A stretch of DNA of 46,157 nt, taken from the IMG/VR virus record IMGVR_UViG_3300030430_002004, positions 1 to 46,157 of that record; one strand, written 5' to 3'. Shown here in pieces: positions 1-46,157 of this stretch (positions are counted from its first letter, which is position 1; each line of letters begins with the position of its first letter). The notes below the pieces were generated by a model. The model ran no database searches. It had not been told where the DNA came from and worked only from the letters and a program-made list of their open reading frames with translations. The translations under genes were made by a program, and so were the position numbers. Origin of the DNA: a virus.

Positions 1-98
1 ATAGAAGAATATGTAGAAGTACCCTTATCTCAAAACGAATTTGATGCCTTAGTTTGTTGGGTTTACAATTTAGGGCCAACAAATCTTAGAAATTCTAC
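1..98. repeat. terminal overlap, left copy
   Basis: Bases 1-98 match 46059-46156 exactly and both copies sit in the same codons of the lysozyme gene. Base 99 is C whereas the last base of the window (46157) is G. This looks like the assembly overlap of a circular or circularly permuted genome rather than a physical terminal repeat. Confidence 0.9.
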
Positions 99-252
99 CT
101 TGCTAATGGTTCTCAATCAGTCAAAGTTTGACGAAGTGCCAGAGCAAATAAAAAGGTGGAATAAAGCAGGTGGAGAAGTTTTAAAAGGTTTAGTCAGAAG
201 GAGAGAGGCAGAAGCATTATTATTTGAGGGGAAAGACTGGCATAACATTTAA
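1..252 (+). CDS. endolysin, GH24 (T4-type) lysozyme, C-terminal part
   Basis: This is the C-terminal 83 codons of a muralytic lysozyme whose N-terminal part lies at 45867-46157. The reading frame is open from base 1 and stops at 250-252. The first 98 bases are identical to 46059-46156, in the same frame, so joining the ends gives one intact gene of 147 residues, normal for a T4-type lysozyme. This part carries the conserved C-terminal lobe pattern with FDALVCWVYNLG and a late RRREAE segment. The product would cleave peptidoglycan in the periplasm at the end of infection. The next gene begins inside the stop (TAATG), which indicates translational coupling. I see no signal peptide at the N-terminus, so delivery presumably needs a holin. 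Confidence 0.93.
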   Translation: MEEYVEVPLSQNEFDALVCWVYNLGPTNLRNSTLLMVLNQSKFDEVPEQIKRWNKAGGEVLKGLVRRREAEALLFEGKDWHNI

Positions 253-482
253 TGGCACTATCTAAGACACAGAATAGAAGATTAGGAGCATTATTATCAG
301 TAATGTTTGCAGAAGAACTAACTGAGGACGATTTAGAAGATGTTATTAAAGACGGTTTAGTTGTAAATAGCGAAGGTTTATTTAAGGTTACTAAAAAAGG
401 ATTAGATGAAAAAAATCGTTTATGTACTTTGGCAGGATTAAATATTAAATACAGTAGCGAAAAGAAAGGGGATCAAGACTGA
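252..482 (+). CDS. small hypothetical protein after the endolysin
   Basis: A 76-residue protein of unknown function. Its ATG overlaps the endolysin stop (TAATG), so it is probably translated from the late lysis transcript. It is mostly charged and predicted helical, with an acidic stretch near residues 20-33 (EELTEDDLEDVIKDG) and no membrane segment, signal peptide or cysteine-rich motif. The last bases of the gene form the left arm of the hairpin terminator at 468-507. It is the last gene of the rightward late operon and faces the converging leftward operon. I do not recognise a family. Confidence 0.7.
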   Translation: MALSKTQNRRLGALLSVMFAEELTEDDLEDVIKDGLVVNSEGLFKVTKKGLDEKNRLCTLAGLNIKYSSEKKGDQD

Positions 483-507
483 AAAAAATTAAACGATCCT
501 GATCCCC
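468..507 (-). terminator. hairpin terminator between converging operons
   Basis: Arms 468-478 and 497-507 form an 11-bp stem with one G-U pair around an 18-base loop. Read leftwards, the stem is followed by a T-rich run (TTTCTTTTC), so it fits a Rho-independent terminator of the leftward operon. Read rightwards, the stem is followed by AAAA, so termination of the late transcript here is less certain. It sits exactly where the two operons converge. Confidence 0.75.
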
Positions 508-564
508 AAAATATACAGTGTAGAACTACTCTACATGTTGATTTTAAAGAAAAAACCTAAAAAT

Positions 565-750
565 TCAAAGAGATCTTTCTTCTTGCGACATTTGTTCTAA
601 AAAGCCACTTACAGTTTCATCTATCTCTATTTCAAGGTCATCTATTTTATTCAAGATATTTTCTAAAGGTTTTTCAAGATCTTTAGTAGAAATTTCTCTC
701 TCTACAATGCCTCGTACTCTCCCTAAGACCTTTTTATAATCTATAGTCAT
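565..750 (-). CDS. small hypothetical protein, last gene of leftward operon
   Basis: A 61-residue, charged, predicted all-helical protein with heptad-like leucine/isoleucine spacing (LEKPLENILNKIDDLEIEID), so a short coiled coil is likely. No signal or membrane segment. It is the terminal gene of the leftward operon, 3 bases after the previous gene, and is followed by the hairpin at 468-507. Family unknown. Confidence 0.6.
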   Translation of the reverse strand: MTIDYKKVLGRVRGIVEREISTKDLEKPLENILNKIDDLEIEIDETVSGFLEQMSQEERSL

Positions 751-753
751 AAT

Positions 754-1011
754 TTACTCCCAATCGTCTAGTCTAATTATTGTTAAAATCAATTTGCTTT
801 CAGCGCAACACACAACTAAGTTCTTGCCATATTTTTTGGTTCGCCAAAGAAAAGTCGTATAGGGAAAGTATTTATGCATTGTTCTTTGAGACGTTAGCTG
901 TTCCCATTTAAAATCTAGGGTACTTTCTCCGCTAAAGTTTCTTTTTAGTAACCATTTTTCTGCGCTTATATAAGCTTCGGTATTGTCTAATTGTTTATTT
1001 TGAAATGCCAT
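754..1011 (-). CDS. small hypothetical protein
   Basis: An 85-residue protein rich in aromatic and basic residues (around KYFPYTTFLWRTKKYGKN), with a hydrophobic C-terminal strand pattern (LVVCCAESKLILTIIRL). It is packed between two other small genes with gaps of one to three bases, which indicates a single mRNA. Function unknown; position suggests a host-takeover accessory role. Confidence 0.6.
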   Translation of the reverse strand: MAFQNKQLDNTEAYISAEKWLLKRNFSGESTLDFKWEQLTSQRTMHKYFPYTTFLWRTKKYGKNLVVCCAESKLILTIIRLDDWE

Positions 1012-1012
1012 T

Positions 1013-1297
1013 TTAAGTCCAACTTATATCTAGATCTTCGTATTCGTTATTTACTTCTTCTTTTTTATAAAGAGTCTTAGTAAAAAGATCTATTTCTTTA
1101 TGATCAGCGTTCTGATGTAAAGCTTCCTCTACATAGCCATACCAACTTGTAGAATCGCCGTCCTCTTTTGCTTGGCAACCTGTAACTTGCATTACCTCTT
1201 GTTTTGTTATTTCTATCTCTCCTGAGAAATCCTCTATAACTGTAGTAGTAATTACTTTAGTTCTTCTGCCTTCTATGTAAAATTTCATATTATTCAA
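1013..1297 (-). CDS. small hypothetical protein, strand-rich N-terminus
   Basis: A 94-residue acidic protein. The first 35 residues alternate like beta strands (KFYIEGRRTKVITTTVIED), followed by a helical acidic tail. The initiation codon could be the first ATG (1297) or the fourth codon (1288), since the upstream gene ends at 1290. No family recognised. Its opening MKFYIE resembles the MKIYIVED opening of the upstream neighbour, which may reflect distant duplication, but the similarity is short. Confidence 0.6.
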   Translation of the reverse strand: MNNMKFYIEGRRTKVITTTVIEDFSGEIEITKQEVMQVTGCQAKEDGDSTSWYGYVEEALHQNADHKEIDLFTKTLYKKEEVNNEYEDLDISWT

Positions 1298-1496
1298 ACT
1301 CTCCGCCTATAGAATTTCCGCCAATATCTGATCCTGCTAGAAAAGCTTCAAAGATACCTTTTCTACTAACAGGAATATCCCTTGAAGAAATTGTCAATTT
1401 TTCTTTATCTGAATTGAAGTATTTTTTAGCTTTCCTTATAGAAGTAAAAATCATTGTGTAATCTCTATCTTCATCTTCTACTATGTAAATTTTCAT
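1290..1496 (-). CDS. small hypothetical protein (MKIYIVED-type N-terminus)
   Basis: A 68-residue protein with an N-terminal beta strand plus acidic turn (MKIYIVEDEDRDYTM), a basic middle (RKAKKYFNSDKEK) and a glycine-rich end. Its start overlaps the stop of the preceding short gene as ATGA. The resemblance to the start of response-regulator receivers is superficial, as the protein is far too short. Function unknown. Confidence 0.6.
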   Translation of the reverse strand: MKIYIVEDEDRDYTMIFTSIRKAKKYFNSDKEKLTISSRDIPVSRKGIFEAFLAGSDIGGNSIGGEFE

Positions 1497-1672
1497 TTAG
1501 ATCCCCCTTGTATAAGTTGTAATGGTTTTCCGTTTGGATATTTAACTACGCTAAGCCAAAGGATAAAATCCTCTGTATCTAAGACATTAGATAAATCTTC
1601 TAAAGAAACTTTATCTATATCAATCTTGGCATATTTTTCTTTTAGATAGTTCATAACTGTAAAATAATTCAT
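1493..1672 (-). CDS. very small hypothetical protein, 59 aa
   Basis: This frame runs from ATG at 1672 to TGA at 1493-1495 and encodes 59 residues starting MNYFTVMNYLKEKYAKID. Both ends overlap neighbours by four bases (ATGA), the same coupling seen through the rest of this operon, and it fills what would otherwise be an unexplained hole in a tightly packed run of genes. The sequence has mixed helix and strand character and no signal. Function unknown. Confidence 0.65.
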   Translation of the reverse strand: MNYFTVMNYLKEKYAKIDIDKVSLEDLSNVLDTEDFILWLSVVKYPNGKPLQLIQGGSK

Positions 1673-1842
1673 GGTAACCTCTCGTAAGTTGGTTCAATTT
1701 TAGATCTACTATATTTTTTTATAGTTCCTAATTCCTCATCTAAGAATAAGACCTTGCCCTTTGTATCGTAGCCACAGAATGTGCCAAAGATACATTGGTT
1801 TTTGACCTTACATCTTTTTCCCCAGCGTAGTTCTTCAAGCAT
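1669..1842 (-). CDS. very small hypothetical protein, 57 aa, possible SH3-like barrel
   Basis: ATG at 1842, TGA at 1669-1671, 57 residues. It overlaps the upstream gene end by 8 bases and the downstream start by four (ATGA). The protein alternates strands and turns (GKRCKVKNQCIFGTFCGYD, then KVLFLDEELGTIKKY), compatible with a small beta-barrel such as an SH3-like fold. It has three cysteines. That fold suggestion is inference only. It fills the second gap in the leftward operon. Confidence 0.65.
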   Translation of the reverse strand: MLEELRWGKRCKVKNQCIFGTFCGYDTKGKVLFLDEELGTIKKYSRSKIEPTYERLP

Positions 1843-2158
1843 CTATACCTCCATTTGTCTTAGCTTCTTCGTAATACTGATCTATTCTTTTATCTGCTTC
1901 AAAATAAAGATCTCTTTCTATTTTTAGACCGAAAGGAAGTCTTACACTTTGAAGTTCTTTAAGACTTACTGTGCCTAGTTCTGGAAATCCTAAACCTAAA
2001 TCACATAATCCCCACATTAGATCTCCGTCCTCGTGCATTTCTGTAATTAGCCAAGTAGCTGAACCTGTAGGATCAAAGAACTTTACTACTGGATAGCAGT
2101 TATCTAATCCTTCGTTTGCTTTTAGCTTCTTCTCTATCTCTTTAGTTATTAGTTTCAT
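1835..2158 (-). CDS. small hypothetical protein, 107 aa
   Basis: A 107-residue protein of the DUF2958-like type. The N-terminal half has MKLITKEIEKKLKAN followed by VVKFFDPTGSATWLITE and DGDLMWGLCDLGLGFPELG, the arrangement I associate with DUF2958 proteins on plasmids and phages. The resemblance is strong by eye but unverified. The biochemical role of the family is unknown. Its start overlaps the preceding gene's stop (ATGA). Confidence 0.75.
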   Translation of the reverse strand: MKLITKEIEKKLKANEGLDNCYPVVKFFDPTGSATWLITEMHEDGDLMWGLCDLGLGFPELGTVSLKELQSVRLPFGLKIERDLYFEADKRIDQYYEEAKTNGGIDA

Positions 2159-2460
2159 TGAAGTTCTCCTCTTTCTTTAAGAAAGGTTCTTAGTAAAGAG
2201 ATAACTTCTGTAGATCTGAAGCCATCGTCTCCTATAACATAATTTACAGCTAAATATACTTCTTCTTCTGTATATAAATTTTCTTTTTTAGGTTTTTCTT
2301 CCTCTAAAGAAAAGACTTGCTCGTTTATCATTAGATCTACTAATTCGTTAAGAGTACATTCTTTTAGGTAATCGCTAGACCACCTATTGCGATACTCCTC
2401 TCTTAGATCTTCTTCGGTAATACCGTGTTCTTTTATAAGTTCTACTACAGACTTTGCCAT
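2155..2460 (-). CDS. small acidic hypothetical protein
   Basis: A 101-residue, acidic, mainly helical protein. The N-terminal third (VVELIKEHGITEEDLREEY) resembles a short DNA-binding or SAP-like helix pair, but I cannot assign it. It overlaps the next gene by four bases (ATGA) and abuts the previous one. Unknown function within the leftward small-gene operon. Confidence 0.6.
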   Translation of the reverse strand: MAKSVVELIKEHGITEEDLREEYRNRWSSDYLKECTLNELVDLMINEQVFSLEEEKPKKENLYTEEEVYLAVNYVIGDDGFRSTEVISLLRTFLKERGELQ

Positions 2461-2666
2461 TACTTACTCTCCAATATGCTTTTATAAAAGTTTCCTATAA
2501 TCTCATCTCGTACTTCTTGATCATCTTTTAAAGCAGAAAGAAATTGCTCTTTAGGAATGTTGTACATTTTGCCAAGCTTTTTTAGATAAGTATCAAAACC
2601 GACTGTATGTAATGCTACAAGATAAGCTTCTTGACTTATAGGTTTTTCAAATATATGTTTATCCAT
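2460..2666 (-). CDS. small hypothetical protein, 68 aa
   Basis: A 68-residue helical protein starting MDKHIFEKPISQEAYLVALH. It shares its terminal base with each neighbour (stop/start overlaps at 2460 and 2666). No signal peptide, membrane segment or metal-binding motif. Function unknown. Confidence 0.6.
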   Translation of the reverse strand: MDKHIFEKPISQEAYLVALHTVGFDTYLKKLGKMYNIPKEQFLSALKDDQEVRDEIIGNFYKSILESK

Positions 2667-2863
2667 TACTTACTCTCCTCGGTAAAGACAAAAGATCCGC
2701 CTCTATAACCTATAAAGCCTAAGTATCTATCGTCGTTGCTTTTAAGAACCCAACCACCTTTTCTGTGGGTAGAGAACTTTTGGGAAGGCTTACTGCCTTT
2801 GTATGATTTACCAGCTAAGTCTAAAAATTCTTTCTTAGCTTCTGTAAAATTAAGTGTTTTCAT
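2666..2863 (-). CDS. first gene of leftward operon, small basic protein
   Basis: A 65-residue basic protein starting MKTLNFTEAKKEFLDLAG. I chose ATG at 2863 because GAGAGG lies seven bases upstream of it; a TTG 15 bases further upstream overlaps that Shine-Dalgarno and is less likely. The sequence has many Lys, Arg and Gly residues (SYKGSKPSQKFSTHRKGG), so nucleic-acid binding is possible but unproven. As the first gene of the operon it would be expressed earliest. Confidence 0.65.
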   Translation of the reverse strand: MKTLNFTEAKKEFLDLAGKSYKGSKPSQKFSTHRKGGWVLKSNDDRYLGFIGYRGGSFVFTEESK

Positions 2864-2892
2864 TTTATTACCTCTCAATTAATTATGTAACC

Positions 2893-2919
2893 ATTATATA
2901 TTGATTATTCCAAATTGGG
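2893..2919 (-). promoter_or_regulatory. leftward promoter with operator-like site A
   Basis: Read leftwards, a perfect TATAAT (2898-2893) lies 30 bases upstream of the first gene of the leftward operon. Between it and the -35 region is the element ATTCCAAATTGGG (2907-2919, + strand), one of four copies of a shared 13-base motif in this window. No good -35 hexamer is visible, so an activator or host-specific promoter is possible. Confidence 0.5.
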
Positions 2920-2962
2920 CATATTGAGATAAAAGTTATTAGATTGTTTTGCTATAAAAATT

Positions 2963-3018
2963 TTGAGGCATATAGCAACATGGTATAGAAGATCTTAAAA
3001 AGGGTATTCCATTTTGGA
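2963..3018 (+). promoter_or_regulatory. rightward early promoter region with operator-like site B
   Basis: TTGAGG (2963-2968) and TATAGA (2984-2989) with a 15-base spacer could form a rightward promoter for the replication genes. A second candidate -10, TATATT at 3030-3035, would give an almost leaderless message for the ATG at 3042. Between them is ATTCCATTTTGGA (3006-3018), whose core TTCCA-TTT-TGGAA (3007-3019) is a perfect inverted repeat. It shares the 13-base motif seen at 2907, 7035 and 11177. Confidence 0.45.
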
Positions 3019-3041
3019 AAATAAAAGTTTATATTGCACAA

Positions 3042-3659
3042 ATGTCAATAGAGTACCTCAATCACGCATTAAGAATAGAAGGACTCCCACCGACAAAAAA
3101 ATTAATTTTAGTTATTTTAGGAAACTACGCAGACGAGAATGGTAGTTGCTATCCGTCTTATAAACACATCGCAAAGATGATCGGCTTACAAGACACAAAA
3201 GGAATAGTAAAAACTATTAAAGAGTTTGAGAAATTAGGATTTCTTAGAATAGAAAAAAGAAAATTAGCAAACGGATCTTATACTTCAAATAGATATCATC
3301 TTCTTATAGGTAGGGGTGTAGCGACCTCTAGGGTAGAGGTTGTACGACCTACTAATACTAAAGAAAATACTAAAGATATATATTCGGATATGTTTGAGAA
3401 GTTTTGGAAGATCTATCCAAGAAAGGTTGCAAAGAAAACAGCTTCAAAGTCTTTTGGAAAAATAGACGAGAAACATTATAAAAAAGTTTTATACGGAGCC
3501 TCTTGTTTTGCAAAAGAAAAAGAAGGAACAGACGAACAGTATATTCCTCACGCTACGACTTGGCTTAATCAAGAACGCTATATGGATTGGTTTGAAACTG
3601 ACGAGAACGGTTATGCAGTTAAGCCAAAGAAAAAAAACTTAAATAATCTTGCAGGTTAA
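3042..3659 (+). CDS. winged-helix replication initiator (lambda O / HTH_36 type)
   Basis: A 205-residue DNA-binding protein. Residues 1-80 form a winged helix-turn-helix of the HTH_36 kind (GLPPTKKLILVILGNYADE, then GSCYPSYKHIAKMIG). The C-terminal part has FEKFWKIYPRKVAKKTASK and YIPHATTWLNQERY, a module common in phage replisome organisers. It probably binds the phage origin and recruits the helicase made by the adjacent gene 3 bases downstream. The origin may lie inside this gene, as in lambda O, but I see no clear iterons. The fold and context are well supported; the exact partner is inference. Confidence 0.82.
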   Translation: MSIEYLNHALRIEGLPPTKKLILVILGNYADENGSCYPSYKHIAKMIGLQDTKGIVKTIKEFEKLGFLRIEKRKLANGSYTSNRYHLLIGRGVATSRVEVVRPTNTKENTKDIYSDMFEKFWKIYPRKVAKKTASKSFGKIDEKHYKKVLYGASCFAKEKEGTDEQYIPHATTWLNQERYMDWFETDENGYAVKPKKKNLNNLAG

Positions 3660-3661
3660 AT

Positions 3662-5359
3662 ATGAAAACTCCAGAAGAACTTGGAATAAAAATAAAACAT
3701 CAACGCGAAGGAACACAGAAACTTAAATGCCCTCAATGCCAACCAGACAAACATAATATGAAAGATAACCCCCTTTCTTTTACAATTAACTCAGAAGGTT
3801 GTGTTTGGTTTTGTCATCATTGCGACTGGAAAGGATCTTATGCGGAAAAGAAGTATTCTTTTGCTAAACCTGTTAAGTCTTATACAAAACCTAAGACACC
3901 TACAGAAAGGAAAACAGAAAAGATGTATAAGTATTTTGAAAATAGAGGTATCTCTAAAAAAGTTATAGATGATCATAAAATCTTCCAAGAAGAAAGTTGG
4001 ATTGGTTTTCAATACTTTAATGCAGAAGGAGTTTTAGAAAATATCAAGTATAGGGGTTTATACGATAAAGCTTTCAAACAAACACAAGGGGCAAAACCTT
4101 ATTTATACAATTACAATAATGTACACGATAAAGATACTATTGTTTTTGTAGAAGGCGAAGTAGATGTTTTATCATTAGCAGAGATAGGTATGTATGCAAC
4201 TAGCTTACCAAATGGCGCACCTAAAGAAGCAAAGTTTAATGAAAAAGATGCTAGGTTTTCTCCCCTCTCTAATTGTCCTTTAGAAGCAACTAAAATAATT
4301 TTATTTACTGATAAAGATGAAGCAGGAGAAGCATTACATAAAGAGTTATTGCATAGGTTTGGAAGAGATATTTGTTGGTATGTAGATATTCCTGACGAAT
4401 GTAAAGATGCTAATGATGTTCTTGTTAAATATGGATCTGTTAAATTAAAAGAAATAATAGACAAGGCAGAGCCTTATCCAATAGACGGACTTTACAGGGT
4501 AAGAGATTACAGTTCACAAGTTTTAGATCTTTACGAGGGCAATTATGTAAAACCCTACGATATAGGAATGAAAGGGCTAGATGAAATCTATAAGATAATG
4601 ACAGGTACTTTTCATACAATTACAGGAATACCGAATCATGGTAAATCAATTTTCCTAGATCAAATCCTTTTATCTTTGGCAGAAAAAGAAGATTGGCGAT
4701 TTGCAGTATTTAGCCCAGAACATTCAACAAGTATGCATATAAGGCGATTAGTTCAAATGTACACACAGAAAAATTTTGATGAGGGTTTTAGTAACCGAAT
4801 GACTAAAGATGAGTTAAGCAGAGGTATAGATTTTATTAACGAGCATTTCTTTTTTATAGAAACAAGAGATATTGTGCCAAACATAGAAAATATTTTACAA
4901 ATAGCTAAATCAAGTGTTTTTAAGTATGGGGTAAATGGTCTTGTTATAGATCCTTACAACGAAGTTGATGCTAAAAGATCAGGTAATGCTAGAGAAGATG
5001 AACACATAAGAGATTTTATTTCTTTGTGTAAAAGATTTGCAAGAATTTATGAAGTTGTATGTTGGGTAGTAGCACACCCTACAAAGCTTCCTAAAGGCAC
5101 AGATGGATCTTATATGCCACCTACTGCTTATGATGTATCAGGATCTGCGCATTGGCACAATCAATCAGATGCAGTATTAACAATTTACCGAGATTTTGAA
5201 GACAACACGACAAATGTAATAACAAGAAAAATAAGAGAGCAAGACCTATATGGAAAGATAGGCGAGGCAAAATTTACTTACAATATTAAGAAAAAGACTT
5301 TTGAACCTTATGAGAAGCTTGTACCTAGTGATTGGAATGAAGTTAGCTTTGATGATTAA
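3662..5359 (+). CDS. DNA primase-helicase (T7 gp4 / Twinkle-like)
   Basis: A 565-residue bifunctional replication protein. A zinc-binding CPQC...CHHC module lies near residues 23-55, a Toprim primase domain follows (VFVEGEVDVLSL near 160 and ILFTDKDEAGE near 213), then a RecA-like hexameric helicase with Walker A GIPNHGKS (about 320) and Walker B LVIDPYNEV (about 430). It would prime and unwind DNA at the fork. The length matches T7 gp4. No phage DNA polymerase is present, so it must cooperate with the host replicase. Its 3' end overlaps the converging glycosyltransferase gene by 17 bases. Confidence 0.92.
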   Translation: MKTPEELGIKIKHQREGTQKLKCPQCQPDKHNMKDNPLSFTINSEGCVWFCHHCDWKGSYAEKKYSFAKPVKSYTKPKTPTERKTEKMYKYFENRGISKKVIDDHKIFQEESWIGFQYFNAEGVLENIKYRGLYDKAFKQTQGAKPYLYNYNNVHDKDTIVFVEGEVDVLSLAEIGMYATSLPNGAPKEAKFNEKDARFSPLSNCPLEATKIILFTDKDEAGEALHKELLHRFGRDICWYVDIPDECKDANDVLVKYGSVKLKEIIDKAEPYPIDGLYRVRDYSSQVLDLYEGNYVKPYDIGMKGLDEIYKIMTGTFHTITGIPNHGKSIFLDQILLSLAEKEDWRFAVFSPEHSTSMHIRRLVQMYTQKNFDEGFSNRMTKDELSRGIDFINEHFFFIETRDIVPNIENILQIAKSSVFKYGVNGLVIDPYNEVDAKRSGNAREDEHIRDFISLCKRFARIYEVVCWVVAHPTKLPKGTDGSYMPPTAYDVSGSAHWHNQSDAVLTIYRDFEDNTTNVITRKIREQDLYGKIGEAKFTYNIKKKTFEPYEKLVPSDWNEVSFDD

Positions 5360-6218
5360 GGTTTAAAGACATACCGTAGTTGTTTATCTTCTTACCTGAT
5401 TTATAATTTTCTTTTCTAATTAATTTATTGATTTTAAAAGGCGAATAATCAACGTAATGATGTATTCTGCCAAAGCGTTTTACTATTCTTGATACGTCAG
5501 GGTGTACTTTTACTTGCATTTTAGATTTAGCTAAAGTTCCCTCTATATCGTAAAACTCTGCTGAATTACCGCCTCGTAGAGTTTGTGTGGTCATCTTCTC
5601 TTGGAGAAAAGCATTAAATTGTAACGTACACAACCCTTTTTTTAGTATATCTAGGGATAAAATCGTATCTTCGTTATATCTACCTCTCCACCTAAAAGGG
5701 ATATCGTTTCTTATAAGGTTACAAGAATAGATCCTTGTATTGAGAATAAAAGGCGGGCTTTTTTGTCTTGCAGGTTGAAACATATAGTAATTAGGACCAG
5801 ACATGCCAATATTTTTATATCTAAGAACAAAATCTTCCATAGCTTTAAAGACTGCCCCAGTAGAAACTTTTACTTTTTCATTTTTATTAAATCTTCTAAA
5901 AGAAGTTATGTTATCGTCCATAACCCAATGGTGATCAAAACCCTCGGAAATAGAAACGTCCCAAGCAAAATTTCTTGCAGGACCAGGACCAGTAGATTTT
6001 TCTAAACCAAGATCATCACAGGTATCATATTCTTCTTTGTATTTTAGATCTAAAACAATTAACTTTTTTTTGTGGCCCACATTTTTTAGATAGTCATTGT
6101 ATTCTTGTGGTTCTACCACTATGCGATAAGGCACTTTACAATAATCTAAATATCTAGCTGTTATTAAAGAATCGTATCTGCCTTTTGATGGGATAAATAT
6201 AGGATATTTAGGATTCAT
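5343..6218 (-). CDS. TET-associated glycosyltransferase (TAGT), DNA base modification
   Basis: A 291-residue GT-A fold enzyme. The opening YPIFIPSKGRYDS, the EPQEYNDY segment, the PARNFAWD motif, the metal-binding DDN (WVMDDNI, about residue 122) and the FRWRGRYNEDTILSLD block are hallmarks of TAGT proteins, which in phages attach sugars to hydroxymethylated cytosines. They normally sit next to a TET/JBP oxygenase and a C5 methyltransferase; I find neither here. Directly upstream is a ParB-like gene (overlap of 11 bases), a partner often seen with this family. The substrate in this phage is therefore uncertain: a host-made modified base, a different acceptor, or a remnant pathway. Confidence 0.85.
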   Translation of the reverse strand: MNPKYPIFIPSKGRYDSLITARYLDYCKVPYRIVVEPQEYNDYLKNVGHKKKLIVLDLKYKEEYDTCDDLGLEKSTGPGPARNFAWDVSISEGFDHHWVMDDNITSFRRFNKNEKVKVSTGAVFKAMEDFVLRYKNIGMSGPNYYMFQPARQKSPPFILNTRIYSCNLIRNDIPFRWRGRYNEDTILSLDILKKGLCTLQFNAFLQEKMTTQTLRGGNSAEFYDIEGTLAKSKMQVKVHPDVSRIVKRFGRIHHYVDYSPFKINKLIRKENYKSGKKINNYGMSLNLNHQS

Positions 6219-6825
6219 ACCTCTTTGCTTCGGTGTCCATGTTTTCTTGTTCTGGGTACCAAATATATTTAGTTTTATCAGTAAAAGATTGATTTATTAA
6301 TTTAAAAAACTTCTCTACATCTTCTTGATTTGCAAAGTGTACTAATAAAGTTCTTTCAGAAGTCAGATCTGCTTGGGAGAACTCAGGCATATCATTCCAT
6401 TCTTCTAAAATATCATGCACTACAGCTTCATCTGCAACAAAAGGTATTATTTGCTCTTCGTCAAAGCCAAGAATAGATATATCAAAATTAGTATCGGTAA
6501 GTTCCTTTATTTGTTCCCAAAGTAGATCCTCGTTCCAAGAAGAATTATTTGCAATCTTATTATCTGCAATAATCAAAGCTTTTATTTGATCTTGGGTAAG
6601 ATCCTTGAGGGTTATAGTAGGAATAAGTTTTAACTTAAGTTTTTTTGCGGCTTTATACCTTCCGTGTCCTGCGATTATAGAATTTTCTTGATCTATTAGA
6701 ATAGGATTTACAAATCCAAACTCTTTTATAGAAGAACAGATTTGCTCTATTTGTTTTGCAGAATGATATCTAGGGTTATTCTCGTTTTCCTTTATTTCGG
6801 ATATTTTCTTTTCTTCTATTCGCAT
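6208..6825 (-). CDS. ParB-like (ParB/Srx fold) protein
   Basis: A 205-residue protein with an N-terminal ParB/sulfiredoxin-fold domain: NENNPRYHSAKQIEQI, VNPILIDQENSIIAGHGRYKAA (the GHGR nucleotide-binding motif near residue 53) and IADNKIANN. There is no helix-turn-helix centromere-binding domain, so it is not a partition protein. The C-terminal 60 residues (LLVHFANQEDVEKFF, KYIWYPEQE) form a separate conserved-looking extension. ParB-fold CTPase/nuclease domains accompany phage DNA-modification loci, which fits its overlap with the TAGT gene downstream. Activity is unproven. The gene also overlaps the upstream regulator by 10 bases. Confidence 0.8.
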   Translation of the reverse strand: MRIEEKKISEIKENENNPRYHSAKQIEQICSSIKEFGFVNPILIDQENSIIAGHGRYKAAKKLKLKLIPTITLKDLTQDQIKALIIADNKIANNSSWNEDLLWEQIKELTDTNFDISILGFDEEQIIPFVADEAVVHDILEEWNDMPEFSQADLTSERTLLVHFANQEDVEKFFKLINQSFTDKTKYIWYPEQENMDTEAKRYES

Positions 6826-7028
6826 AACAAAAAGAAATCGTTTGGTTGAACCTTACCTTCTGTAGCTTGAAATATGATATTCATTTCCTTTTTTCTAGGA
6901 ATACGAGTACCAATTATGTATTTAGCTAAAGTGCCTTGTGGCATAACATTTCCAGTTGATCGTTGTATGCGATTAATAAACTCAGTTTGGGTTATATTTT
7001 CCTCAGATAAATATTCCTTAAGTGTCAT
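6816..7028 (-). CDS. Cro/CI-like helix-turn-helix regulator
   Basis: A 70-residue single-domain HTH protein. ENITQTEFINRIQRSTG followed by MPQGTLAKYIIGTRIPRKKEMN is a standard five-helix Cro/CI pattern. It is the first gene of the short leftward operon containing the ParB-like and TAGT genes. The divergent gap upstream (7029-7084) contains a copy of the shared ATTCC-TTGG motif (7035-7047) and a 10-base palindrome AGTGTACACT (7055-7064), so autoregulation and control of the rightward recombination operon are likely. No lysogeny genes accompany it, so it is probably a timing regulator. Which of the two sites it binds is unknown. Confidence 0.8.
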   Translation of the reverse strand: MTLKEYLSEENITQTEFINRIQRSTGNVMPQGTLAKYIIGTRIPRKKEMNIIFQATEGKVQPNDFFLLCE

Positions 7029-7034
7029 ATTTTT

Positions 7035-7076
7035 ATTCCTTTTTGGGTTAATATAGTGTACACTTTACCATATATA
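7035..7076. promoter_or_regulatory. divergent control region: site D and GTGTAC palindrome
   Basis: The 56-base gap between the regulator and the rightward nuclease gene contains ATTCCTTTTTGGG (7035-7047), AGTGTACACT (7055-7064, a perfect 10-base palindrome) and an AT-rich TATATA (7071-7076) that could serve as a rightward -10 close to the ATG at 7085. Both sites overlap where divergent promoters must lie. Confidence 0.5.
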
Positions 7077-7084
7077 GAAATAAA

Positions 7085-7876
7085 ATGAACTTTAAATTGA
7101 ATACAAACGATCCATTTGAAATACACGAAATAGATCATTTATCGCCCTCTAGTATAAATACTTTTATACAAAACAAAGAAGTTTGGATAATGCGCTATCT
7201 ATTCAAATATAAGAATGGAGGATCTCCTGCAATGTGGAGGGGAACTGTTGTAGATCATGCAATAGGAAGCTTATTATTTGAAAATAGAGAAGAAGAAGCT
7301 ATCTTAGAATCATCTAAAAAGGAATTTGTAAATCACTACGAAAAATGCCTTAAAGACTATCCAGATCAAGTAATAGAGCCTTCGCAAGTTCTAAAAGAAC
7401 AAACAGCTTTACCTAAATATTTAAGAACTGCCTTTGATTTCTATAAGACACTAGGCAAACCAACAGATTATCAAAAGAAAGTAGAATATTTTACCGAAGA
7501 AGTACCTATACCGATTATCGGTTATATAGATCTACAGTACGAGAACATTATTAGGGATATAAAGACTACAGGTCGTATGCCTAGTGAAGTATCCTCTGCT
7601 CATGCTAGACAGCTATCTGTTTATGCAAAAGCAGAAGATTGTATGCCTGTATTAGATTATGTGTACGTTACTACGAAAAAAGCAGAAGTAGTGACATTGC
7701 GTGTAACTGATGTAGATAAGCATATAAAAGAGGTGGAAAAAGTTGCATTAGCAATAATGCGATTGCTTTCGTATTCAAATGATAAATATGAAATAGCAAA
7801 TTTATCTTATCCAGACTACGACTCATGGATGTGGTCAGATCAAGAAAAAGAATTTGCTAGGACAATATGGAGTTAA
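7085..7876 (+). CDS. PD-(D/E)XK exonuclease (Cas4/RecB-like)
   Basis: A 263-residue nuclease. LSPSSINTFIQNKEVWIMRY at the N-terminus, WRGTVVDHAIGS, then the catalytic strand pair IPIIGYIDLQYENIIRDIKTTG (D near 158 and D-x-K near 167) and the helix RQLSVYAKA are the RecB/Cas4 arrangement. It probably resects double-stranded ends and hands single strands to the annealing protein encoded 4 bases downstream, forming a Red-like recombination pair. There is no visible cysteine cluster, so the Cas4 iron-sulfur site is missing. It is the first gene of the rightward recombination operon. Confidence 0.82.
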   Translation: MNFKLNTNDPFEIHEIDHLSPSSINTFIQNKEVWIMRYLFKYKNGGSPAMWRGTVVDHAIGSLLFENREEEAILESSKKEFVNHYEKCLKDYPDQVIEPSQVLKEQTALPKYLRTAFDFYKTLGKPTDYQKKVEYFTEEVPIPIIGYIDLQYENIIRDIKTTGRMPSEVSSAHARQLSVYAKAEDCMPVLDYVYVTTKKAEVVTLRVTDVDKHIKEVEKVALAIMRLLSYSNDKYEIANLSYPDYDSWMWSDQEKEFARTIWS

Positions 7877-7880
7877 TTAA

Positions 7881-8585
7881 ATGACTATTCAACTGACTTA
7901 TAAAGAAGTTTGGCAAACTTTAAATGCTTTAGATCTAAGTAACTATCACGATAAAAAAGGGAACTTTACTTATTTATCATGGACAGATGCTTGGAAAATA
8001 TTAATGGAACATTATCCTTATGCGACTTACGAGTTTCAAGCAGAAACTTATGAGCCAAACGGAACGGTAATGTCGCATTGTACAGTCCGTATAGGAAACC
8101 TAGAAAGAACCATGTGGTTGCCTTGTATGGATAATAAAAACAATTCATTAACAAATCCTACTAGCAGACAGATACAAGATTCTAGAATGAGATGTCTTGT
8201 TAAGTGTTTAGCTATGTATGGATTAGCACACTATATTTTTAGAGGCGAAGATCTACCAGATGCCGACAAAGATAAGGCAGAAGCAGATGCTTTAGCTAGT
8301 GGGGGTAAAAGTTATAAGTTTCGTAGCTTACCGACAAAGGACGACAAAGAAGGTGGAATTATCAACGACGATATAAACCCAACTTTATTTCTTAAAACCT
8401 TAAGAACAATGATCGGTAAAAAGACACAAGAAGATTCAGTAGCTTTATACAATCATAATAAAGAAACTATCTACAATGCTAGAGATAATGCCGACAAGGA
8501 AGAAGATATAAAAGCTTACCAAGCACTTATTGCTTTGTATGAAACTGAGGAAGAACCTGAGGTAAAAGATGAGCAAAGCAAATAG
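7881..8585 (+). CDS. single-strand annealing protein, DUF1071 type
   Basis: A 234-residue protein with the DUF1071 signature: FTYLSWTDAWKILMEHYP near residue 28, MWLPCMDNKNNSL near 78 and RQIQDSRMRCLVKCLAMYGL near 95. This family is grouped with Rad52/Sak-like phage recombinases that anneal complementary strands. It follows a PD-(D/E)XK nuclease by 4 bases, the usual pairing. The C-terminal 100 residues are charged and probably flexible. The family assignment is by motif; annealing activity is inferred from the family and context. Confidence 0.8.
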   Translation: MTIQLTYKEVWQTLNALDLSNYHDKKGNFTYLSWTDAWKILMEHYPYATYEFQAETYEPNGTVMSHCTVRIGNLERTMWLPCMDNKNNSLTNPTSRQIQDSRMRCLVKCLAMYGLAHYIFRGEDLPDADKDKAEADALASGGKSYKFRSLPTKDDKEGGIINDDINPTLFLKTLRTMIGKKTQEDSVALYNHNKETIYNARDNADKEEDIKAYQALIALYETEEEPEVKDEQSK

Positions 8586-8856
8586 TCTTACAGATTACGT
8601 CTTTCTGTGTCTTAAAGATGGCAGTTGGTGGACTTTTTGGGAACTTCAAAAAACTATCAAAGAAAAAACAAATGGTAAGTTTTATGGAGAACCTAGCATA
8701 TCTGCGGCAATAAGAAATATTAGAAAAGATCAGTATCGCGCTAGATATAAGATTGATTCTAGTATTGAAGATCCTATTGAAAGAAAAAGAATCGCTTTTA
8801 GTAAGGGTTACAAATATAGATTAATAGATTCTTTAGAAGGAGTAAAAAATGTCTAA
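8569..8856 (+). CDS. winged-helix-like small protein
   Basis: A 95-residue protein whose layout (YVFLCLKDGSWWTFWELQKTI, then YGEPSISAAIRNIRKDQYRA) resembles a winged helix-turn-helix with a basic recognition helix. It overlaps the annealing protein gene by 17 bases and the next gene by 8. Probably a DNA-binding accessory of replication or recombination, or a regulator. No closer family recognised. Confidence 0.65.
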   Translation: MSKANSLTDYVFLCLKDGSWWTFWELQKTIKEKTNGKFYGEPSISAAIRNIRKDQYRARYKIDSSIEDPIERKRIAFSKGYKYRLIDSLEGVKNV

Positions 8857-9250
8857 CTTTACACTTGATGATAATACTGCGGTTCTTTGGTCAGAATCTA
8901 AAGTAAAAGTAGTATTTAAAGGAAAAATAAAATACAAAGCTAGTGATGGTATAGCAAAAGAGGTCTATGGATCTATTCTTAAGTTTGAGAATAGAGAAGG
9001 GCAAACTAAATACGAGTTAGCAAGATCTGTAGGGCTACTACATTACAACAGCGAAGAAGATAAGAAAAATCCTAAAACGCCTGATATAAATGGAAAAGTT
9101 ACTTTAGATGATTCTGAATTTAAGTTTGGTAGTTGGATAAAAGTATCTGAAAGGGGAACTGAGTATTTATTTGCTAGATTAGAACCCCAAGAGGAATACG
9201 AGCAAAGGCAAAATCTAACACCTTCTAAGGAAGCAGAAGCAGACTTTTAA
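8849..9250 (+). CDS. hypothetical protein, possible OB-fold
   Basis: A 133-residue protein of alternating beta strands (KVKVVFKGKIKYKASDG, EVYGSILKFENREGQTKYEL, FGSWIKVSERGTEYLFARLEP) with an acidic C-terminus (SKEAEADF). Strand pattern, acidic tail and position after an exonuclease and annealing protein are all compatible with a single-strand DNA-binding protein, but I cannot confirm the OB-fold, so the name is left open. It has a good AAGGAG Shine-Dalgarno. Confidence 0.6.
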   Translation: MSNFTLDDNTAVLWSESKVKVVFKGKIKYKASDGIAKEVYGSILKFENREGQTKYELARSVGLLHYNSEEDKKNPKTPDINGKVTLDDSEFKFGSWIKVSERGTEYLFARLEPQEEYEQRQNLTPSKEAEADF

Positions 9251-9589
9251 ATGAATTTGCAAGACGAGAAATGGATGCATTCTATTAGACAGTTTGCAGG
9301 TCTAGTAGAAAAAGCTGAGTATGAAGTATTTGAAGCAGAAGCAATAATAAAAAAAACTAAAGCACGACTTATGCTAGAGGCTACAGGGCAAGGGTATAAG
9401 TCTGCAGCTTCACAAGAAGTATTTGCAGAAAATTCAGATACTTTATACCAAGCGAGATTAGATCTAGGAGTAAAGAAAGGATCTCTTTCTGCTATAAAAG
9501 TTCGTCTTGATGCCGTTAAAGTTGGCTTTGAAGAATGGAGAACAAAAATGGTAAATCAGAGAGAAGAACAAAAACGTTATGGAGCATAA
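9251..9589 (+). CDS. hypothetical coiled-coil protein
   Basis: A 112-residue alpha-helical protein. It directly abuts the previous stop (TAAATG). It is rich in Glu, Ala and Lys, with long helices (LVEKAEYEVFEAEAIIKKTK and ARLDLGVKKGSLSAIK), which suggests a coiled-coil oligomer. It may be an accessory of the single-strand-binding or recombination proteins upstream. No known family seen. Confidence 0.6.
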   Translation: MNLQDEKWMHSIRQFAGLVEKAEYEVFEAEAIIKKTKARLMLEATGQGYKSAASQEVFAENSDTLYQARLDLGVKKGSLSAIKVRLDAVKVGFEEWRTKMVNQREEQKRYGA

Positions 9590-9995
9590 AAAAATAGGCT
9601 TTACTTGTAGTGCTTTTGATTTATTGCATTGTGGTCATGTAGTAATGTTACAAGAAGCAAAACAAAATTGTGATTATCTTATTGCAGGACTGCAAACAGA
9701 TCCCTCTATAGATAGGAAAGATAAGAACAAGCCTATACAGTCAATCTTTGAAAGACATACACAATTATCAGCAATCAAGTATGTAGATGAAATAGTGCCT
9801 TATGATACTGAGCAAAGTCTTTTAGATCTCCTTAAAACTTTACAAATAAACATAAGATTTGTTGGCGAAGAATACAAGAATCAAAAATTTACAGGAAAAG
9901 GATTACACGAAGTTTTTTATACAAGTAGAAGGCATAGCTTTTCTACAACAGTTTTAAGACAACAATTAATAAGCATACATAACAAGGGAGCATAA
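9579..9995 (+). CDS. cytidylyltransferase-like nucleotidyltransferase (TagD/RfaE type)
   Basis: A 138-residue enzyme of the HxGH nucleotidyltransferase superfamily. IGFTCSAFDLLHCGHVVML carries the HxGH motif at about residues 18-21, KYVDEIVPY is the usual second conserved block, and a late RHSFSTTVLR corresponds to the nucleotide-binding RTxGISTT-like motif. Such enzymes make CDP- or ADP-activated alcohols and sugars from a phosphorylated substrate and an NTP. In this phage it might supply an activated donor for the glycosyltransferase at 5343-6218, which is an inference with no direct support. It overlaps the coiled-coil gene by 11 bases. Confidence 0.83.
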   Translation: MEHKKIGFTCSAFDLLHCGHVVMLQEAKQNCDYLIAGLQTDPSIDRKDKNKPIQSIFERHTQLSAIKYVDEIVPYDTEQSLLDLLKTLQINIRFVGEEYKNQKFTGKGLHEVFYTSRRHSFSTTVLRQQLISIHNKGA

Positions 9996-10739
9996 ATGAA
10001 ACAGTTAAAAAAAGGACAACTTCTTCAAAAAGAAGGCGATGTGTTTAAAATTCTTGATATTGTTAATACAAATATTAAAGGTTTTAAAAGAGAAGAAATA
10101 GTCGTAGGTTGCCTTAAGACTACGGAAGCATTTAGTGTTTCTAAAGGAGAAATTATAAATAATCAAGAATGGCAATCATTTAGAGAGGAACAAATAGAAG
10201 TACAGTACATAGAAAGAAAAGTAATCAAAGACGAAAATAAAAAAATAATTGTCTTATCTGAAAAGATAGTAGATTTTCCTAAACCTAAATTACAAGATAA
10301 GAATATTCCTAATACTACTCTTGGTAATGCTTTTAAAGAAGCAATAAATAATAAAAAAGAAAAAGTAGTAAATATAGGCCACATTACAAACATACATGAG
10401 GAAAAAAAGAAGGAAGAAGAAAAAGAATTAGATGTTCTTGATTATAGAAACTTTGCTTCGTGTACATACAACGATTTAAGTATTCTTGGGAATGTCTTTG
10501 GCGAAAACCCAGACACTATAAAAACTTGTGCAGGGAAGTTTCAAAAAGGCATGGCTACCTTGCACATGCAGTGCTTAGATAGATTTAGAGAGAATAACAT
10601 TACTATCGCAGATCTTAGGCATTATTGTCCTAATAGACAAACAGGCAAACCTTTAACGCTAAGTGGTACAATCTCAAGACTAAATAAAGCTATTTGGCAT
10701 TATGGAACTAAAAAAGAGCAAGAATGTTACGGTTGGTAA
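9996..10739 (+). CDS. hypothetical protein, two-part
   Basis: A 247-residue protein. The first 80 residues look like a small beta-barrel (GQLLQKEGDVFKILDIVN; REEIVVGCLKTTEAFSVSKGE), residues 80-150 are a charged linker (EEKKKEEEKELDVLDYR), and the C-terminal 90 residues are helical with FQKGMATLHMQCLDRFREN and LSGTISRLNKAIWHYG. I do not recognise the family. It starts directly after the nucleotidyltransferase stop and precedes the Ref-type nuclease, so a DNA-metabolism role is plausible. Confidence 0.6.
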   Translation: MKQLKKGQLLQKEGDVFKILDIVNTNIKGFKREEIVVGCLKTTEAFSVSKGEIINNQEWQSFREEQIEVQYIERKVIKDENKKIIVLSEKIVDFPKPKLQDKNIPNTTLGNAFKEAINNKKEKVVNIGHITNIHEEKKKEEEKELDVLDYRNFASCTYNDLSILGNVFGENPDTIKTCAGKFQKGMATLHMQCLDRFRENNITIADLRHYCPNRQTGKPLTLSGTISRLNKAIWHYGTKKEQECYGW

Positions 10740-10757
10740 AAACATTGTGTGTGGACA

Positions 10758-11072
10758 ATGAAAGGAAGAAACCCTAATAAAAAAGAAAAAGAGCACATGG
10801 ATAAAGTACAACAGTTAGGTTGTATTGTTTGCAGAAACGAATATGGAGTTTATAGTCCTGCAGAAATACATCATGTTTTTGGTAAGACAAAGAAAAATGC
10901 ACATTTTTACGTTCTTCCTTTATGCTTTAGACATCATAGAGAAGGAATAAATTGTGATTTATTTGCTTCTAGACACCCATTTAAAACACAGTTTGAATTA
11001 AGATATGGTAAAGAAGAAGATCTTTTAGAACAGGTACAAGAATTATTAGGGCAAGAACTAATGACTTTATAG
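10758..11072 (+). CDS. Ref-type HNH nuclease (RecA-dependent nuclease family)
   Basis: A 104-residue protein resembling P1 Ref and its phage relatives. VQQLGCIVCRNEYG provides a CxxC zinc pair, AEIHHVFG the HH nuclease core, and LPLCFRHHREG the second metal-binding half, followed by FKTQFELRYGKEEDLLEQ. Ref proteins cut DNA at RecA-made D-loops. I start it at ATG 10758; a GTG at 10749 is also possible. It closes the recombination operon and is followed by a 140-base gap with secondary structure and a promoter. Confidence 0.8.
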   Translation: MKGRNPNKKEKEHMDKVQQLGCIVCRNEYGVYSPAEIHHVFGKTKKNAHFYVLPLCFRHHREGINCDLFASRHPFKTQFELRYGKEEDLLEQVQELLGQELMTL

Positions 11073-11108
11073 AATTTGCTTTGTTTTTTTGGTACTTAGC
11101 AAGGCAAT

Positions 11109-11161
11109 AGGGAAGGAAGCTATCATCTCCTAAGTCTTTTCAAGTGAAAGTTTCCTTCTCT
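11109..11161 (+). other. structured non-coding element (nested hairpins)
   Basis: Arms 11109-11118 (AGGGAAGGAA) and 11152-11161 (TTCCTTCTCT) pair over 10 bp with one G-U. Inside lies a second hairpin, 11136-11150 (CTTTT-CAAGT-GAAAG). It follows the Ref-like gene by about 35 bases. No run of U follows, so it is not a textbook terminator; it may be an mRNA 3' structure, a processing site or a small RNA. Confidence 0.45.
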
Positions 11162-11176
11162 CAAGGTGTTTACAAT

Positions 11177-11209
11177 ATTCCATTTTGGGTTTAAAATGGT
11201 ATCTATAAT
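11177..11209 (+). promoter_or_regulatory. promoter with TATAAT and operator-like site C
   Basis: A perfect TATAAT (11204-11209) lies 19 bases upstream of the ATG at 11228. Just upstream is ATTCCATTTTGGG (11177-11189), the same 13-base motif as at 2907, 3006 and 7035. It also overlaps an inverted repeat CCATTTT (11180-11186) / AAAATGG (11193-11199). No consensus -35 is seen. The mRNA would start close to the GAGAGAG Shine-Dalgarno. Confidence 0.6.
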
Positions 11210-11227
11210 TAATTGAGAGAGAGTAAA

Positions 11228-11530
11228 ATGAATAAAAATACTTTAAAGAAAGAGAACAGAGAAAGATCTTATAGAGAAGATCTATTAGAAAAACTTTACC
11301 CTATTCTTCTAGAAGCACCCCACGTAAAATCAAACGAACTTGCAACTGCTTGGGTACATACTGCTTTTGCAAATAAAAATTTAGATCTTATATTTGACTA
11401 CGCTACATGGTGGGAGTCTATGTATAACGAAGGCAAAATATGGGCATACAGAGAAAAGATTTTCAAAAAGATATTGATTGTAGAATCTTTTATCTTAGGT
11501 AAAGATCACCCATTCTTAGAACTTATTTAA
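11228..11530 (+). CDS. hypothetical protein, first gene after promoter
   Basis: A 100-residue helical protein (ATG 11228 preferred over TTG 11213 because GAGAGAG lies just before it). The sequence is charged at the N-terminus (KKENRERSYREDLLEKLYP) and aromatic-rich in the middle (TWWESMYNEGKIWAYREK). No family recognised. It is the first gene downstream of the TATAAT promoter and might be an early or middle regulator. The next gene follows 12 bases later with an AGGAG site. Confidence 0.62.
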   Translation: MNKNTLKKENRERSYREDLLEKLYPILLEAPHVKSNELATAWVHTAFANKNLDLIFDYATWWESMYNEGKIWAYREKIFKKILIVESFILGKDHPFLELI

Positions 11531-11542
11531 TTAGGAGAATAA

Positions 11543-12391
11543 ATGAAAAGAACACACACACACAGAGGACATTGCCAAGCTTGTGGTAGAGTTCAAGCAG
11601 TAGATACTCATAATAACTTTATAGCTAAACACGGATATACAGTAGATTTTGGATATTTTAGCGGAGTTTGTACAGGTTCAAATAAAAAGCCATTAGAAGT
11701 AGATAAAACATTTACAGAAGAAACAATAGAAGAATTATCAGATTGGGTAGCTAAAAAACAGATCTTATTAGAATCAGCAGAAAAGGACGAAAGTATTTTT
11801 TCTCATTATTCTATAGAAAGAAGATTTAATTCTTTTGACATAGTTCCTTTTAATTTAAGTCATGTACAAGACGAAAAGTATACTGTAGTTGCTTATACAG
11901 AGGAAAGTCTTAGAAAGCATTGTGAAGAATACAATGAAAAGGCAAGTATAGGATCTTTTAATTTTGAAAAATTATTCAGAAAGTTCCAAGATTTATATAT
12001 TAAAAATATTCAAAATAGCATTTCCGATGCTCAAAGACATATAGACTTCTTAAAAAGACTTATAAGAGAGGTACACGGCAAGGACTTAATAAACGTAGCA
12101 AATGCTGAGAAGATCTTAGAAGAACTAGAAAAAGAAGCTTTAAAAGATTTTTACAAGACAGAAATGAAAAAGATCAAGCATTATGTAGGAGAGCCAATCT
12201 TAGAAGTTTGGACTAACTTTGAAATGATAGTAGAAAAGAAAACAAGTATAGGTTTAGTAGGTCTTAAATTTATACATTCTAATCCTGCTCACGCAGAATG
12301 GAATCGCAATAATTACTCAAAACAATGTCTTCTAGACGGTAAGAGAATAGCTAAACCTAAGTTAATACAACTCTTACAAGGGGATCTATAA
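11543..12391 (+). CDS. hypothetical protein with N-terminal Cys/His zinc site
   Basis: A 282-residue protein of unknown function. The N-terminus HTHRGHCQACGRVQAVD contains CxxC plus nearby His residues, and a later GVCTGS gives a further Cys, so a small zinc ribbon is likely. The middle is a long helical region (about 130-200, RHIDFLKRLIREVHG; EKILEELEKEALKDFY), and the C-terminal 70 residues are mixed alpha/beta. It lies between the promoter and the terminase genes. It lacks the HxD iron site, so it is not the missing TET oxygenase. Confidence 0.65.
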   Translation: MKRTHTHRGHCQACGRVQAVDTHNNFIAKHGYTVDFGYFSGVCTGSNKKPLEVDKTFTEETIEELSDWVAKKQILLESAEKDESIFSHYSIERRFNSFDIVPFNLSHVQDEKYTVVAYTEESLRKHCEEYNEKASIGSFNFEKLFRKFQDLYIKNIQNSISDAQRHIDFLKRLIREVHGKDLINVANAEKILEELEKEALKDFYKTEMKKIKHYVGEPILEVWTNFEMIVEKKTSIGLVGLKFIHSNPAHAEWNRNNYSKQCLLDGKRIAKPKLIQLLQGDL

Positions 12392-12407
12392 GTAAAGCAG
12401 TTTAAAA

Positions 12408-12448
12408 ATTCTCAGTATTCTGCTATAAAGGCAAGAATACTTGAGAAT
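12408..12448 (+). promoter_or_regulatory. long hairpin over the terS translation start region
   Basis: Arms 12408-12421 and 12434-12448 pair over 14 bp with a single bulged T, around a 12-base loop (12422-12433). The right arm ends 2 bases before the terS ATG at 12451 and contains the only purine-rich candidate ribosome site (TTGAG). If folded in the mRNA it would hide the start. As DNA it is an imperfect inverted repeat next to terS, where pac or cos sites are often found. Confidence 0.7.
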
Positions 12449-12450
12449 AA

Positions 12451-13020
12451 ATGAGTAAAAAACAAGCACAAAAGAAACTTACAGAAACTCTAAAGGAACA
12501 AATAAGAATAGAATTTGTTCAAGGAATACAAGACTTAGAGGGCAAAAGAGAATATCCCACTATAGAAACCTTACAAAAAAAATTCTCAGTAGCTAAATCT
12601 ACTCTCTACAGAGTCTGTCAAAACAGTAATTGGAAAACACAAAGAGAACAGTTTCAGAGAGATCTATTAGCTAAAGTAGATAAAGAAAGAATAAAAAACC
12701 TTACCGAAGAAAATAAAAAGATAGATCAAACTTCTATAGATCTAGCAAAAGCTATGTTAGCTACCGTAGGACAAGGCATAAGAAGAAATGCGCAAGATAT
12801 AAACGAAGGGAAACAAGGACTTATACCAACTCAGCTTAATGCTTTAGCAAATACAGCACTTACTGCGCAAAAGATTGCTAAGTTAGCATTAGGAGAAACA
12901 ACCGAAAATTTAAATGTAAATGCAAACTTCCAAGAAGCAGATGCCTTCAGAGAAGCTATGGAATTGCTTGACACAGTTGCAGAGCAACGCCGAAAAGCAG
13001 ACGATAGCCCTGTACACTGA
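12451..13020 (+). CDS. terminase small subunit
   Basis: A 189-residue protein with an N-terminal helix-turn-helix (TIETLQKKFSVAKSTLYRVCQ, residues about 31-51, then NWKTQREQFQRD) and a long helical oligomerisation region, typical of terminase small subunits that recognise the packaging site and regulate the large subunit. The next gene, the large subunit, overlaps it by up to 101 bases. The start region is covered by the hairpin at 12408-12448, so expression may be regulated by RNA structure. Assignment rests on the HTH, helical content and position. Confidence 0.85.
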   Translation: MSKKQAQKKLTETLKEQIRIEFVQGIQDLEGKREYPTIETLQKKFSVAKSTLYRVCQNSNWKTQREQFQRDLLAKVDKERIKNLTEENKKIDQTSIDLAKAMLATVGQGIRRNAQDINEGKQGLIPTQLNALANTALTAQKIAKLALGETTENLNVNANFQEADAFREAMELLDTVAEQRRKADDSPVH

Positions 13021-14227
13021 TTGGCTTAAAACAGCTAGAGCAAAACAACTAGCCCCAGAAGAAAAGCACTATATATGGCTTATCCTTGCAGGAAGGGGGT
13101 GGGGAAAGACTAGAACTGGCGCACAAGATATAGCACTTTACGCACTGCGTAATCCAAACACTAATTGTGCAGTGGTAGCCCCAACACACGGAGATCTCAG
13201 GAGAGTATGCTTTAATGGACCAAGTGGCTTATTATCTATAATTCCTAAAGAGTGCTTTTTACAAGAAAAAGGTTATAAAGGTTATTCTTCAAGTATATCC
13301 GAAATAAGACTTTTTAATGGTTCTAAGATAATCGGTTATGCGGCAATAGATCCAGATAGACTTAGAGGGCCACAATTCCACAGAGCTTGGTGTGACGAAC
13401 TTGCAGCTTGGAGATATCCAGAAGCATTTGATCAATTAATGTTTGGCTTAAGATTAGGAGATAACCCTAAGTGTGTTATTACTACTACACCTAAACCTAC
13501 AAAGATAATAAAAAGCTTATTAGAAAGAAAAGATTGTGTAGTAACTAAGGGATCTACTTTTGAAAACGAAGATAACTTAGCTGAGTCTGCTCTTTCTATG
13601 CTCAAAGATAGATACGAGGGAACTGTATTAGGAAGGCAAGAATTATTTGCAGAAGTCATAGATCAATTTGATGGCGCTCTATGGACACCGCAAATGATAG
13701 AGGAAACTAGGTTATCAAGCGACTTTGAGAAGGAACTAAAAAATATAATAGTAGCTATAGATCCTGCAGTAACAGCTAATAAAAACTCCGACGAAACAGG
13801 AATAATTGTTGTAGGTAGGGATTACAATAATGTATTCTATGTACTAGAAGATTTGTCTGGGCGGTATTCTCCAGATAAATGGGCTAGAATAGCAATAAAT
13901 GCATTTTACGATTGGGAAGCAGATCGCATTGTTGCAGAGGTAAATAACGGAGGCGACCTTGTGGAAAGATTGTTGCGAAGTGTAGATACCAATATTCCTT
14001 TTAGAAGTGTACACGCTACTAGGGGAAAGATTCTAAGAGCAGAACCAATATCTGCTTTATACGAACAAAAGAGGGTACATCACTTAGGAGTATTTACTGA
14101 ACTTGAGTCACAGATGTGTACTTATAACGGTGAGAACCAAGAAAGTCCAGATAGATTAGATGCCTTAGTTTGGGGTTTAAGCGAATTAAACAAATCAGCT
14201 GGAAATGTTAATTGGAGAATTAGCTAA
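12920..14227 (+). CDS. terminase large subunit (ATPase-nuclease)
   Basis: A 435-residue DNA packaging motor. Walker A is GRGWGKT at about residue 57, Walker B is WCDE at about 157, and the coupling motif ITTTPKP follows near 188. The RNase H-like nuclease domain starts with IVAIDPAV at about 275 and ends with PDRLDALVWGLSEL. It pumps DNA into the procapsid through the portal encoded next (overlap of one base). The start is uncertain: ATG 12920 and ATG 12941 are both inside terS and neither has a strong Shine-Dalgarno; the residues before the ATPase domain are not conserved-looking. Confidence 0.93.
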   Translation: MQTSKKQMPSEKLWNCLTQLQSNAEKQTIALYTDWLKTARAKQLAPEEKHYIWLILAGRGWGKTRTGAQDIALYALRNPNTNCAVVAPTHGDLRRVCFNGPSGLLSIIPKECFLQEKGYKGYSSSISEIRLFNGSKIIGYAAIDPDRLRGPQFHRAWCDELAAWRYPEAFDQLMFGLRLGDNPKCVITTTPKPTKIIKSLLERKDCVVTKGSTFENEDNLAESALSMLKDRYEGTVLGRQELFAEVIDQFDGALWTPQMIEETRLSSDFEKELKNIIVAIDPAVTANKNSDETGIIVVGRDYNNVFYVLEDLSGRYSPDKWARIAINAFYDWEADRIVAEVNNGGDLVERLLRSVDTNIPFRSVHATRGKILRAEPISALYEQKRVHHLGVFTELESQMCTYNGENQESPDRLDALVWGLSELNKSAGNVNWRIS

Positions 14228-16395
14228 TGGCATTAATAGACAATATAAGAAACCTATTTAGAAACGAAGAAAAACAAGAACCTTCTAATATGGTTGGTTA
14301 CTTTGGGGTTGGATCTGGCGATGCTAAAAATTATAAATACCAAGATCTTGCAAAAGAAGGCTACCTAAAAAATGCCATAGTTTATCGTTGTGTAAATGAA
14401 ATAAGTAAGGGCGCAGGTGCAGTTGATTACATGATAAAGAATGATGATACTGTTCTTGAAAGCCACCCCCTTTTAGATCTATTAGATAGACCAAATCCTT
14501 TACAATCCTCAAGCGAGTTTTTCAATAGCTTATTTGGTTTTTTACTGCTAAGCGGAAATGCTTATATTCTAAAAGTAGGATCAGAGGTTGGTGCACCTAG
14601 AGAGTTACATCTACTAAGACCAGACAGAATACAAATTAAAGGTGGCGGAAAGCCAATACCAGACAGATACGAATATGTTGTAAATGGCAGAATACAAAAT
14701 GTCTTTGAGGTAGATCAAGATACAGGTATATCAGAAATAAAACACATTAAGCTTTGGAATCCTTTAGATGATTACTATGGTTGTTCTCCTCTACAAGCCG
14801 CGGCAGAAGAAGTAGATCAACATAACCTTTCTTCTAAGCACAATATAAATCTTTTAAATAATGGGGCTAGACCTAGCGGTGCAGTAATATTTAAACCTAA
14901 AGACGATCAAGGGTTTTCAGTTAATTTATCAGAATCACAAAGACAACAATTACTTACAGATCTAAATAATAGATTTGTTGGATCAGGTAATGCAGGCAGA
15001 CCAATGCTTTTAGAAGGCGACTTTGATTGGAAAGAAATGGGTTTAAGTCCTAAAGATATGGACTTTATTAACTTAAAACACATGAGCGCAACTGATATCG
15101 CACTTTGTTTTGGAGTACCAAGTCAATTAGTAGGTGTACCAGATAGTCAAACATATTCTAATATTGCAGAGGCAAGACTTGCTCTGTACGAAGAAACCAT
15201 TATTCCACACTTAAAATTAATCCAATCTGATCTTAACGAATGGCTTGTTCCTATGTTTTCGGAAGAACTAGAGTTTTGCTACGACATAGACGGAATACCT
15301 GCACTAGCAGAAAGAAAAAGGAAAACCTACGAAAATATAACAAGCGCAGTTAATACAGGGATTATGACAAGGAACGAGGCAAGAGAAATAATAGGTCTTA
15401 GTCCAGTAGAGGGTGGAGATGATTTATATATAAATGCCGCACTTATGCCTATTGGTTCTGCACAAGTAGAAGAACCAGAAAATCCAATTGCAGAAGAAGA
15501 TGAAAAAGAATATGAAGAAGATTTTTTAGATGATCTAGATCTAACAGAATCAAAGGACGAATTAACAAATTTTCCTAAAGCAGGAGAAAACAAGAAGATC
15601 TCTTTAAGAAATTCACAGTATCCCCAATTTGACTATGGTTTTGCCAAAGATGTGAAAAGTTCTTCGGTAGGTAAGGAAATATGGAAAACAGGTGGCAATA
15701 TAAGAGGTAATGAAGCTTATATGCTTTGGGGTAGAGCCAGAGAAGGTTCTGAATCTCCTGCAGTTCTAAAATGGATAAAAGAAAGAGAAGCTTGGGCGGC
15801 AAGACACTTTAGAGATGGACAAAAGTTTAAGGACGGAAAGACAGAACCAAACCTATCAAATGTTGCAGGAGTAGTAGCACAAATGAAATGGGGTGTTATA
15901 GGTACTCTAGGCCAACAAGGTATGAAAGATGTAATCTTAGAATTAGATAAAAAGCTTAGAGGTAAAAAAGATCCAGAAGGAAAAGATATTGCAATAGAAG
16001 ATACTTTTATCCTAGAAACAGATACACACGAAGGCGAAGTAGAAGATACTAAAGAACTTTCTGCTAGAGTTAAAGAAGCTTTAAAAAAGAAAGTAGATGA
16101 GCATAATGAGAAATATGGAGATAATCCTAAAAAGAAAACTAACCTAAGAACGCTCTCTGCTGTTTTTCGTAGAGGTGTAGGCGCATACAATACTAATCCT
16201 AGCTCGGTAAGACCAGGTGTAAGAAGGCAAGGTGGCGCTGACCGTTGGGCATACGCTCGCGTAAACAGTTACCTTTTTGCTTTAAGAACAGGACGACATC
16301 AAGGTGGAAAGCACGATACTGATTTATTCCCAGACGGACACCCTTTAAAAGCTAAAGGACCAACAGATTCACAGGGCAGACCTAAGAAAAAATGA
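14227..16395 (+). CDS. portal protein with C-terminal extra domain
   Basis: A 722-residue protein. Residues 1-400 are an HK97-type portal (KNAIVYRCVNEISKGAG; LLLSGNAYILKVG; IKHIKLWNPLDDYYGCSPLQAA; FGVPSQLVGVPDSQTYSN; NEWLVPMFSEEL), which makes the dodecameric DNA gate of the capsid. An acidic linker (EEDEKEYEEDFLDDLDLTE) leads to about 230 further residues: KWGVIGTLGQQGMKDVI and, at the end, a Gly/Arg-rich block (GGADRWAYARVNSYLFALRTGR, GGKHDTDLFPDGHP). Standard portals of this type are about 400-450 residues, so this is a fusion or extension. The extra domain's function is unknown to me; similar blocks occur in marine phage structural genes. Confidence 0.9.
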   Translation: MALIDNIRNLFRNEEKQEPSNMVGYFGVGSGDAKNYKYQDLAKEGYLKNAIVYRCVNEISKGAGAVDYMIKNDDTVLESHPLLDLLDRPNPLQSSSEFFNSLFGFLLLSGNAYILKVGSEVGAPRELHLLRPDRIQIKGGGKPIPDRYEYVVNGRIQNVFEVDQDTGISEIKHIKLWNPLDDYYGCSPLQAAAEEVDQHNLSSKHNINLLNNGARPSGAVIFKPKDDQGFSVNLSESQRQQLLTDLNNRFVGSGNAGRPMLLEGDFDWKEMGLSPKDMDFINLKHMSATDIALCFGVPSQLVGVPDSQTYSNIAEARLALYEETIIPHLKLIQSDLNEWLVPMFSEELEFCYDIDGIPALAERKRKTYENITSAVNTGIMTRNEAREIIGLSPVEGGDDLYINAALMPIGSAQVEEPENPIAEEDEKEYEEDFLDDLDLTESKDELTNFPKAGENKKISLRNSQYPQFDYGFAKDVKSSSVGKEIWKTGGNIRGNEAYMLWGRAREGSESPAVLKWIKEREAWAARHFRDGQKFKDGKTEPNLSNVAGVVAQMKWGVIGTLGQQGMKDVILELDKKLRGKKDPEGKDIAIEDTFILETDTHEGEVEDTKELSARVKEALKKKVDEHNEKYGDNPKKKTNLRTLSAVFRRGVGAYNTNPSSVRPGVRRQGGADRWAYARVNSYLFALRTGRHQGGKHDTDLFPDGHPLKAKGPTDSQGRPKKK

Positions 16396-17219
16396 ATCTT
16401 ATGATGCAACTTAAAAAGTTGTACTCTTTTAGAAGGGGCAGGGTATCAGTCGCACAAGAAATCAGAAGACAGACTGCATTTAGAAAAAACTTTGAGAGAG
16501 AACTACAAAGAAAAGTAAATACAGCTTTTCGTAGGTTTACAAGATCTTCTATGTTCTTATACCAAGAAACAGGTATCTACGAACCACAGGTTGCAAGAGA
16601 TAGACTTAACGAAGAACTATTCCCAGTTATGCTCGCCTTTTATCGCAAAGTATTTCTAGCTATGTATTCTATAAACGAAGAATATTACAACCGAGCATTA
16701 AAAGACGAAGCAGAAGCAGTTGTCTTTGGTAAAAATAAAGATATAGAAGCTTTAGTAAAAGAGTATTTTAAAACTAAGGAATTAATCCTAGCAGGAATAT
16801 CTGCAAGACAAGCTAACTCTATTGCAAAAGAAATAGAAAAGCTTAGATTAGAAGAATTAACTTTGCCTCAGATAGCAAGAGAAGTAACTAAGAAATTTAC
16901 TAGAATACAAAGAAGCAGAGCCGCACTTATTGCAAGAACAGAAACACATAATGCCGCATCGTTCGCAAACCATAAATATCACATGGATATAGGCAACGAC
17001 TTAGGAATAAACCTAAAAAAAAGGTGGTGTGCGGTAAATGACTCAAGAACTAGATCCTTTCATGCAAGTGCAAATGGTCAAACTGTAGATGCTAATAGCG
17101 ATTTTATAGTTAATGGTATGCCTATGGCACATGCAGGAGATAGTAGAGGGGGTGCAAGTAATGTTATCAATTGTAGATGTGTGATACTCTACGTTGATGA
17201 AAATGATATTGTCAGATGA
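16392..17219 (+). CDS. head morphogenesis protein, SPP1 gp7 / MuF family
   Basis: A 275-residue MuF-type minor head protein. The N-terminus is basic and helical. The C-terminal third has the family motif order RSRAALIARTETHNAASFAN, LKKRWCAVNDSRTRSFHA, then GGASNVINCRCVILY with the diagnostic NCRC end. These proteins join the procapsid near the portal and may enter the cell with DNA. It overlaps the portal stop by four bases and precedes the protease gene by 24 bases. A Cys/His arrangement (CAVND, FHAS, NCRC) may bind metal. Confidence 0.88.
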   Translation: MNLMMQLKKLYSFRRGRVSVAQEIRRQTAFRKNFERELQRKVNTAFRRFTRSSMFLYQETGIYEPQVARDRLNEELFPVMLAFYRKVFLAMYSINEEYYNRALKDEAEAVVFGKNKDIEALVKEYFKTKELILAGISARQANSIAKEIEKLRLEELTLPQIAREVTKKFTRIQRSRAALIARTETHNAASFANHKYHMDIGNDLGINLKKRWCAVNDSRTRSFHASANGQTVDANSDFIVNGMPMAHAGDSRGGASNVINCRCVILYVDENDIVR

Positions 17220-17243
17220 CATCTAATGATAATATAATTTGAT

Positions 17244-18332
17244 ATGCCGATACCTAAACCTAAAGCAGGAGAAAGTAGAACGCAATTTATGAGTAGATGT
17301 CTAGGAGATAGCACTATGGTTGATGAATACAACAATGATCAAAGAATGGCTATCTGTGCAACAGCATACGAAGATTCCAAAGGGGATGATGAAAAAGCAA
17401 GGGTACGTAGAGATGTCTATACTACCGAAGAAGAAGCTTTGGAAAGAGCAAGTGAAATAGGTTGCTCTGGAACCCACTCCCACACAGAAGATGGCAGAAC
17501 TGTTTATATGCCATGTGCTTCACACGATGCTTATATAGCTGCAGAAGGCAGAGATGTAAGTGGTTATCACGAAGATGAAGACGATGATAAAAAGAAACCT
17601 AAAAAGAAACCTATGAAAAAAGAGGACTGTTCTTGCGACGAGCTAAAAGATTACGAAACTGTAGTAGAAATAGCTGCAGAACTAAAAATGGGTCACGAGG
17701 ACGACGAGAAGGAAGAAGGTGTATTTGAAGGCTATGGTTCTGTTTTTAATAATACTGACCTTGGAAATGATGTTATTAAGAAAGGTGCATTCCAAAAGAG
17801 TCTTAGAAAGAAAGGACCAAAAGGAATCAAGATGTTATATCAACACAAATCTGATATGCCTATCGGAGTATTTGAGAAGATCTCTGAGGACGAGAAAGGT
17901 CTGTACGTAAAAGGTAAATTAGCCTTACAAACACAAGCAGGCAGAGAGGCATACGAACTAATGAAAATGGGTGCTCTATCTGGTCTATCCATAGGTTTCA
18001 GAACCAACGAAAAAGGTTATCACTATGACAAGCGTACACGCAAAAGGATCATAGAAGATGTAGAATTAATGGAAGTATCTTTAGTAACTTTTCCAATGAA
18101 CCCGAGGGCGCAAGTGGATATGGTTAAATCTGAGGATATTACTATTAGGGAATGGGAAAACGGAATGCGAGATGCTTTCAATCTTTCTCGTTCAGACGCA
18201 AAGGTAGCGGCAAAAGCCGTACACCATGTATTTGAAGAAAGGAAATCTAACGAGATGTTAGACGGAGATTCTAACGATGCAGAATTGGTAGAAGCCATAA
18301 GAAACTTAACGCAAACCTTAAAATCAATCTAG
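17244..18332 (+). CDS. prohead protease with N-terminal extra domain
   Basis: A 362-residue protein. About 145 residues at the N-terminus contain two small modules (GESRTQFMSRCLGDSTMVDE with DQRMAICATAYED; EIGCSGTHSHTEDGRTVYMPCASHDAY). The protease domain (about 150-300) is an HK97-type U35/S78 fold: GYGSVFNNTDLGNDVIKKGAF, MLYQHKSDMPIGVF (catalytic His), GALSGLSIGF (catalytic Ser) and EVSLVTFPMNPRA. It processes the capsid protein and itself during maturation. The capsid gene follows after 11 bases. The extra N-terminal domains make it larger than classical prohead proteases of about 200-230 residues. Confidence 0.92.
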   Translation: MPIPKPKAGESRTQFMSRCLGDSTMVDEYNNDQRMAICATAYEDSKGDDEKARVRRDVYTTEEEALERASEIGCSGTHSHTEDGRTVYMPCASHDAYIAAEGRDVSGYHEDEDDDKKKPKKKPMKKEDCSCDELKDYETVVEIAAELKMGHEDDEKEEGVFEGYGSVFNNTDLGNDVIKKGAFQKSLRKKGPKGIKMLYQHKSDMPIGVFEKISEDEKGLYVKGKLALQTQAGREAYELMKMGALSGLSIGFRTNEKGYHYDKRTRKRIIEDVELMEVSLVTFPMNPRAQVDMVKSEDITIREWENGMRDAFNLSRSDAKVAAKAVHHVFEERKSNEMLDGDSNDAELVEAIRNLTQTLKSI

Positions 18333-18343
18333 CGAGGTAAAAA

Positions 18344-19561
18344 ATGGTAGATGAAGTTAAAGAGGTAGTGACGGAAATCGCAACTGCTTTTGAAGAATTT
18401 AAAAAAGCAAACGACGAGAAGTTAGACTATCTTGAAAAAGGGTTGAGTGTTCCAGTTGAGTTGAACGACAAGATAGAAAACATTGAAGAAAAAATGAATT
18501 CGCTTGAAGATATTAACCAACAGATTGCTCAACAAAAAGCGCAAAATGACTCTGTTAATGAGAAGTTAGAAAATCTAGAAACAGTCTTAAAAAGACCTTC
18601 TAGCGGTTTTGACACAAAACAAATTGACGAGCATACAAACGCTTTTGAGGCGTACTGCAGAAAAGGCATAGAAGGCTTAACTGATGTTGAGAAGAAAGCT
18701 TTAACTGTAAGTAATGATACAACTGGTGGATATCTTGCACCCCCAGAGTATTTAAGAGAGTTACTAAAAACTGTAACAGAAATCTCGCCTATCAGATCAA
18801 TTGCAAGAGTTAGAAGCACTGGTCAAAGAAGCGTGCAAGTTCCTAAAAGAACTTCCACTTTTGCTGCACAGTGGGTAGCTGAAACTGGTACTCGTACAGA
18901 GACAACTGGCTATAACGTAGGGCTTGAAGAAATTCCTGCTCACGAATATTACGCTATGGTGGACATCTCTGAGCAAGACCTAGAAGATACTGTCTTTGAC
19001 TTAGAAGCAGAAATGCAGTCTGAGTTTGCTACTCAATTTGCTAAAGCAGAAGGAACAGCATTTGTTTCTGGAGACGCAGTTGGAAAACCAGAAGGGATCT
19101 TAACTAACTCATCTGTTAGTTCTGTAAACTCTGGTTCTGGTACTGCTTTAACAGCAGACGGACTTCTAACTTTGGTACACTCTATTAAGAGTGAATACTC
19201 AAGAAACGGTACTTTTGTTTTCAACAGAACTACTTTAGCAGACATCAGAAAGTTAAAAGACACTGCAGGTCAGTATGTCTTTCAACCTGGCATGATGCTT
19301 ACAGGCGGAGTAACTAATACAATTCTTGGCTACCCATACGTTGAGGCTACTGATATGCCTAGCGTTGCAGGTTCTGCTAAGCCTGTTGTATTTGGAGACT
19401 TTGCACGTGCATACATGATTGTAGACAGAGTACAAATGGCGGTCTTAAGAGATCCTTTCACACAAGCAACTACAGGTAATGTTAGATACATTGCTAGACG
19501 TAGAGTTGGTGGACAAGTGATTCAGCCTGAGGCCATTGTTAAACAAAACATAAGCGCATAA
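18344..19561 (+). CDS. major capsid protein, HK97 fold
   Basis: A 405-residue capsid subunit. The first 100 residues are a charged coiled coil, the delta (scaffold-like) domain expected to be removed by the protease upstream. The mature part begins near residue 100-120 and shows TVSNDTTGGYLAPPEYLREL, VPKRTSTFAAQWVAETGTR, LEAEMQSEFATQFAKAEGTA and GDAVGKPEGILTN, then FGDFARAYMIVDR near the end, all typical of HK97-type major capsids. A good GAGGTAAAAA Shine-Dalgarno region precedes it. It is the first of the highly expressed late genes, and the hairpin at 20051-20082 lies after the following gene. Confidence 0.95.
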   Translation: MVDEVKEVVTEIATAFEEFKKANDEKLDYLEKGLSVPVELNDKIENIEEKMNSLEDINQQIAQQKAQNDSVNEKLENLETVLKRPSSGFDTKQIDEHTNAFEAYCRKGIEGLTDVEKKALTVSNDTTGGYLAPPEYLRELLKTVTEISPIRSIARVRSTGQRSVQVPKRTSTFAAQWVAETGTRTETTGYNVGLEEIPAHEYYAMVDISEQDLEDTVFDLEAEMQSEFATQFAKAEGTAFVSGDAVGKPEGILTNSSVSSVNSGSGTALTADGLLTLVHSIKSEYSRNGTFVFNRTTLADIRKLKDTAGQYVFQPGMMLTGGVTNTILGYPYVEATDMPSVAGSAKPVVFGDFARAYMIVDRVQMAVLRDPFTQATTGNVRYIARRRVGGQVIQPEAIVKQNISA

Positions 19562-19571
19562 GGAGTAATAC

Positions 19572-20036
19572 ATGAAAGATTTAAGTAATAATATTGTTCC
19601 TGTAGTCAGCTTAGCTGCAGCTGTAAGAACTGCCGCGGCTAATGGTACTGGAGTTGATCTTCAAGGTTATGAAAGTGCTACTATCTTAGTGGACGTTGGT
19701 GCAGAAGGAGATACTCTTTCTAGCTCTGTTCACTTTGAAGTATCGCTTGAACACTCTGATGATAACTCTACATTCACTGACGTAGCACAAGCAGACATAA
19801 TAGACGGTACTATTTCAGCAGATGGAATTTTCTTGAAGCTAGACGGTACAACTGGAGGCGACCCTGATACAACAGGTGGAATCTTTAGAGTTGGTTATGT
19901 TGGCGGAAAGCGATATGTAAGAGTTGTTCTTGCGAAAACTGGCACACACTCTAATGGCACACCTCTTGGGGCTATGGTCATTAAAGGACATGCTAGACAT
20001 TCCGAAGATAATGCTTTTACAGCACATAACGCTTAA
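19572..20036 (+). CDS. capsid decoration-like protein
   Basis: A 154-residue beta-rich protein starting 10 bases after the capsid gene with an AGGAG site. The pattern VDLQGYESATILVDVGAEGD, VHFEVSLEHSDDNSTFTDV and GKRYVRVVLAKTGTHSNG resembles small phage head-surface or stabilising proteins encoded after the capsid gene. The decoration role is inferred from order, size and abundance context. It lies before a terminator-like hairpin, so it belongs to the same strong transcript as the capsid. Confidence 0.72.
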   Translation: MKDLSNNIVPVVSLAAAVRTAAANGTGVDLQGYESATILVDVGAEGDTLSSSVHFEVSLEHSDDNSTFTDVAQADIIDGTISADGIFLKLDGTTGGDPDTTGGIFRVGYVGGKRYVRVVLAKTGTHSNGTPLGAMVIKGHARHSEDNAFTAHNA

Positions 20037-20050
20037 TTAAGCACTTGAAG

Positions 20051-20082
20051 GTGGGATAGATCGGTATTTTTCTCTATCCCAC
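20051..20082 (+). terminator. hairpin after the capsid genes
   Basis: A perfect 10-bp stem (GTGGGATAGA at 20051-20060, TCTATCCCAC at 20073-20082) with a 12-base loop, extendable by two pairs, followed by TTTCTATAT. The short T run suggests a partial terminator that lowers transcription after the abundant capsid genes, or an RNA-stabilising 3' hairpin. Confidence 0.7.
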
Positions 20083-20103
20083 TTTCTATATGGAGTAAGA
20101 AAT

Positions 20104-20445
20104 ATGGCAACATATAAAATATTAGTTCCTAAACCTGCATCGGCAAATGAACTAGGAACAGATACAAGGCTTTATAAGCATGACGAAATAGTAAATGCTA
20201 ACGAAGGTTGGTTAGAAAACATAATGCAATCTTTTGTAGAAAATGGGTGGGCTATAGAAGTAAAAGCGGACGATTTATCAGATACAGAAACAACAGAACC
20301 TGTAAGGGCAAGAAATGAAAAAGGTCATTATATTGCAGATGATCCTAGTACCCCTGATGTAAATGAAGCTTATGAAGGTGGTAAAGCACCTAAGAAAACC
20401 ACTAAAAAAACTACAAAGAAAAGTACGAAAAAAAAGACATCTTAG
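20104..20445 (+). CDS. hypothetical protein with Lys/Thr-rich tail
   Basis: A 113-residue protein. The first 60 residues form a compact mixed fold (YKILVPKPASANELG, HDEIVNANEGWLENIMQSF), and the last 16 are almost all Lys, Thr and Ser (KKTTKKTTKKSTKKKTS), histone-tail-like. A basic disordered tail could contact packaged DNA or nucleic acids during head assembly. It sits between the capsid and fibre genes. An AGTAAGAAAT leader is present. Function unknown. Confidence 0.65.
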   Translation: MATYKILVPKPASANELGTDTRLYKHDEIVNANEGWLENIMQSFVENGWAIEVKADDLSDTETTEPVRARNEKGHYIADDPSTPDVNEAYEGGKAPKKTTKKTTKKSTKKKTS

Positions 20446-20475
20446 TGTGATAAGATGAAGTCAGCAGACGCGTAA

Positions 20476-20489
20476 ATGGAAGATTCCAT
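20476..20489. promoter_or_regulatory. 14-base palindrome upstream of the fibre genes
   Basis: ATGGAA-GA-TTCCAT is a perfect inverted repeat in a 76-base gap, followed by an AT-rich stretch ending in TTTTTTT just before the ATG at 20522. It might be a weak terminator (short stem then T run) or a protein-binding site. Too short to decide. Confidence 0.35.
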
Positions 20490-20521
20490 GCTTTTAACAA
20501 AAATTTATTTAGGGTTTTTTT

Positions 20522-20875
20522 ATGGCAGCAGGATTCCACCATTTTATAATAGAGCAAGGCGCAACCTTTGGTAGAACGCTTACGCTTAAAGACTCAAGCG
20601 ATGCCCTAGTCAATCTCACAGGCTACTCAGCCGCAGAAATGGATCTGCGTTACAATGCAGACGATAGTTCTGAAGTTCTTACCTTAACAGTAGGTAATTC
20701 AAGAATAACATTAGGTGGTTCTGCTGGAACTGTAATACTTACGATCTCAGCAACAGATACAGGAAATATGAGCGTAGGCGATGGAGTCTATGACCTAAAG
20801 CTAACTGCAGGCGATGGTACAGTATCAAGAATCTTAGAAGGCACATTTTCAGTAAGAGGTAACGTAAGTAGATAA
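20522..20875 (+). CDS. small beta-sandwich structural protein
   Basis: A 117-residue protein: FHHFIIEQGATFGRTLTLKD, LVNLTGYSAAEMDLRYNADD, LTLTVGNSRITLGGSAGTVILTISATDT and GVYDLKLTAGDGTVSRILEGTFSV. This is the pattern of small immunoglobulin-like or BppU-N-like domains found in phage baseplate or neck proteins. It immediately precedes the giant fibre gene (one-base overlap), so it may anchor the fibre to the virion. The anchoring role is inference. Confidence 0.68.
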   Translation: MAAGFHHFIIEQGATFGRTLTLKDSSDALVNLTGYSAAEMDLRYNADDSSEVLTLTVGNSRITLGGSAGTVILTISATDTGNMSVGDGVYDLKLTAGDGTVSRILEGTFSVRGNVSR

Positions 20876-23800
20876 TGGCTATTAGTAAAATAACAGTCTC
20901 GGATGTAAGTCCAAATAATACGATTACCGTATCTGACAATAATCAGATATCTGTTGTAACTGTAGGCATACAAGGACCAGGTGGCCCAAATGCTATTTTA
21001 GGCAGATCAATCAAAGATGGATTTACTGCAGGATCTTCTGACAATGGCGCAGGTCTTATATACGATCATGCGAATGTAAGGTGGTTATCTACAGTAGATT
21101 CAGATGCTTCTAGTTTAAATTTTAAAATACCAAACCTAACTTTTTTAAGTGGGCAAACAGTTACCTCTATCTTAGACGAAGATAATATGGGTAGTAATAG
21201 TGCGACTGCACTTGCAACTCAACAATCAATTAAAGCTTATGTAGATGCCGAGCTAACTTCTCAAGATCTAGATTTTCAAGGAGATAGTGGGGGTGCTTTA
21301 TCTATAGATCTAGATTCAGAAACACTTGATATTGCAGGTGGTACTGGAATAGATACTTCTGGTTCTGGAAATACACTAACAGTTGCAATTGATAGTACAG
21401 TAACAACTCTTACAGGCACACAAACTTTAACCAATAAAACTCTTACAGCACCAGTTTTAAATAACGTAGATCTTAATGCAGGAGATATTTCTTCAGACAC
21501 TGTTATTAATAAATCTCCCACTATAACACTTGCAGGTGATTTAAGCGGTAGCGTACAACTCTCCAATCTAGGCGATGCCACCTTAACTGCAACAGTCATT
21601 AGTAACAGTGTCGCTTTAGGAACAGATACTACAGGTAATTACGTCCAAGACATAAGTGCAGGAGAAGGAATAGATGTCTCTGGATCTGGAAGTGAGACTG
21701 CCTCTGTAACAATAAGTGCGGAAGATGCAACTGCTTCTAACAAAGGTATAGCTTCGTTTGATTCTACTGATTTTACTGTAAGTTCTGGCGATGTCACTCT
21801 AAATGCGGAAAGAGTACAAGATATCGTAGGGGCAATGGTATCAAGCAATACCGAATCTGGGCTTTCTGTTACTTATCAAGATAGCGATGGTACTTTAGAT
21901 TTTGATGCAGACGATTTCACTATTACGTTAGGGGGAGATCTATCTGGTAGTGCTACTGTAACTAATTTAGCAGATGCGACTCTTACCGCTACTATTGTTG
22001 CTAACTCAGTAGCATTAGGCACAGATACAACTGGAAACTATGTTTCTGAAATATCTGCAGGCGAGGGCATAGATATAAGTGGTAGTGGTTCAGAAACAGC
22101 AACAGTAACCATAACAGCAGAAGATGCTACAAGTAGTAATAAAGGAATAGCTTCGTTTGACTCTACCGACTTTACAGTTTCAAGTGGTGCGGTAACAGTT
22201 AATGCAGAAAGAATACAAGATATTGTAGGCGCAATGGTTGGCTCTAACACAGAGTCAGGAATTACAGTTACTTATGAAGATTCTGATGGAACTCTAGATT
22301 TTAATGTAGCAGATCCAGTAATTACTTTAAGTGGAGACGTAGCGGGTTCCGCCACCATGACAAATCTTGGCGATGTTACGATCTCCACTACCATACAAGC
22401 TAATTCAATTGCACTTGGTACAGACACAACAGGTAACTTTGTTGCTGATCTTACTGCAGGAGAAGGGATAGACGTATCTGGTGGTGGTTCTGAAAATGCA
22501 ACTATTACGGTAAGTGCAGAAGATGCGACTGACTCAAATAAGGGTATCGCAAGTTTTGACAGTACCGATTTTACTGTTACTTCTGGAGACGTAACCCTTA
22601 ATGCAGAGAGAGTACAGGACATAGTAGGTGCTATGGTGTCCTCTAATACAGAAAGTGGCATATCAGTAACATACGAGGACTCAGACGGAACACTTGATTT
22701 TAATGTAGCTGATCCTACACTGACCTTCACAGGCGATGTAACTGGTTCAGGCACTATGACAGATCTTGGCAATACTTCTATTGCTCTTACAGTTGCCGCA
22801 AATAGTGTGGCCCTTGGAACTGATACTACAGGAAATTATGTAGCCACTATAGCAGATGCAGGTAACTCTAGAATTACAGTAGCAAACTCTGGAAGTGAGA
22901 CTGCAGGAGTAACTTTAGATATTGCAGACGATGCTATAGGAACTGATCAAATAGCTAATAATGCAGTAACACTAGGCACACAATCTACAGGTAACTATGT
23001 TGCAACAATAGCAGGAACCACAAACGAGATAGAGGTATCTGGATCAGGAAGCGAGACTGCGGCAGTAACTATTGGTCTGCCTGATGATGTAACTATCGGC
23101 GGTGCTTTAACAGTAACAGGTAACTTAACTGTTAACGGTACAACGACTACCCTTAATACAGCAACATTAGATGTAGAAGATCTAACTATTAGAGTAGGTA
23201 AAAATGCTACTACTTTATCTGCAACAAATGGCGCAGGAATAGAGTTTGGAGGATCTTCAAGCAAACCTACTATTACTTGGAATAGTAGCGATGGCAGATT
23301 AGTTTCTAATAAAATCTTTGCCGCAACCTCTTTTGTAGGAGATGTTGCAGGAAACGCTACGACAGCTACAACACTAGAAACTGCAAGAACCATACATGGT
23401 GTATCTTTTGATGGTTCTGCCAATATAGATCTTAGCGAGGTTGTCCAAGATACCGTTGGGGCTATGTTTAGCTCTAATACAGAAACAGGCATAACAGCTA
23501 CTTACCAAGACTCTGATGGTACTTTAGATCTTGTTATTGGCACAGGAGATATAACTAATGCAATGCTTGCAGGTTCTATCGCAAATTCTAAGTTAGCTAA
23601 TTCTTCTATAACTGTATCTGATGGATCTAATTCTACTGCTACTGCATTAGGTAGCACTATTACTTTTTCTGGAACTGCAAATGAAGTAGAAGTAGCAGAA
23701 AGTTCAGGAACAATTACAGTTGGCCTTCCTAGCAGTGTAGATATAACAACCGATCTAAGTGTTAGTAACGTAGATATTGCAACAGGCTCTATAGTTCTTA

Positions 23801-26800
23801 AAAACTCAGGTGCAAAATCTAAAATAGATTTTTACTGCGAATCCAGCAATGCACATTACACAAGATTAGAAGCTGCAGCTCATGCTTCGTACAGTGGCAA
23901 CGTAACTGTTACTCTTCCAACAACAACAGGAACTTTAGCCCTTACATCTAGCAATATCACTGGTAATGCGGCAACAGCAACAGCATTACAAAACGCTAGA
24001 ACAATACACGGAGTTTCTTTTGATGGAACTGCAAATATAGATTTATCAGAGGTGATACAAGACACAGTAGGTGCAATGTTCTCAAGTAACACCGAAACTG
24101 GTATTGCTGCAAGTTATGAAGATGGCGATGGCACTATTGATCTAGTCATTGGTTCTGGGGTAATAACAAATGCCATGTTAGCAGGATCTATAGCAAACGA
24201 TAAACTTGCAGGATCTATAGCCAATAACAAACTTGCTAATTCTACAATTACAGTAACAGATGGCAGTAATTCTACCGATACTGCACTTGGCGGAACAATT
24301 ACATTCTCTGCAGGGGAAGGTATAGATGTAGCTGAATCTTCTGGAACAATTACAATATCAGGAGAAGATGCTACTGCAAGTAATAAAGGAATTGCGAGCT
24401 TTACAAGCGACTTTTCTGTTTCTAGTGGCGCAGTATCTCTAGGAACTTCTGGTGTCTCTGCGGCTACTTATGGCTCTGCTACAGCTATTCCTGTACTAGC
24501 TATAGATGCAAAAGGTAGAGTAACATCTGCAAGTACTGCAAATATCTCAACAAGCTTTACTTTATCTGATGGCAGTAACACTCAAACAGTTGCAGGGGGA
24601 GATACTTTAACAGTTGCAGGAACAAGTAATGAGGTAGATGTTGCTGTAAGTGCTACTGATACTTTGACTATTGGATTGCCAAATGATGTTACTGTTTCTA
24701 ATAATTTAACTGTCTCTGGAAACTTAGTTGTTTCTGGAACTACTACACAAACAGGTTCTGTTGTAACAGACAATAACTTTACTGGTCTTGCTAATGCAAA
24801 TACAGGCAACAGTACTGACTTTGGATTCTACGGAAAATATGTAGAATCAAGCACTACTAAATATGCAGGGATCTTTTACGATGCTTCTACCGATAATACC
24901 TTTAGATTATTTGTAGATACCCAAACAGTTCCTTCTACTACAGTTAATACCAGTGCTACAGGTTATACGGCAGGTAATCTGGTTATAGGTGCACTTACTA
25001 CTTCTGGAATAACTATTGGCAGTACTGCAGTTACTTCAACTGCGGCAGAGCTAAACATACTTGATGGTGTTACTGCTACTGCTTCTGAATTAAATATTTT
25101 AGACGGAGTAACCTCTACCACAGCAGAATTAAATATTCTTGATGGTGTTACAGCAACAGCTACAGAACTTAACATCATGGACGGTAATACAAGTGCTTCC
25201 TCCACTACATTAGCAGATGCAGATAGGTTAGTCGTAAATGACGATGGCACTATGAAACAAGTTGCCCTTACTGATCTAGAAACTTATGTAGAAGGTGCTA
25301 TAGATACTTTAGCTAACTTAACTGCTGTAGGCGCAGGGGGGCAAACTTTAGCTGTAACAGGAAATCAGACCTTAAGTGGTAATCTAACTGTAAATACTAA
25401 TTCCTTTAAAGTAGATGCTTCAAATACCAGAATAGGTATTGGACAAGCTACACCAACAGTTGCTATAGATGCAGGATCTAAAACAGATGCAATACTTTTA
25501 CCAAAAGGCACAACAGCACAAAGACCAAGTGGTGCCGCAGGTCAATTTAGATACAACACTACACTTGGAAAGTTTGAGGGATATACTTCTGAATGGGGCG
25601 AGATAGGCGGTGGTACAAGTACAAACACTTTTGAAGTAAATACTTATACAGGCGATGGCAGTGAAACTGCCTTTACGCTTTCCCAAGCACCTGATAGTGA
25701 AGACAACATCATAGCTTTTATAGAAGGTGTATATCAAAACCCAAACGATTTTATTCTTAATGGCACAACGCTTACCTTTGACGTAGCACCTGCCAATGGC
25801 AGAAAGATAGTTGTATATCACGTAAAAGGCGCAGTAGCAGGCCAGAATCTAACTATATCTACAATGACAGGCGACGGTTCTGATACAACGCTTACTTTAT
25901 CTATAGATCCTATATCAGAAAACAATGTGCAAGTGTACATAGACGGTGTTTATCAAAACAAAGATACCTTTAGTGTTTCTGGAACTACCCTTACTTTCTC
26001 AGAAGCACCGCCAAATGGCTCTAAGGTAGAAGCTATGACTCTTACCCAGACCGACATCAATACCGCAACAATCCTAACCGATGCAGACGGAGATACCAAA
26101 GTTCAGGTAGAAGAAAGCTCAGATGAGGACAAGATAAGATTTGATACCGCAGGAAGCGAGAGAGTTATCATAGACAATGCAGGGAAAGTTGGTATAGGAG
26201 AGAGCACACCTCTTGGAAACCTTCATGTCAAGTCTGGCGAATCAAGCGGTTCTGCTGATGCTAATGCAGACGAACTTGTCATAGAAGGTGCTGGGAATCA
26301 CGGCATACAGTTTTTAGGTCCGAACAACTCATTTATGCAACTTCTGTTTGGGGACAACGATGACAGTGACGTTGGATATCTAGCTTATGACCACACTAAT
26401 AACGCTTTGAGTTTTGGAGTCAATGCAGCAGAAAGAATGAGGATTGATTCTTCTGGAAATGTTGGAGTTGGAACTTCAAGCCCTGCAAGTAAGTTTCACA
26501 TTTCAGCAACAGGAGAAGCTAGAATAATTTTAGAAGGTGATAGTGATAATGATAGTGGGGAAGAATCATCACTATTAGAATTGAGAACAGATGGCGGTGC
26601 TGTAAGACATAGAGTAGAGGCTACAGGCTCAAGTGGAAATGATTTAAAAATTACAGCAGGTGCAGACCAGACTACAAATACTTTAACCTCAGAAATAATT
26701 TTTGAAACTAAAACAGCAAATTCAGCAACAGCAGAAAGAATGAGGATTGATGCTGACGGTAATGTTGGCATCGGAGTTTCAAGTATAGTCAGAGAACCTC

Positions 26801-27477
26801 TACAGGTTCATAGAGCATCTTCTAGTGATGTACAAATACACATGACAAATACCTCTACAGGTACATCAGCTTCTGACGGTATGACTATATTTGCTAATTC
26901 TACAACGTCAGGATTTTGGCAAAGAGAATCTGCAAATATGCTTTTTGCTACAAATGGTACAGAAAGAATGAGAATTCAACCCGGCGGTGGAATTTTAGTA
27001 GGTGGTACCTCTACAGGTGGTACGGTAGCAGCACAAATTGAAGCAAATGGTGGCGATAGTGGAAGATGTTTTCAAAGTACAGTAACGGGAACGGGTTCAG
27101 CTAATGCAATAACATTTAATAATGGAAATGGACAAGTTGGTCGTATAACTACATCTGGTTCGGCAACAAGTTTTGTTGGTTCATCTGACTATAGAATGAA
27201 AGAAAACATAGTCTATGACTGGAATGCAATGACAAAGGTTAAAAACTTAAAACCTGCACAATTTAATTTTAAAACAAATACAGACGAAATAGTTGAAGGT
27301 TTTATTGCACATGAAGCTCAGTCAGTTGTTCCTTATGCTGTAGTAGGAGAAAAAGATGGTGAAGAAATGCAAGGTATGGATTATGGTAAATTAACTGCAA
27401 TCTTAACAAAAGCAATTCAAGAACAACAAGAACAGATAGAAGCAATGAAAAAAGAAATAGAGGAGTTAAAAGGATAA
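20875..27477 (+). CDS. giant repetitive tail fibre with S74 auto-chaperone end
   Basis: A 2,200-residue virion fibre. Residues about 240-660 hold three consecutive units with an exact 133-residue period (GTDTTGNYV blocks at 21619, 22018, 22417 and 22816), then shorter diverged units, a pair of RTIHGVSFDG units (about 23389 and 23998), four 13-residue ELNILDGVTATAS copies (25048-25203) and GNVGVGTSSP-type repeats. The C-terminal 100 residues are a peptidase S74 (intramolecular chaperone) domain: SSDYRMKENIVYDW with the likely nucleophile Ser and DYGKLTAILTKAIQEQ with the catalytic Lys, ending in a coiled coil. S74 domains trimerise beta-helical fibres, then cleave themselves off. It is encoded between head genes rather than with the tail tip. 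Confidence 0.92.
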   Translation: MAISKITVSDVSPNNTITVSDNNQISVVTVGIQGPGGPNAILGRSIKDGFTAGSSDNGAGLIYDHANVRWLSTVDSDASSLNFKIPNLTFLSGQTVTSILDEDNMGSNSATALATQQSIKAYVDAELTSQDLDFQGDSGGALSIDLDSETLDIAGGTGIDTSGSGNTLTVAIDSTVTTLTGTQTLTNKTLTAPVLNNVDLNAGDISSDTVINKSPTITLAGDLSGSVQLSNLGDATLTATVISNSVALGTDTTGNYVQDISAGEGIDVSGSGSETASVTISAEDATASNKGIASFDSTDFTVSSGDVTLNAERVQDIVGAMVSSNTESGLSVTYQDSDGTLDFDADDFTITLGGDLSGSATVTNLADATLTATIVANSVALGTDTTGNYVSEISAGEGIDISGSGSETATVTITAEDATSSNKGIASFDSTDFTVSSGAVTVNAERIQDIVGAMVGSNTESGITVTYEDSDGTLDFNVADPVITLSGDVAGSATMTNLGDVTISTTIQANSIALGTDTTGNFVADLTAGEGIDVSGGGSENATITVSAEDATDSNKGIASFDSTDFTVTSGDVTLNAERVQDIVGAMVSSNTESGISVTYEDSDGTLDFNVADPTLTFTGDVTGSGTMTDLGNTSIALTVAANSVALGTDTTGNYVATIADAGNSRITVANSGSETAGVTLDIADDAIGTDQIANNAVTLGTQSTGNYVATIAGTTNEIEVSGSGSETAAVTIGLPDDVTIGGALTVTGNLTVNGTTTTLNTATLDVEDLTIRVGKNATTLSATNGAGIEFGGSSSKPTITWNSSDGRLVSNKIFAATSFVGDVAGNATTATTLETARTIHGVSFDGSANIDLSEVVQDTVGAMFSSNTETGITATYQDSDGTLDLVIGTGDITNAMLAGSIANSKLANSSITVSDGSNSTATALGSTITFSGTANEVEVAESSGTITVGLPSSVDITTDLSVSNVDIATGSIVLKNSGAKSKIDFYCESSNAHYTRLEAAAHASYSGNVTVTLPTTTGTLALTSSNITGNAATATALQNARTIHGVSFDGTANIDLSEVIQDTVGAMFSSNTETGIAASYEDGDGTIDLVIGSGVITNAMLAGSIANDKLAGSIANNKLANSTITVTDGSNSTDTALGGTITFSAGEGIDVAESSGTITISGEDATASNKGIASFTSDFSVSSGAVSLGTSGVSAATYGSATAIPVLAIDAKGRVTSASTANISTSFTLSDGSNTQTVAGGDTLTVAGTSNEVDVAVSATDTLTIGLPNDVTVSNNLTVSGNLVVSGTTTQTGSVVTDNNFTGLANANTGNSTDFGFYGKYVESSTTKYAGIFYDASTDNTFRLFVDTQTVPSTTVNTSATGYTAGNLVIGALTTSGITIGSTAVTSTAAELNILDGVTATASELNILDGVTSTTAELNILDGVTATATELNIMDGNTSASSTTLADADRLVVNDDGTMKQVALTDLETYVEGAIDTLANLTAVGAGGQTLAVTGNQTLSGNLTVNTNSFKVDASNTRIGIGQATPTVAIDAGSKTDAILLPKGTTAQRPSGAAGQFRYNTTLGKFEGYTSEWGEIGGGTSTNTFEVNTYTGDGSETAFTLSQAPDSEDNIIAFIEGVYQNPNDFILNGTTLTFDVAPANGRKIVVYHVKGAVAGQNLTISTMTGDGSDTTLTLSIDPISENNVQVYIDGVYQNKDTFSVSGTTLTFSEAPPNGSKVEAMTLTQTDINTATILTDADGDTKVQVEESSDEDKIRFDTAGSERVIIDNAGKVGIGESTPLGNLHVKSGESSGSADANADELVIEGAGNHGIQFLGPNNSFMQLLFGDNDDSDVGYLAYDHTNNALSFGVNAAERMRIDSSGNVGVGTSSPASKFHISATGEARIILEGDSDNDSGEESSLLELRTDGGAVRHRVEATGSSGNDLKITAGADQTTNTLTSEIIFETKTANSATAERMRIDADGNVGIGVSSIVREPLQVHRASSSDVQIHMTNTSTGTSASDGMTIFANSTTSGFWQRESANMLFATNGTERMRIQPGGGILVGGTSTGGTVAAQIEANGGDSGRCFQSTVTGTGSANAITFNNGNGQVGRITTSGSATSFVGSSDYRMKENIVYDWNAMTKVKNLKPAQFNFKTNTDEIVEGFIAHEAQSVVPYAVVGEKDGEEMQGMDYGKLTAILTKAIQEQQEQIEAMKKEIEELKG
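21619..22815 (+). repeat. three tandem 399-base (133-residue) repeats in the fibre gene
   Basis: The GTDTTGNYV-encoding block starts at 21619, 22018, 22417 and 22816, each exactly 399 bases apart. The encoded residues are nearly identical between units (SFDSTDFTV, NAERVQDIVGAMV, SNTESG) while many third codon positions differ, so the repeats are old and conserved at protein level. Confidence 0.9.
25048..25203 (+). repeat. four 39-base (13-residue) repeats in the fibre gene
   Basis: ELNILDGVTATAS-type units start at 25048, 25087, 25126 and 25165. Copies use different synonymous codons. The same unit is known from structural proteins of T4-like cyanophages, from memory. Confidence 0.85.
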
Positions 27478-27478
27478 T

Positions 27479-28732
27479 ATGGCAAACACAAAGATCCCTG
27501 TAGAACTGTCAAGTACACCAGGAATCGCAGACAGCAGTGATGCTACTGCTATAACAATCAACAGTAGTGAGCAGGTAGGAATAGGTACGACTAGTCCTGT
27601 TGCAACTTTACAGGTAAAAACACAGACAAACGGAAACTTAGCTTTTCAAAACTCAACATCAGTTTCTGGAGGTGTAAAGCTTAACTGTTTTAATGATGCG
27701 GCAAATGCCAGTTCCCCTTTTGAAATTGACGGCTCTACTTTGCAATTCAATGTTGCTGCAAGTGAGAAAATGAGAATTGATTCTTCAGGACGAGCAATGA
27801 TAGGTACAACCGATGCAGGTTATCCTGATTATGGCGATAGCTTAACTCTTGGCGATGTTGATGGCGGTGGTGGTAATGCTGGAATGACCATAAGAAGTGG
27901 TTCGGGAAGTTATGGTACTTTTTATTTTTCTGATGATACAGGAACAGCAGCAGGTACTTACGCAGGAAAAATGCAATATAACCATAGTAATAATTCTTTG
28001 ATATTTGCGACTAATAGCGTTGATAGATTCACAATAGACTCTTCTGGCAACGCTGTTTTTTCTGGCGCTACCATAACAGTTGGTGACAGTCATACTTTTG
28101 GTAATGGTGGAGGAGATAATTTACATATAGAGTCAAGTTCAGGCGAAAACATAGTCATTAATTCTGCAGGTGGAATTCATGTTTTTCAAGATAATGGTAC
28201 AGAGCAGATGAGAATTTCTGGTGACAATGTTTTAATTAAAACTACAGACACAGGACAAAACTCGGGTACAGGTGTCAAATTTGTAAATACAAGACTCTAT
28301 ATGGTGAATGGTCTTACTAGTGGAGAACAAATATCATATTATGGGAGTGGTGGGTATAAATACTATGTGAGTGTTGCAGGTAAAATACATACTGCTGTAG
28401 GGCCAGCGGTTTATAGCGTTTCTGATGAAAGACTAAAAGAAAATATAAGAGATTACGATAAAGGATTAACAGATATTTTAAAACTAAAACCTAGACTTTT
28501 TGATTGGAAAGAAGGTGAAGGTAGTAATGAAAAAAATGTATCAGGATTTGTAGCACAAGAATGTGAAGCAGCAGGTTTTGATGAGTTTGTCGGAGACTTT
28601 AAGCATGATACTCTTACTGATGCAAAATCTTTTGGAGCAGGTGGATTAATACCTGCGCTTGTAAAAGCAATACAAGAACAACAAACAATAATAGACGACT
28701 TAAAGTCTAGGATAGAAAAACTAGAGGAATAA
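27479..28732 (+). CDS. second tail fibre with S74 auto-chaperone end
   Basis: A 417-residue fibre starting one base after the first. The N-terminus (ADSSDATAITINSSEQVGIG) is closely similar to that of the next gene, suggesting a shared virion attachment segment. The middle has repeated MRIDSSGRAMIG / FTIDSSGNAVFSG units typical of beta-helical fibres. The C-terminal S74 domain has SVSDERLKENIRDYD (likely Ser nucleophile), KLKPRLFDWKEGE, VSGFVAQECEAAGF and GLIPALVKAIQEQQ (Lys), ending in a coiled coil. Probably a receptor-binding or side fibre. Confidence 0.88.
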   Translation: MANTKIPVELSSTPGIADSSDATAITINSSEQVGIGTTSPVATLQVKTQTNGNLAFQNSTSVSGGVKLNCFNDAANASSPFEIDGSTLQFNVAASEKMRIDSSGRAMIGTTDAGYPDYGDSLTLGDVDGGGGNAGMTIRSGSGSYGTFYFSDDTGTAAGTYAGKMQYNHSNNSLIFATNSVDRFTIDSSGNAVFSGATITVGDSHTFGNGGGDNLHIESSSGENIVINSAGGIHVFQDNGTEQMRISGDNVLIKTTDTGQNSGTGVKFVNTRLYMVNGLTSGEQISYYGSGGYKYYVSVAGKIHTAVGPAVYSVSDERLKENIRDYDKGLTDILKLKPRLFDWKEGEGSNEKNVSGFVAQECEAAGFDEFVGDFKHDTLTDAKSFGAGGLIPALVKAIQEQQTIIDDLKSRIEKLEE

Positions 28733-28733
28733 T

Positions 28734-30104
28734 ATGGCACTAACGAAGATCACAAGGGCAATATTAGATACAGGAATATCAGACAGCTCTGATGCTACTG
28801 CTATTACTATTGATAGTTCTGAAAATGTTGGCATAGGGGTTACAACTCCTTTTAGTCAAACACAAATTACAGAAACAGGCTGGTCAAGCGGTGCACCTTA
28901 TGGAACAGTTTTAACAGTAACAGGTAATAATACTAATGATGCTAACTGGGGTCATTTGTTAATTACTGACAGCTCAACTGGAACAGGTAATGGTGGAATG
29001 TTGAGATTCGCAACAGGCTCAACATCTAGCGACATAAATCCTTTTGCTGGTATTGACGGTTTTACTGAGGGAAGTGCGTATGGTGGTTTAAAATTTTTGA
29101 CCAGACCGAACGGCGGCACATCAACGGAAAGAATGAGAATTGATTCATCAGGAAAGGTTGGCATAGGAACTTCAAGCCCTGGAACTATCTTGCATACAAG
29201 AACATCAGATGCTACATCCAATAATAATGCAGGTGGTGGTTTTTACCATGTAAGTTCTTCAACAGCAGGATCTAGGATAGCTAGTGTTTTTTTAGATGCA
29301 GATAATGGTAATTTCAGCACAAGTTCTGATGGTGCTTATGCTTACATAGAAAAAATAGGTGGTGGTGGTAATTTAAATATTAGAAATCAAGATAGTTCAC
29401 CTATAGCTTTTTATAGAAGTAGCTCAGAAAGTATGAGAATAGATGGCTCTGGAAATCTCGGTGTTGGTACTACAAGTCCTGATAGATTGTTTCACGTAAA
29501 AGGTTCTGCATCCACAGTAGCTAAATTTGCTAGTACAGGAAATATTGTCTATATAGAACTAAATGCAGCAGACCAAGTGGGAGCTGATGCAGGATATATA
29601 AAATACAACAATACTAAAGAAATGTCTTTTTGGACAAGCGACACAGAAAGGATAATCGTTGATTCTTCTGGCAATTTAAAACCTAAAACAGATGCAGGTT
29701 ATTCAGGACACTCAGATTTAGGAAGTTCTAGTTTAAGATATGAGGATGCTTATGTTAGAGATGGTGTTACCACTGGTTCTGATAGAAATGAAAAAGAAAA
29801 TATTACTGAAAGCAATTTAGGTTTAACTTTTATCAAAGAATTACAACCTGTTTCTTATACATGGAAAAATAATAGTTCTAATAGAACTCACTATGGTTTG
29901 ATTGCACAAGACATAGAAACTTGGTTAAGTGACAATGATAAAAGCAATACAGACTTTGCAGGATTAATTAAAGAAGATATAAGCGAAGAACAAGATGGCT
30001 CAAACTATAGATATGGTCTTAGATATACAGAATTTATATCTCCATTAATAAAAGCAATCCAAGAATTATCAGCAAAAGTAGAAGAATTAGAAAAAAAAGT
30101 TTGA
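28734..30104 (+). CDS. third tail fibre with S74-like end
   Basis: A 456-residue fibre starting one base after the second, with the same N-terminal segment (SDSSDATAITIDSSENVGIG). Internal MRIDSSGKVGIGTSSPG repeats match those of both neighbours. The C-terminal S74-like domain reads GSDRNEKENITESNLG, KELQPVSYTWKNN, YGLIAQDIETWL and LRYTEFISPLIKAIQE. At the usual Ser position the order is GSDRNEK, so a Ser remains, but in place of the common GKL-type Lys block there is RYTEF, so self-cleavage may be altered. It is the last of three consecutive S74 fibres. Confidence 0.85.
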   Translation: MALTKITRAILDTGISDSSDATAITIDSSENVGIGVTTPFSQTQITETGWSSGAPYGTVLTVTGNNTNDANWGHLLITDSSTGTGNGGMLRFATGSTSSDINPFAGIDGFTEGSAYGGLKFLTRPNGGTSTERMRIDSSGKVGIGTSSPGTILHTRTSDATSNNNAGGGFYHVSSSTAGSRIASVFLDADNGNFSTSSDGAYAYIEKIGGGGNLNIRNQDSSPIAFYRSSSESMRIDGSGNLGVGTTSPDRLFHVKGSASTVAKFASTGNIVYIELNAADQVGADAGYIKYNNTKEMSFWTSDTERIIVDSSGNLKPKTDAGYSGHSDLGSSSLRYEDAYVRDGVTTGSDRNEKENITESNLGLTFIKELQPVSYTWKNNSSNRTHYGLIAQDIETWLSDNDKSNTDFAGLIKEDISEEQDGSNYRYGLRYTEFISPLIKAIQELSAKVEELEKKV

Positions 30105-30142
30105 TATGATGAAAACATTAACTTTAGATAAAGAGGTAAGAT

Positions 30143-30430
30143 ATGGCAGAAGCTAACACTGATGAAAGAACTCTCGTCATAAAAGACGATGAGGACAAAG
30201 AAACTGTTTACAAGGTTTCGGAAATGACGGAAGAAGCACAAGTTCTTTACGCAAAACTGGAACTGATAGGCAAGGACTCGCAAACCGTTAAGGCAAATGC
30301 GGAGTTCAAGCTAGAGCAGAACGACATATTGCAGAAGCACTACTTAGAGGCATTAAAACCTCTACTATCTTCAGATGAAGAAAAAACTGAGGAAGTAGAG
30401 AGTGACAAGCCAAAGAAAAAAAATAACTGA
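30143..30430 (+). CDS. hypothetical helical protein (virion accessory?)
   Basis: A 95-residue charged helical protein (DEDKETVYKVSEMTEEAQVLY, then VKANAEFKLEQNDILQKHY) with a basic end (KPKKKNN). No signal or membrane segment. The layout resembles small coiled-coil proteins found near phage fibre and connector genes, of unknown role. The next gene starts within its end, at GTG 30402. Confidence 0.62.
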   Translation: MAEANTDERTLVIKDDEDKETVYKVSEMTEEAQVLYAKLELIGKDSQTVKANAEFKLEQNDILQKHYLEALKPLLSSDEEKTEEVESDKPKKKNN

Positions 30431-30608
30431 TCTAGGCAAAGACACAGCACTTGCATTAGAGTCGCATGAAAAGATTTGTGCTATTCGCTATGAAAATATA
30501 GAAAAAAGGCTAGAGTCAGGCAGTCAAAGATTTGCCAGAGTAGAGGGCATGATTCTTGGTGTATATGTCCTTATCATAGGATCTCAAGTAATAACACAGG
30601 TGTTTTAA
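30402..30608 (+). CDS. small membrane-anchored hypothetical protein
   Basis: A 68-residue protein using a GTG start inside the previous gene (29-base overlap). A charged helical N-terminal part (HEKICAIRYENIEKRLESGSQ) is followed by one predicted membrane helix (GMILGVYVLIIGSQVITQVF) at the C-terminus. The arrangement is like DUF-type haemolysin XhlA or small tail-anchored phage proteins. Function unknown; it lies between fibre and connector genes. Confidence 0.6.
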   Translation: MTSQRKKITDLGKDTALALESHEKICAIRYENIEKRLESGSQRFARVEGMILGVYVLIIGSQVITQVF

Positions 30609-31261
30609 TGGCAGGACTTAAAATTGCAACAGAACCAACACAAGAGCCATTATCTTTGCAAGAAGTAAAAGATTACTTAAGGGTTGAAGATAATACCGAC
30701 GAAAGAATCCTCCAAGCTATGATAGAAACTGCAAGAAGATTTGCAGAAGAACATACAGGAAGATCTCTAATGCAACAAACAGTAAATCAATTTATTGATG
30801 GTTATGATGAAATGGAAGATCCTCTATTTGAGGGATTTAGAACTGGTCCTTTTCTTACCTATTATAAGAATTACATAACTCTAGCTAGGCCACCTGTAAT
30901 ATCCGTTACCGCAGTTAGTACGTTTGATGATTCAGATACAGAAACTACTTTTGCGGCAAGTAAATATTTTTTAGATAATGTAAGAGAACCTGCAAGGATT
31001 GTTCTTAGAAACGGCGAAACCTTCCCTACAAGCTTAAGAGTAGCTAATGCAATAAAGATAGTTTATGTTGCAGGATATACCTCGCCTTTTGCTATCCCAG
31101 AACCAATCAGACTAGGAATGTTGCAACATATTGCACATTTATACGAGCATAGAGGAGATATGTACAATGCAGTTGCTTATCCACCTTCTTTGCAAAAATT
31201 ATATGCCCCTTATGTAATTATGAAGGGGTTATCTTCTTCTACTTTACTTTCTATAGGTTAA
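30608..31261 (+). CDS. head-tail connector, gp6 family
   Basis: A 217-residue helical connector. LSLQEVKDYLRVEDNTDERILQAMIETARRFAEEHTGRSL at the N-terminus is the standard gp6/YqbG pattern, and RLGMLQHIAHLYEHRGD near the end is the second conserved helix. A beta insertion occupies residues 90-160. It forms a ring under the portal after DNA packaging. It is directly followed by the head-closure gene. Confidence 0.88.
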   Translation: MAGLKIATEPTQEPLSLQEVKDYLRVEDNTDERILQAMIETARRFAEEHTGRSLMQQTVNQFIDGYDEMEDPLFEGFRTGPFLTYYKNYITLARPPVISVTAVSTFDDSDTETTFAASKYFLDNVREPARIVLRNGETFPTSLRVANAIKIVYVAGYTSPFAIPEPIRLGMLQHIAHLYEHRGDMYNAVAYPPSLQKLYAPYVIMKGLSSSTLLSIG

Positions 31262-31263
31262 GA

Positions 31264-31587
31264 ATGTCTGTAGGAATGTTGCGACACCAAGTATCGCTAC
31301 AAAAACCCACAAATACTACCGATGCAGGTGGAGGGGCAGTCAAGACCTTTTCTACTTTAACTAAGCTTTACGCCTCCATAAAGCCTGTGTCAGGGCAAGA
31401 AAAGTATAGACAAGGCCAAGTACAAGAAAGCGTAACACATCACATTACGATACGTTTTCGTAAGGATATAGGCACTAATTATCGTATTCACTACGACGAC
31501 AGAAATTTTAATATCAAACACATTAGAAATATTGATGAGAGAAATAGATATTTATTGCTTGTTTGTAATGAAGGAGAAGCAAATTGA
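31264..31587 (+). CDS. head-tail joining / head closure protein
   Basis: A 107-residue beta-barrel protein of the SPP1 gp16 / HK97 gp7-like joining family. MLRHQVSLQKPTNTTDAGGG, TKLYASIKPVSGQEKYRQGQ, HHITIRFRKDI and YRIHYDDRNFNIKHIRNIDERNRYLLLVC give the classic pattern. It plugs the connector and provides the tail docking surface. The next gene begins at TTG 31584 within its stop (TTGA). Confidence 0.88.
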   Translation: MSVGMLRHQVSLQKPTNTTDAGGGAVKTFSTLTKLYASIKPVSGQEKYRQGQVQESVTHHITIRFRKDIGTNYRIHYDDRNFNIKHIRNIDERNRYLLLVCNEGEAN

Positions 31588-32027
31588 ACATTAAATTTTC
31601 TTTAAAAAATCTAAAAGGCTTTAACAGTCGCTTAAAAAAAAGATTTCAACAAGATGCTATGCAACAAGTTAAAAGAAATGTTACTAGAAGCACTCTAATA
31701 GTAAGAAACTTTGCCCTTGAGAATATTCAAAGAGGACAGAAAAGCGGTATAACCTACGAACTTTACAATCCAAGAAGAACACATACGTCATCTGCGCCTG
31801 GTCAGTTCCCTGCAACAGATACAGGCTTTTTAGTATCACAAATATCAACAAACGTAGAAACTAGAGGAAAACAAGTAATCGGACAGATTATAAGCTCTGC
31901 GCCTTACTCAAAACATCTAGAGTTCGGAACAACCAAGATGTCAGCTAGACCTTTTATGCAACCAAGTTTAGAAAAAAATAAAAGAAAGATTAGAGAGATC
32001 TTTAAGAAAGGGGGGTATATAGATTGA
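31584..32027 (+). CDS. tail completion / minor tail protein, HK97 gp10 family
   Basis: A 147-residue protein initiated at TTG 31584, supported by AAGGAG seven bases upstream and by overlap with the previous stop. The pattern VTRSTLIVRNFALENIQRG, APGQFPATDTGFLVSQIS, APYSKHLEFGTTKMSARPFMQPSLE is that of the HK97 gp10 family, which forms the tail terminator/neck interface. Basic N-terminus (KRFQQDAMQQVKRN). It ends with another TTGA overlap into the next gene. Confidence 0.88.
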   Translation: MNIKFSLKNLKGFNSRLKKRFQQDAMQQVKRNVTRSTLIVRNFALENIQRGQKSGITYELYNPRRTHTSSAPGQFPATDTGFLVSQISTNVETRGKQVIGQIISSAPYSKHLEFGTTKMSARPFMQPSLEKNKRKIREIFKKGGYID

Positions 32028-32431
32028 GTATTGGTCAATTTGCCTTACAAAGTAGGATCTATTCAACTTTAAGTGGCGATAGTAATTTAACATCTACATT
32101 AGGGGCAGGTGTGTTTGACGAAGTTTTAGAAGGTACAAGTTATCCTTTTGTAGCTATCGGAGAAGAAACTGCTGTTGATTATGGAACTAAAGATCTTGAT
32201 GGTGGAGAATATACAATAAATATTCATGTTTGGTCGCAATATACAGGTGCCAAAGAAACCAAGAATATTATGGACAGAATTCACGATTTATTGCATGATA
32301 GTAGCTTAAGTGTAACTGGATTTAATCTTGTTAATTTAAGATTTGAATTTAGTGATATACTTAGGGATCCAGACGGAGTAACAAGACACGGTGTTATGCG
32401 ATTTCGTGCAATAATTTTAGGAACTTCATAA
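32024..32431 (+). CDS. tail terminator-like protein, DUF3168 family
   Basis: A 135-residue protein initiated at TTG 32024 (G-rich Shine-Dalgarno about nine bases upstream). ALQSRIYSTLSGDSNLTSTLG, YPFVAIGEETAVDYGTKDLDGGEYTINIHVWSQ and NIMDRIHDLLHDSSLSVTGF match DUF3168, whose members cap the tail tube end and join it to the head. It precedes the major tail protein by 13 bases (AAAGGAG site). Confidence 0.88.
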   Translation: MSIGQFALQSRIYSTLSGDSNLTSTLGAGVFDEVLEGTSYPFVAIGEETAVDYGTKDLDGGEYTINIHVWSQYTGAKETKNIMDRIHDLLHDSSLSVTGFNLVNLRFEFSDILRDPDGVTRHGVMRFRAIILGTS

Positions 32432-32444
32432 AAGGAGATAAATT

Positions 32445-32849
32445 ATGGCAGCACAGAAAGGTTCAGCAGTTCTAATCAAAGCAACTGTAAGTGGAAGTAA
32501 AGTAACCGTTGGTGGTTTACGATCTTCTTCTATTACTTTAAATGATGAAATGGTTGATATTACTAACAAAGATTCATCAAATAAAAGAACTCTTTTACCG
32601 CAAGGTGGTATTCAGTCTTTGACTATAAGTGGATCTGGTGTTTTCACAGACAGTACATCTGAGCAACAATTAAGAACTTCGGTTGGGGAATCAGTATTTA
32701 ATACTTACGATTTTATTATTCCTGATCTAGGAACTTATACAGGAAGTTTTCAAGTAACTTCTTTAGAGTTTGCAGGGGAATACAATGGGGAAGCAACTTA
32801 TTCTGTAACACTTGAGTCAAGTGGTGCAGTTACATTCTCAGCCGCATAG
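32445..32849 (+). CDS. major tail (tube) protein
   Basis: A 134-residue tube subunit of the TP901-1 / GTA major tail type. KGSAVLIKATVSGSKVTVGGL, DEMVDITNKDSSNKRTLLPQGG, LTISGSGVFTDS and YTGSFQVTSLEFAGEYNGEATYSVTLESSGAVTF are the expected beta-sandwich motifs. An excellent AAAGGAG Shine-Dalgarno precedes the ATG, in line with high expression. The single small domain fits a slender siphovirus tail. Confidence 0.9.
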   Translation: MAAQKGSAVLIKATVSGSKVTVGGLRSSSITLNDEMVDITNKDSSNKRTLLPQGGIQSLTISGSGVFTDSTSEQQLRTSVGESVFNTYDFIIPDLGTYTGSFQVTSLEFAGEYNGEATYSVTLESSGAVTFSAA

Positions 32850-32850
32850 T

Positions 32851-33087
32851 ATGAAAACTGTTGAAATAAAAAAAGGCAAAGATATTGTTTTAGGCACTTT
32901 CTATAAAGGTGTACTCTCTTTGCCAAATGTTCTTGGCGAGTCTGTTTCTGAGATAGCGTTTGACGGAAAGACCTATAAAGTTACGGACTCAAGATTGGAC
33001 AAAAGAGACAATCTTATCTATTTAACATTAGAACTTCCAAAGGGAAGTTCAGGAGTAAAGTCAAATGACGAATCCGCTAAAGGGTGA
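32851..33087 (+). CDS. small hypothetical tail-region protein
   Basis: A 78-residue protein. I start at ATG 32851, one base after the previous stop; an upstream ATG at 32812 would overlap the tail protein. Strand-rich pattern (KTVEIKKGKDIVLGTFYKGV, VSEIAFDGKTYKVTDSRLD) suggests a small beta domain. It lies between the tube protein and tail-assembly chaperone genes. Its 3' end overlaps the chaperone gene by 23 bases. Function unknown. Confidence 0.65.
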   Translation: MKTVEIKKGKDIVLGTFYKGVLSLPNVLGESVSEIAFDGKTYKVTDSRLDKRDNLIYLTLELPKGSSGVKSNDESAKG

Positions 33088-33415
33088 AGTAAATATTGAA
33101 TTAGGCTCTGAGACTTATAAAGCCAGACTTAATATAGATGCCTTGGTAAAAATAGAAACAGAGCTTGATCAAGGCATTTTAAAATTAGCATCTAGAATAT
33201 CACAAGCAGATGTTCGCATTTCTGAATTAATTGTAGTTTTAAAAGCCGCATTACGAGGCGGTGGTAATAATTTACAAGATAAAGATGTAGGAAGAATTAT
33301 TACCGATATAGGAATTGTACAAGCTAGCACAGAAGTTGCTAAGCTTCTTGCCACAACTCTAAGCGACCCAGAGGAAAGGGAAGAACAAGAGGGAAAGCAA
33401 GAAGTGGCGAACTAG
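33065..33415 (+). CDS. tail assembly chaperone (GTA gp10-like), unshifted product
   Basis: A 116-residue protein like the GTA gp10-type tail chaperone family: KGEVNIELGSETYKARLNIDA, LVKIETELDQGILKLASRI, ISELIVVLKAALRGGG. It is the equivalent of lambda gpG and binds the tape measure during tail assembly. A GGGAAAG heptamer in the correct frame (G-GGA-AAG, 33391-33397) near its end would let some ribosomes slip -1 into the next frame and make a longer 181-residue fusion. The acidic end EEREEQEGKQEVAN is added only if no slip occurs. Confidence 0.85.
   Translation: MTNPLKGEVNIELGSETYKARLNIDALVKIETELDQGILKLASRISQADVRISELIVVLKAALRGGGNNLQDKDVGRIITDIGIVQASTEVAKLLATTLSDPEEREEQEGKQEVAN
33391..33397 (+). 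promoter_or_regulatory. -1 programmed frameshift site GGGAAAG
   Basis: GGGAAAG in phase X-XXY-YYZ with the gp10-like frame, six codons before its stop at 33413-33415. It is the same heptamer used by phage lambda G-GT. The -1 frame is open past it for 70 codons to the stop at 33607-33609. I did not find a strong hairpin immediately 3'. Confidence 0.85.
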
Positions 33416-33609
33416 CTGACGAGATCAGCTGGATTCGCTATATGCAAATTTGCATTGGCACGATACAGATGAGACCAAAGGATTTTTGGGATTTATCGCC
33501 AGTGGAAATGTACAGCGTTATTAAAGGCTTCAAACAATTTCATACTGCCGAGGAAGATTCCATGTCTAGAGGGGAACTTGATGAATTAATGGAGTTATAT
33601 CCTGACTAA
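33397..33609 (+). CDS. tail assembly chaperone, -1 frame extension (T-like)
   Basis: The -1 frame after the slip site encodes 70 residues (SGELADEISWIRYMQICIG, then MRPKDFWDLSPVEMYSVIKGF) ending at 33607-33609, directly before the tape measure ATG at 33609. The PKDFWDLSPVE segment fits the small second GTA-type chaperone that follows gp10-like proteins. If translated alone it could start at ATG 33442 (55 residues), but no good Shine-Dalgarno is visible there and the frame is open back to the slip site. I therefore favour the fusion, as in lambda gpGT. Confidence 0.8.
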   Translation, partial: ARSGELADEISWIRYMQICIGTIQMRPKDFWDLSPVEMYSVIKGFKQFHTAEEDSMSRGELDELMELYPD

Positions 33610-35255
33610 TGGCAAATACAGTAGATCAGTTAATAGTTGAAATAAAAGCAGATACTAGAGATCTGCAAAGACAGCTTAAAAATATAGAAGGCAGAATAGG
33701 TGGTGCAGGTAAAGCAGGTGGTACTGCTTTCGTACCAATGATTGGTAGTCTTAAATCAATTATTCCTTTGTTAGCTTCTGTTGGCGCAGGTTTAGCAGGT
33801 ATAGCCGCAGTTCAAGGTATTGCAAGAGTAGGTTCTGAATTTGAGGATATGCGCGATTCCTTAAACCAAGTATTTGGTAGCGTACAAAGAGGTAACTCTG
33901 CATTTAATAATATTCTTACTTTTGCACAAACAACTCCTTTCCAAATAGAAGATGTAACTAGAGCATTTATCTCCTTAAAAGGTGCAGGTATAGAACCAAA
34001 TATGGATATGCTTCAAACCTTTGCTGATACTGCTTCTACTTCTATAGATCAATTAGGTGCATTTAATGCAATGGTTAGGCTAGTACAAAGATCAGCTGCA
34101 GGTGGTCTTGGTTTAGAAGAAATAAATCAATTAGATGATAGAGGTATTCCTGCAACTAAAATTCTTACTGAGGCTCTTGGTGTAAATAGATTGGAACTAA
34201 GTAAATTTGGACAAACTGCAGAGGGAGCTGCAGATATGGTTCAAAAACTAATAGCAGGTATGCAGGAACAGTTTGGTGGGGCCATGATAAATAAAATGGA
34301 CAACCTTTCTACTAAGACTTCAAATATGACTATTGCTTTTAAGGAATTACAAAATTCAGTTTTTGAGGGCGGTTTAGGAGATTTCTTAGGAAACATTGCA
34401 GACAAACTAGGTGCATTAGCAACAAATGCGGCACGTACTGTTAGAGCTATAACTGGTAATGAAACTGCTTTTGATTTAACTGGAACTATGGATCCTTCTG
34501 AGCAGTTAGACCGACTTGCAAAACTTACAGAAGATACACAAAGGAGAATTGAGACAAGGATTGCAGAAGGAAAAGTCAGAGGTGGTGGATCTAAGAATCA
34601 ACAACGAGATAGAGAACTTCTCCAAAACTTAGAGTTTATGACCATAGATGCAGAAGATGCTTTATTTGATGAAGCTATGAGGCAGAATCTAAGCGATACA
34701 GAGGTTCAAACAACAGAATTATCAAAAGCTATGGGAGAGTTAGATAATGTTGTTCTAGAAGCTTCTCAAACTTTATCAAGGGAATTCGCAGACGCTTTAT
34801 TAGAAGGAGAAAGTTTATTAGGTAGTTTCTCTAATTTTGCTAAAAGTATCGTATCTGAAATTATTGCAACTTTTCTTAGACTTGCAGTTGTCCAACCTAT
34901 TCTACAAGGAATTTTTCCAGGTATGTCTTTTGGAACTGGAACACTTCCGCAATCTGCAGGAGGTGGTGTAGCAACACATGGAAGGCCAATGCTTGTAGGG
35001 GAACGTGGTCCAGAATTATTTGTACCTCATGCACCTGGCAATATTGTAAATGCTGCAGATACTAGATCAGCAATAAGTGGAGGAGGTGTTGTTGTGAATC
35101 AGAATATAAGCTTTGCAACAGGTGTTGTTCCTACAGTTAGAGCAGAAGTAACTAAGATGCTTCCTCAAATTGCAGATGTATCTAAAGCCGCAGTATTAGA
35201 TGCCACTTTGAGAGGTGGATCTTTTTCTAAAGGTATGAGAGGTAGAAATGGCTAA
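33609..35255 (+). CDS. tail tape measure protein
   Basis: A 548-residue tape measure. The N-terminal part has the usual coiled start (VDQLIVEIKADTRDLQRQLKN), a hydrophobic glycine/alanine segment (residues about 38-70, LLASVGAGLAGIAAVQGIA) and the conserved MRDSLNQVFGSVQRG / FAQTTPFQIEDVTRAFISLKG block. The C-terminal half ends with GGGVATHGRPMLVGERGPELFVPHAPGNIV, the typical distal motif. It is short for the class, so the tail should be short (by the usual 0.15 nm per residue, roughly 80 nm). It sets tail length and is ejected during infection. Its start overlaps the chaperone stop by one base. Confidence 0.9.
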   Translation: MANTVDQLIVEIKADTRDLQRQLKNIEGRIGGAGKAGGTAFVPMIGSLKSIIPLLASVGAGLAGIAAVQGIARVGSEFEDMRDSLNQVFGSVQRGNSAFNNILTFAQTTPFQIEDVTRAFISLKGAGIEPNMDMLQTFADTASTSIDQLGAFNAMVRLVQRSAAGGLGLEEINQLDDRGIPATKILTEALGVNRLELSKFGQTAEGAADMVQKLIAGMQEQFGGAMINKMDNLSTKTSNMTIAFKELQNSVFEGGLGDFLGNIADKLGALATNAARTVRAITGNETAFDLTGTMDPSEQLDRLAKLTEDTQRRIETRIAEGKVRGGGSKNQQRDRELLQNLEFMTIDAEDALFDEAMRQNLSDTEVQTTELSKAMGELDNVVLEASQTLSREFADALLEGESLLGSFSNFAKSIVSEIIATFLRLAVVQPILQGIFPGMSFGTGTLPQSAGGGVATHGRPMLVGERGPELFVPHAPGNIVNAADTRSAISGGGVVVNQNISFATGVVPTVRAEVTKMLPQIADVSKAAVLDATLRGGSFSKGMRGRNG

Positions 35256-36114
35256 AGAAATTACAATGCCAAATACTCCTAATTTTTTATCTAGTGAGTT
35301 TTCTTTAATAAGAACAATAGGAAACACAGTAAGTCCTTTTACAGGACAACAAAAAACCCAAGAGTTTGATAATGTTTTTTGGCAAGCACAAGTAACTTTG
35401 CCACCTATGAATAGAACAACTGCAGTAAATTGGCAATCTTTTCTATCTAGGTTAAAAGGCACAACAAATGTTTTCCAATTTGCAGATCCAGATGCTTTAA
35501 CTAATACAGGAACTTACGATGCTTCTGATTTAAAAGCAAACGCTAGGATAAATGATACAAGTACAACTCTTACGTTTAGTGGCAGTACGATTACATCTAG
35601 TGATTCTGTATTTACTAATGCCAGAGTTGGAGATTATTTTGTAGTAACAGGTGCAAGTAATGAAGCTAATAATGGCACACATAAGATAACTACTAAAACA
35701 AGTGCTACTGTCGTGGTCGTAGATAGCCTTCTCACCGCAGAAAGTAGTACAAGTGGGTGTAAGGTCCAACAGAACATAAAAGGCGCACAGGGGCTTTCTT
35801 TACAAGCTACAAGTAACTCTGCTGCAGGATCTATTGCTGTTGGAGATTATTTAGGAATCTTATCTGGAACTTTAACCACAAATCAACCTGTACAGCTTGT
35901 ATTAGTTACCGAAGCCGCAACAGAAACTTCAGGATCGCCGAATGAGTTTGCAGTAGGTATAGAACCTAAATTAAGATCTAATCTTGCCGATAATACTTTA
36001 GTTAAGTTTGCAAGTCCGAAAGGGTTGTTTAGATTACAAAGTAACGAGGTTTCTTGGTCAGGAGATAGAAACAGTATCTACCGAATAAGTTTTTCTTGTA
36101 TGGAGTCACTCTAA
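35248..36114 (+). CDS. distal tail protein-like
   Basis: A 288-residue protein directly after the tape measure (8-base overlap). N-terminal part: FLSSEFSLIRTIGNTVSPFTG, FWQAQVTLPPMNRTTAVNWQSFL, VFQFADPD; C-terminal: KFASPKGLFRLQSNEVSWSGDRNSIYRISFSCMESL. Its place matches the distal tail/GTA gp12 position, and the beta pattern agrees, but I cannot tie it to one family with certainty. It probably forms the ring at the tail tip. Confidence 0.7.
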   Translation: MAKEITMPNTPNFLSSEFSLIRTIGNTVSPFTGQQKTQEFDNVFWQAQVTLPPMNRTTAVNWQSFLSRLKGTTNVFQFADPDALTNTGTYDASDLKANARINDTSTTLTFSGSTITSSDSVFTNARVGDYFVVTGASNEANNGTHKITTKTSATVVVVDSLLTAESSTSGCKVQQNIKGAQGLSLQATSNSAAGSIAVGDYLGILSGTLTTNQPVQLVLVTEAATETSGSPNEFAVGIEPKLRSNLADNTLVKFASPKGLFRLQSNEVSWSGDRNSIYRISFSCMESL

Positions 36115-36746
36115 TGGCAACTAGACAGGGTATAGATAGTTCAATTATTAATGCATTAGCAGAAGATAATACTTTTCCTTTTATCGCAGTAAAAACCTTT
36201 TTTGATTCTGGAAACGTAAGAGTGTGGTCTGGTAATAATGATGCAACTATAGAAGGAGAAACTTATTTAGGCGCAGGATCTTTAATAAGTATTGGCGATA
36301 TAGCAGAAACTGCAGAGCTTTCTAGCAATGGTATATCTATAACTATTTCTGGCATGGATTCTACTGTTCTTAATCTTGCTCTAACCGAGAACTATCAAAA
36401 TAGAAAAATAATTGTATTTCTTGGTTTTCTTGATGGTGGTACTGACGAGGTAAAAGGAGTTTTAAATGCTTTTACAGGGCGAATGGTTTCCATGAATATT
36501 TTAGATTCAACGGATAGTTCTACTATTGTTATAAATGCAGAAAATAGACTTATTGATATGAAGCGACCAAGTAAGCTACGTTATACAAGCGAATCTCAGA
36601 AATTCATCTCAAGCACAGACACTTCTTTTAATAGAGTTATGCAAATGATAGATAAGGAAGTTGTTTGGGGTAGGAAGTCAGCAACAAATTCTAGTTTAGC
36701 TGATGACACTGATGATGTTTATGGCATACATGAGTCAGGTTTCTAG
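36114..36746 (+). CDS. tail tip protein, DUF2163 / GTA gp13-like
   Basis: A 210-residue protein; I start at ATG 36114, which overlaps the previous stop (TAATG), rather than at 36096. FIAVKTFFDSGNVRVWSGNND, YLGAGSLISIGDIAETAELSSNGISITISGMDS and RKIIVFLGFLDGG, VNAENRLIDMKRPS are the pattern of DUF2163/phage hub proteins. It acts at the distal tail with the NlpC/P60-like protein encoded 2 bases downstream. Confidence 0.83.
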   Translation: MATRQGIDSSIINALAEDNTFPFIAVKTFFDSGNVRVWSGNNDATIEGETYLGAGSLISIGDIAETAELSSNGISITISGMDSTVLNLALTENYQNRKIIVFLGFLDGGTDEVKGVLNAFTGRMVSMNILDSTDSSTIVINAENRLIDMKRPSKLRYTSESQKFISSTDTSFNRVMQMIDKEVVWGRKSATNSSLADDTDDVYGIHESGF

Positions 36747-36748
36747 AA

Positions 36749-37171
36749 ATGAAAAAATTACCACAATGGGAAATACTGCTTTTTGATTTTATAAGCAGTA
36801 ATACACAAAAACCTTTCAAGTGGGGTAAATGGGATTGTTGTATTTTTGTTATAGAAGCAGTCAAAGCTATGACAGGAGAAGCAATCGTTAAAGTTTCTTG
36901 GACTAATAAATTAGAAGCATTATTTTTTATTAAAGAGAACGGTAAAACAATAAACTCTGCTACTACTAAATTTCTTAAAAAGGCAGGTTTAAAAACTATA
37001 GAAAAAAATTTTATTACTGCTGGCGATGTAGTGTTGTTAAAAGATGTGCATAACAACAATGAAAAAATTATGGGTATATGTACAGGTAACTTAATTGCCT
37101 GTGTTAGTGAAGAAGGTATCTCTTATAGAGAAAATCAAAGCGCAGTAAAAGTGTGGAGGATAGATGGCTGA
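36749..37171 (+). CDS. NlpC/P60-like (DUF6950) tail-associated protein
   Basis: A 140-residue protein with FKWGKWDCCIFVIEAVKAMTG, where the first Cys after WD is at the expected catalytic place of NlpC/P60 and DUF6950 peptidases, and FITAGDVVLLKD as the usual second block. The canonical His of the second block is not evident (VSEEGISYRENQ), so activity is uncertain. In GTAs the equivalent gp14 locally opens the wall during injection. It overlaps the hub gene by 8 bases. Confidence 0.82.
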   Translation: MKKLPQWEILLFDFISSNTQKPFKWGKWDCCIFVIEAVKAMTGEAIVKVSWTNKLEALFFIKENGKTINSATTKFLKKAGLKTIEKNFITAGDVVLLKDVHNNNEKIMGICTGNLIACVSEEGISYRENQSAVKVWRIDG

Positions 37172-40100
37172 CGCAGTAAAAGCCGCACTAGTAGCTGCAG
37201 CAATAGCAGGAATTATTGTAGCAACAGGAGGTGGAGCCGCACCTGCTTTCTTTGGATCTACTGCTATTTTTGGATTAGGTGCAGGAACTGCCGCAAGTTT
37301 TGTTGCTTTTACCGCAACTATGGCTTTTGTAACAACAGGATTACAAACAATGATGGCGCCTTCTATACCATCTGCAACAAATCAAAACTTTGGAACTAAA
37401 GTTGCTTCTAGATCAGCAAATGCCCCAAGACAAATTGTTTATGGACAATGTAGAGTTGGAGGAACGATTACTCATATAGAAACTACTGGTACTACAAATG
37501 ATGTTTTACATCTTTTTATTGCAGTTGCAGGACATACTATTCATAGTCTTGAAAAGGTAATAATAAATGAAACTGTTATAACTCTTGGCTCTGATACTTC
37601 TGCTTCTACTATAAATGGAACAACAGTAAATACAGTTACACATTCTAACTTTACAAATACCGAGAACGAGCAAAACTTTGGGAGTGGACGATTAATAAGA
37701 TTTACTTTTAATGATGGTTCTCAAACAACTAAAAATGCTTTTGCACAAGCACAACTAGGAACAACCTCAGTTCCAAATACTCACGTTTTTAAAGATGTAG
37801 CTTACGTTTATATGCAATGTGTTTACGATCCAGAAGTTCTTCCTAATGTGCCTAACTTATCTTTTATTGTAAAAGGTAAAAATGTTTTTGATCCAAGAAC
37901 AAATGCTGTTTCAAATTCAGACTTACAAAGATCTAACCCTGCATTAATTATTAGAGATTTTCTTACCGATACAACTTATGGACTTAAAGCTGTATCTGAC
38001 GAGATAAATGATACAACCTCTGCAGGTGGTTTTGCGGCTGCAGCAAATACTTGCGACCAAGACGTTACCCTTGCTGATGGCAGTACAACAGAAACAAGAT
38101 ATACAGCAAATGGTTTTACGGATATGTCTGCTGATGGTCAAGATGTTTTAGGCGGATTATTAAGTTCTATGGCAGGCAGTCTTACCTATGCTAATGGTAA
38201 ATTTAATGTTTTTGCAGGTGCAAATCAAAGTCCTTCTTTAACTATTACTGATGATGATGTTTTACAAGCGCCTTCAATCACAACGAAAACAGCAACAGGA
38301 GAAATATTCAATACAGTAAAGGCTTCTTTTGTAGATGAGGAAAATAAGTTTGTTGTTGCAGATGCACCTGTTTTTCAAAGCAGTACATTTTTAACTCAAG
38401 ATACTCCAAGTGGAGAAACTTCGGCAAACTTTGTTAAGACTATGGAACTTAAATTGCCTTTTACTACAACACATACTGCGGCACAAAGATTAGGAAAGAT
38501 TGCTTTATTACATAATAGACAAACAACATCAATACAATTAGTGGTTCCTCTAAAATTTTTACGATTACAGACTAAAGACTATGTAAGAGTAACAAATGAA
38601 AGAATGGGTTTTGATAGTAAGTTATTTGAAGTGCTTACTGTAAGCTTTACTTCAATAACACAAGACGATATCCAGATTCTTGCATGTCAGTTAGATCTAA
38701 AGGAAATTGAATCTGCTGTTTACGATTTTGCAACTAACGAATACTCAACTCCTATACAACAAGGAACTGTAGTTAATACAGGCGATAATTCAGTGCCTAC
38801 ACCTTCAAGTGCAAGTGCTTCTCAGAGTGCAACTGTAGAAGGCACAACTACAAAAATAAACATTACTGTAACTTGGACAAACTCAACAGAGATTGGAATA
38901 CAAGGAACAGAAGTGCAGTATAAATTAAGTGGGGATAGCAACTATAGTTCTTTGCTTGTAGGTAAGTCGCAATCTGTGGCAACTATACCTAACGTAACTG
39001 TAGGTCAAACTTATAATATTAGACTAAGACACTTTACTTACGATAATGTTTATTCAAGTGTAGTTGCTCTTAATAATCTTACAATAACAGCAGTAACAGC
39101 ATTACCCGCAACGCCTACAAACCTAGCTGTTGCTTCTGATAATCCTTTATTGATAGGGGTAAGTTGGACGAATCCAAGTAATACCGACCTTCGTGCAGTC
39201 AAGGTTTATAGAAAAACAGTAGATACAACACCAACAAGCGACAGTGACGGATTGGTAGAAACTATTTATGGGGAACCAGGCCAGAAATCCTTGTTCTTTT
39301 TTGGAAAGCATGACGGTCTTTCTGCAGGCACAACATATTTCTTTTGGGTAAGAGCAGTAAATCATTCTGGAGTAAATTCAGCTTTTTCATCTTCGGTTTC
39401 TGGCTCTTTTAAGAATATTGTGTCAGGAGATGTAGATACTACTTTTAGCAATACTATTGCTTTTAAGTCTAACCTAACAGATGGAGCAACTGTAATTTCA
39501 GGTAGTAATATATCAACAGGAACTATTGATGCAGACTTAATAGGAACAGGCACTTTAAATGCAAATACGATTGATGTTACAAACTTAAACATAGGTGGTT
39601 CGGCAATACAGAACTCCATAGGCAAGATAGAAGGATTTGCTACCACACATAACACAACCCCAAGTAATGCAAGTTCATCAATTTCAGGTCTTTTGAATAC
39701 TACTTACCCTTACGGTAATTCTTCATCTGATATGGAAATTATTAGAAACCAATCTTTTACAACTGCTACAAACTTTGCAGGTGGCTCTTCAAAAAATGTA
39801 ATAATTACTTGTTTTTTTACCCCAGTTGGAAGTGTCACAGGCAGTGCTGAAGTTATTGCTGCACTTGCCCTTTACACTTCAAGCGCAAATTATCCAACAA
39901 GTAGTGCAATTACTTCTACGAAAAGACTTACGACAGGAACAACTGCAATACAACCTGTTTTGCTAGGTCTGAACGCAACTATTGCCCAAAATACAACTCA
40001 CTATATAAAGGTGTATGGAAAAACTTTTAATTTTAGTTCAAGTGGTGGACAGCAGGGTTTTGGGTCAGTAAGAATACAAGTTTATAATTTAGCAGGATAA
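37164..40100 (+). CDS. central tail hub / host specificity protein (gpJ/GTA gp15-like)
   Basis: A 978-residue tail-tip protein. A hydrophobic glycine/alanine N-terminus (residues 5-60) is followed by ANAPRQIVYGQCRVGGTITHI, LHLFIAVAGHTIHSLEKVIINE and IRDFLTDTTYGLK, the gpJ-type hub core. Two fibronectin type III-like domains lie at about 545-640 and 645-745. A stalk-like segment (VDTTFSNTIAFKSNLTDGATV, STGTIDADLIGTGTLNANTID) leads to a beta-rich 180-residue tip likely to contact the receptor. It acts in receptor binding and opening of the tail channel. The next gene overlaps it by one base. Confidence 0.88.
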   Translation: MADAVKAALVAAAIAGIIVATGGGAAPAFFGSTAIFGLGAGTAASFVAFTATMAFVTTGLQTMMAPSIPSATNQNFGTKVASRSANAPRQIVYGQCRVGGTITHIETTGTTNDVLHLFIAVAGHTIHSLEKVIINETVITLGSDTSASTINGTTVNTVTHSNFTNTENEQNFGSGRLIRFTFNDGSQTTKNAFAQAQLGTTSVPNTHVFKDVAYVYMQCVYDPEVLPNVPNLSFIVKGKNVFDPRTNAVSNSDLQRSNPALIIRDFLTDTTYGLKAVSDEINDTTSAGGFAAAANTCDQDVTLADGSTTETRYTANGFTDMSADGQDVLGGLLSSMAGSLTYANGKFNVFAGANQSPSLTITDDDVLQAPSITTKTATGEIFNTVKASFVDEENKFVVADAPVFQSSTFLTQDTPSGETSANFVKTMELKLPFTTTHTAAQRLGKIALLHNRQTTSIQLVVPLKFLRLQTKDYVRVTNERMGFDSKLFEVLTVSFTSITQDDIQILACQLDLKEIESAVYDFATNEYSTPIQQGTVVNTGDNSVPTPSSASASQSATVEGTTTKINITVTWTNSTEIGIQGTEVQYKLSGDSNYSSLLVGKSQSVATIPNVTVGQTYNIRLRHFTYDNVYSSVVALNNLTITAVTALPATPTNLAVASDNPLLIGVSWTNPSNTDLRAVKVYRKTVDTTPTSDSDGLVETIYGEPGQKSLFFFGKHDGLSAGTTYFFWVRAVNHSGVNSAFSSSVSGSFKNIVSGDVDTTFSNTIAFKSNLTDGATVISGSNISTGTIDADLIGTGTLNANTIDVTNLNIGGSAIQNSIGKIEGFATTHNTTPSNASSSISGLLNTTYPYGNSSSDMEIIRNQSFTTATNFAGGSSKNVIITCFFTPVGSVTGSAEVIAALALYTSSANYPTSSAITSTKRLTTGTTAIQPVLLGLNATIAQNTTHYIKVYGKTFNFSSSGGQQGFGSVRIQVYNLAG

Positions 40101-40327
40101 TGGGCAGAACATACGAAGCAGGAGAAGATATTGTAACCCTAGATTTTTTAAGGGATATGAGAGATGACCTGTTGCAAGAATGTGATTGGACACAGATGCC
40201 AGATAGTCCTTTATCTGATAGTAAAAAAGCAGAGTGGGCAACTTATAGACAAGCCCTAAGAGATTTACCTGAAAACTACACTAATTCAGACTCTACAACT
40301 GATATTGTCTGGCCTACGAGACCATGA
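40100..40327 (+). CDS. tail assembly chaperone-like (PF16778-type)
   Basis: A 75-residue protein with LDFLRDMRDDLLQECDWTQMPDSPLSD and EWATYRQALRDLPENYTNS ending VWPTRP. This is the usual pattern of the small fibre/tail assembly proteins of the PF16778 family (rD.lL..tDW ... W..YRqaLRdlP ... WP..P). It starts inside the hub stop and probably helps attach or fold a fibre. The next gene overlaps it by four bases. Confidence 0.85.
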   Translation: MGRTYEAGEDIVTLDFLRDMRDDLLQECDWTQMPDSPLSDSKKAEWATYRQALRDLPENYTNSDSTTDIVWPTRP

Positions 40328-40539
40328 TTAACGAAGTTCTTTGGTCAGGTTTATATTTTCAAGAAGGACATTTTGTTTCTTTTAAAGTGTTAGAAGATAA
40401 CTCTGTTGTTATAAAAGAGATCTTACAAAAGAATCAAAACGAACACGAAAGCGAGAAGGTTACAGATATAGATGAGGCATTAGAATATCAAAAAAAACTA
40501 CTTAAATTTGGATATGAAGAAATCGGAGGCTATTTATGA
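40324..40539 (+). CDS. small hypothetical protein
   Basis: A 71-residue protein: MINEVLWSGLYFQEGHFVSF and then VLEDNSVVIKEILQKNQNEHE. Mixed alpha/beta, no membrane segment. Overlaps both neighbours by four bases (ATGA). It sits at the boundary between tail and lysis genes. Function unknown. Confidence 0.62.
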   Translation: MINEVLWSGLYFQEGHFVSFKVLEDNSVVIKEILQKNQNEHESEKVTDIDEALEYQKKLLKFGYEEIGGYL

Positions 40540-40856
40540 ACGAAGAAAAAAAAGAAACTATTAAGAAAAAACTTGAACTTGATATTGACGTAACACCTCA
40601 AAATCAATCTCAGAATCCTTACCAAAAATGGATACATCTTGCCAGAGCGGTAGATTCTTGGCGAATATTCCCACGTTTATTTTTAAGTGTTTATATTTTC
40701 TTGCTGTATTACTCAACTATGTGGTTTATGAGTTTAGAAGATCCTACCCTAGAACAAAGCGGTTTAATTTCAATTATTGTAGGTGCAGGTGCGGCTTGGT
40801 TTGGACTATATGCAGGAACGTCTAATTCAAGTAAAAATTTTAAAGGCGAAGATTGA
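40536..40856 (+). CDS. holin-like membrane protein, two helices
   Basis: A 106-residue protein with a charged cytoplasmic N-terminus (about 45 residues), then two predicted membrane helices: FPRLFLSVYIFLLYYSTMWF (about 45-66) and GLISIIVGAGAAWFGLYAG (about 76-95), ending in a short polar tail. This N-in/C-in hairpin resembles class II holins or the small membrane proteins seen beside lysis genes in marine phages. Position before the spanins and endolysin supports a holin or holin partner. Its stop overlaps the TTG of the next small frame. Confidence 0.72.
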   Translation: MNEEKKETIKKKLELDIDVTPQNQSQNPYQKWIHLARAVDSWRIFPRLFLSVYIFLLYYSTMWFMSLEDPTLEQSGLISIIVGAGAAWFGLYAGTSNSSKNFKGED

Positions 40857-40999
40857 TTGCAATAATATTAAATGTTCTTTTGTTAATTTTTCTTCTTTGG
40901 GCTAAATTTTACAAAGAGTATTTAGAAAGAAAATATATGAAAAGATACCTTGAACATCTAATTAGAGAAAGAAAAAAAAGAGAAAATGGAAATATTTAA
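40853..40999 (+). CDS. very small membrane protein, TTG start (48 aa)
   Basis: An open frame from TTG 40853 to TAA 40997-40999 encodes 48 residues: one strongly hydrophobic helix at the N-terminus (IAIILNVLLLIFLLWAKFY) then a very basic tail (KRYLEHLIRERKKRENG). The TTG overlaps the upstream stop as TTGA, the same arrangement that starts the genes at 31584 and 32024, and it overlaps the next gene by 14 bases. It fills the only gap in this cluster. A pinholin, antiholin or regulator is possible. The start choice is not proven. Confidence 0.6.
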   Translation: MIAIILNVLLLIFLLWAKFYKEYLERKYMKRYLEHLIRERKKRENGNI

Positions 41000-41279
41000 T
41001 TTAGTTGCAGAAGTAGGAGTACCGATAGCAGGTGCACTTACTATGGCTTATTTTATATTTCTAGTTATGAAGCAATTAATGGACGGTTTAGTGTCTGAAA
41101 TAAAGACAGTACAGGGTATAACCGAGATGCTCATATCAAGAGCGCATACTATGAATAACGATATGATTCGTATAGATACAAGTGTTTCTGCCGCATTAGA
41201 TCTTAGCCCTGACTTAAACCGTATAGCAAGAGCAGAAAACTTTGTAGAAGATGGCAAGATAGATGCCAGAAGAGATTAA
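40986..41279 (+). CDS. single-helix membrane protein, paralogue 1 (holin/antiholin candidate)
   Basis: A 97-residue protein with an N-terminal membrane helix (VGVPIAGALTMAYFIFLVMKQL, about 9-30) followed by a helical, probably coiled-coil soluble part (DGLVSEIKTVQGITEMLISR) and a charged end. The layout and order of motifs match the next gene, suggesting duplication. Such one-helix proteins with a periplasmic or cytoplasmic helix act as holins, antiholins or BhlA-like lysis proteins, but there is no clear family match. Confidence 0.68.
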   Translation: MEIFNLVAEVGVPIAGALTMAYFIFLVMKQLMDGLVSEIKTVQGITEMLISRAHTMNNDMIRIDTSVSAALDLSPDLNRIARAENFVEDGKIDARRD

Positions 41280-41551
41280 TGGATATAGTTCAACTTATTG
41301 CAGATTTTGGCTTTCCTGTAGTCATGGTTATTGGTCTAGGTTATTTTGTGTATTTTGTTTGGCAAACAATTACTAAAGTCATAGATCCTGCAGTACAAGA
41401 TATGAAAACTACAGTTATAAGATTGACAGATCAATTAAGACTTTTAGATCAAGATATGATCAGACTACAGCAAAAAGTAAATACAGTGTTAGAATTAAAA
41501 GAAGAAAATAAATTAAAAGATGACAACGAAAAAGAAGAAAAAAAGGACTAG
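41279..41551 (+). CDS. single-helix membrane protein, paralogue 2 (holin/antiholin candidate)
   Basis: A 90-residue protein starting inside the stop of paralogue 1. It begins DIVQLIADFGFPVVMVIGLGY, parallel to the neighbour's EIFNLVAEVGVPIAGALTMAY. A membrane helix (about 12-33) is followed by a coiled-coil part (VQDMKTTVIRLTDQLRLLDQD) and a Lys/Glu tail. It overlaps the CsgF-like gene by 32 bases, so curli-like and membrane genes are translationally linked. Confidence 0.68.
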   Translation: MDIVQLIADFGFPVVMVIGLGYFVYFVWQTITKVIDPAVQDMKTTVIRLTDQLRLLDQDMIRLQQKVNTVLELKEENKLKDDNEKEEKKD

Positions 41552-42026
41552 AGAAGAAGAAAAAGATCTTGCCTTAATTATATTTATGTATATTGGTTTG
41601 TTTCTTATAGTAGGAATAGCTGTTAATACAGCTTTAGCAGATGAAATGGTCTTTAAATTTAAAAGTCCAAGCTTTTCTGGTTTAAATACATCACAACATT
41701 ACTTAACTATAGAAAATCAAGAATATTCTAGAAATAAAGCTTTAATAGAAGAAAAGAAAGCACTAACAGAACAGTTAGCAAGAGAAAGTAATAATACAAC
41801 TCTTGCAAGATTTATTAGAAATTTAGAATCTAGAGTGTATGCACAACTATCAAGACAATTAGTAGAAAATCTATTTGGAGAGACAGCTTCAAAGTCTGGA
41901 TCTCTTACTTTAGAGGGTAATCTTATTGAATACTCCTCTGACGATAAATCTATTACTCTTACAATCACAGATGAAAACGGTCAAGTTACAACTATATCTT
42001 TTCCTATTGATAGCTTTGCTTTCTAG
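41520..42026 (+). CDS. csgF-like: CsgF-like curli secretion accessory protein
   Basis: A 168-residue secreted protein. A basic stretch, a hydrophobic segment and an AxA-type site (VNTALA before DEM) form the export signal. The mature N-terminus MVFKFKSPSFSGLNTSQHYL parallels E. coli CsgF (MTFQFRNPNFGGNPNNG), the part that inserts into the CsgG barrel and gates it. A helical middle (RFIRNLESRVYAQLSRQLV) and C-terminal strands (SLTLEGNLIEY, ITLTITDENGQVTTISFP) again follow CsgF. It is adjacent to the CsgG-like gene (56-base overlap). I regard the family assignment as firm; its role in a phage is unknown. Confidence 0.9.
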   Translation: MTTKKKKKRTREEEKDLALIIFMYIGLFLIVGIAVNTALADEMVFKFKSPSFSGLNTSQHYLTIENQEYSRNKALIEEKKALTEQLARESNNTTLARFIRNLESRVYAQLSRQLVENLFGETASKSGSLTLEGNLIEYSSDDKSITLTITDENGQVTTISFPIDSFAF

Positions 42027-42774
42027 CTGTGGCACAATACCAGTAGAAAAATTAGATAACTTTGCAATAACAAAGTTTCCTCATGTAAATGCAATAATTA
42101 ATAGAGAACTGCTAGAGGTAAAAGAACCAAACGAAAAACTAATAGTTGCAGTTTATCCTACAGGATTTACCGATCAAACAGGTCAGAGAAGATCTAATAG
42201 TACCTATGCCTCTTTTAGTTCTGCAATAACACAAGCACCACATAATTTACTTATTAGGTCTTTGCATGAAGCAGGTATGGGAAAGTTTTTTACTGTAGTT
42301 GAAAGAGTATCTTTAGAAAATCTTACAAAAGAAAGACAGATTATAAGAAGCACAAGAAAAGATTTTGAAGAAGAACAAAAACTTAAACCCTTGCTTTTTG
42401 CAGGTATGCTTTTTGAAGGCGGAGTAGTTGCCTACGAAAGCAATGTAAGATCTGGAGGTAACGGAGCAAGGCTTCTCGGTGTTGGAGTAAGCAAACAATA
42501 TAGGCAAGATACAGTAACAGTAAGCTTAAGATTAGTTTCTGTTTTATCTGGGAGAATCCTTGTAGAAACTACAGTTACAAAGACAATCTTAAGTTCTGCA
42601 ACAAACGGAGATGTTTTTAGATTTGTAAAAAATAATACAGAATTATTTGAAATTGAAAGCGGAAACGTGGAAAATGAGTCAGTAACTATTGCATTGCAAT
42701 CTGCTATAGAGTTCGCAGTTCTCAGAATCATAGAGAAAGGACATAGAAAAAAACTATGGAGTTTCAAGGAATGA
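41971..42774 (+). CDS. csgG-like: CsgG-like outer-membrane curli export pore, lipoprotein
   Basis: A 267-residue lipoprotein. I choose ATG 41971 (MKTVKLQLYLFLLIALLSSC) because the lipobox LSSC then follows a normal signal; an upstream ATG at 41926 would add 15 non-signal residues. The body follows E. coli CsgG block by block: LIVAVYPTGFTDQTGQ, the constriction region TYASFSSAI (Tyr and Phe kept), LERQ-like VVERVSLENLTKERQIIRS, AYESNVRSGGNGAR and TVTKTILSSATNGDVFRFV. CsgG forms a nonameric pore exporting unfolded curlin across the outer membrane. Overlaps the curlin-like gene by four bases (ATGA). Confidence 0.94.
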   Translation: MKTVKLQLYLFLLIALLSSCGTIPVEKLDNFAITKFPHVNAIINRELLEVKEPNEKLIVAVYPTGFTDQTGQRRSNSTYASFSSAITQAPHNLLIRSLHEAGMGKFFTVVERVSLENLTKERQIIRSTRKDFEEEQKLKPLLFAGMLFEGGVVAYESNVRSGGNGARLLGVGVSKQYRQDTVTVSLRLVSVLSGRILVETTVTKTILSSATNGDVFRFVKNNTELFEIESGNVENESVTIALQSAIEFAVLRIIEKGHRKKLWSFKE

Positions 42775-43487
42775 AGAGAATAACAATTATATTTTTTATA
42801 TCTTTTTTTTCAGGGTATCTGTTAGTTGCAGATAATGAAGTATCTATTGACCAAAGCGGTGCTACATTTAATTTAGATGTTGAACAATTAGGTGCTGGCA
42901 ACCTTATTGGTGGATCAGATGCTGTTTCAGGTACTATGACTGCTCTTGATTTAGACGGTGCAACTATGACACTTGATATTAACCAGATAGGAGATGCTAA
43001 TAAATTTAAAGGGGATATTACAGCAGATAGTTTTACAGGGTTCTTTGAATTTGATGGAGACTCCAATATTTTTGATGTGCAAATAGATCCTAATAACACC
43101 TTCGGCGCAGATAGTTCAAATTTACAGGTAAACATTACAGGAAGCAGTAATGATATGTCGCTTGATCAAGCACTTTCTGCCATGGCAAGTTCTTTAGATT
43201 TAGATTGGACAATCCAAGGAGATACCAACACAATTGATGCTGACATTGATATTGATGGGGCCACAAACTACATGAATATTGATGGAGATGATAATACTGT
43301 AAATTACAACGGAGACGGATTTGCAGGCGGTTATTTTCATTTAACACATGATGGCAACAATAGAGAAATCACAGTTACACAAGCATCTACACAAGACAAC
43401 GATTGGCTTAAGATTACTTCTGATGGTAATAATGGTACTTTCTGTATCATTCAAAACGACCAAGGCACAAGCACAAGCTGTCCTTGA
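42771..43487 (+). CDS. secreted curlin-like repeat protein, candidate amyloid cargo
   Basis: A 238-residue secreted protein. ATG 42771 (overlapping the csgG stop as ATGA, with GGAG nine bases upstream) gives a signal peptide MKRITIIFFISFFSGYLLVA. The rest is about eight strand-loop-strand units of about 20-25 residues with the curlin signature Q/x-G-x-x-N: DVEQLGAGNLI, DINQIGDANKF, WTIQGDTNTID, MNIDGDDNTVN, LTHDGNNREITVTQ. Curlin repeats stack into cross-beta amyloid. It is rich in Asp, Asn, Gly and Thr with few charges of opposite sign, and has a C-terminal Cys pair. Location right after the CsgG-like pore indicates it is the exported substrate. Confidence 0.82.
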   Translation: MKRITIIFFISFFSGYLLVADNEVSIDQSGATFNLDVEQLGAGNLIGGSDAVSGTMTALDLDGATMTLDINQIGDANKFKGDITADSFTGFFEFDGDSNIFDVQIDPNNTFGADSSNLQVNITGSSNDMSLDQALSAMASSLDLDWTIQGDTNTIDADIDIDGATNYMNIDGDDNTVNYNGDGFAGGYFHLTHDGNNREITVTQASTQDNDWLKITSDGNNGTFCIIQNDQGTSTSCP

Positions 43488-44520
43488 TATTGGCTCTGTA
43501 GAAGAAGTTTCTGGTTTTGCACAAATAAAGAGAAAGGAAACTTTCTCAGTTACACAAGATTTTAATATCCAGTCCTATGACCAAGCACAGACAGAAGCAG
43601 GTCGTATGGGTATTAGATTTATAGACGATACAACAATAAAAATTACCGAACACTCTCAAGTTATAATAGATGAGTTTGTTTTTGATCCTAACCCTGATAA
43701 CTCTAAACTTGCAGTAAGTTTTGTTAAAGGAACTGCTAGATTTACAAGTGGTCTGCTAGGCAAAATAAATAAAAAAAACATGGTTGTAAAAACTAACAGT
43801 GCAGTTGTTGGAATTAGAGGTACAGATTTTACAGTTACAGTAGAAGCAGATACAGGAGAAAGTCTTTTTATCCTTTTACCAAATCCTGATGGTACTGCTT
43901 CTGGAGAGATAGTTGTAAAAACTTTATTAGGAGAAGTAGTCTTAAATCAACCTTATCAAGCTACGACAACCACAACGTTTGAGTCTGCCCCTTCTAAACC
44001 AGTAATTTTAGATCTAACTCTTGAATTTATAGATAACATGCTTATTGTAAATCCACCGAGAAAAATTAAAGAAGAAGAAGAAAATGTAGAAGCAAGACAA
44101 ACCGATATATTAGATTTTGACGAATTAGAATACGATGCTCTAGCAGAGGACGAATTAGAAACTCAAGAATTAGAATTTACTGAACTTGATTACGATGCTC
44201 TAAATGTAAATTTCTTAGAAGATCTTTTAGACATTATTAACGAGTTAGACAAGATAGAAGAAGAAGATCAGCTTAACAGAGTAGCTACTTCTATAGATGT
44301 AAAAGGAACAAATGTGGGCCAAGATACAAGCACACAAATAACAACTATTGTTTCTGGACAATCTATAAGTATGAAAAGAGAAGTAAGCGACAATGCAAAT
44401 ATTACTATTGATGGTAATAGTTCTTACACAGTAATTTTAGAACAAGGTGGTGTAATGAACGAGGTTAAAGTAAATGGTGGCAGTTCTTCAACTATTGTAA
44501 TAAGACAAGGAAGCGGATAA
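43348..44520 (+). CDS. secreted FecR-domain protein with curlin-like C-terminus
   Basis: A 390-residue protein starting inside the curlin-like gene (140-base overlap in another frame). Residues 20-44 are a signal peptide (GLRLLLMVIMVLSVS ending KAQAQA). The FecR domain (about 50-185) shows SVEEVSGFAQIKRKE, MGIRFIDDTTIKITEHSQVIIDEF, KGTARFTSGLLGKI and KTNSAVVGIRGTDFTV, all family hallmarks. An acidic helical stretch (DELEYDALAEDELETQE) follows. The last 60 residues resemble curlin repeats (YTVILEQGGVMNEVKV, then SSSTIVIRQGSG). It may nucleate or anchor the amyloid at the cell surface; that is inference. Confidence 0.85.
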   Translation: MMATIEKSQLHKHLHKTTIGLRLLLMVIMVLSVSFKTTKAQAQAVLDIGSVEEVSGFAQIKRKETFSVTQDFNIQSYDQAQTEAGRMGIRFIDDTTIKITEHSQVIIDEFVFDPNPDNSKLAVSFVKGTARFTSGLLGKINKKNMVVKTNSAVVGIRGTDFTVTVEADTGESLFILLPNPDGTASGEIVVKTLLGEVVLNQPYQATTTTTFESAPSKPVILDLTLEFIDNMLIVNPPRKIKEEEENVEARQTDILDFDELEYDALAEDELETQELEFTELDYDALNVNFLEDLLDIINELDKIEEEDQLNRVATSIDVKGTNVGQDTSTQITTIVSGQSISMKREVSDNANITIDGNSSYTVILEQGGVMNEVKVNGGSSSTIVIRQGSG

Positions 44521-44531
44521 CATTTGCAATC

Positions 44532-44936
44532 ATGGGTTTTAAAATATCATTAGTTTTAGGGGTTTTCTTAATTAGTAGTTTGACTGCATCTGGAATTTAT
44601 ATAAAAACCCTTAATAATCAAATCTCTACACTTAAAGCAAATCAAATTATTCTAGATAGTAAAATCAAAGAACAAAACGAATCTATAAAGAATTATTTAG
44701 CAAAACAAAAGGAAAACTTAGAGCAGATAAACTCTTTAGAAAAAGATAAACAAGAAGCTACAAGAGCAGTTACTGAACTTAGAAATAAGTTTGCACGACA
44801 TAATCTAAATAATCTTGCTCTTATGAAACCAGGATTGATAGAGAATAGAGTAAATAAAGGATCTAAAAAGGTGTTTGACGAGCTAATGTCTTTAACTTCC
44901 CCCCTTGTAAAAGATGAGAGTTCTCCTCTTAATTAG
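44532..44936 (+). CDS. inner-membrane spanin (Rz-like)
   Basis: A 134-residue protein with one N-terminal membrane helix (ISLVLGVFLISSLTASGIYI) and a long periplasmic coiled coil (TLNNQISTLKANQIILDSKIK, QINSLEKDKQEATRAVTELRN), the layout of Rz. With the lipoprotein encoded next it would span the periplasm and fuse the two membranes at lysis. The outer partner starts inside its 3' end (23-base overlap), as is common for Rz/Rz1 pairs. Confidence 0.85.
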   Translation: MGFKISLVLGVFLISSLTASGIYIKTLNNQISTLKANQIILDSKIKEQNESIKNYLAKQKENLEQINSLEKDKQEATRAVTELRNKFARHNLNNLALMKPGLIENRVNKGSKKVFDELMSLTSPLVKDESSPLN

Positions 44937-45264
44937 CTTGTTAGTCTTGGGTGGCTGTGCGTTGCCCAAGGCTCAACCTATAGATGTAAGGACTATTGCA
45001 GAGATCCCCCCTATGTACCACCCACCTTTGCCATTAGAAATTCAAGGATTGCCTGTAAAATGGAAAGTTTTAACACCAGAAATTATGCAAGAATATTTAG
45101 ATCTAGTTAAAGAAGGTAAAGCACCTGAGATCCCTTATTATGCTTTAACAACACAGCAATATCAGAATCTATCTGTCAATATGGCAGAAATAACTAGATA
45201 TACAAAAAACATACTTGCGATTGTAGAATATTACAGAAACATAGATAAAAAAGACGATAATTAG
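44914..45264 (+). CDS. outer-membrane spanin lipoprotein (Rz1-like)
   Basis: A 116-residue lipoprotein: MRVLLLISLLVLGGC ends in a perfect lipobox, with the mature protein starting at the Cys and running into a proline-rich segment (IPPMYHPPLPLEIQGLPVK), typical of Rz1. A helical end follows (EITRYTKNILAIVEYYRNI). Longer than lambda Rz1 (60 residues). It pairs with the Rz-like protein upstream. The stop is followed by a 204-base non-coding leader. Confidence 0.87.
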   Translation: MRVLLLISLLVLGGCALPKAQPIDVRTIAEIPPMYHPPLPLEIQGLPVKWKVLTPEIMQEYLDLVKEGKAPEIPYYALTTQQYQNLSVNMAEITRYTKNILAIVEYYRNIDKKDDN

Positions 45265-45265
45265 C

Positions 45266-45271
45266 TATAAT
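45266..45271 (+). promoter_or_regulatory. possible -10 box after the spanin genes
   Basis: TATAAT occurs at the start of the 204-base gap. No convincing -35 is visible 15-19 bases upstream. The gap also holds a small hairpin ACACA/TGTGT (45285-45289 and 45297-45301). A separate promoter for the nuclease-endolysin pair is plausible but weakly supported. Confidence 0.3.
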
Positions 45272-45360
45272 CAGTAACTTTTCAACACAAATACGATGTG
45301 TGCGAGAAAAAATAGAAACAAAATAAGCTATACACTAAAAAGGTTGCAAAGACATTTATG

Positions 45361-45431
45361 GGGGTGGGCAACTTTAGCGATAAATCTCCAAATGATGATT
45401 CTCCATGAGAGATGCTTACTTGCCTATCCCC
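45361..45431 (+). ncRNA. structured 5' leader upstream of the nuclease gene
   Basis: GGGGGTGGGCAA (around 45360-45371) pairs with TTGCCTATCCCC (45420-45431) over 12 bp with two G-U pairs. Inside are AGC/GCT and ATCTC/GAGAT helices around a TCTC-CAT-GAGA mini-hairpin. An alternative pairing GGTGGG / CCCACC competes with the outer stem, so two folds are possible. The Shine-Dalgarno (AAGGAG, 45457-45462) lies just downstream. Resembles a cis-regulatory RNA; I could not match it to a known riboswitch class. Confidence 0.5.
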
Positions 45432-45468
45432 ACCACATCAATTAGACTTACGAAAAAAGGAGAATGCA

Positions 45469-45870
45469 ATGGCAAACTCAAATGTTACACCCTTTGTCTA
45501 TAATGCCACTTTAGATAGAGTTGTTGATGGCGATACCATAGATGTTATTTTAGATCTTGGCTTTGACGTACAACTTCACAATCAAAGATGTAGATTAGCA
45601 GGTATAGATACCCCAGAATCAAGAACTAGAAATTTAGAAGAAAAAGCTTTAGGTCTAAAAGCTAAAGCAAGATTACAGGAATTATGCACAGGATCTTTTA
45701 AAATCCAATCTTTAGGCAAAGGTAAATATGGCAGAATCTTAGCAATTCCATATACAGAAGATGGCAAAGATATTTGTCAGATGCTTATAAAAGAAGGTCA
45801 TGCAGTAGAATATTGGGGCGGAAAGAAAACCGCAAAAGTAAAACAAGACGGAACGTGGGGAGAAGAATGA
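45469..45870 (+). CDS. staphylococcal nuclease-like (thermonuclease) protein
   Basis: A 133-residue SNase-fold protein. I start at ATG 45469 because AGGAG lies six bases upstream; a longer frame from 45412 would run through the structured leader. DRVVDGDTIDVILD gives the metal-binding Asp pair, RCRLAGIDTPES the catalytic Arg and Glu, and GKGKYGRILA the second catalytic Arg. No signal peptide is visible. It would cut DNA or RNA with calcium, perhaps degrading host DNA or lysate DNA. It overlaps the endolysin start (ATGA). Confidence 0.9.
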   Translation: MANSNVTPFVYNATLDRVVDGDTIDVILDLGFDVQLHNQRCRLAGIDTPESRTRNLEEKALGLKAKARLQELCTGSFKIQSLGKGKYGRILAIPYTEDGKDICQMLIKEGHAVEYWGGKKTAKVKQDGTWGEE

Positions 45871-46157
45871 AAATATCAGAAGAAGGAATAGAACTTTTAA
45901 AAAAGTTTGAAGGTTGTAAATTAGAAGCTTATCAAGATTCTGTAGGTGTTTGGACTATAGGATATGGTCACACTAAAGGAGTTTATAAAGGCATGACTAT
46001 ATCTCAAGATGATGCAGAAGAAATGCTTGAGGAAGAAATGGAAGAATATGAAGGCTATATAGAAGAATATGTAGAAGTACCCTTATCTCAAAACGAATTT
46101 GATGCCTTAGTTTGTTGGGTTTACAATTTAGGGCCAACAAATCTTAGAAATTCTACG
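45867..46157 (+). CDS. endolysin, GH24 (T4-type) lysozyme, N-terminal part
   Basis: The N-terminal 97 codons of the lysozyme completed at 1-252. LLKKFEGCKLEAYQDSVGVW and TIGYGHTKG contain the E...D...T catalytic arrangement of GH24 enzymes (Glu near 15, Asp near 24, Thr near 33). The ATG overlaps the nuclease stop as ATGA. No N-terminal signal-anchor is visible, so a holin should release it to the wall. The window ends inside the gene because of circular overlap, not because the gene is broken. Confidence 0.93.
   Translation, partial: MKISEEGIELLKKFEGCKLEAYQDSVGVWTIGYGHTKGVYKGMTISQDDAEEMLEEEMEEYEGYIEEYVEVPLSQNEFDALVCWVYNLGPTNLRNST
46059..46156. repeat. terminal overlap, right copy
   Basis: Identical to bases 1-98. 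The final base of the window, 46157, is G where the left copy has C at base 99, which looks like an end-of-contig error or a real variant in the population. Confidence 0.9.

Follow-up and report, generated by a model that had tools for sequence, protein, structure and literature searches.

To our knowledge, all known DNA glycosyltransferases use hydroxymethylated or hydroxylated pyrimidines. T-even type DNA glucosylation relies on a phage deoxynucleotide hydroxymethylase (PF00303), which is missing from the 46,157-nucleotide stretch of viral DNA analysed here (IMG/VR record IMGVR_UViG_3300030430_002004, hereafter the window). Phage T6 provides hydroxymethyl-dCMP and an alpha-GT, neither of which the window encodes, and its TAGT glycosyltransferase likely adds a second glucose to glucosyl-hmC DNA (PMC13390438). 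Like the window TAGT, the T6 enzyme belongs to PF20691, as a distant member (39.4 bits to the profile), and DNA is its presumed substrate. The TET-JBP/TAGT loci, such as gp26-27 of Nonlabens phage P12024L, share PF20691 and the catalytic residues with the window TAGT, but the window has no TET, its TAGT falls in a separate clade, and it possesses a TAGT-specific partner domain (the IWYP domain, see Table). Two TET-linked loci (L325 and L327), which are ParB-TAGT-TET cassettes, have a ParB gene as the window does, in a pre-terminase position. The named phage genes most closely related to the window TAGT include Aeh1p093 of phage Aeh1 (~51% identity), likely the gene listed as Aeh1ORF087c, in which the IWYP domain is fused to the enzyme; unlike the window, Aeh1 has no separate ParB gene, and its genome is large and T4-like with its own thymidylate synthase. 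In that listing, glycosyltransferases of this T4-related type are described as 'presumably modifies DNA, unknown base' (PMC8056088, citing Iyer et al. 2013).

ParB neighbours are also found with other phage DNA modifications. Proteins with a ParB domain are reported in the context of biochemically proven CmoX/CmoA DNA carboxymethylation (PMC12783734), and the CmoX/CmoA/CmoY carboxymethylcytosine system is in this respect comparable to the window, but it uses other chemistry and has its own handle-making enzyme, which the window lacks. In loci L323 and L331 the gene order is ParB, C5-MTase, small SAM-MTase, terminase. The MetaGPA paper, consulted for an association of ParB or TAGT with modified cytosine, contains neither term. 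Fusions of ParB_N to N6/N4-MTases, and ParB-Mom pairs, have a homologous ParB_N and the pre-terminase slot seen in the window's relatives. Their effectors transfer methyl or carbamoylmethyl-type groups, whereas the window TAGT is predicted to transfer a sugar, and in the MTase and Mom examples examined the ParB protein is missing the IWYP motif present in the window.

Table. Features of the ParB-TAGT operon and the cytidylyltransferase gene (window coordinates)
Feature	Position	Strand	Basis
TAGT glycosyltransferase, 291 aa, GT-A fold	5343..6218	-	PF20691, AlphaFold2, Foldseek
Asp-Asp (residues 101-102) in motif HWVMDDN, presumed metal/nucleotide site	5913..5918	-	alignment
ParB-fold protein, 205 aa	6208..6825	-	PF02195 E=2.3e-11
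ParB_N domain, residues 3-87, box II GHGR	6565..6819	-	Pfam span
C-terminal 'MPEF...IWYP' domain, residues ~141-205, TAGT-specific partner domain	6211..6405	-	conservation, tblastn
Small protein, 70 aa, first gene of operon	6816..7028	-	PHROG 2967 E=0.0027
TagD/Pcyt2-like nucleotidyltransferase, 138 aa	9579..9995	+	PF01467 (CTP_transf_like) E=1e-12

The three genes on which the earlier note had built its proposal, for a TAGT, a ParB-like partner and a TagD-like cytidylyltransferase, are real. The TAGT gene is intact, its product matching PF20691 in a profile search with E=8e-41 and 140.7 bits against a curated cut-off of 27.5. Sequence search found no solved-structure relative of TAGT. Structure prediction of the active site, which the earlier note had proposed as a check, gave an AlphaFold2 model of mean pLDDT 91 and pTM 0.89, for which the best Foldseek matches (GnT-I, COLGALT1, LARGE1 and GalNAc-T2, in most cases UDP-sugar GT-A enzymes) reach E values down to 3.7e-5 with TM scores of only about 0.4-0.5. 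Alignment of 47 TAGTs, TET-linked and ~24%-identical ones included, shows D101 and D102 to be invariant, as are the other catalytic residues R82-N83, E128 and D184. Model and alignment together establish the window TAGT as a predicted GT-A enzyme with its active site intact.

The ParB-fold gene lies upstream of TAGT in one operon, headed by a small protein that weakly resembles a phage transcriptional regulator and whose family also precedes ParB in the closest relatives. Across 42 homologues N17 and G53 of ParB_N are invariant and R56 and N89 nearly so. The structure predicted by AlphaFold2 resembles ParB/Noc CTPase domains as well as sulfiredoxin and free serine kinase; ParB folds are capable of other roles (CTPase switch, kinase), which counts against reading the locus as one for DNA glycosylation. 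Features of a chromosome-partition ParB are missing: by Pfam the protein consists of ParB_N and the IWYP region, with neither an HTH nor a C-terminal dimerisation domain, and no scanned window ORF has a ParA-like match (Pfam/PHROG). No Pfam family covers the IWYP region above cut-off and model confidence here is mixed; W143, P147, F173 and P191 within it are invariant in the 42 homologues. A tblastn search of 50,697 phage records found that every match to this domain accompanies TAGT, and none lies elsewhere. It also occurs as a separate gene of ~86-114 aa adjoining TAGT (L071, L159 and phage henriette), or fused N-terminally to TAGT (Aeh1, PTm1, Vibrio 1.076.O and Vibrio 1.124.O).

ParB genes just upstream of the terminase mark an interchangeable DNA-modification slot. 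Among 86 ParB relatives in IMG/VR, 34 are fused to an N6/N4-MTase; the next gene is Mom in at least 21 and TAGT in 13, with C5-MTase, ABC-GNAT or TET in others, and the large terminase lies ≤3 kb away in 71. Pfam confirms the identity of Mom in Psychrobacter phage Y8A. The terminase is within 3 kb of ParB-TAGT in 32 of 40 relatives. In the window the ParB_N protein adjoins its enzyme through an 11-bp gene overlap, and the pair is not beside the terminase, being at 5.3-6.8 kb (-) versus 12.5-14.2 kb (+), ~6 kb apart, a placement that counts against the glycosylation-cassette reading.

In 60/63 close relatives ParB immediately precedes TAGT, in most cases with an overlap or a gap of a few bp, and in a second deep TAGT clade, ~24% identical, it adjoins TAGT at 59/76 loci. 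TET (PF12851) was found in none of 71 TAGT-bearing records, and 63 of them lack any of TET, C5-MTase and the TS family in profile searches, counts of absence that are not all absolute in that many of these records are fragments. The identical search did find TET in a small separate branch of TET-linked TAGTs (Nonlabens, L171, L325, L327), which in the tree stands apart from the window clade (100/99) on long branches; the T6 row of this tree is a wrong extract of 40 aa and its placement is to be ignored. Membership of the window TAGT in a TET locus is rejected on this phylogeny, as it lies outside the TET-linked branch. ParB-TAGT without TET is the rule, the normal state in two deep TAGT clades. 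The earlier note's premise that TAGT and ParB are typical of TET/JBP loci fails on these counts, as does its treatment of TET absence as an anomaly or the mark of a reduced pathway.

Its report that the window encodes neither TET nor C5 methyltransferase is borne out. Six-frame profile searches of the record, run for TET down to E≤0.1, found no TET (PF12851), C5-MTase (PF00145), thymidylate synthase/hydroxymethylase (PF00303) or N6/N4 MTase (PF01555). A divergent TET or MTase concealed in the window was considered and rejected on these profiles, which had positive controls. The remaining sizeable ORFs (Pfam and PHROG) are solely structural, recombination, replication or curli genes, or have no match, and DNA blast against named phages gives just short matches of 67-74%. 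Nothing in the window makes a hydroxymethylated or hydroxylated pyrimidine, an observation that counts against a DNA-glycosylation cassette. The 46 kb record has a ~99-bp direct repeat at its ends, with a mismatch at the final base, which makes the earlier view of it as a closed genome plausible, short of proof.

The nearest solved structures to the cytidylyltransferase in a PDB sequence search are Pcyt2 and TagD/GCT (GCT 1coz, E=2e-15). TagD/GCT motifs are present, HxGH as FDLLHCGH and the C-terminal R..(S)TT as RRHSFSTT, and residues H17, G19, H20, R117 and S122 are conserved. PHROG labels its relatives heptose-1-phosphate adenylyltransferase, and one (in L119) is grouped with SIS, HAD and transaldolase genes. 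In the window this gene belongs to a different operon from ParB-TAGT, a further point against a single cassette. It is genuinely linked nonetheless, because orthologues of 69-74% identity directly adjoin ParB-TAGT in the nearest relatives (L004-L009, L033, L039). The earlier suggestion that it makes the donor survives as far as this linkage goes; an obligatory part in donor synthesis is rejected, since it is present at only 23/63 TAGT loci and none of the 26 records with its other relatives contains TAGT.

The best explanation, which we regard as probable, is that ParB and TAGT, with or without the cytidylyltransferase, form a ParB-coupled cassette for glycosylation of phage DNA that has no TET or phage hydroxymethylase. 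The ParB-fold protein would use its C-terminal IWYP domain to partner TAGT, and would probably serve to load the enzyme onto phage DNA or to position it there. The sugar that TAGT would then attach to the DNA, after replication and before packaging, would come from a nucleotide-sugar, in most cases probably a UDP-sugar of the host; this timing is suggested because the slot upstream of the terminase is common to other DNA-modifying enzymes. The cytidylyltransferase would be an accessory, perhaps one that activates some special donor, a sugar or a sugar-like compound, and from the profile searches TET, C5-MTase and hydroxymethylase would play no part. The likely role is a shield against host restriction. 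The simplest assumption for the acceptor is a canonical base, given that the N6/N4-MTase, Mom and C5-MTase of the slot use canonical bases; one-step glycosylation by TAGT of an unmodified canonical base in double-stranded DNA, without a hydroxymethyl group or other handle, is nevertheless possible but less likely than not.

That TAGT instead acts on DNA solely where a host enzyme or an unrecognised phage enzyme has put a handle, be it hydroxymethyl, hydroxyl or another group, is a similarly doubtful proposition. T6 and TET-linked TAGTs work, or have their place, after the step that forms hydroxymethylcytosine, and radical-SAM genes, present at 18 second-clade loci, might supply a handle in those cases, but in the first clade no additional common gene was found beyond ParB, and most TAGT-bearing records give no match to the TET, C5-MTase or TS profiles, as above. 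A single host enzyme is unlikely because the carriers' hosts are so diverse, spanning Enterobacterales, Bacteroidota, and alpha- and betaproteobacteria. DNA is itself quite probably the target; it is unlikely that TAGT modifies some other molecule, such as a virion protein, RNA or host surface glycan, and that its ParB neighbour reflects operon history only. The GT-A matches do include the protein O-glycosyltransferases COLGALT1 and GalNAc-T2, and a position next to the terminase is also one next to virion genes. Against this stand the tie between the TAGT-specific IWYP domain and ParB-fold, DNA-associated proteins, the occupation of the slot otherwise by DNA-modifying enzymes, and the link of T6 TAGT to DNA.

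Both explanations that retain TET fare far worse. An ordinary TET system whose divergent TET escaped the profiles is highly improbable: TETs of related cassettes are indeed divergent, one being borderline by profile at 34.6 of 34.9 bits, but the six-frame search recovered all four of them (E≤6e-11) and that of Nonlabens (2.8e-29), and the window ORFs left without assignment are mostly too short. The profile search for a divergent TET or thymidylate hydroxymethylase, also proposed in the earlier note, has thus come back empty with its TET controls detected. A decayed or reduced TET pathway retaining a non-functional TAGT is extremely improbable; ParB-TAGT cassettes that include TET do exist (L325 and L327), but active-site residues are strongly conserved (39-83 sequences compared), and the TET-linked TAGTs are a small branch of their own beside large and diverse TET-less clades. 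The observation in the earlier note is confirmed, and its interpretation supported in part: it holds for the existence of the genes, the lack of any encoded enzyme that would make an acceptor and the linkage of the cytidylyltransferase, but the emphasis on the absence of TET was misplaced.

If the cassette modifies DNA, it would be a compact two- or three-gene route to phage-DNA sugars in which the nucleotide pool is not remade and 5mC not oxidised. This would explain 'beta-glucosyl-HMC-alpha-glucosyltransferase' annotations in phages without a recognised HMC pathway, extend to sugars the range of groups that enzymes of the ParB-terminase slot install, and offer a portable enzyme for labelling DNA. 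Since the cassette is also present in phages in culture and in prophages of cultured strains (Aeh1, phiAS5, Vibrio 1.076.O, Vibrio 1.124.O and Chryseobacterium gambrini), the idea is open to direct test. One-step glycosylation of a canonical DNA base is, as far as we know, chemistry without prior description, and if true it would be present in hundreds of phages.

The earlier note had described a TET-associated glycosyltransferase (TAGT, PF20691), a ParB-like partner and a cytidylyltransferase in this virus, and a Pfam scan bears out all three (see table), the TAGT and ParB reading frames overlapping by 11 bp. Its observation that the window lacks TET and C5 methyltransferase also held, as six-frame profile searches of the record with Tet_JBP, DNA_methylase (C5), Thymidylat_synt and N6_N4_Mtase gave no match. 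The remaining sizeable genes encode head, tail and fibre proteins and functions in recombination (Sak-type annealing protein, PD-(D/E)XK, Ref nuclease), replication and curli secretion, the last apparently already a known theme in marine phages. The 2200-aa tail-fibre-like protein ends in a Peptidase_S74 chaperone domain. The sequence shared by the two ends of this 46,157-bp record probably arose where the assembly of a circular or permuted genome overlaps itself.

Features of the window
Feature	Position	Strand	Basis or remark
TAGT	5343-6218	-	PF20691, 8e-41 (Pfam scan)
ParB_N protein	6208-6825	-	PF02195, 2.3e-11 (Pfam scan)
CTP_transf_like protein (cytidylyltransferase)	9579-9995	+	PF01467, 1e-12 (Pfam scan)
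Three successive tail-fibre-like genes (2200, 417, 456 aa)	20875-30104	+	Common PHROG tail-fibre families
CsgF, CsgG, FecR-domain protein	41520-42774 and 43348-44520	+	PF10614, 2.7e-20 (CsgF); PF03783, 3.5e-48 (CsgG)
Direct terminal repeat	1-99 and 46058-46157		~99 bp, differing at last base

The earlier note took a TAGT with a ParB-like partner to be typical of TET/JBP loci, a view that the wider family contradicts. TET (PF12851) is present in none of 71 surveyed records, many of them fragments, of which 38 belong to the window clade and 33 to a second deep TAGT clade (MT835491/Porphyromonas-phage type, ~24-25% identity, ParB adjoining in 59 of 76 loci). C5 methyltransferase (three records) and the thymidylate-synthase family (five) occur solely in the window-clade set, and all three enzymes are missing from 63 of the 71, among them 17 window-clade records of at least 30 kb and every second-clade record (minimum 34.8 kb, mean 58 kb). 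The same search was sensitive, detecting the TET of Nonlabens phage P12024L at 2.8e-29 and that of four ParB-linked loci. In two of these four, the IMG/VR loci L325 and L327, the gene order is ParB, TAGT, TET, a small gene and terminase, and their TAGTs cluster with the Nonlabens TAGT, apart from the window's, in a tree with long branches and a faulty T6 row. The lack of TET from all 71 records and the separate position of TET-linked TAGTs make TET association a property of one TAGT branch, and 'TET-associated' a misnomer for the others. The second clade (L173-L251, e.g. L134:6871-7833) is found in gut and rumen phages, where tandem copies of TAGT are frequent, as is a radical-SAM enzyme beside ParB-TAGT.

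Among the matches listed (80 TAGT relatives from IMG/VR, with 598 confirmed candidate stretches), ParB lies immediately upstream of TAGT in 60 of the 63 relatives having 900 bp of upstream sequence, with gaps of -98 to +2 bp, the overlaps being approximate because ORF starts were assigned mechanically, and the 3 kb downstream contain a large-terminase gene in 32 of 40. Of these 63 listed relatives, 23 also have a cytidylyltransferase homologue, which in 18 is adjacent, either ahead of ParB or behind TAGT. In the nearest relatives, L004-L009, it immediately precedes ParB and is 69-73% identical to the window copy, which makes it probable that the window's separated gene is this component, relocated to or kept in another operon. 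L033, L035 and L040 additionally carry a gene for a sugar-nucleotide epimerase, verified in L035 as PF01370, and L035 and L040 have by eye an extra glycosyltransferase-like gene, yet one with no Pfam match. Assemblies of Erwinia, Pantoea, Chryseobacterium, Xenophilus and Rhodovulum contain further relatives, which presumably belong to prophages.

Roughly the last 65 residues of the window ParB make up one unit, W..MPEF...F...F...T.KTK.IWYP (the IWYP domain), to which no Pfam family corresponds. In L071 (86 aa), L159 (114 aa) and Vibrio phage henriette (108 aa) the partner gene consists of this domain alone; Aeh1, Tenacibaculum PTm1 and Vibrio 1.076.O and 1.124.O have it fused to the TAGT N-terminus. 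A tblastn search of 50,697 phage records with two versions of the domain (E<=1) found TAGT carriers only, the phage 65 matches being weak, near E=1, and within its TAGT gene. Occurrence as separate partner or TAGT fusion makes the classical argument for physical coupling of domain and enzyme, and suggests that the IWYP domain, not ParB_N, is the indispensable partner in the window's TAGT clade. The henriette 12B8 genes for both (L126:4639-5819, HQ316582) are unannotated in the record.

The window cytidylyltransferase retains both family motifs, and its closest solved structures are Pcyt2 and TagD. TAGT is found in none of 26 other phage records with its relatives, which lie near GDP-mannose dehydratase and epimerases (L099, L102, L103), beside SIS-domain, HAD-phosphatase and transaldolase genes (L119:5025-7350), a neighbourhood suggesting a phage-encoded heptose-nucleotide route, and one gene from an annotated deoxyuridylate hydroxymethyltransferase (Agathobaculum phage AB434P2). 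These contexts fit production of an activated sugar-like donor generally, perhaps the role of the window enzyme too.

Residues R14, E36, Y43, R82, N83, D101, D102, E128, G141, D184, G217 and Y223 are invariant across 47 aligned TAGTs, TET-linked and about 24%-identical sequences included. An AlphaFold2 model of the window TAGT (mean pLDDT 91, pTM 0.89) has as Foldseek neighbours GT-A enzymes such as GnT-I, COLGALT1, LARGE1 and GalNAc-T2, at modest TM-scores of about 0.4-0.5 that settle the fold and not the substrate. Most of these enzymes use UDP-sugars, making a host UDP-sugar a reasonable default donor. For the acceptor, no known handle-making enzyme is present in the window or most relatives, and because the other enzymes common in the ParB slot described below use canonical bases as substrates, the most economical interpretation would be that TAGT does so as well; we consider such direct action rather unlikely. 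Alternatively, the handle may be supplied by the host or by an unrecognised enzyme, for which radical-SAM genes in 18 second-clade loci are candidates there.

DNA is the likely target of the window-type TAGT, a reading that draws on the genes neighbouring its ParB relatives (next paragraph) and on other TAGTs. The T6 TAGT is thought to attach a second glucose to glucosyl-hmC in DNA (PMC13390438), and a DNA role for the Aeh1-type enzyme is not new, since a study of Tevenvirinae, with reference to Iyer et al. 2013, already counts the Aeh1 glycosyltransferase among presumed DNA modifiers, the base being unknown (PMC8056088). In the literature searched, with Iyer et al. 2013 outside it, we found no mention of the IWYP domain, of quantitative TAGT independence from TET, or of slot equivalence with Mom, MTase, Cmo-like systems and TET. 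ParB-fold proteins, some from phages, bind CTP, ATP or GTP (PMC12704722), so NTP-switched loading of TAGT onto DNA via ParB would be plausible.

We found ParB_N proteins related to that of the window in 317 phage records; among the matches listed their annotations are mostly DNA methylases or ParB-like proteins, and those inspected are N-terminal portions of N6/N4 methyltransferases. Slot loci L252-L331 (IMG/VR) place phage ParB a short distance upstream of terminase, together with N6/N4-MTase fusions, Mom, C5-MTase, TET or TAGT. An ABC-type ATPase that carries a fused GNAT acetyltransferase domain occupies this slot ahead of terminase in L290:1333-2400 (Pfam-checked), L298, L309 and L316 and is possibly another DNA-modifying effector, and L328:4579-5843 (ParB, P-loop kinase-like protein, TET, terminase) is a TET cassette with a kinase in place of the glycosyltransferase. 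In 86 IMG/VR ParB loci drawn with Mom-linked and TAGT-linked queries, so that counts follow the queries and not population frequencies, N6/N4-MTase is fused in 34, Mom is next in 21 and TAGT in 13, other occupants including C5-MTase (L283, L323), the ABC-ATPase/GNAT protein (L290) and TET (L314, L328); large terminase follows ParB within 3 kb in 71. Mom (Pfam, 1.8e-55) likewise lies between ParB and terminase in Psychrobacter phage Y8A, and the L323 (4473-6195) and L331 order of ParB, C5-MTase, small SAM-methyltransferase and terminase resembles the CmoX/CmoA carboxymethylcytosine system, for which ParB-domain neighbours are reported (PMC12783734). This range of neighbours argues that ParB marks an exchangeable DNA-modification slot, of which TAGT is one occupant.
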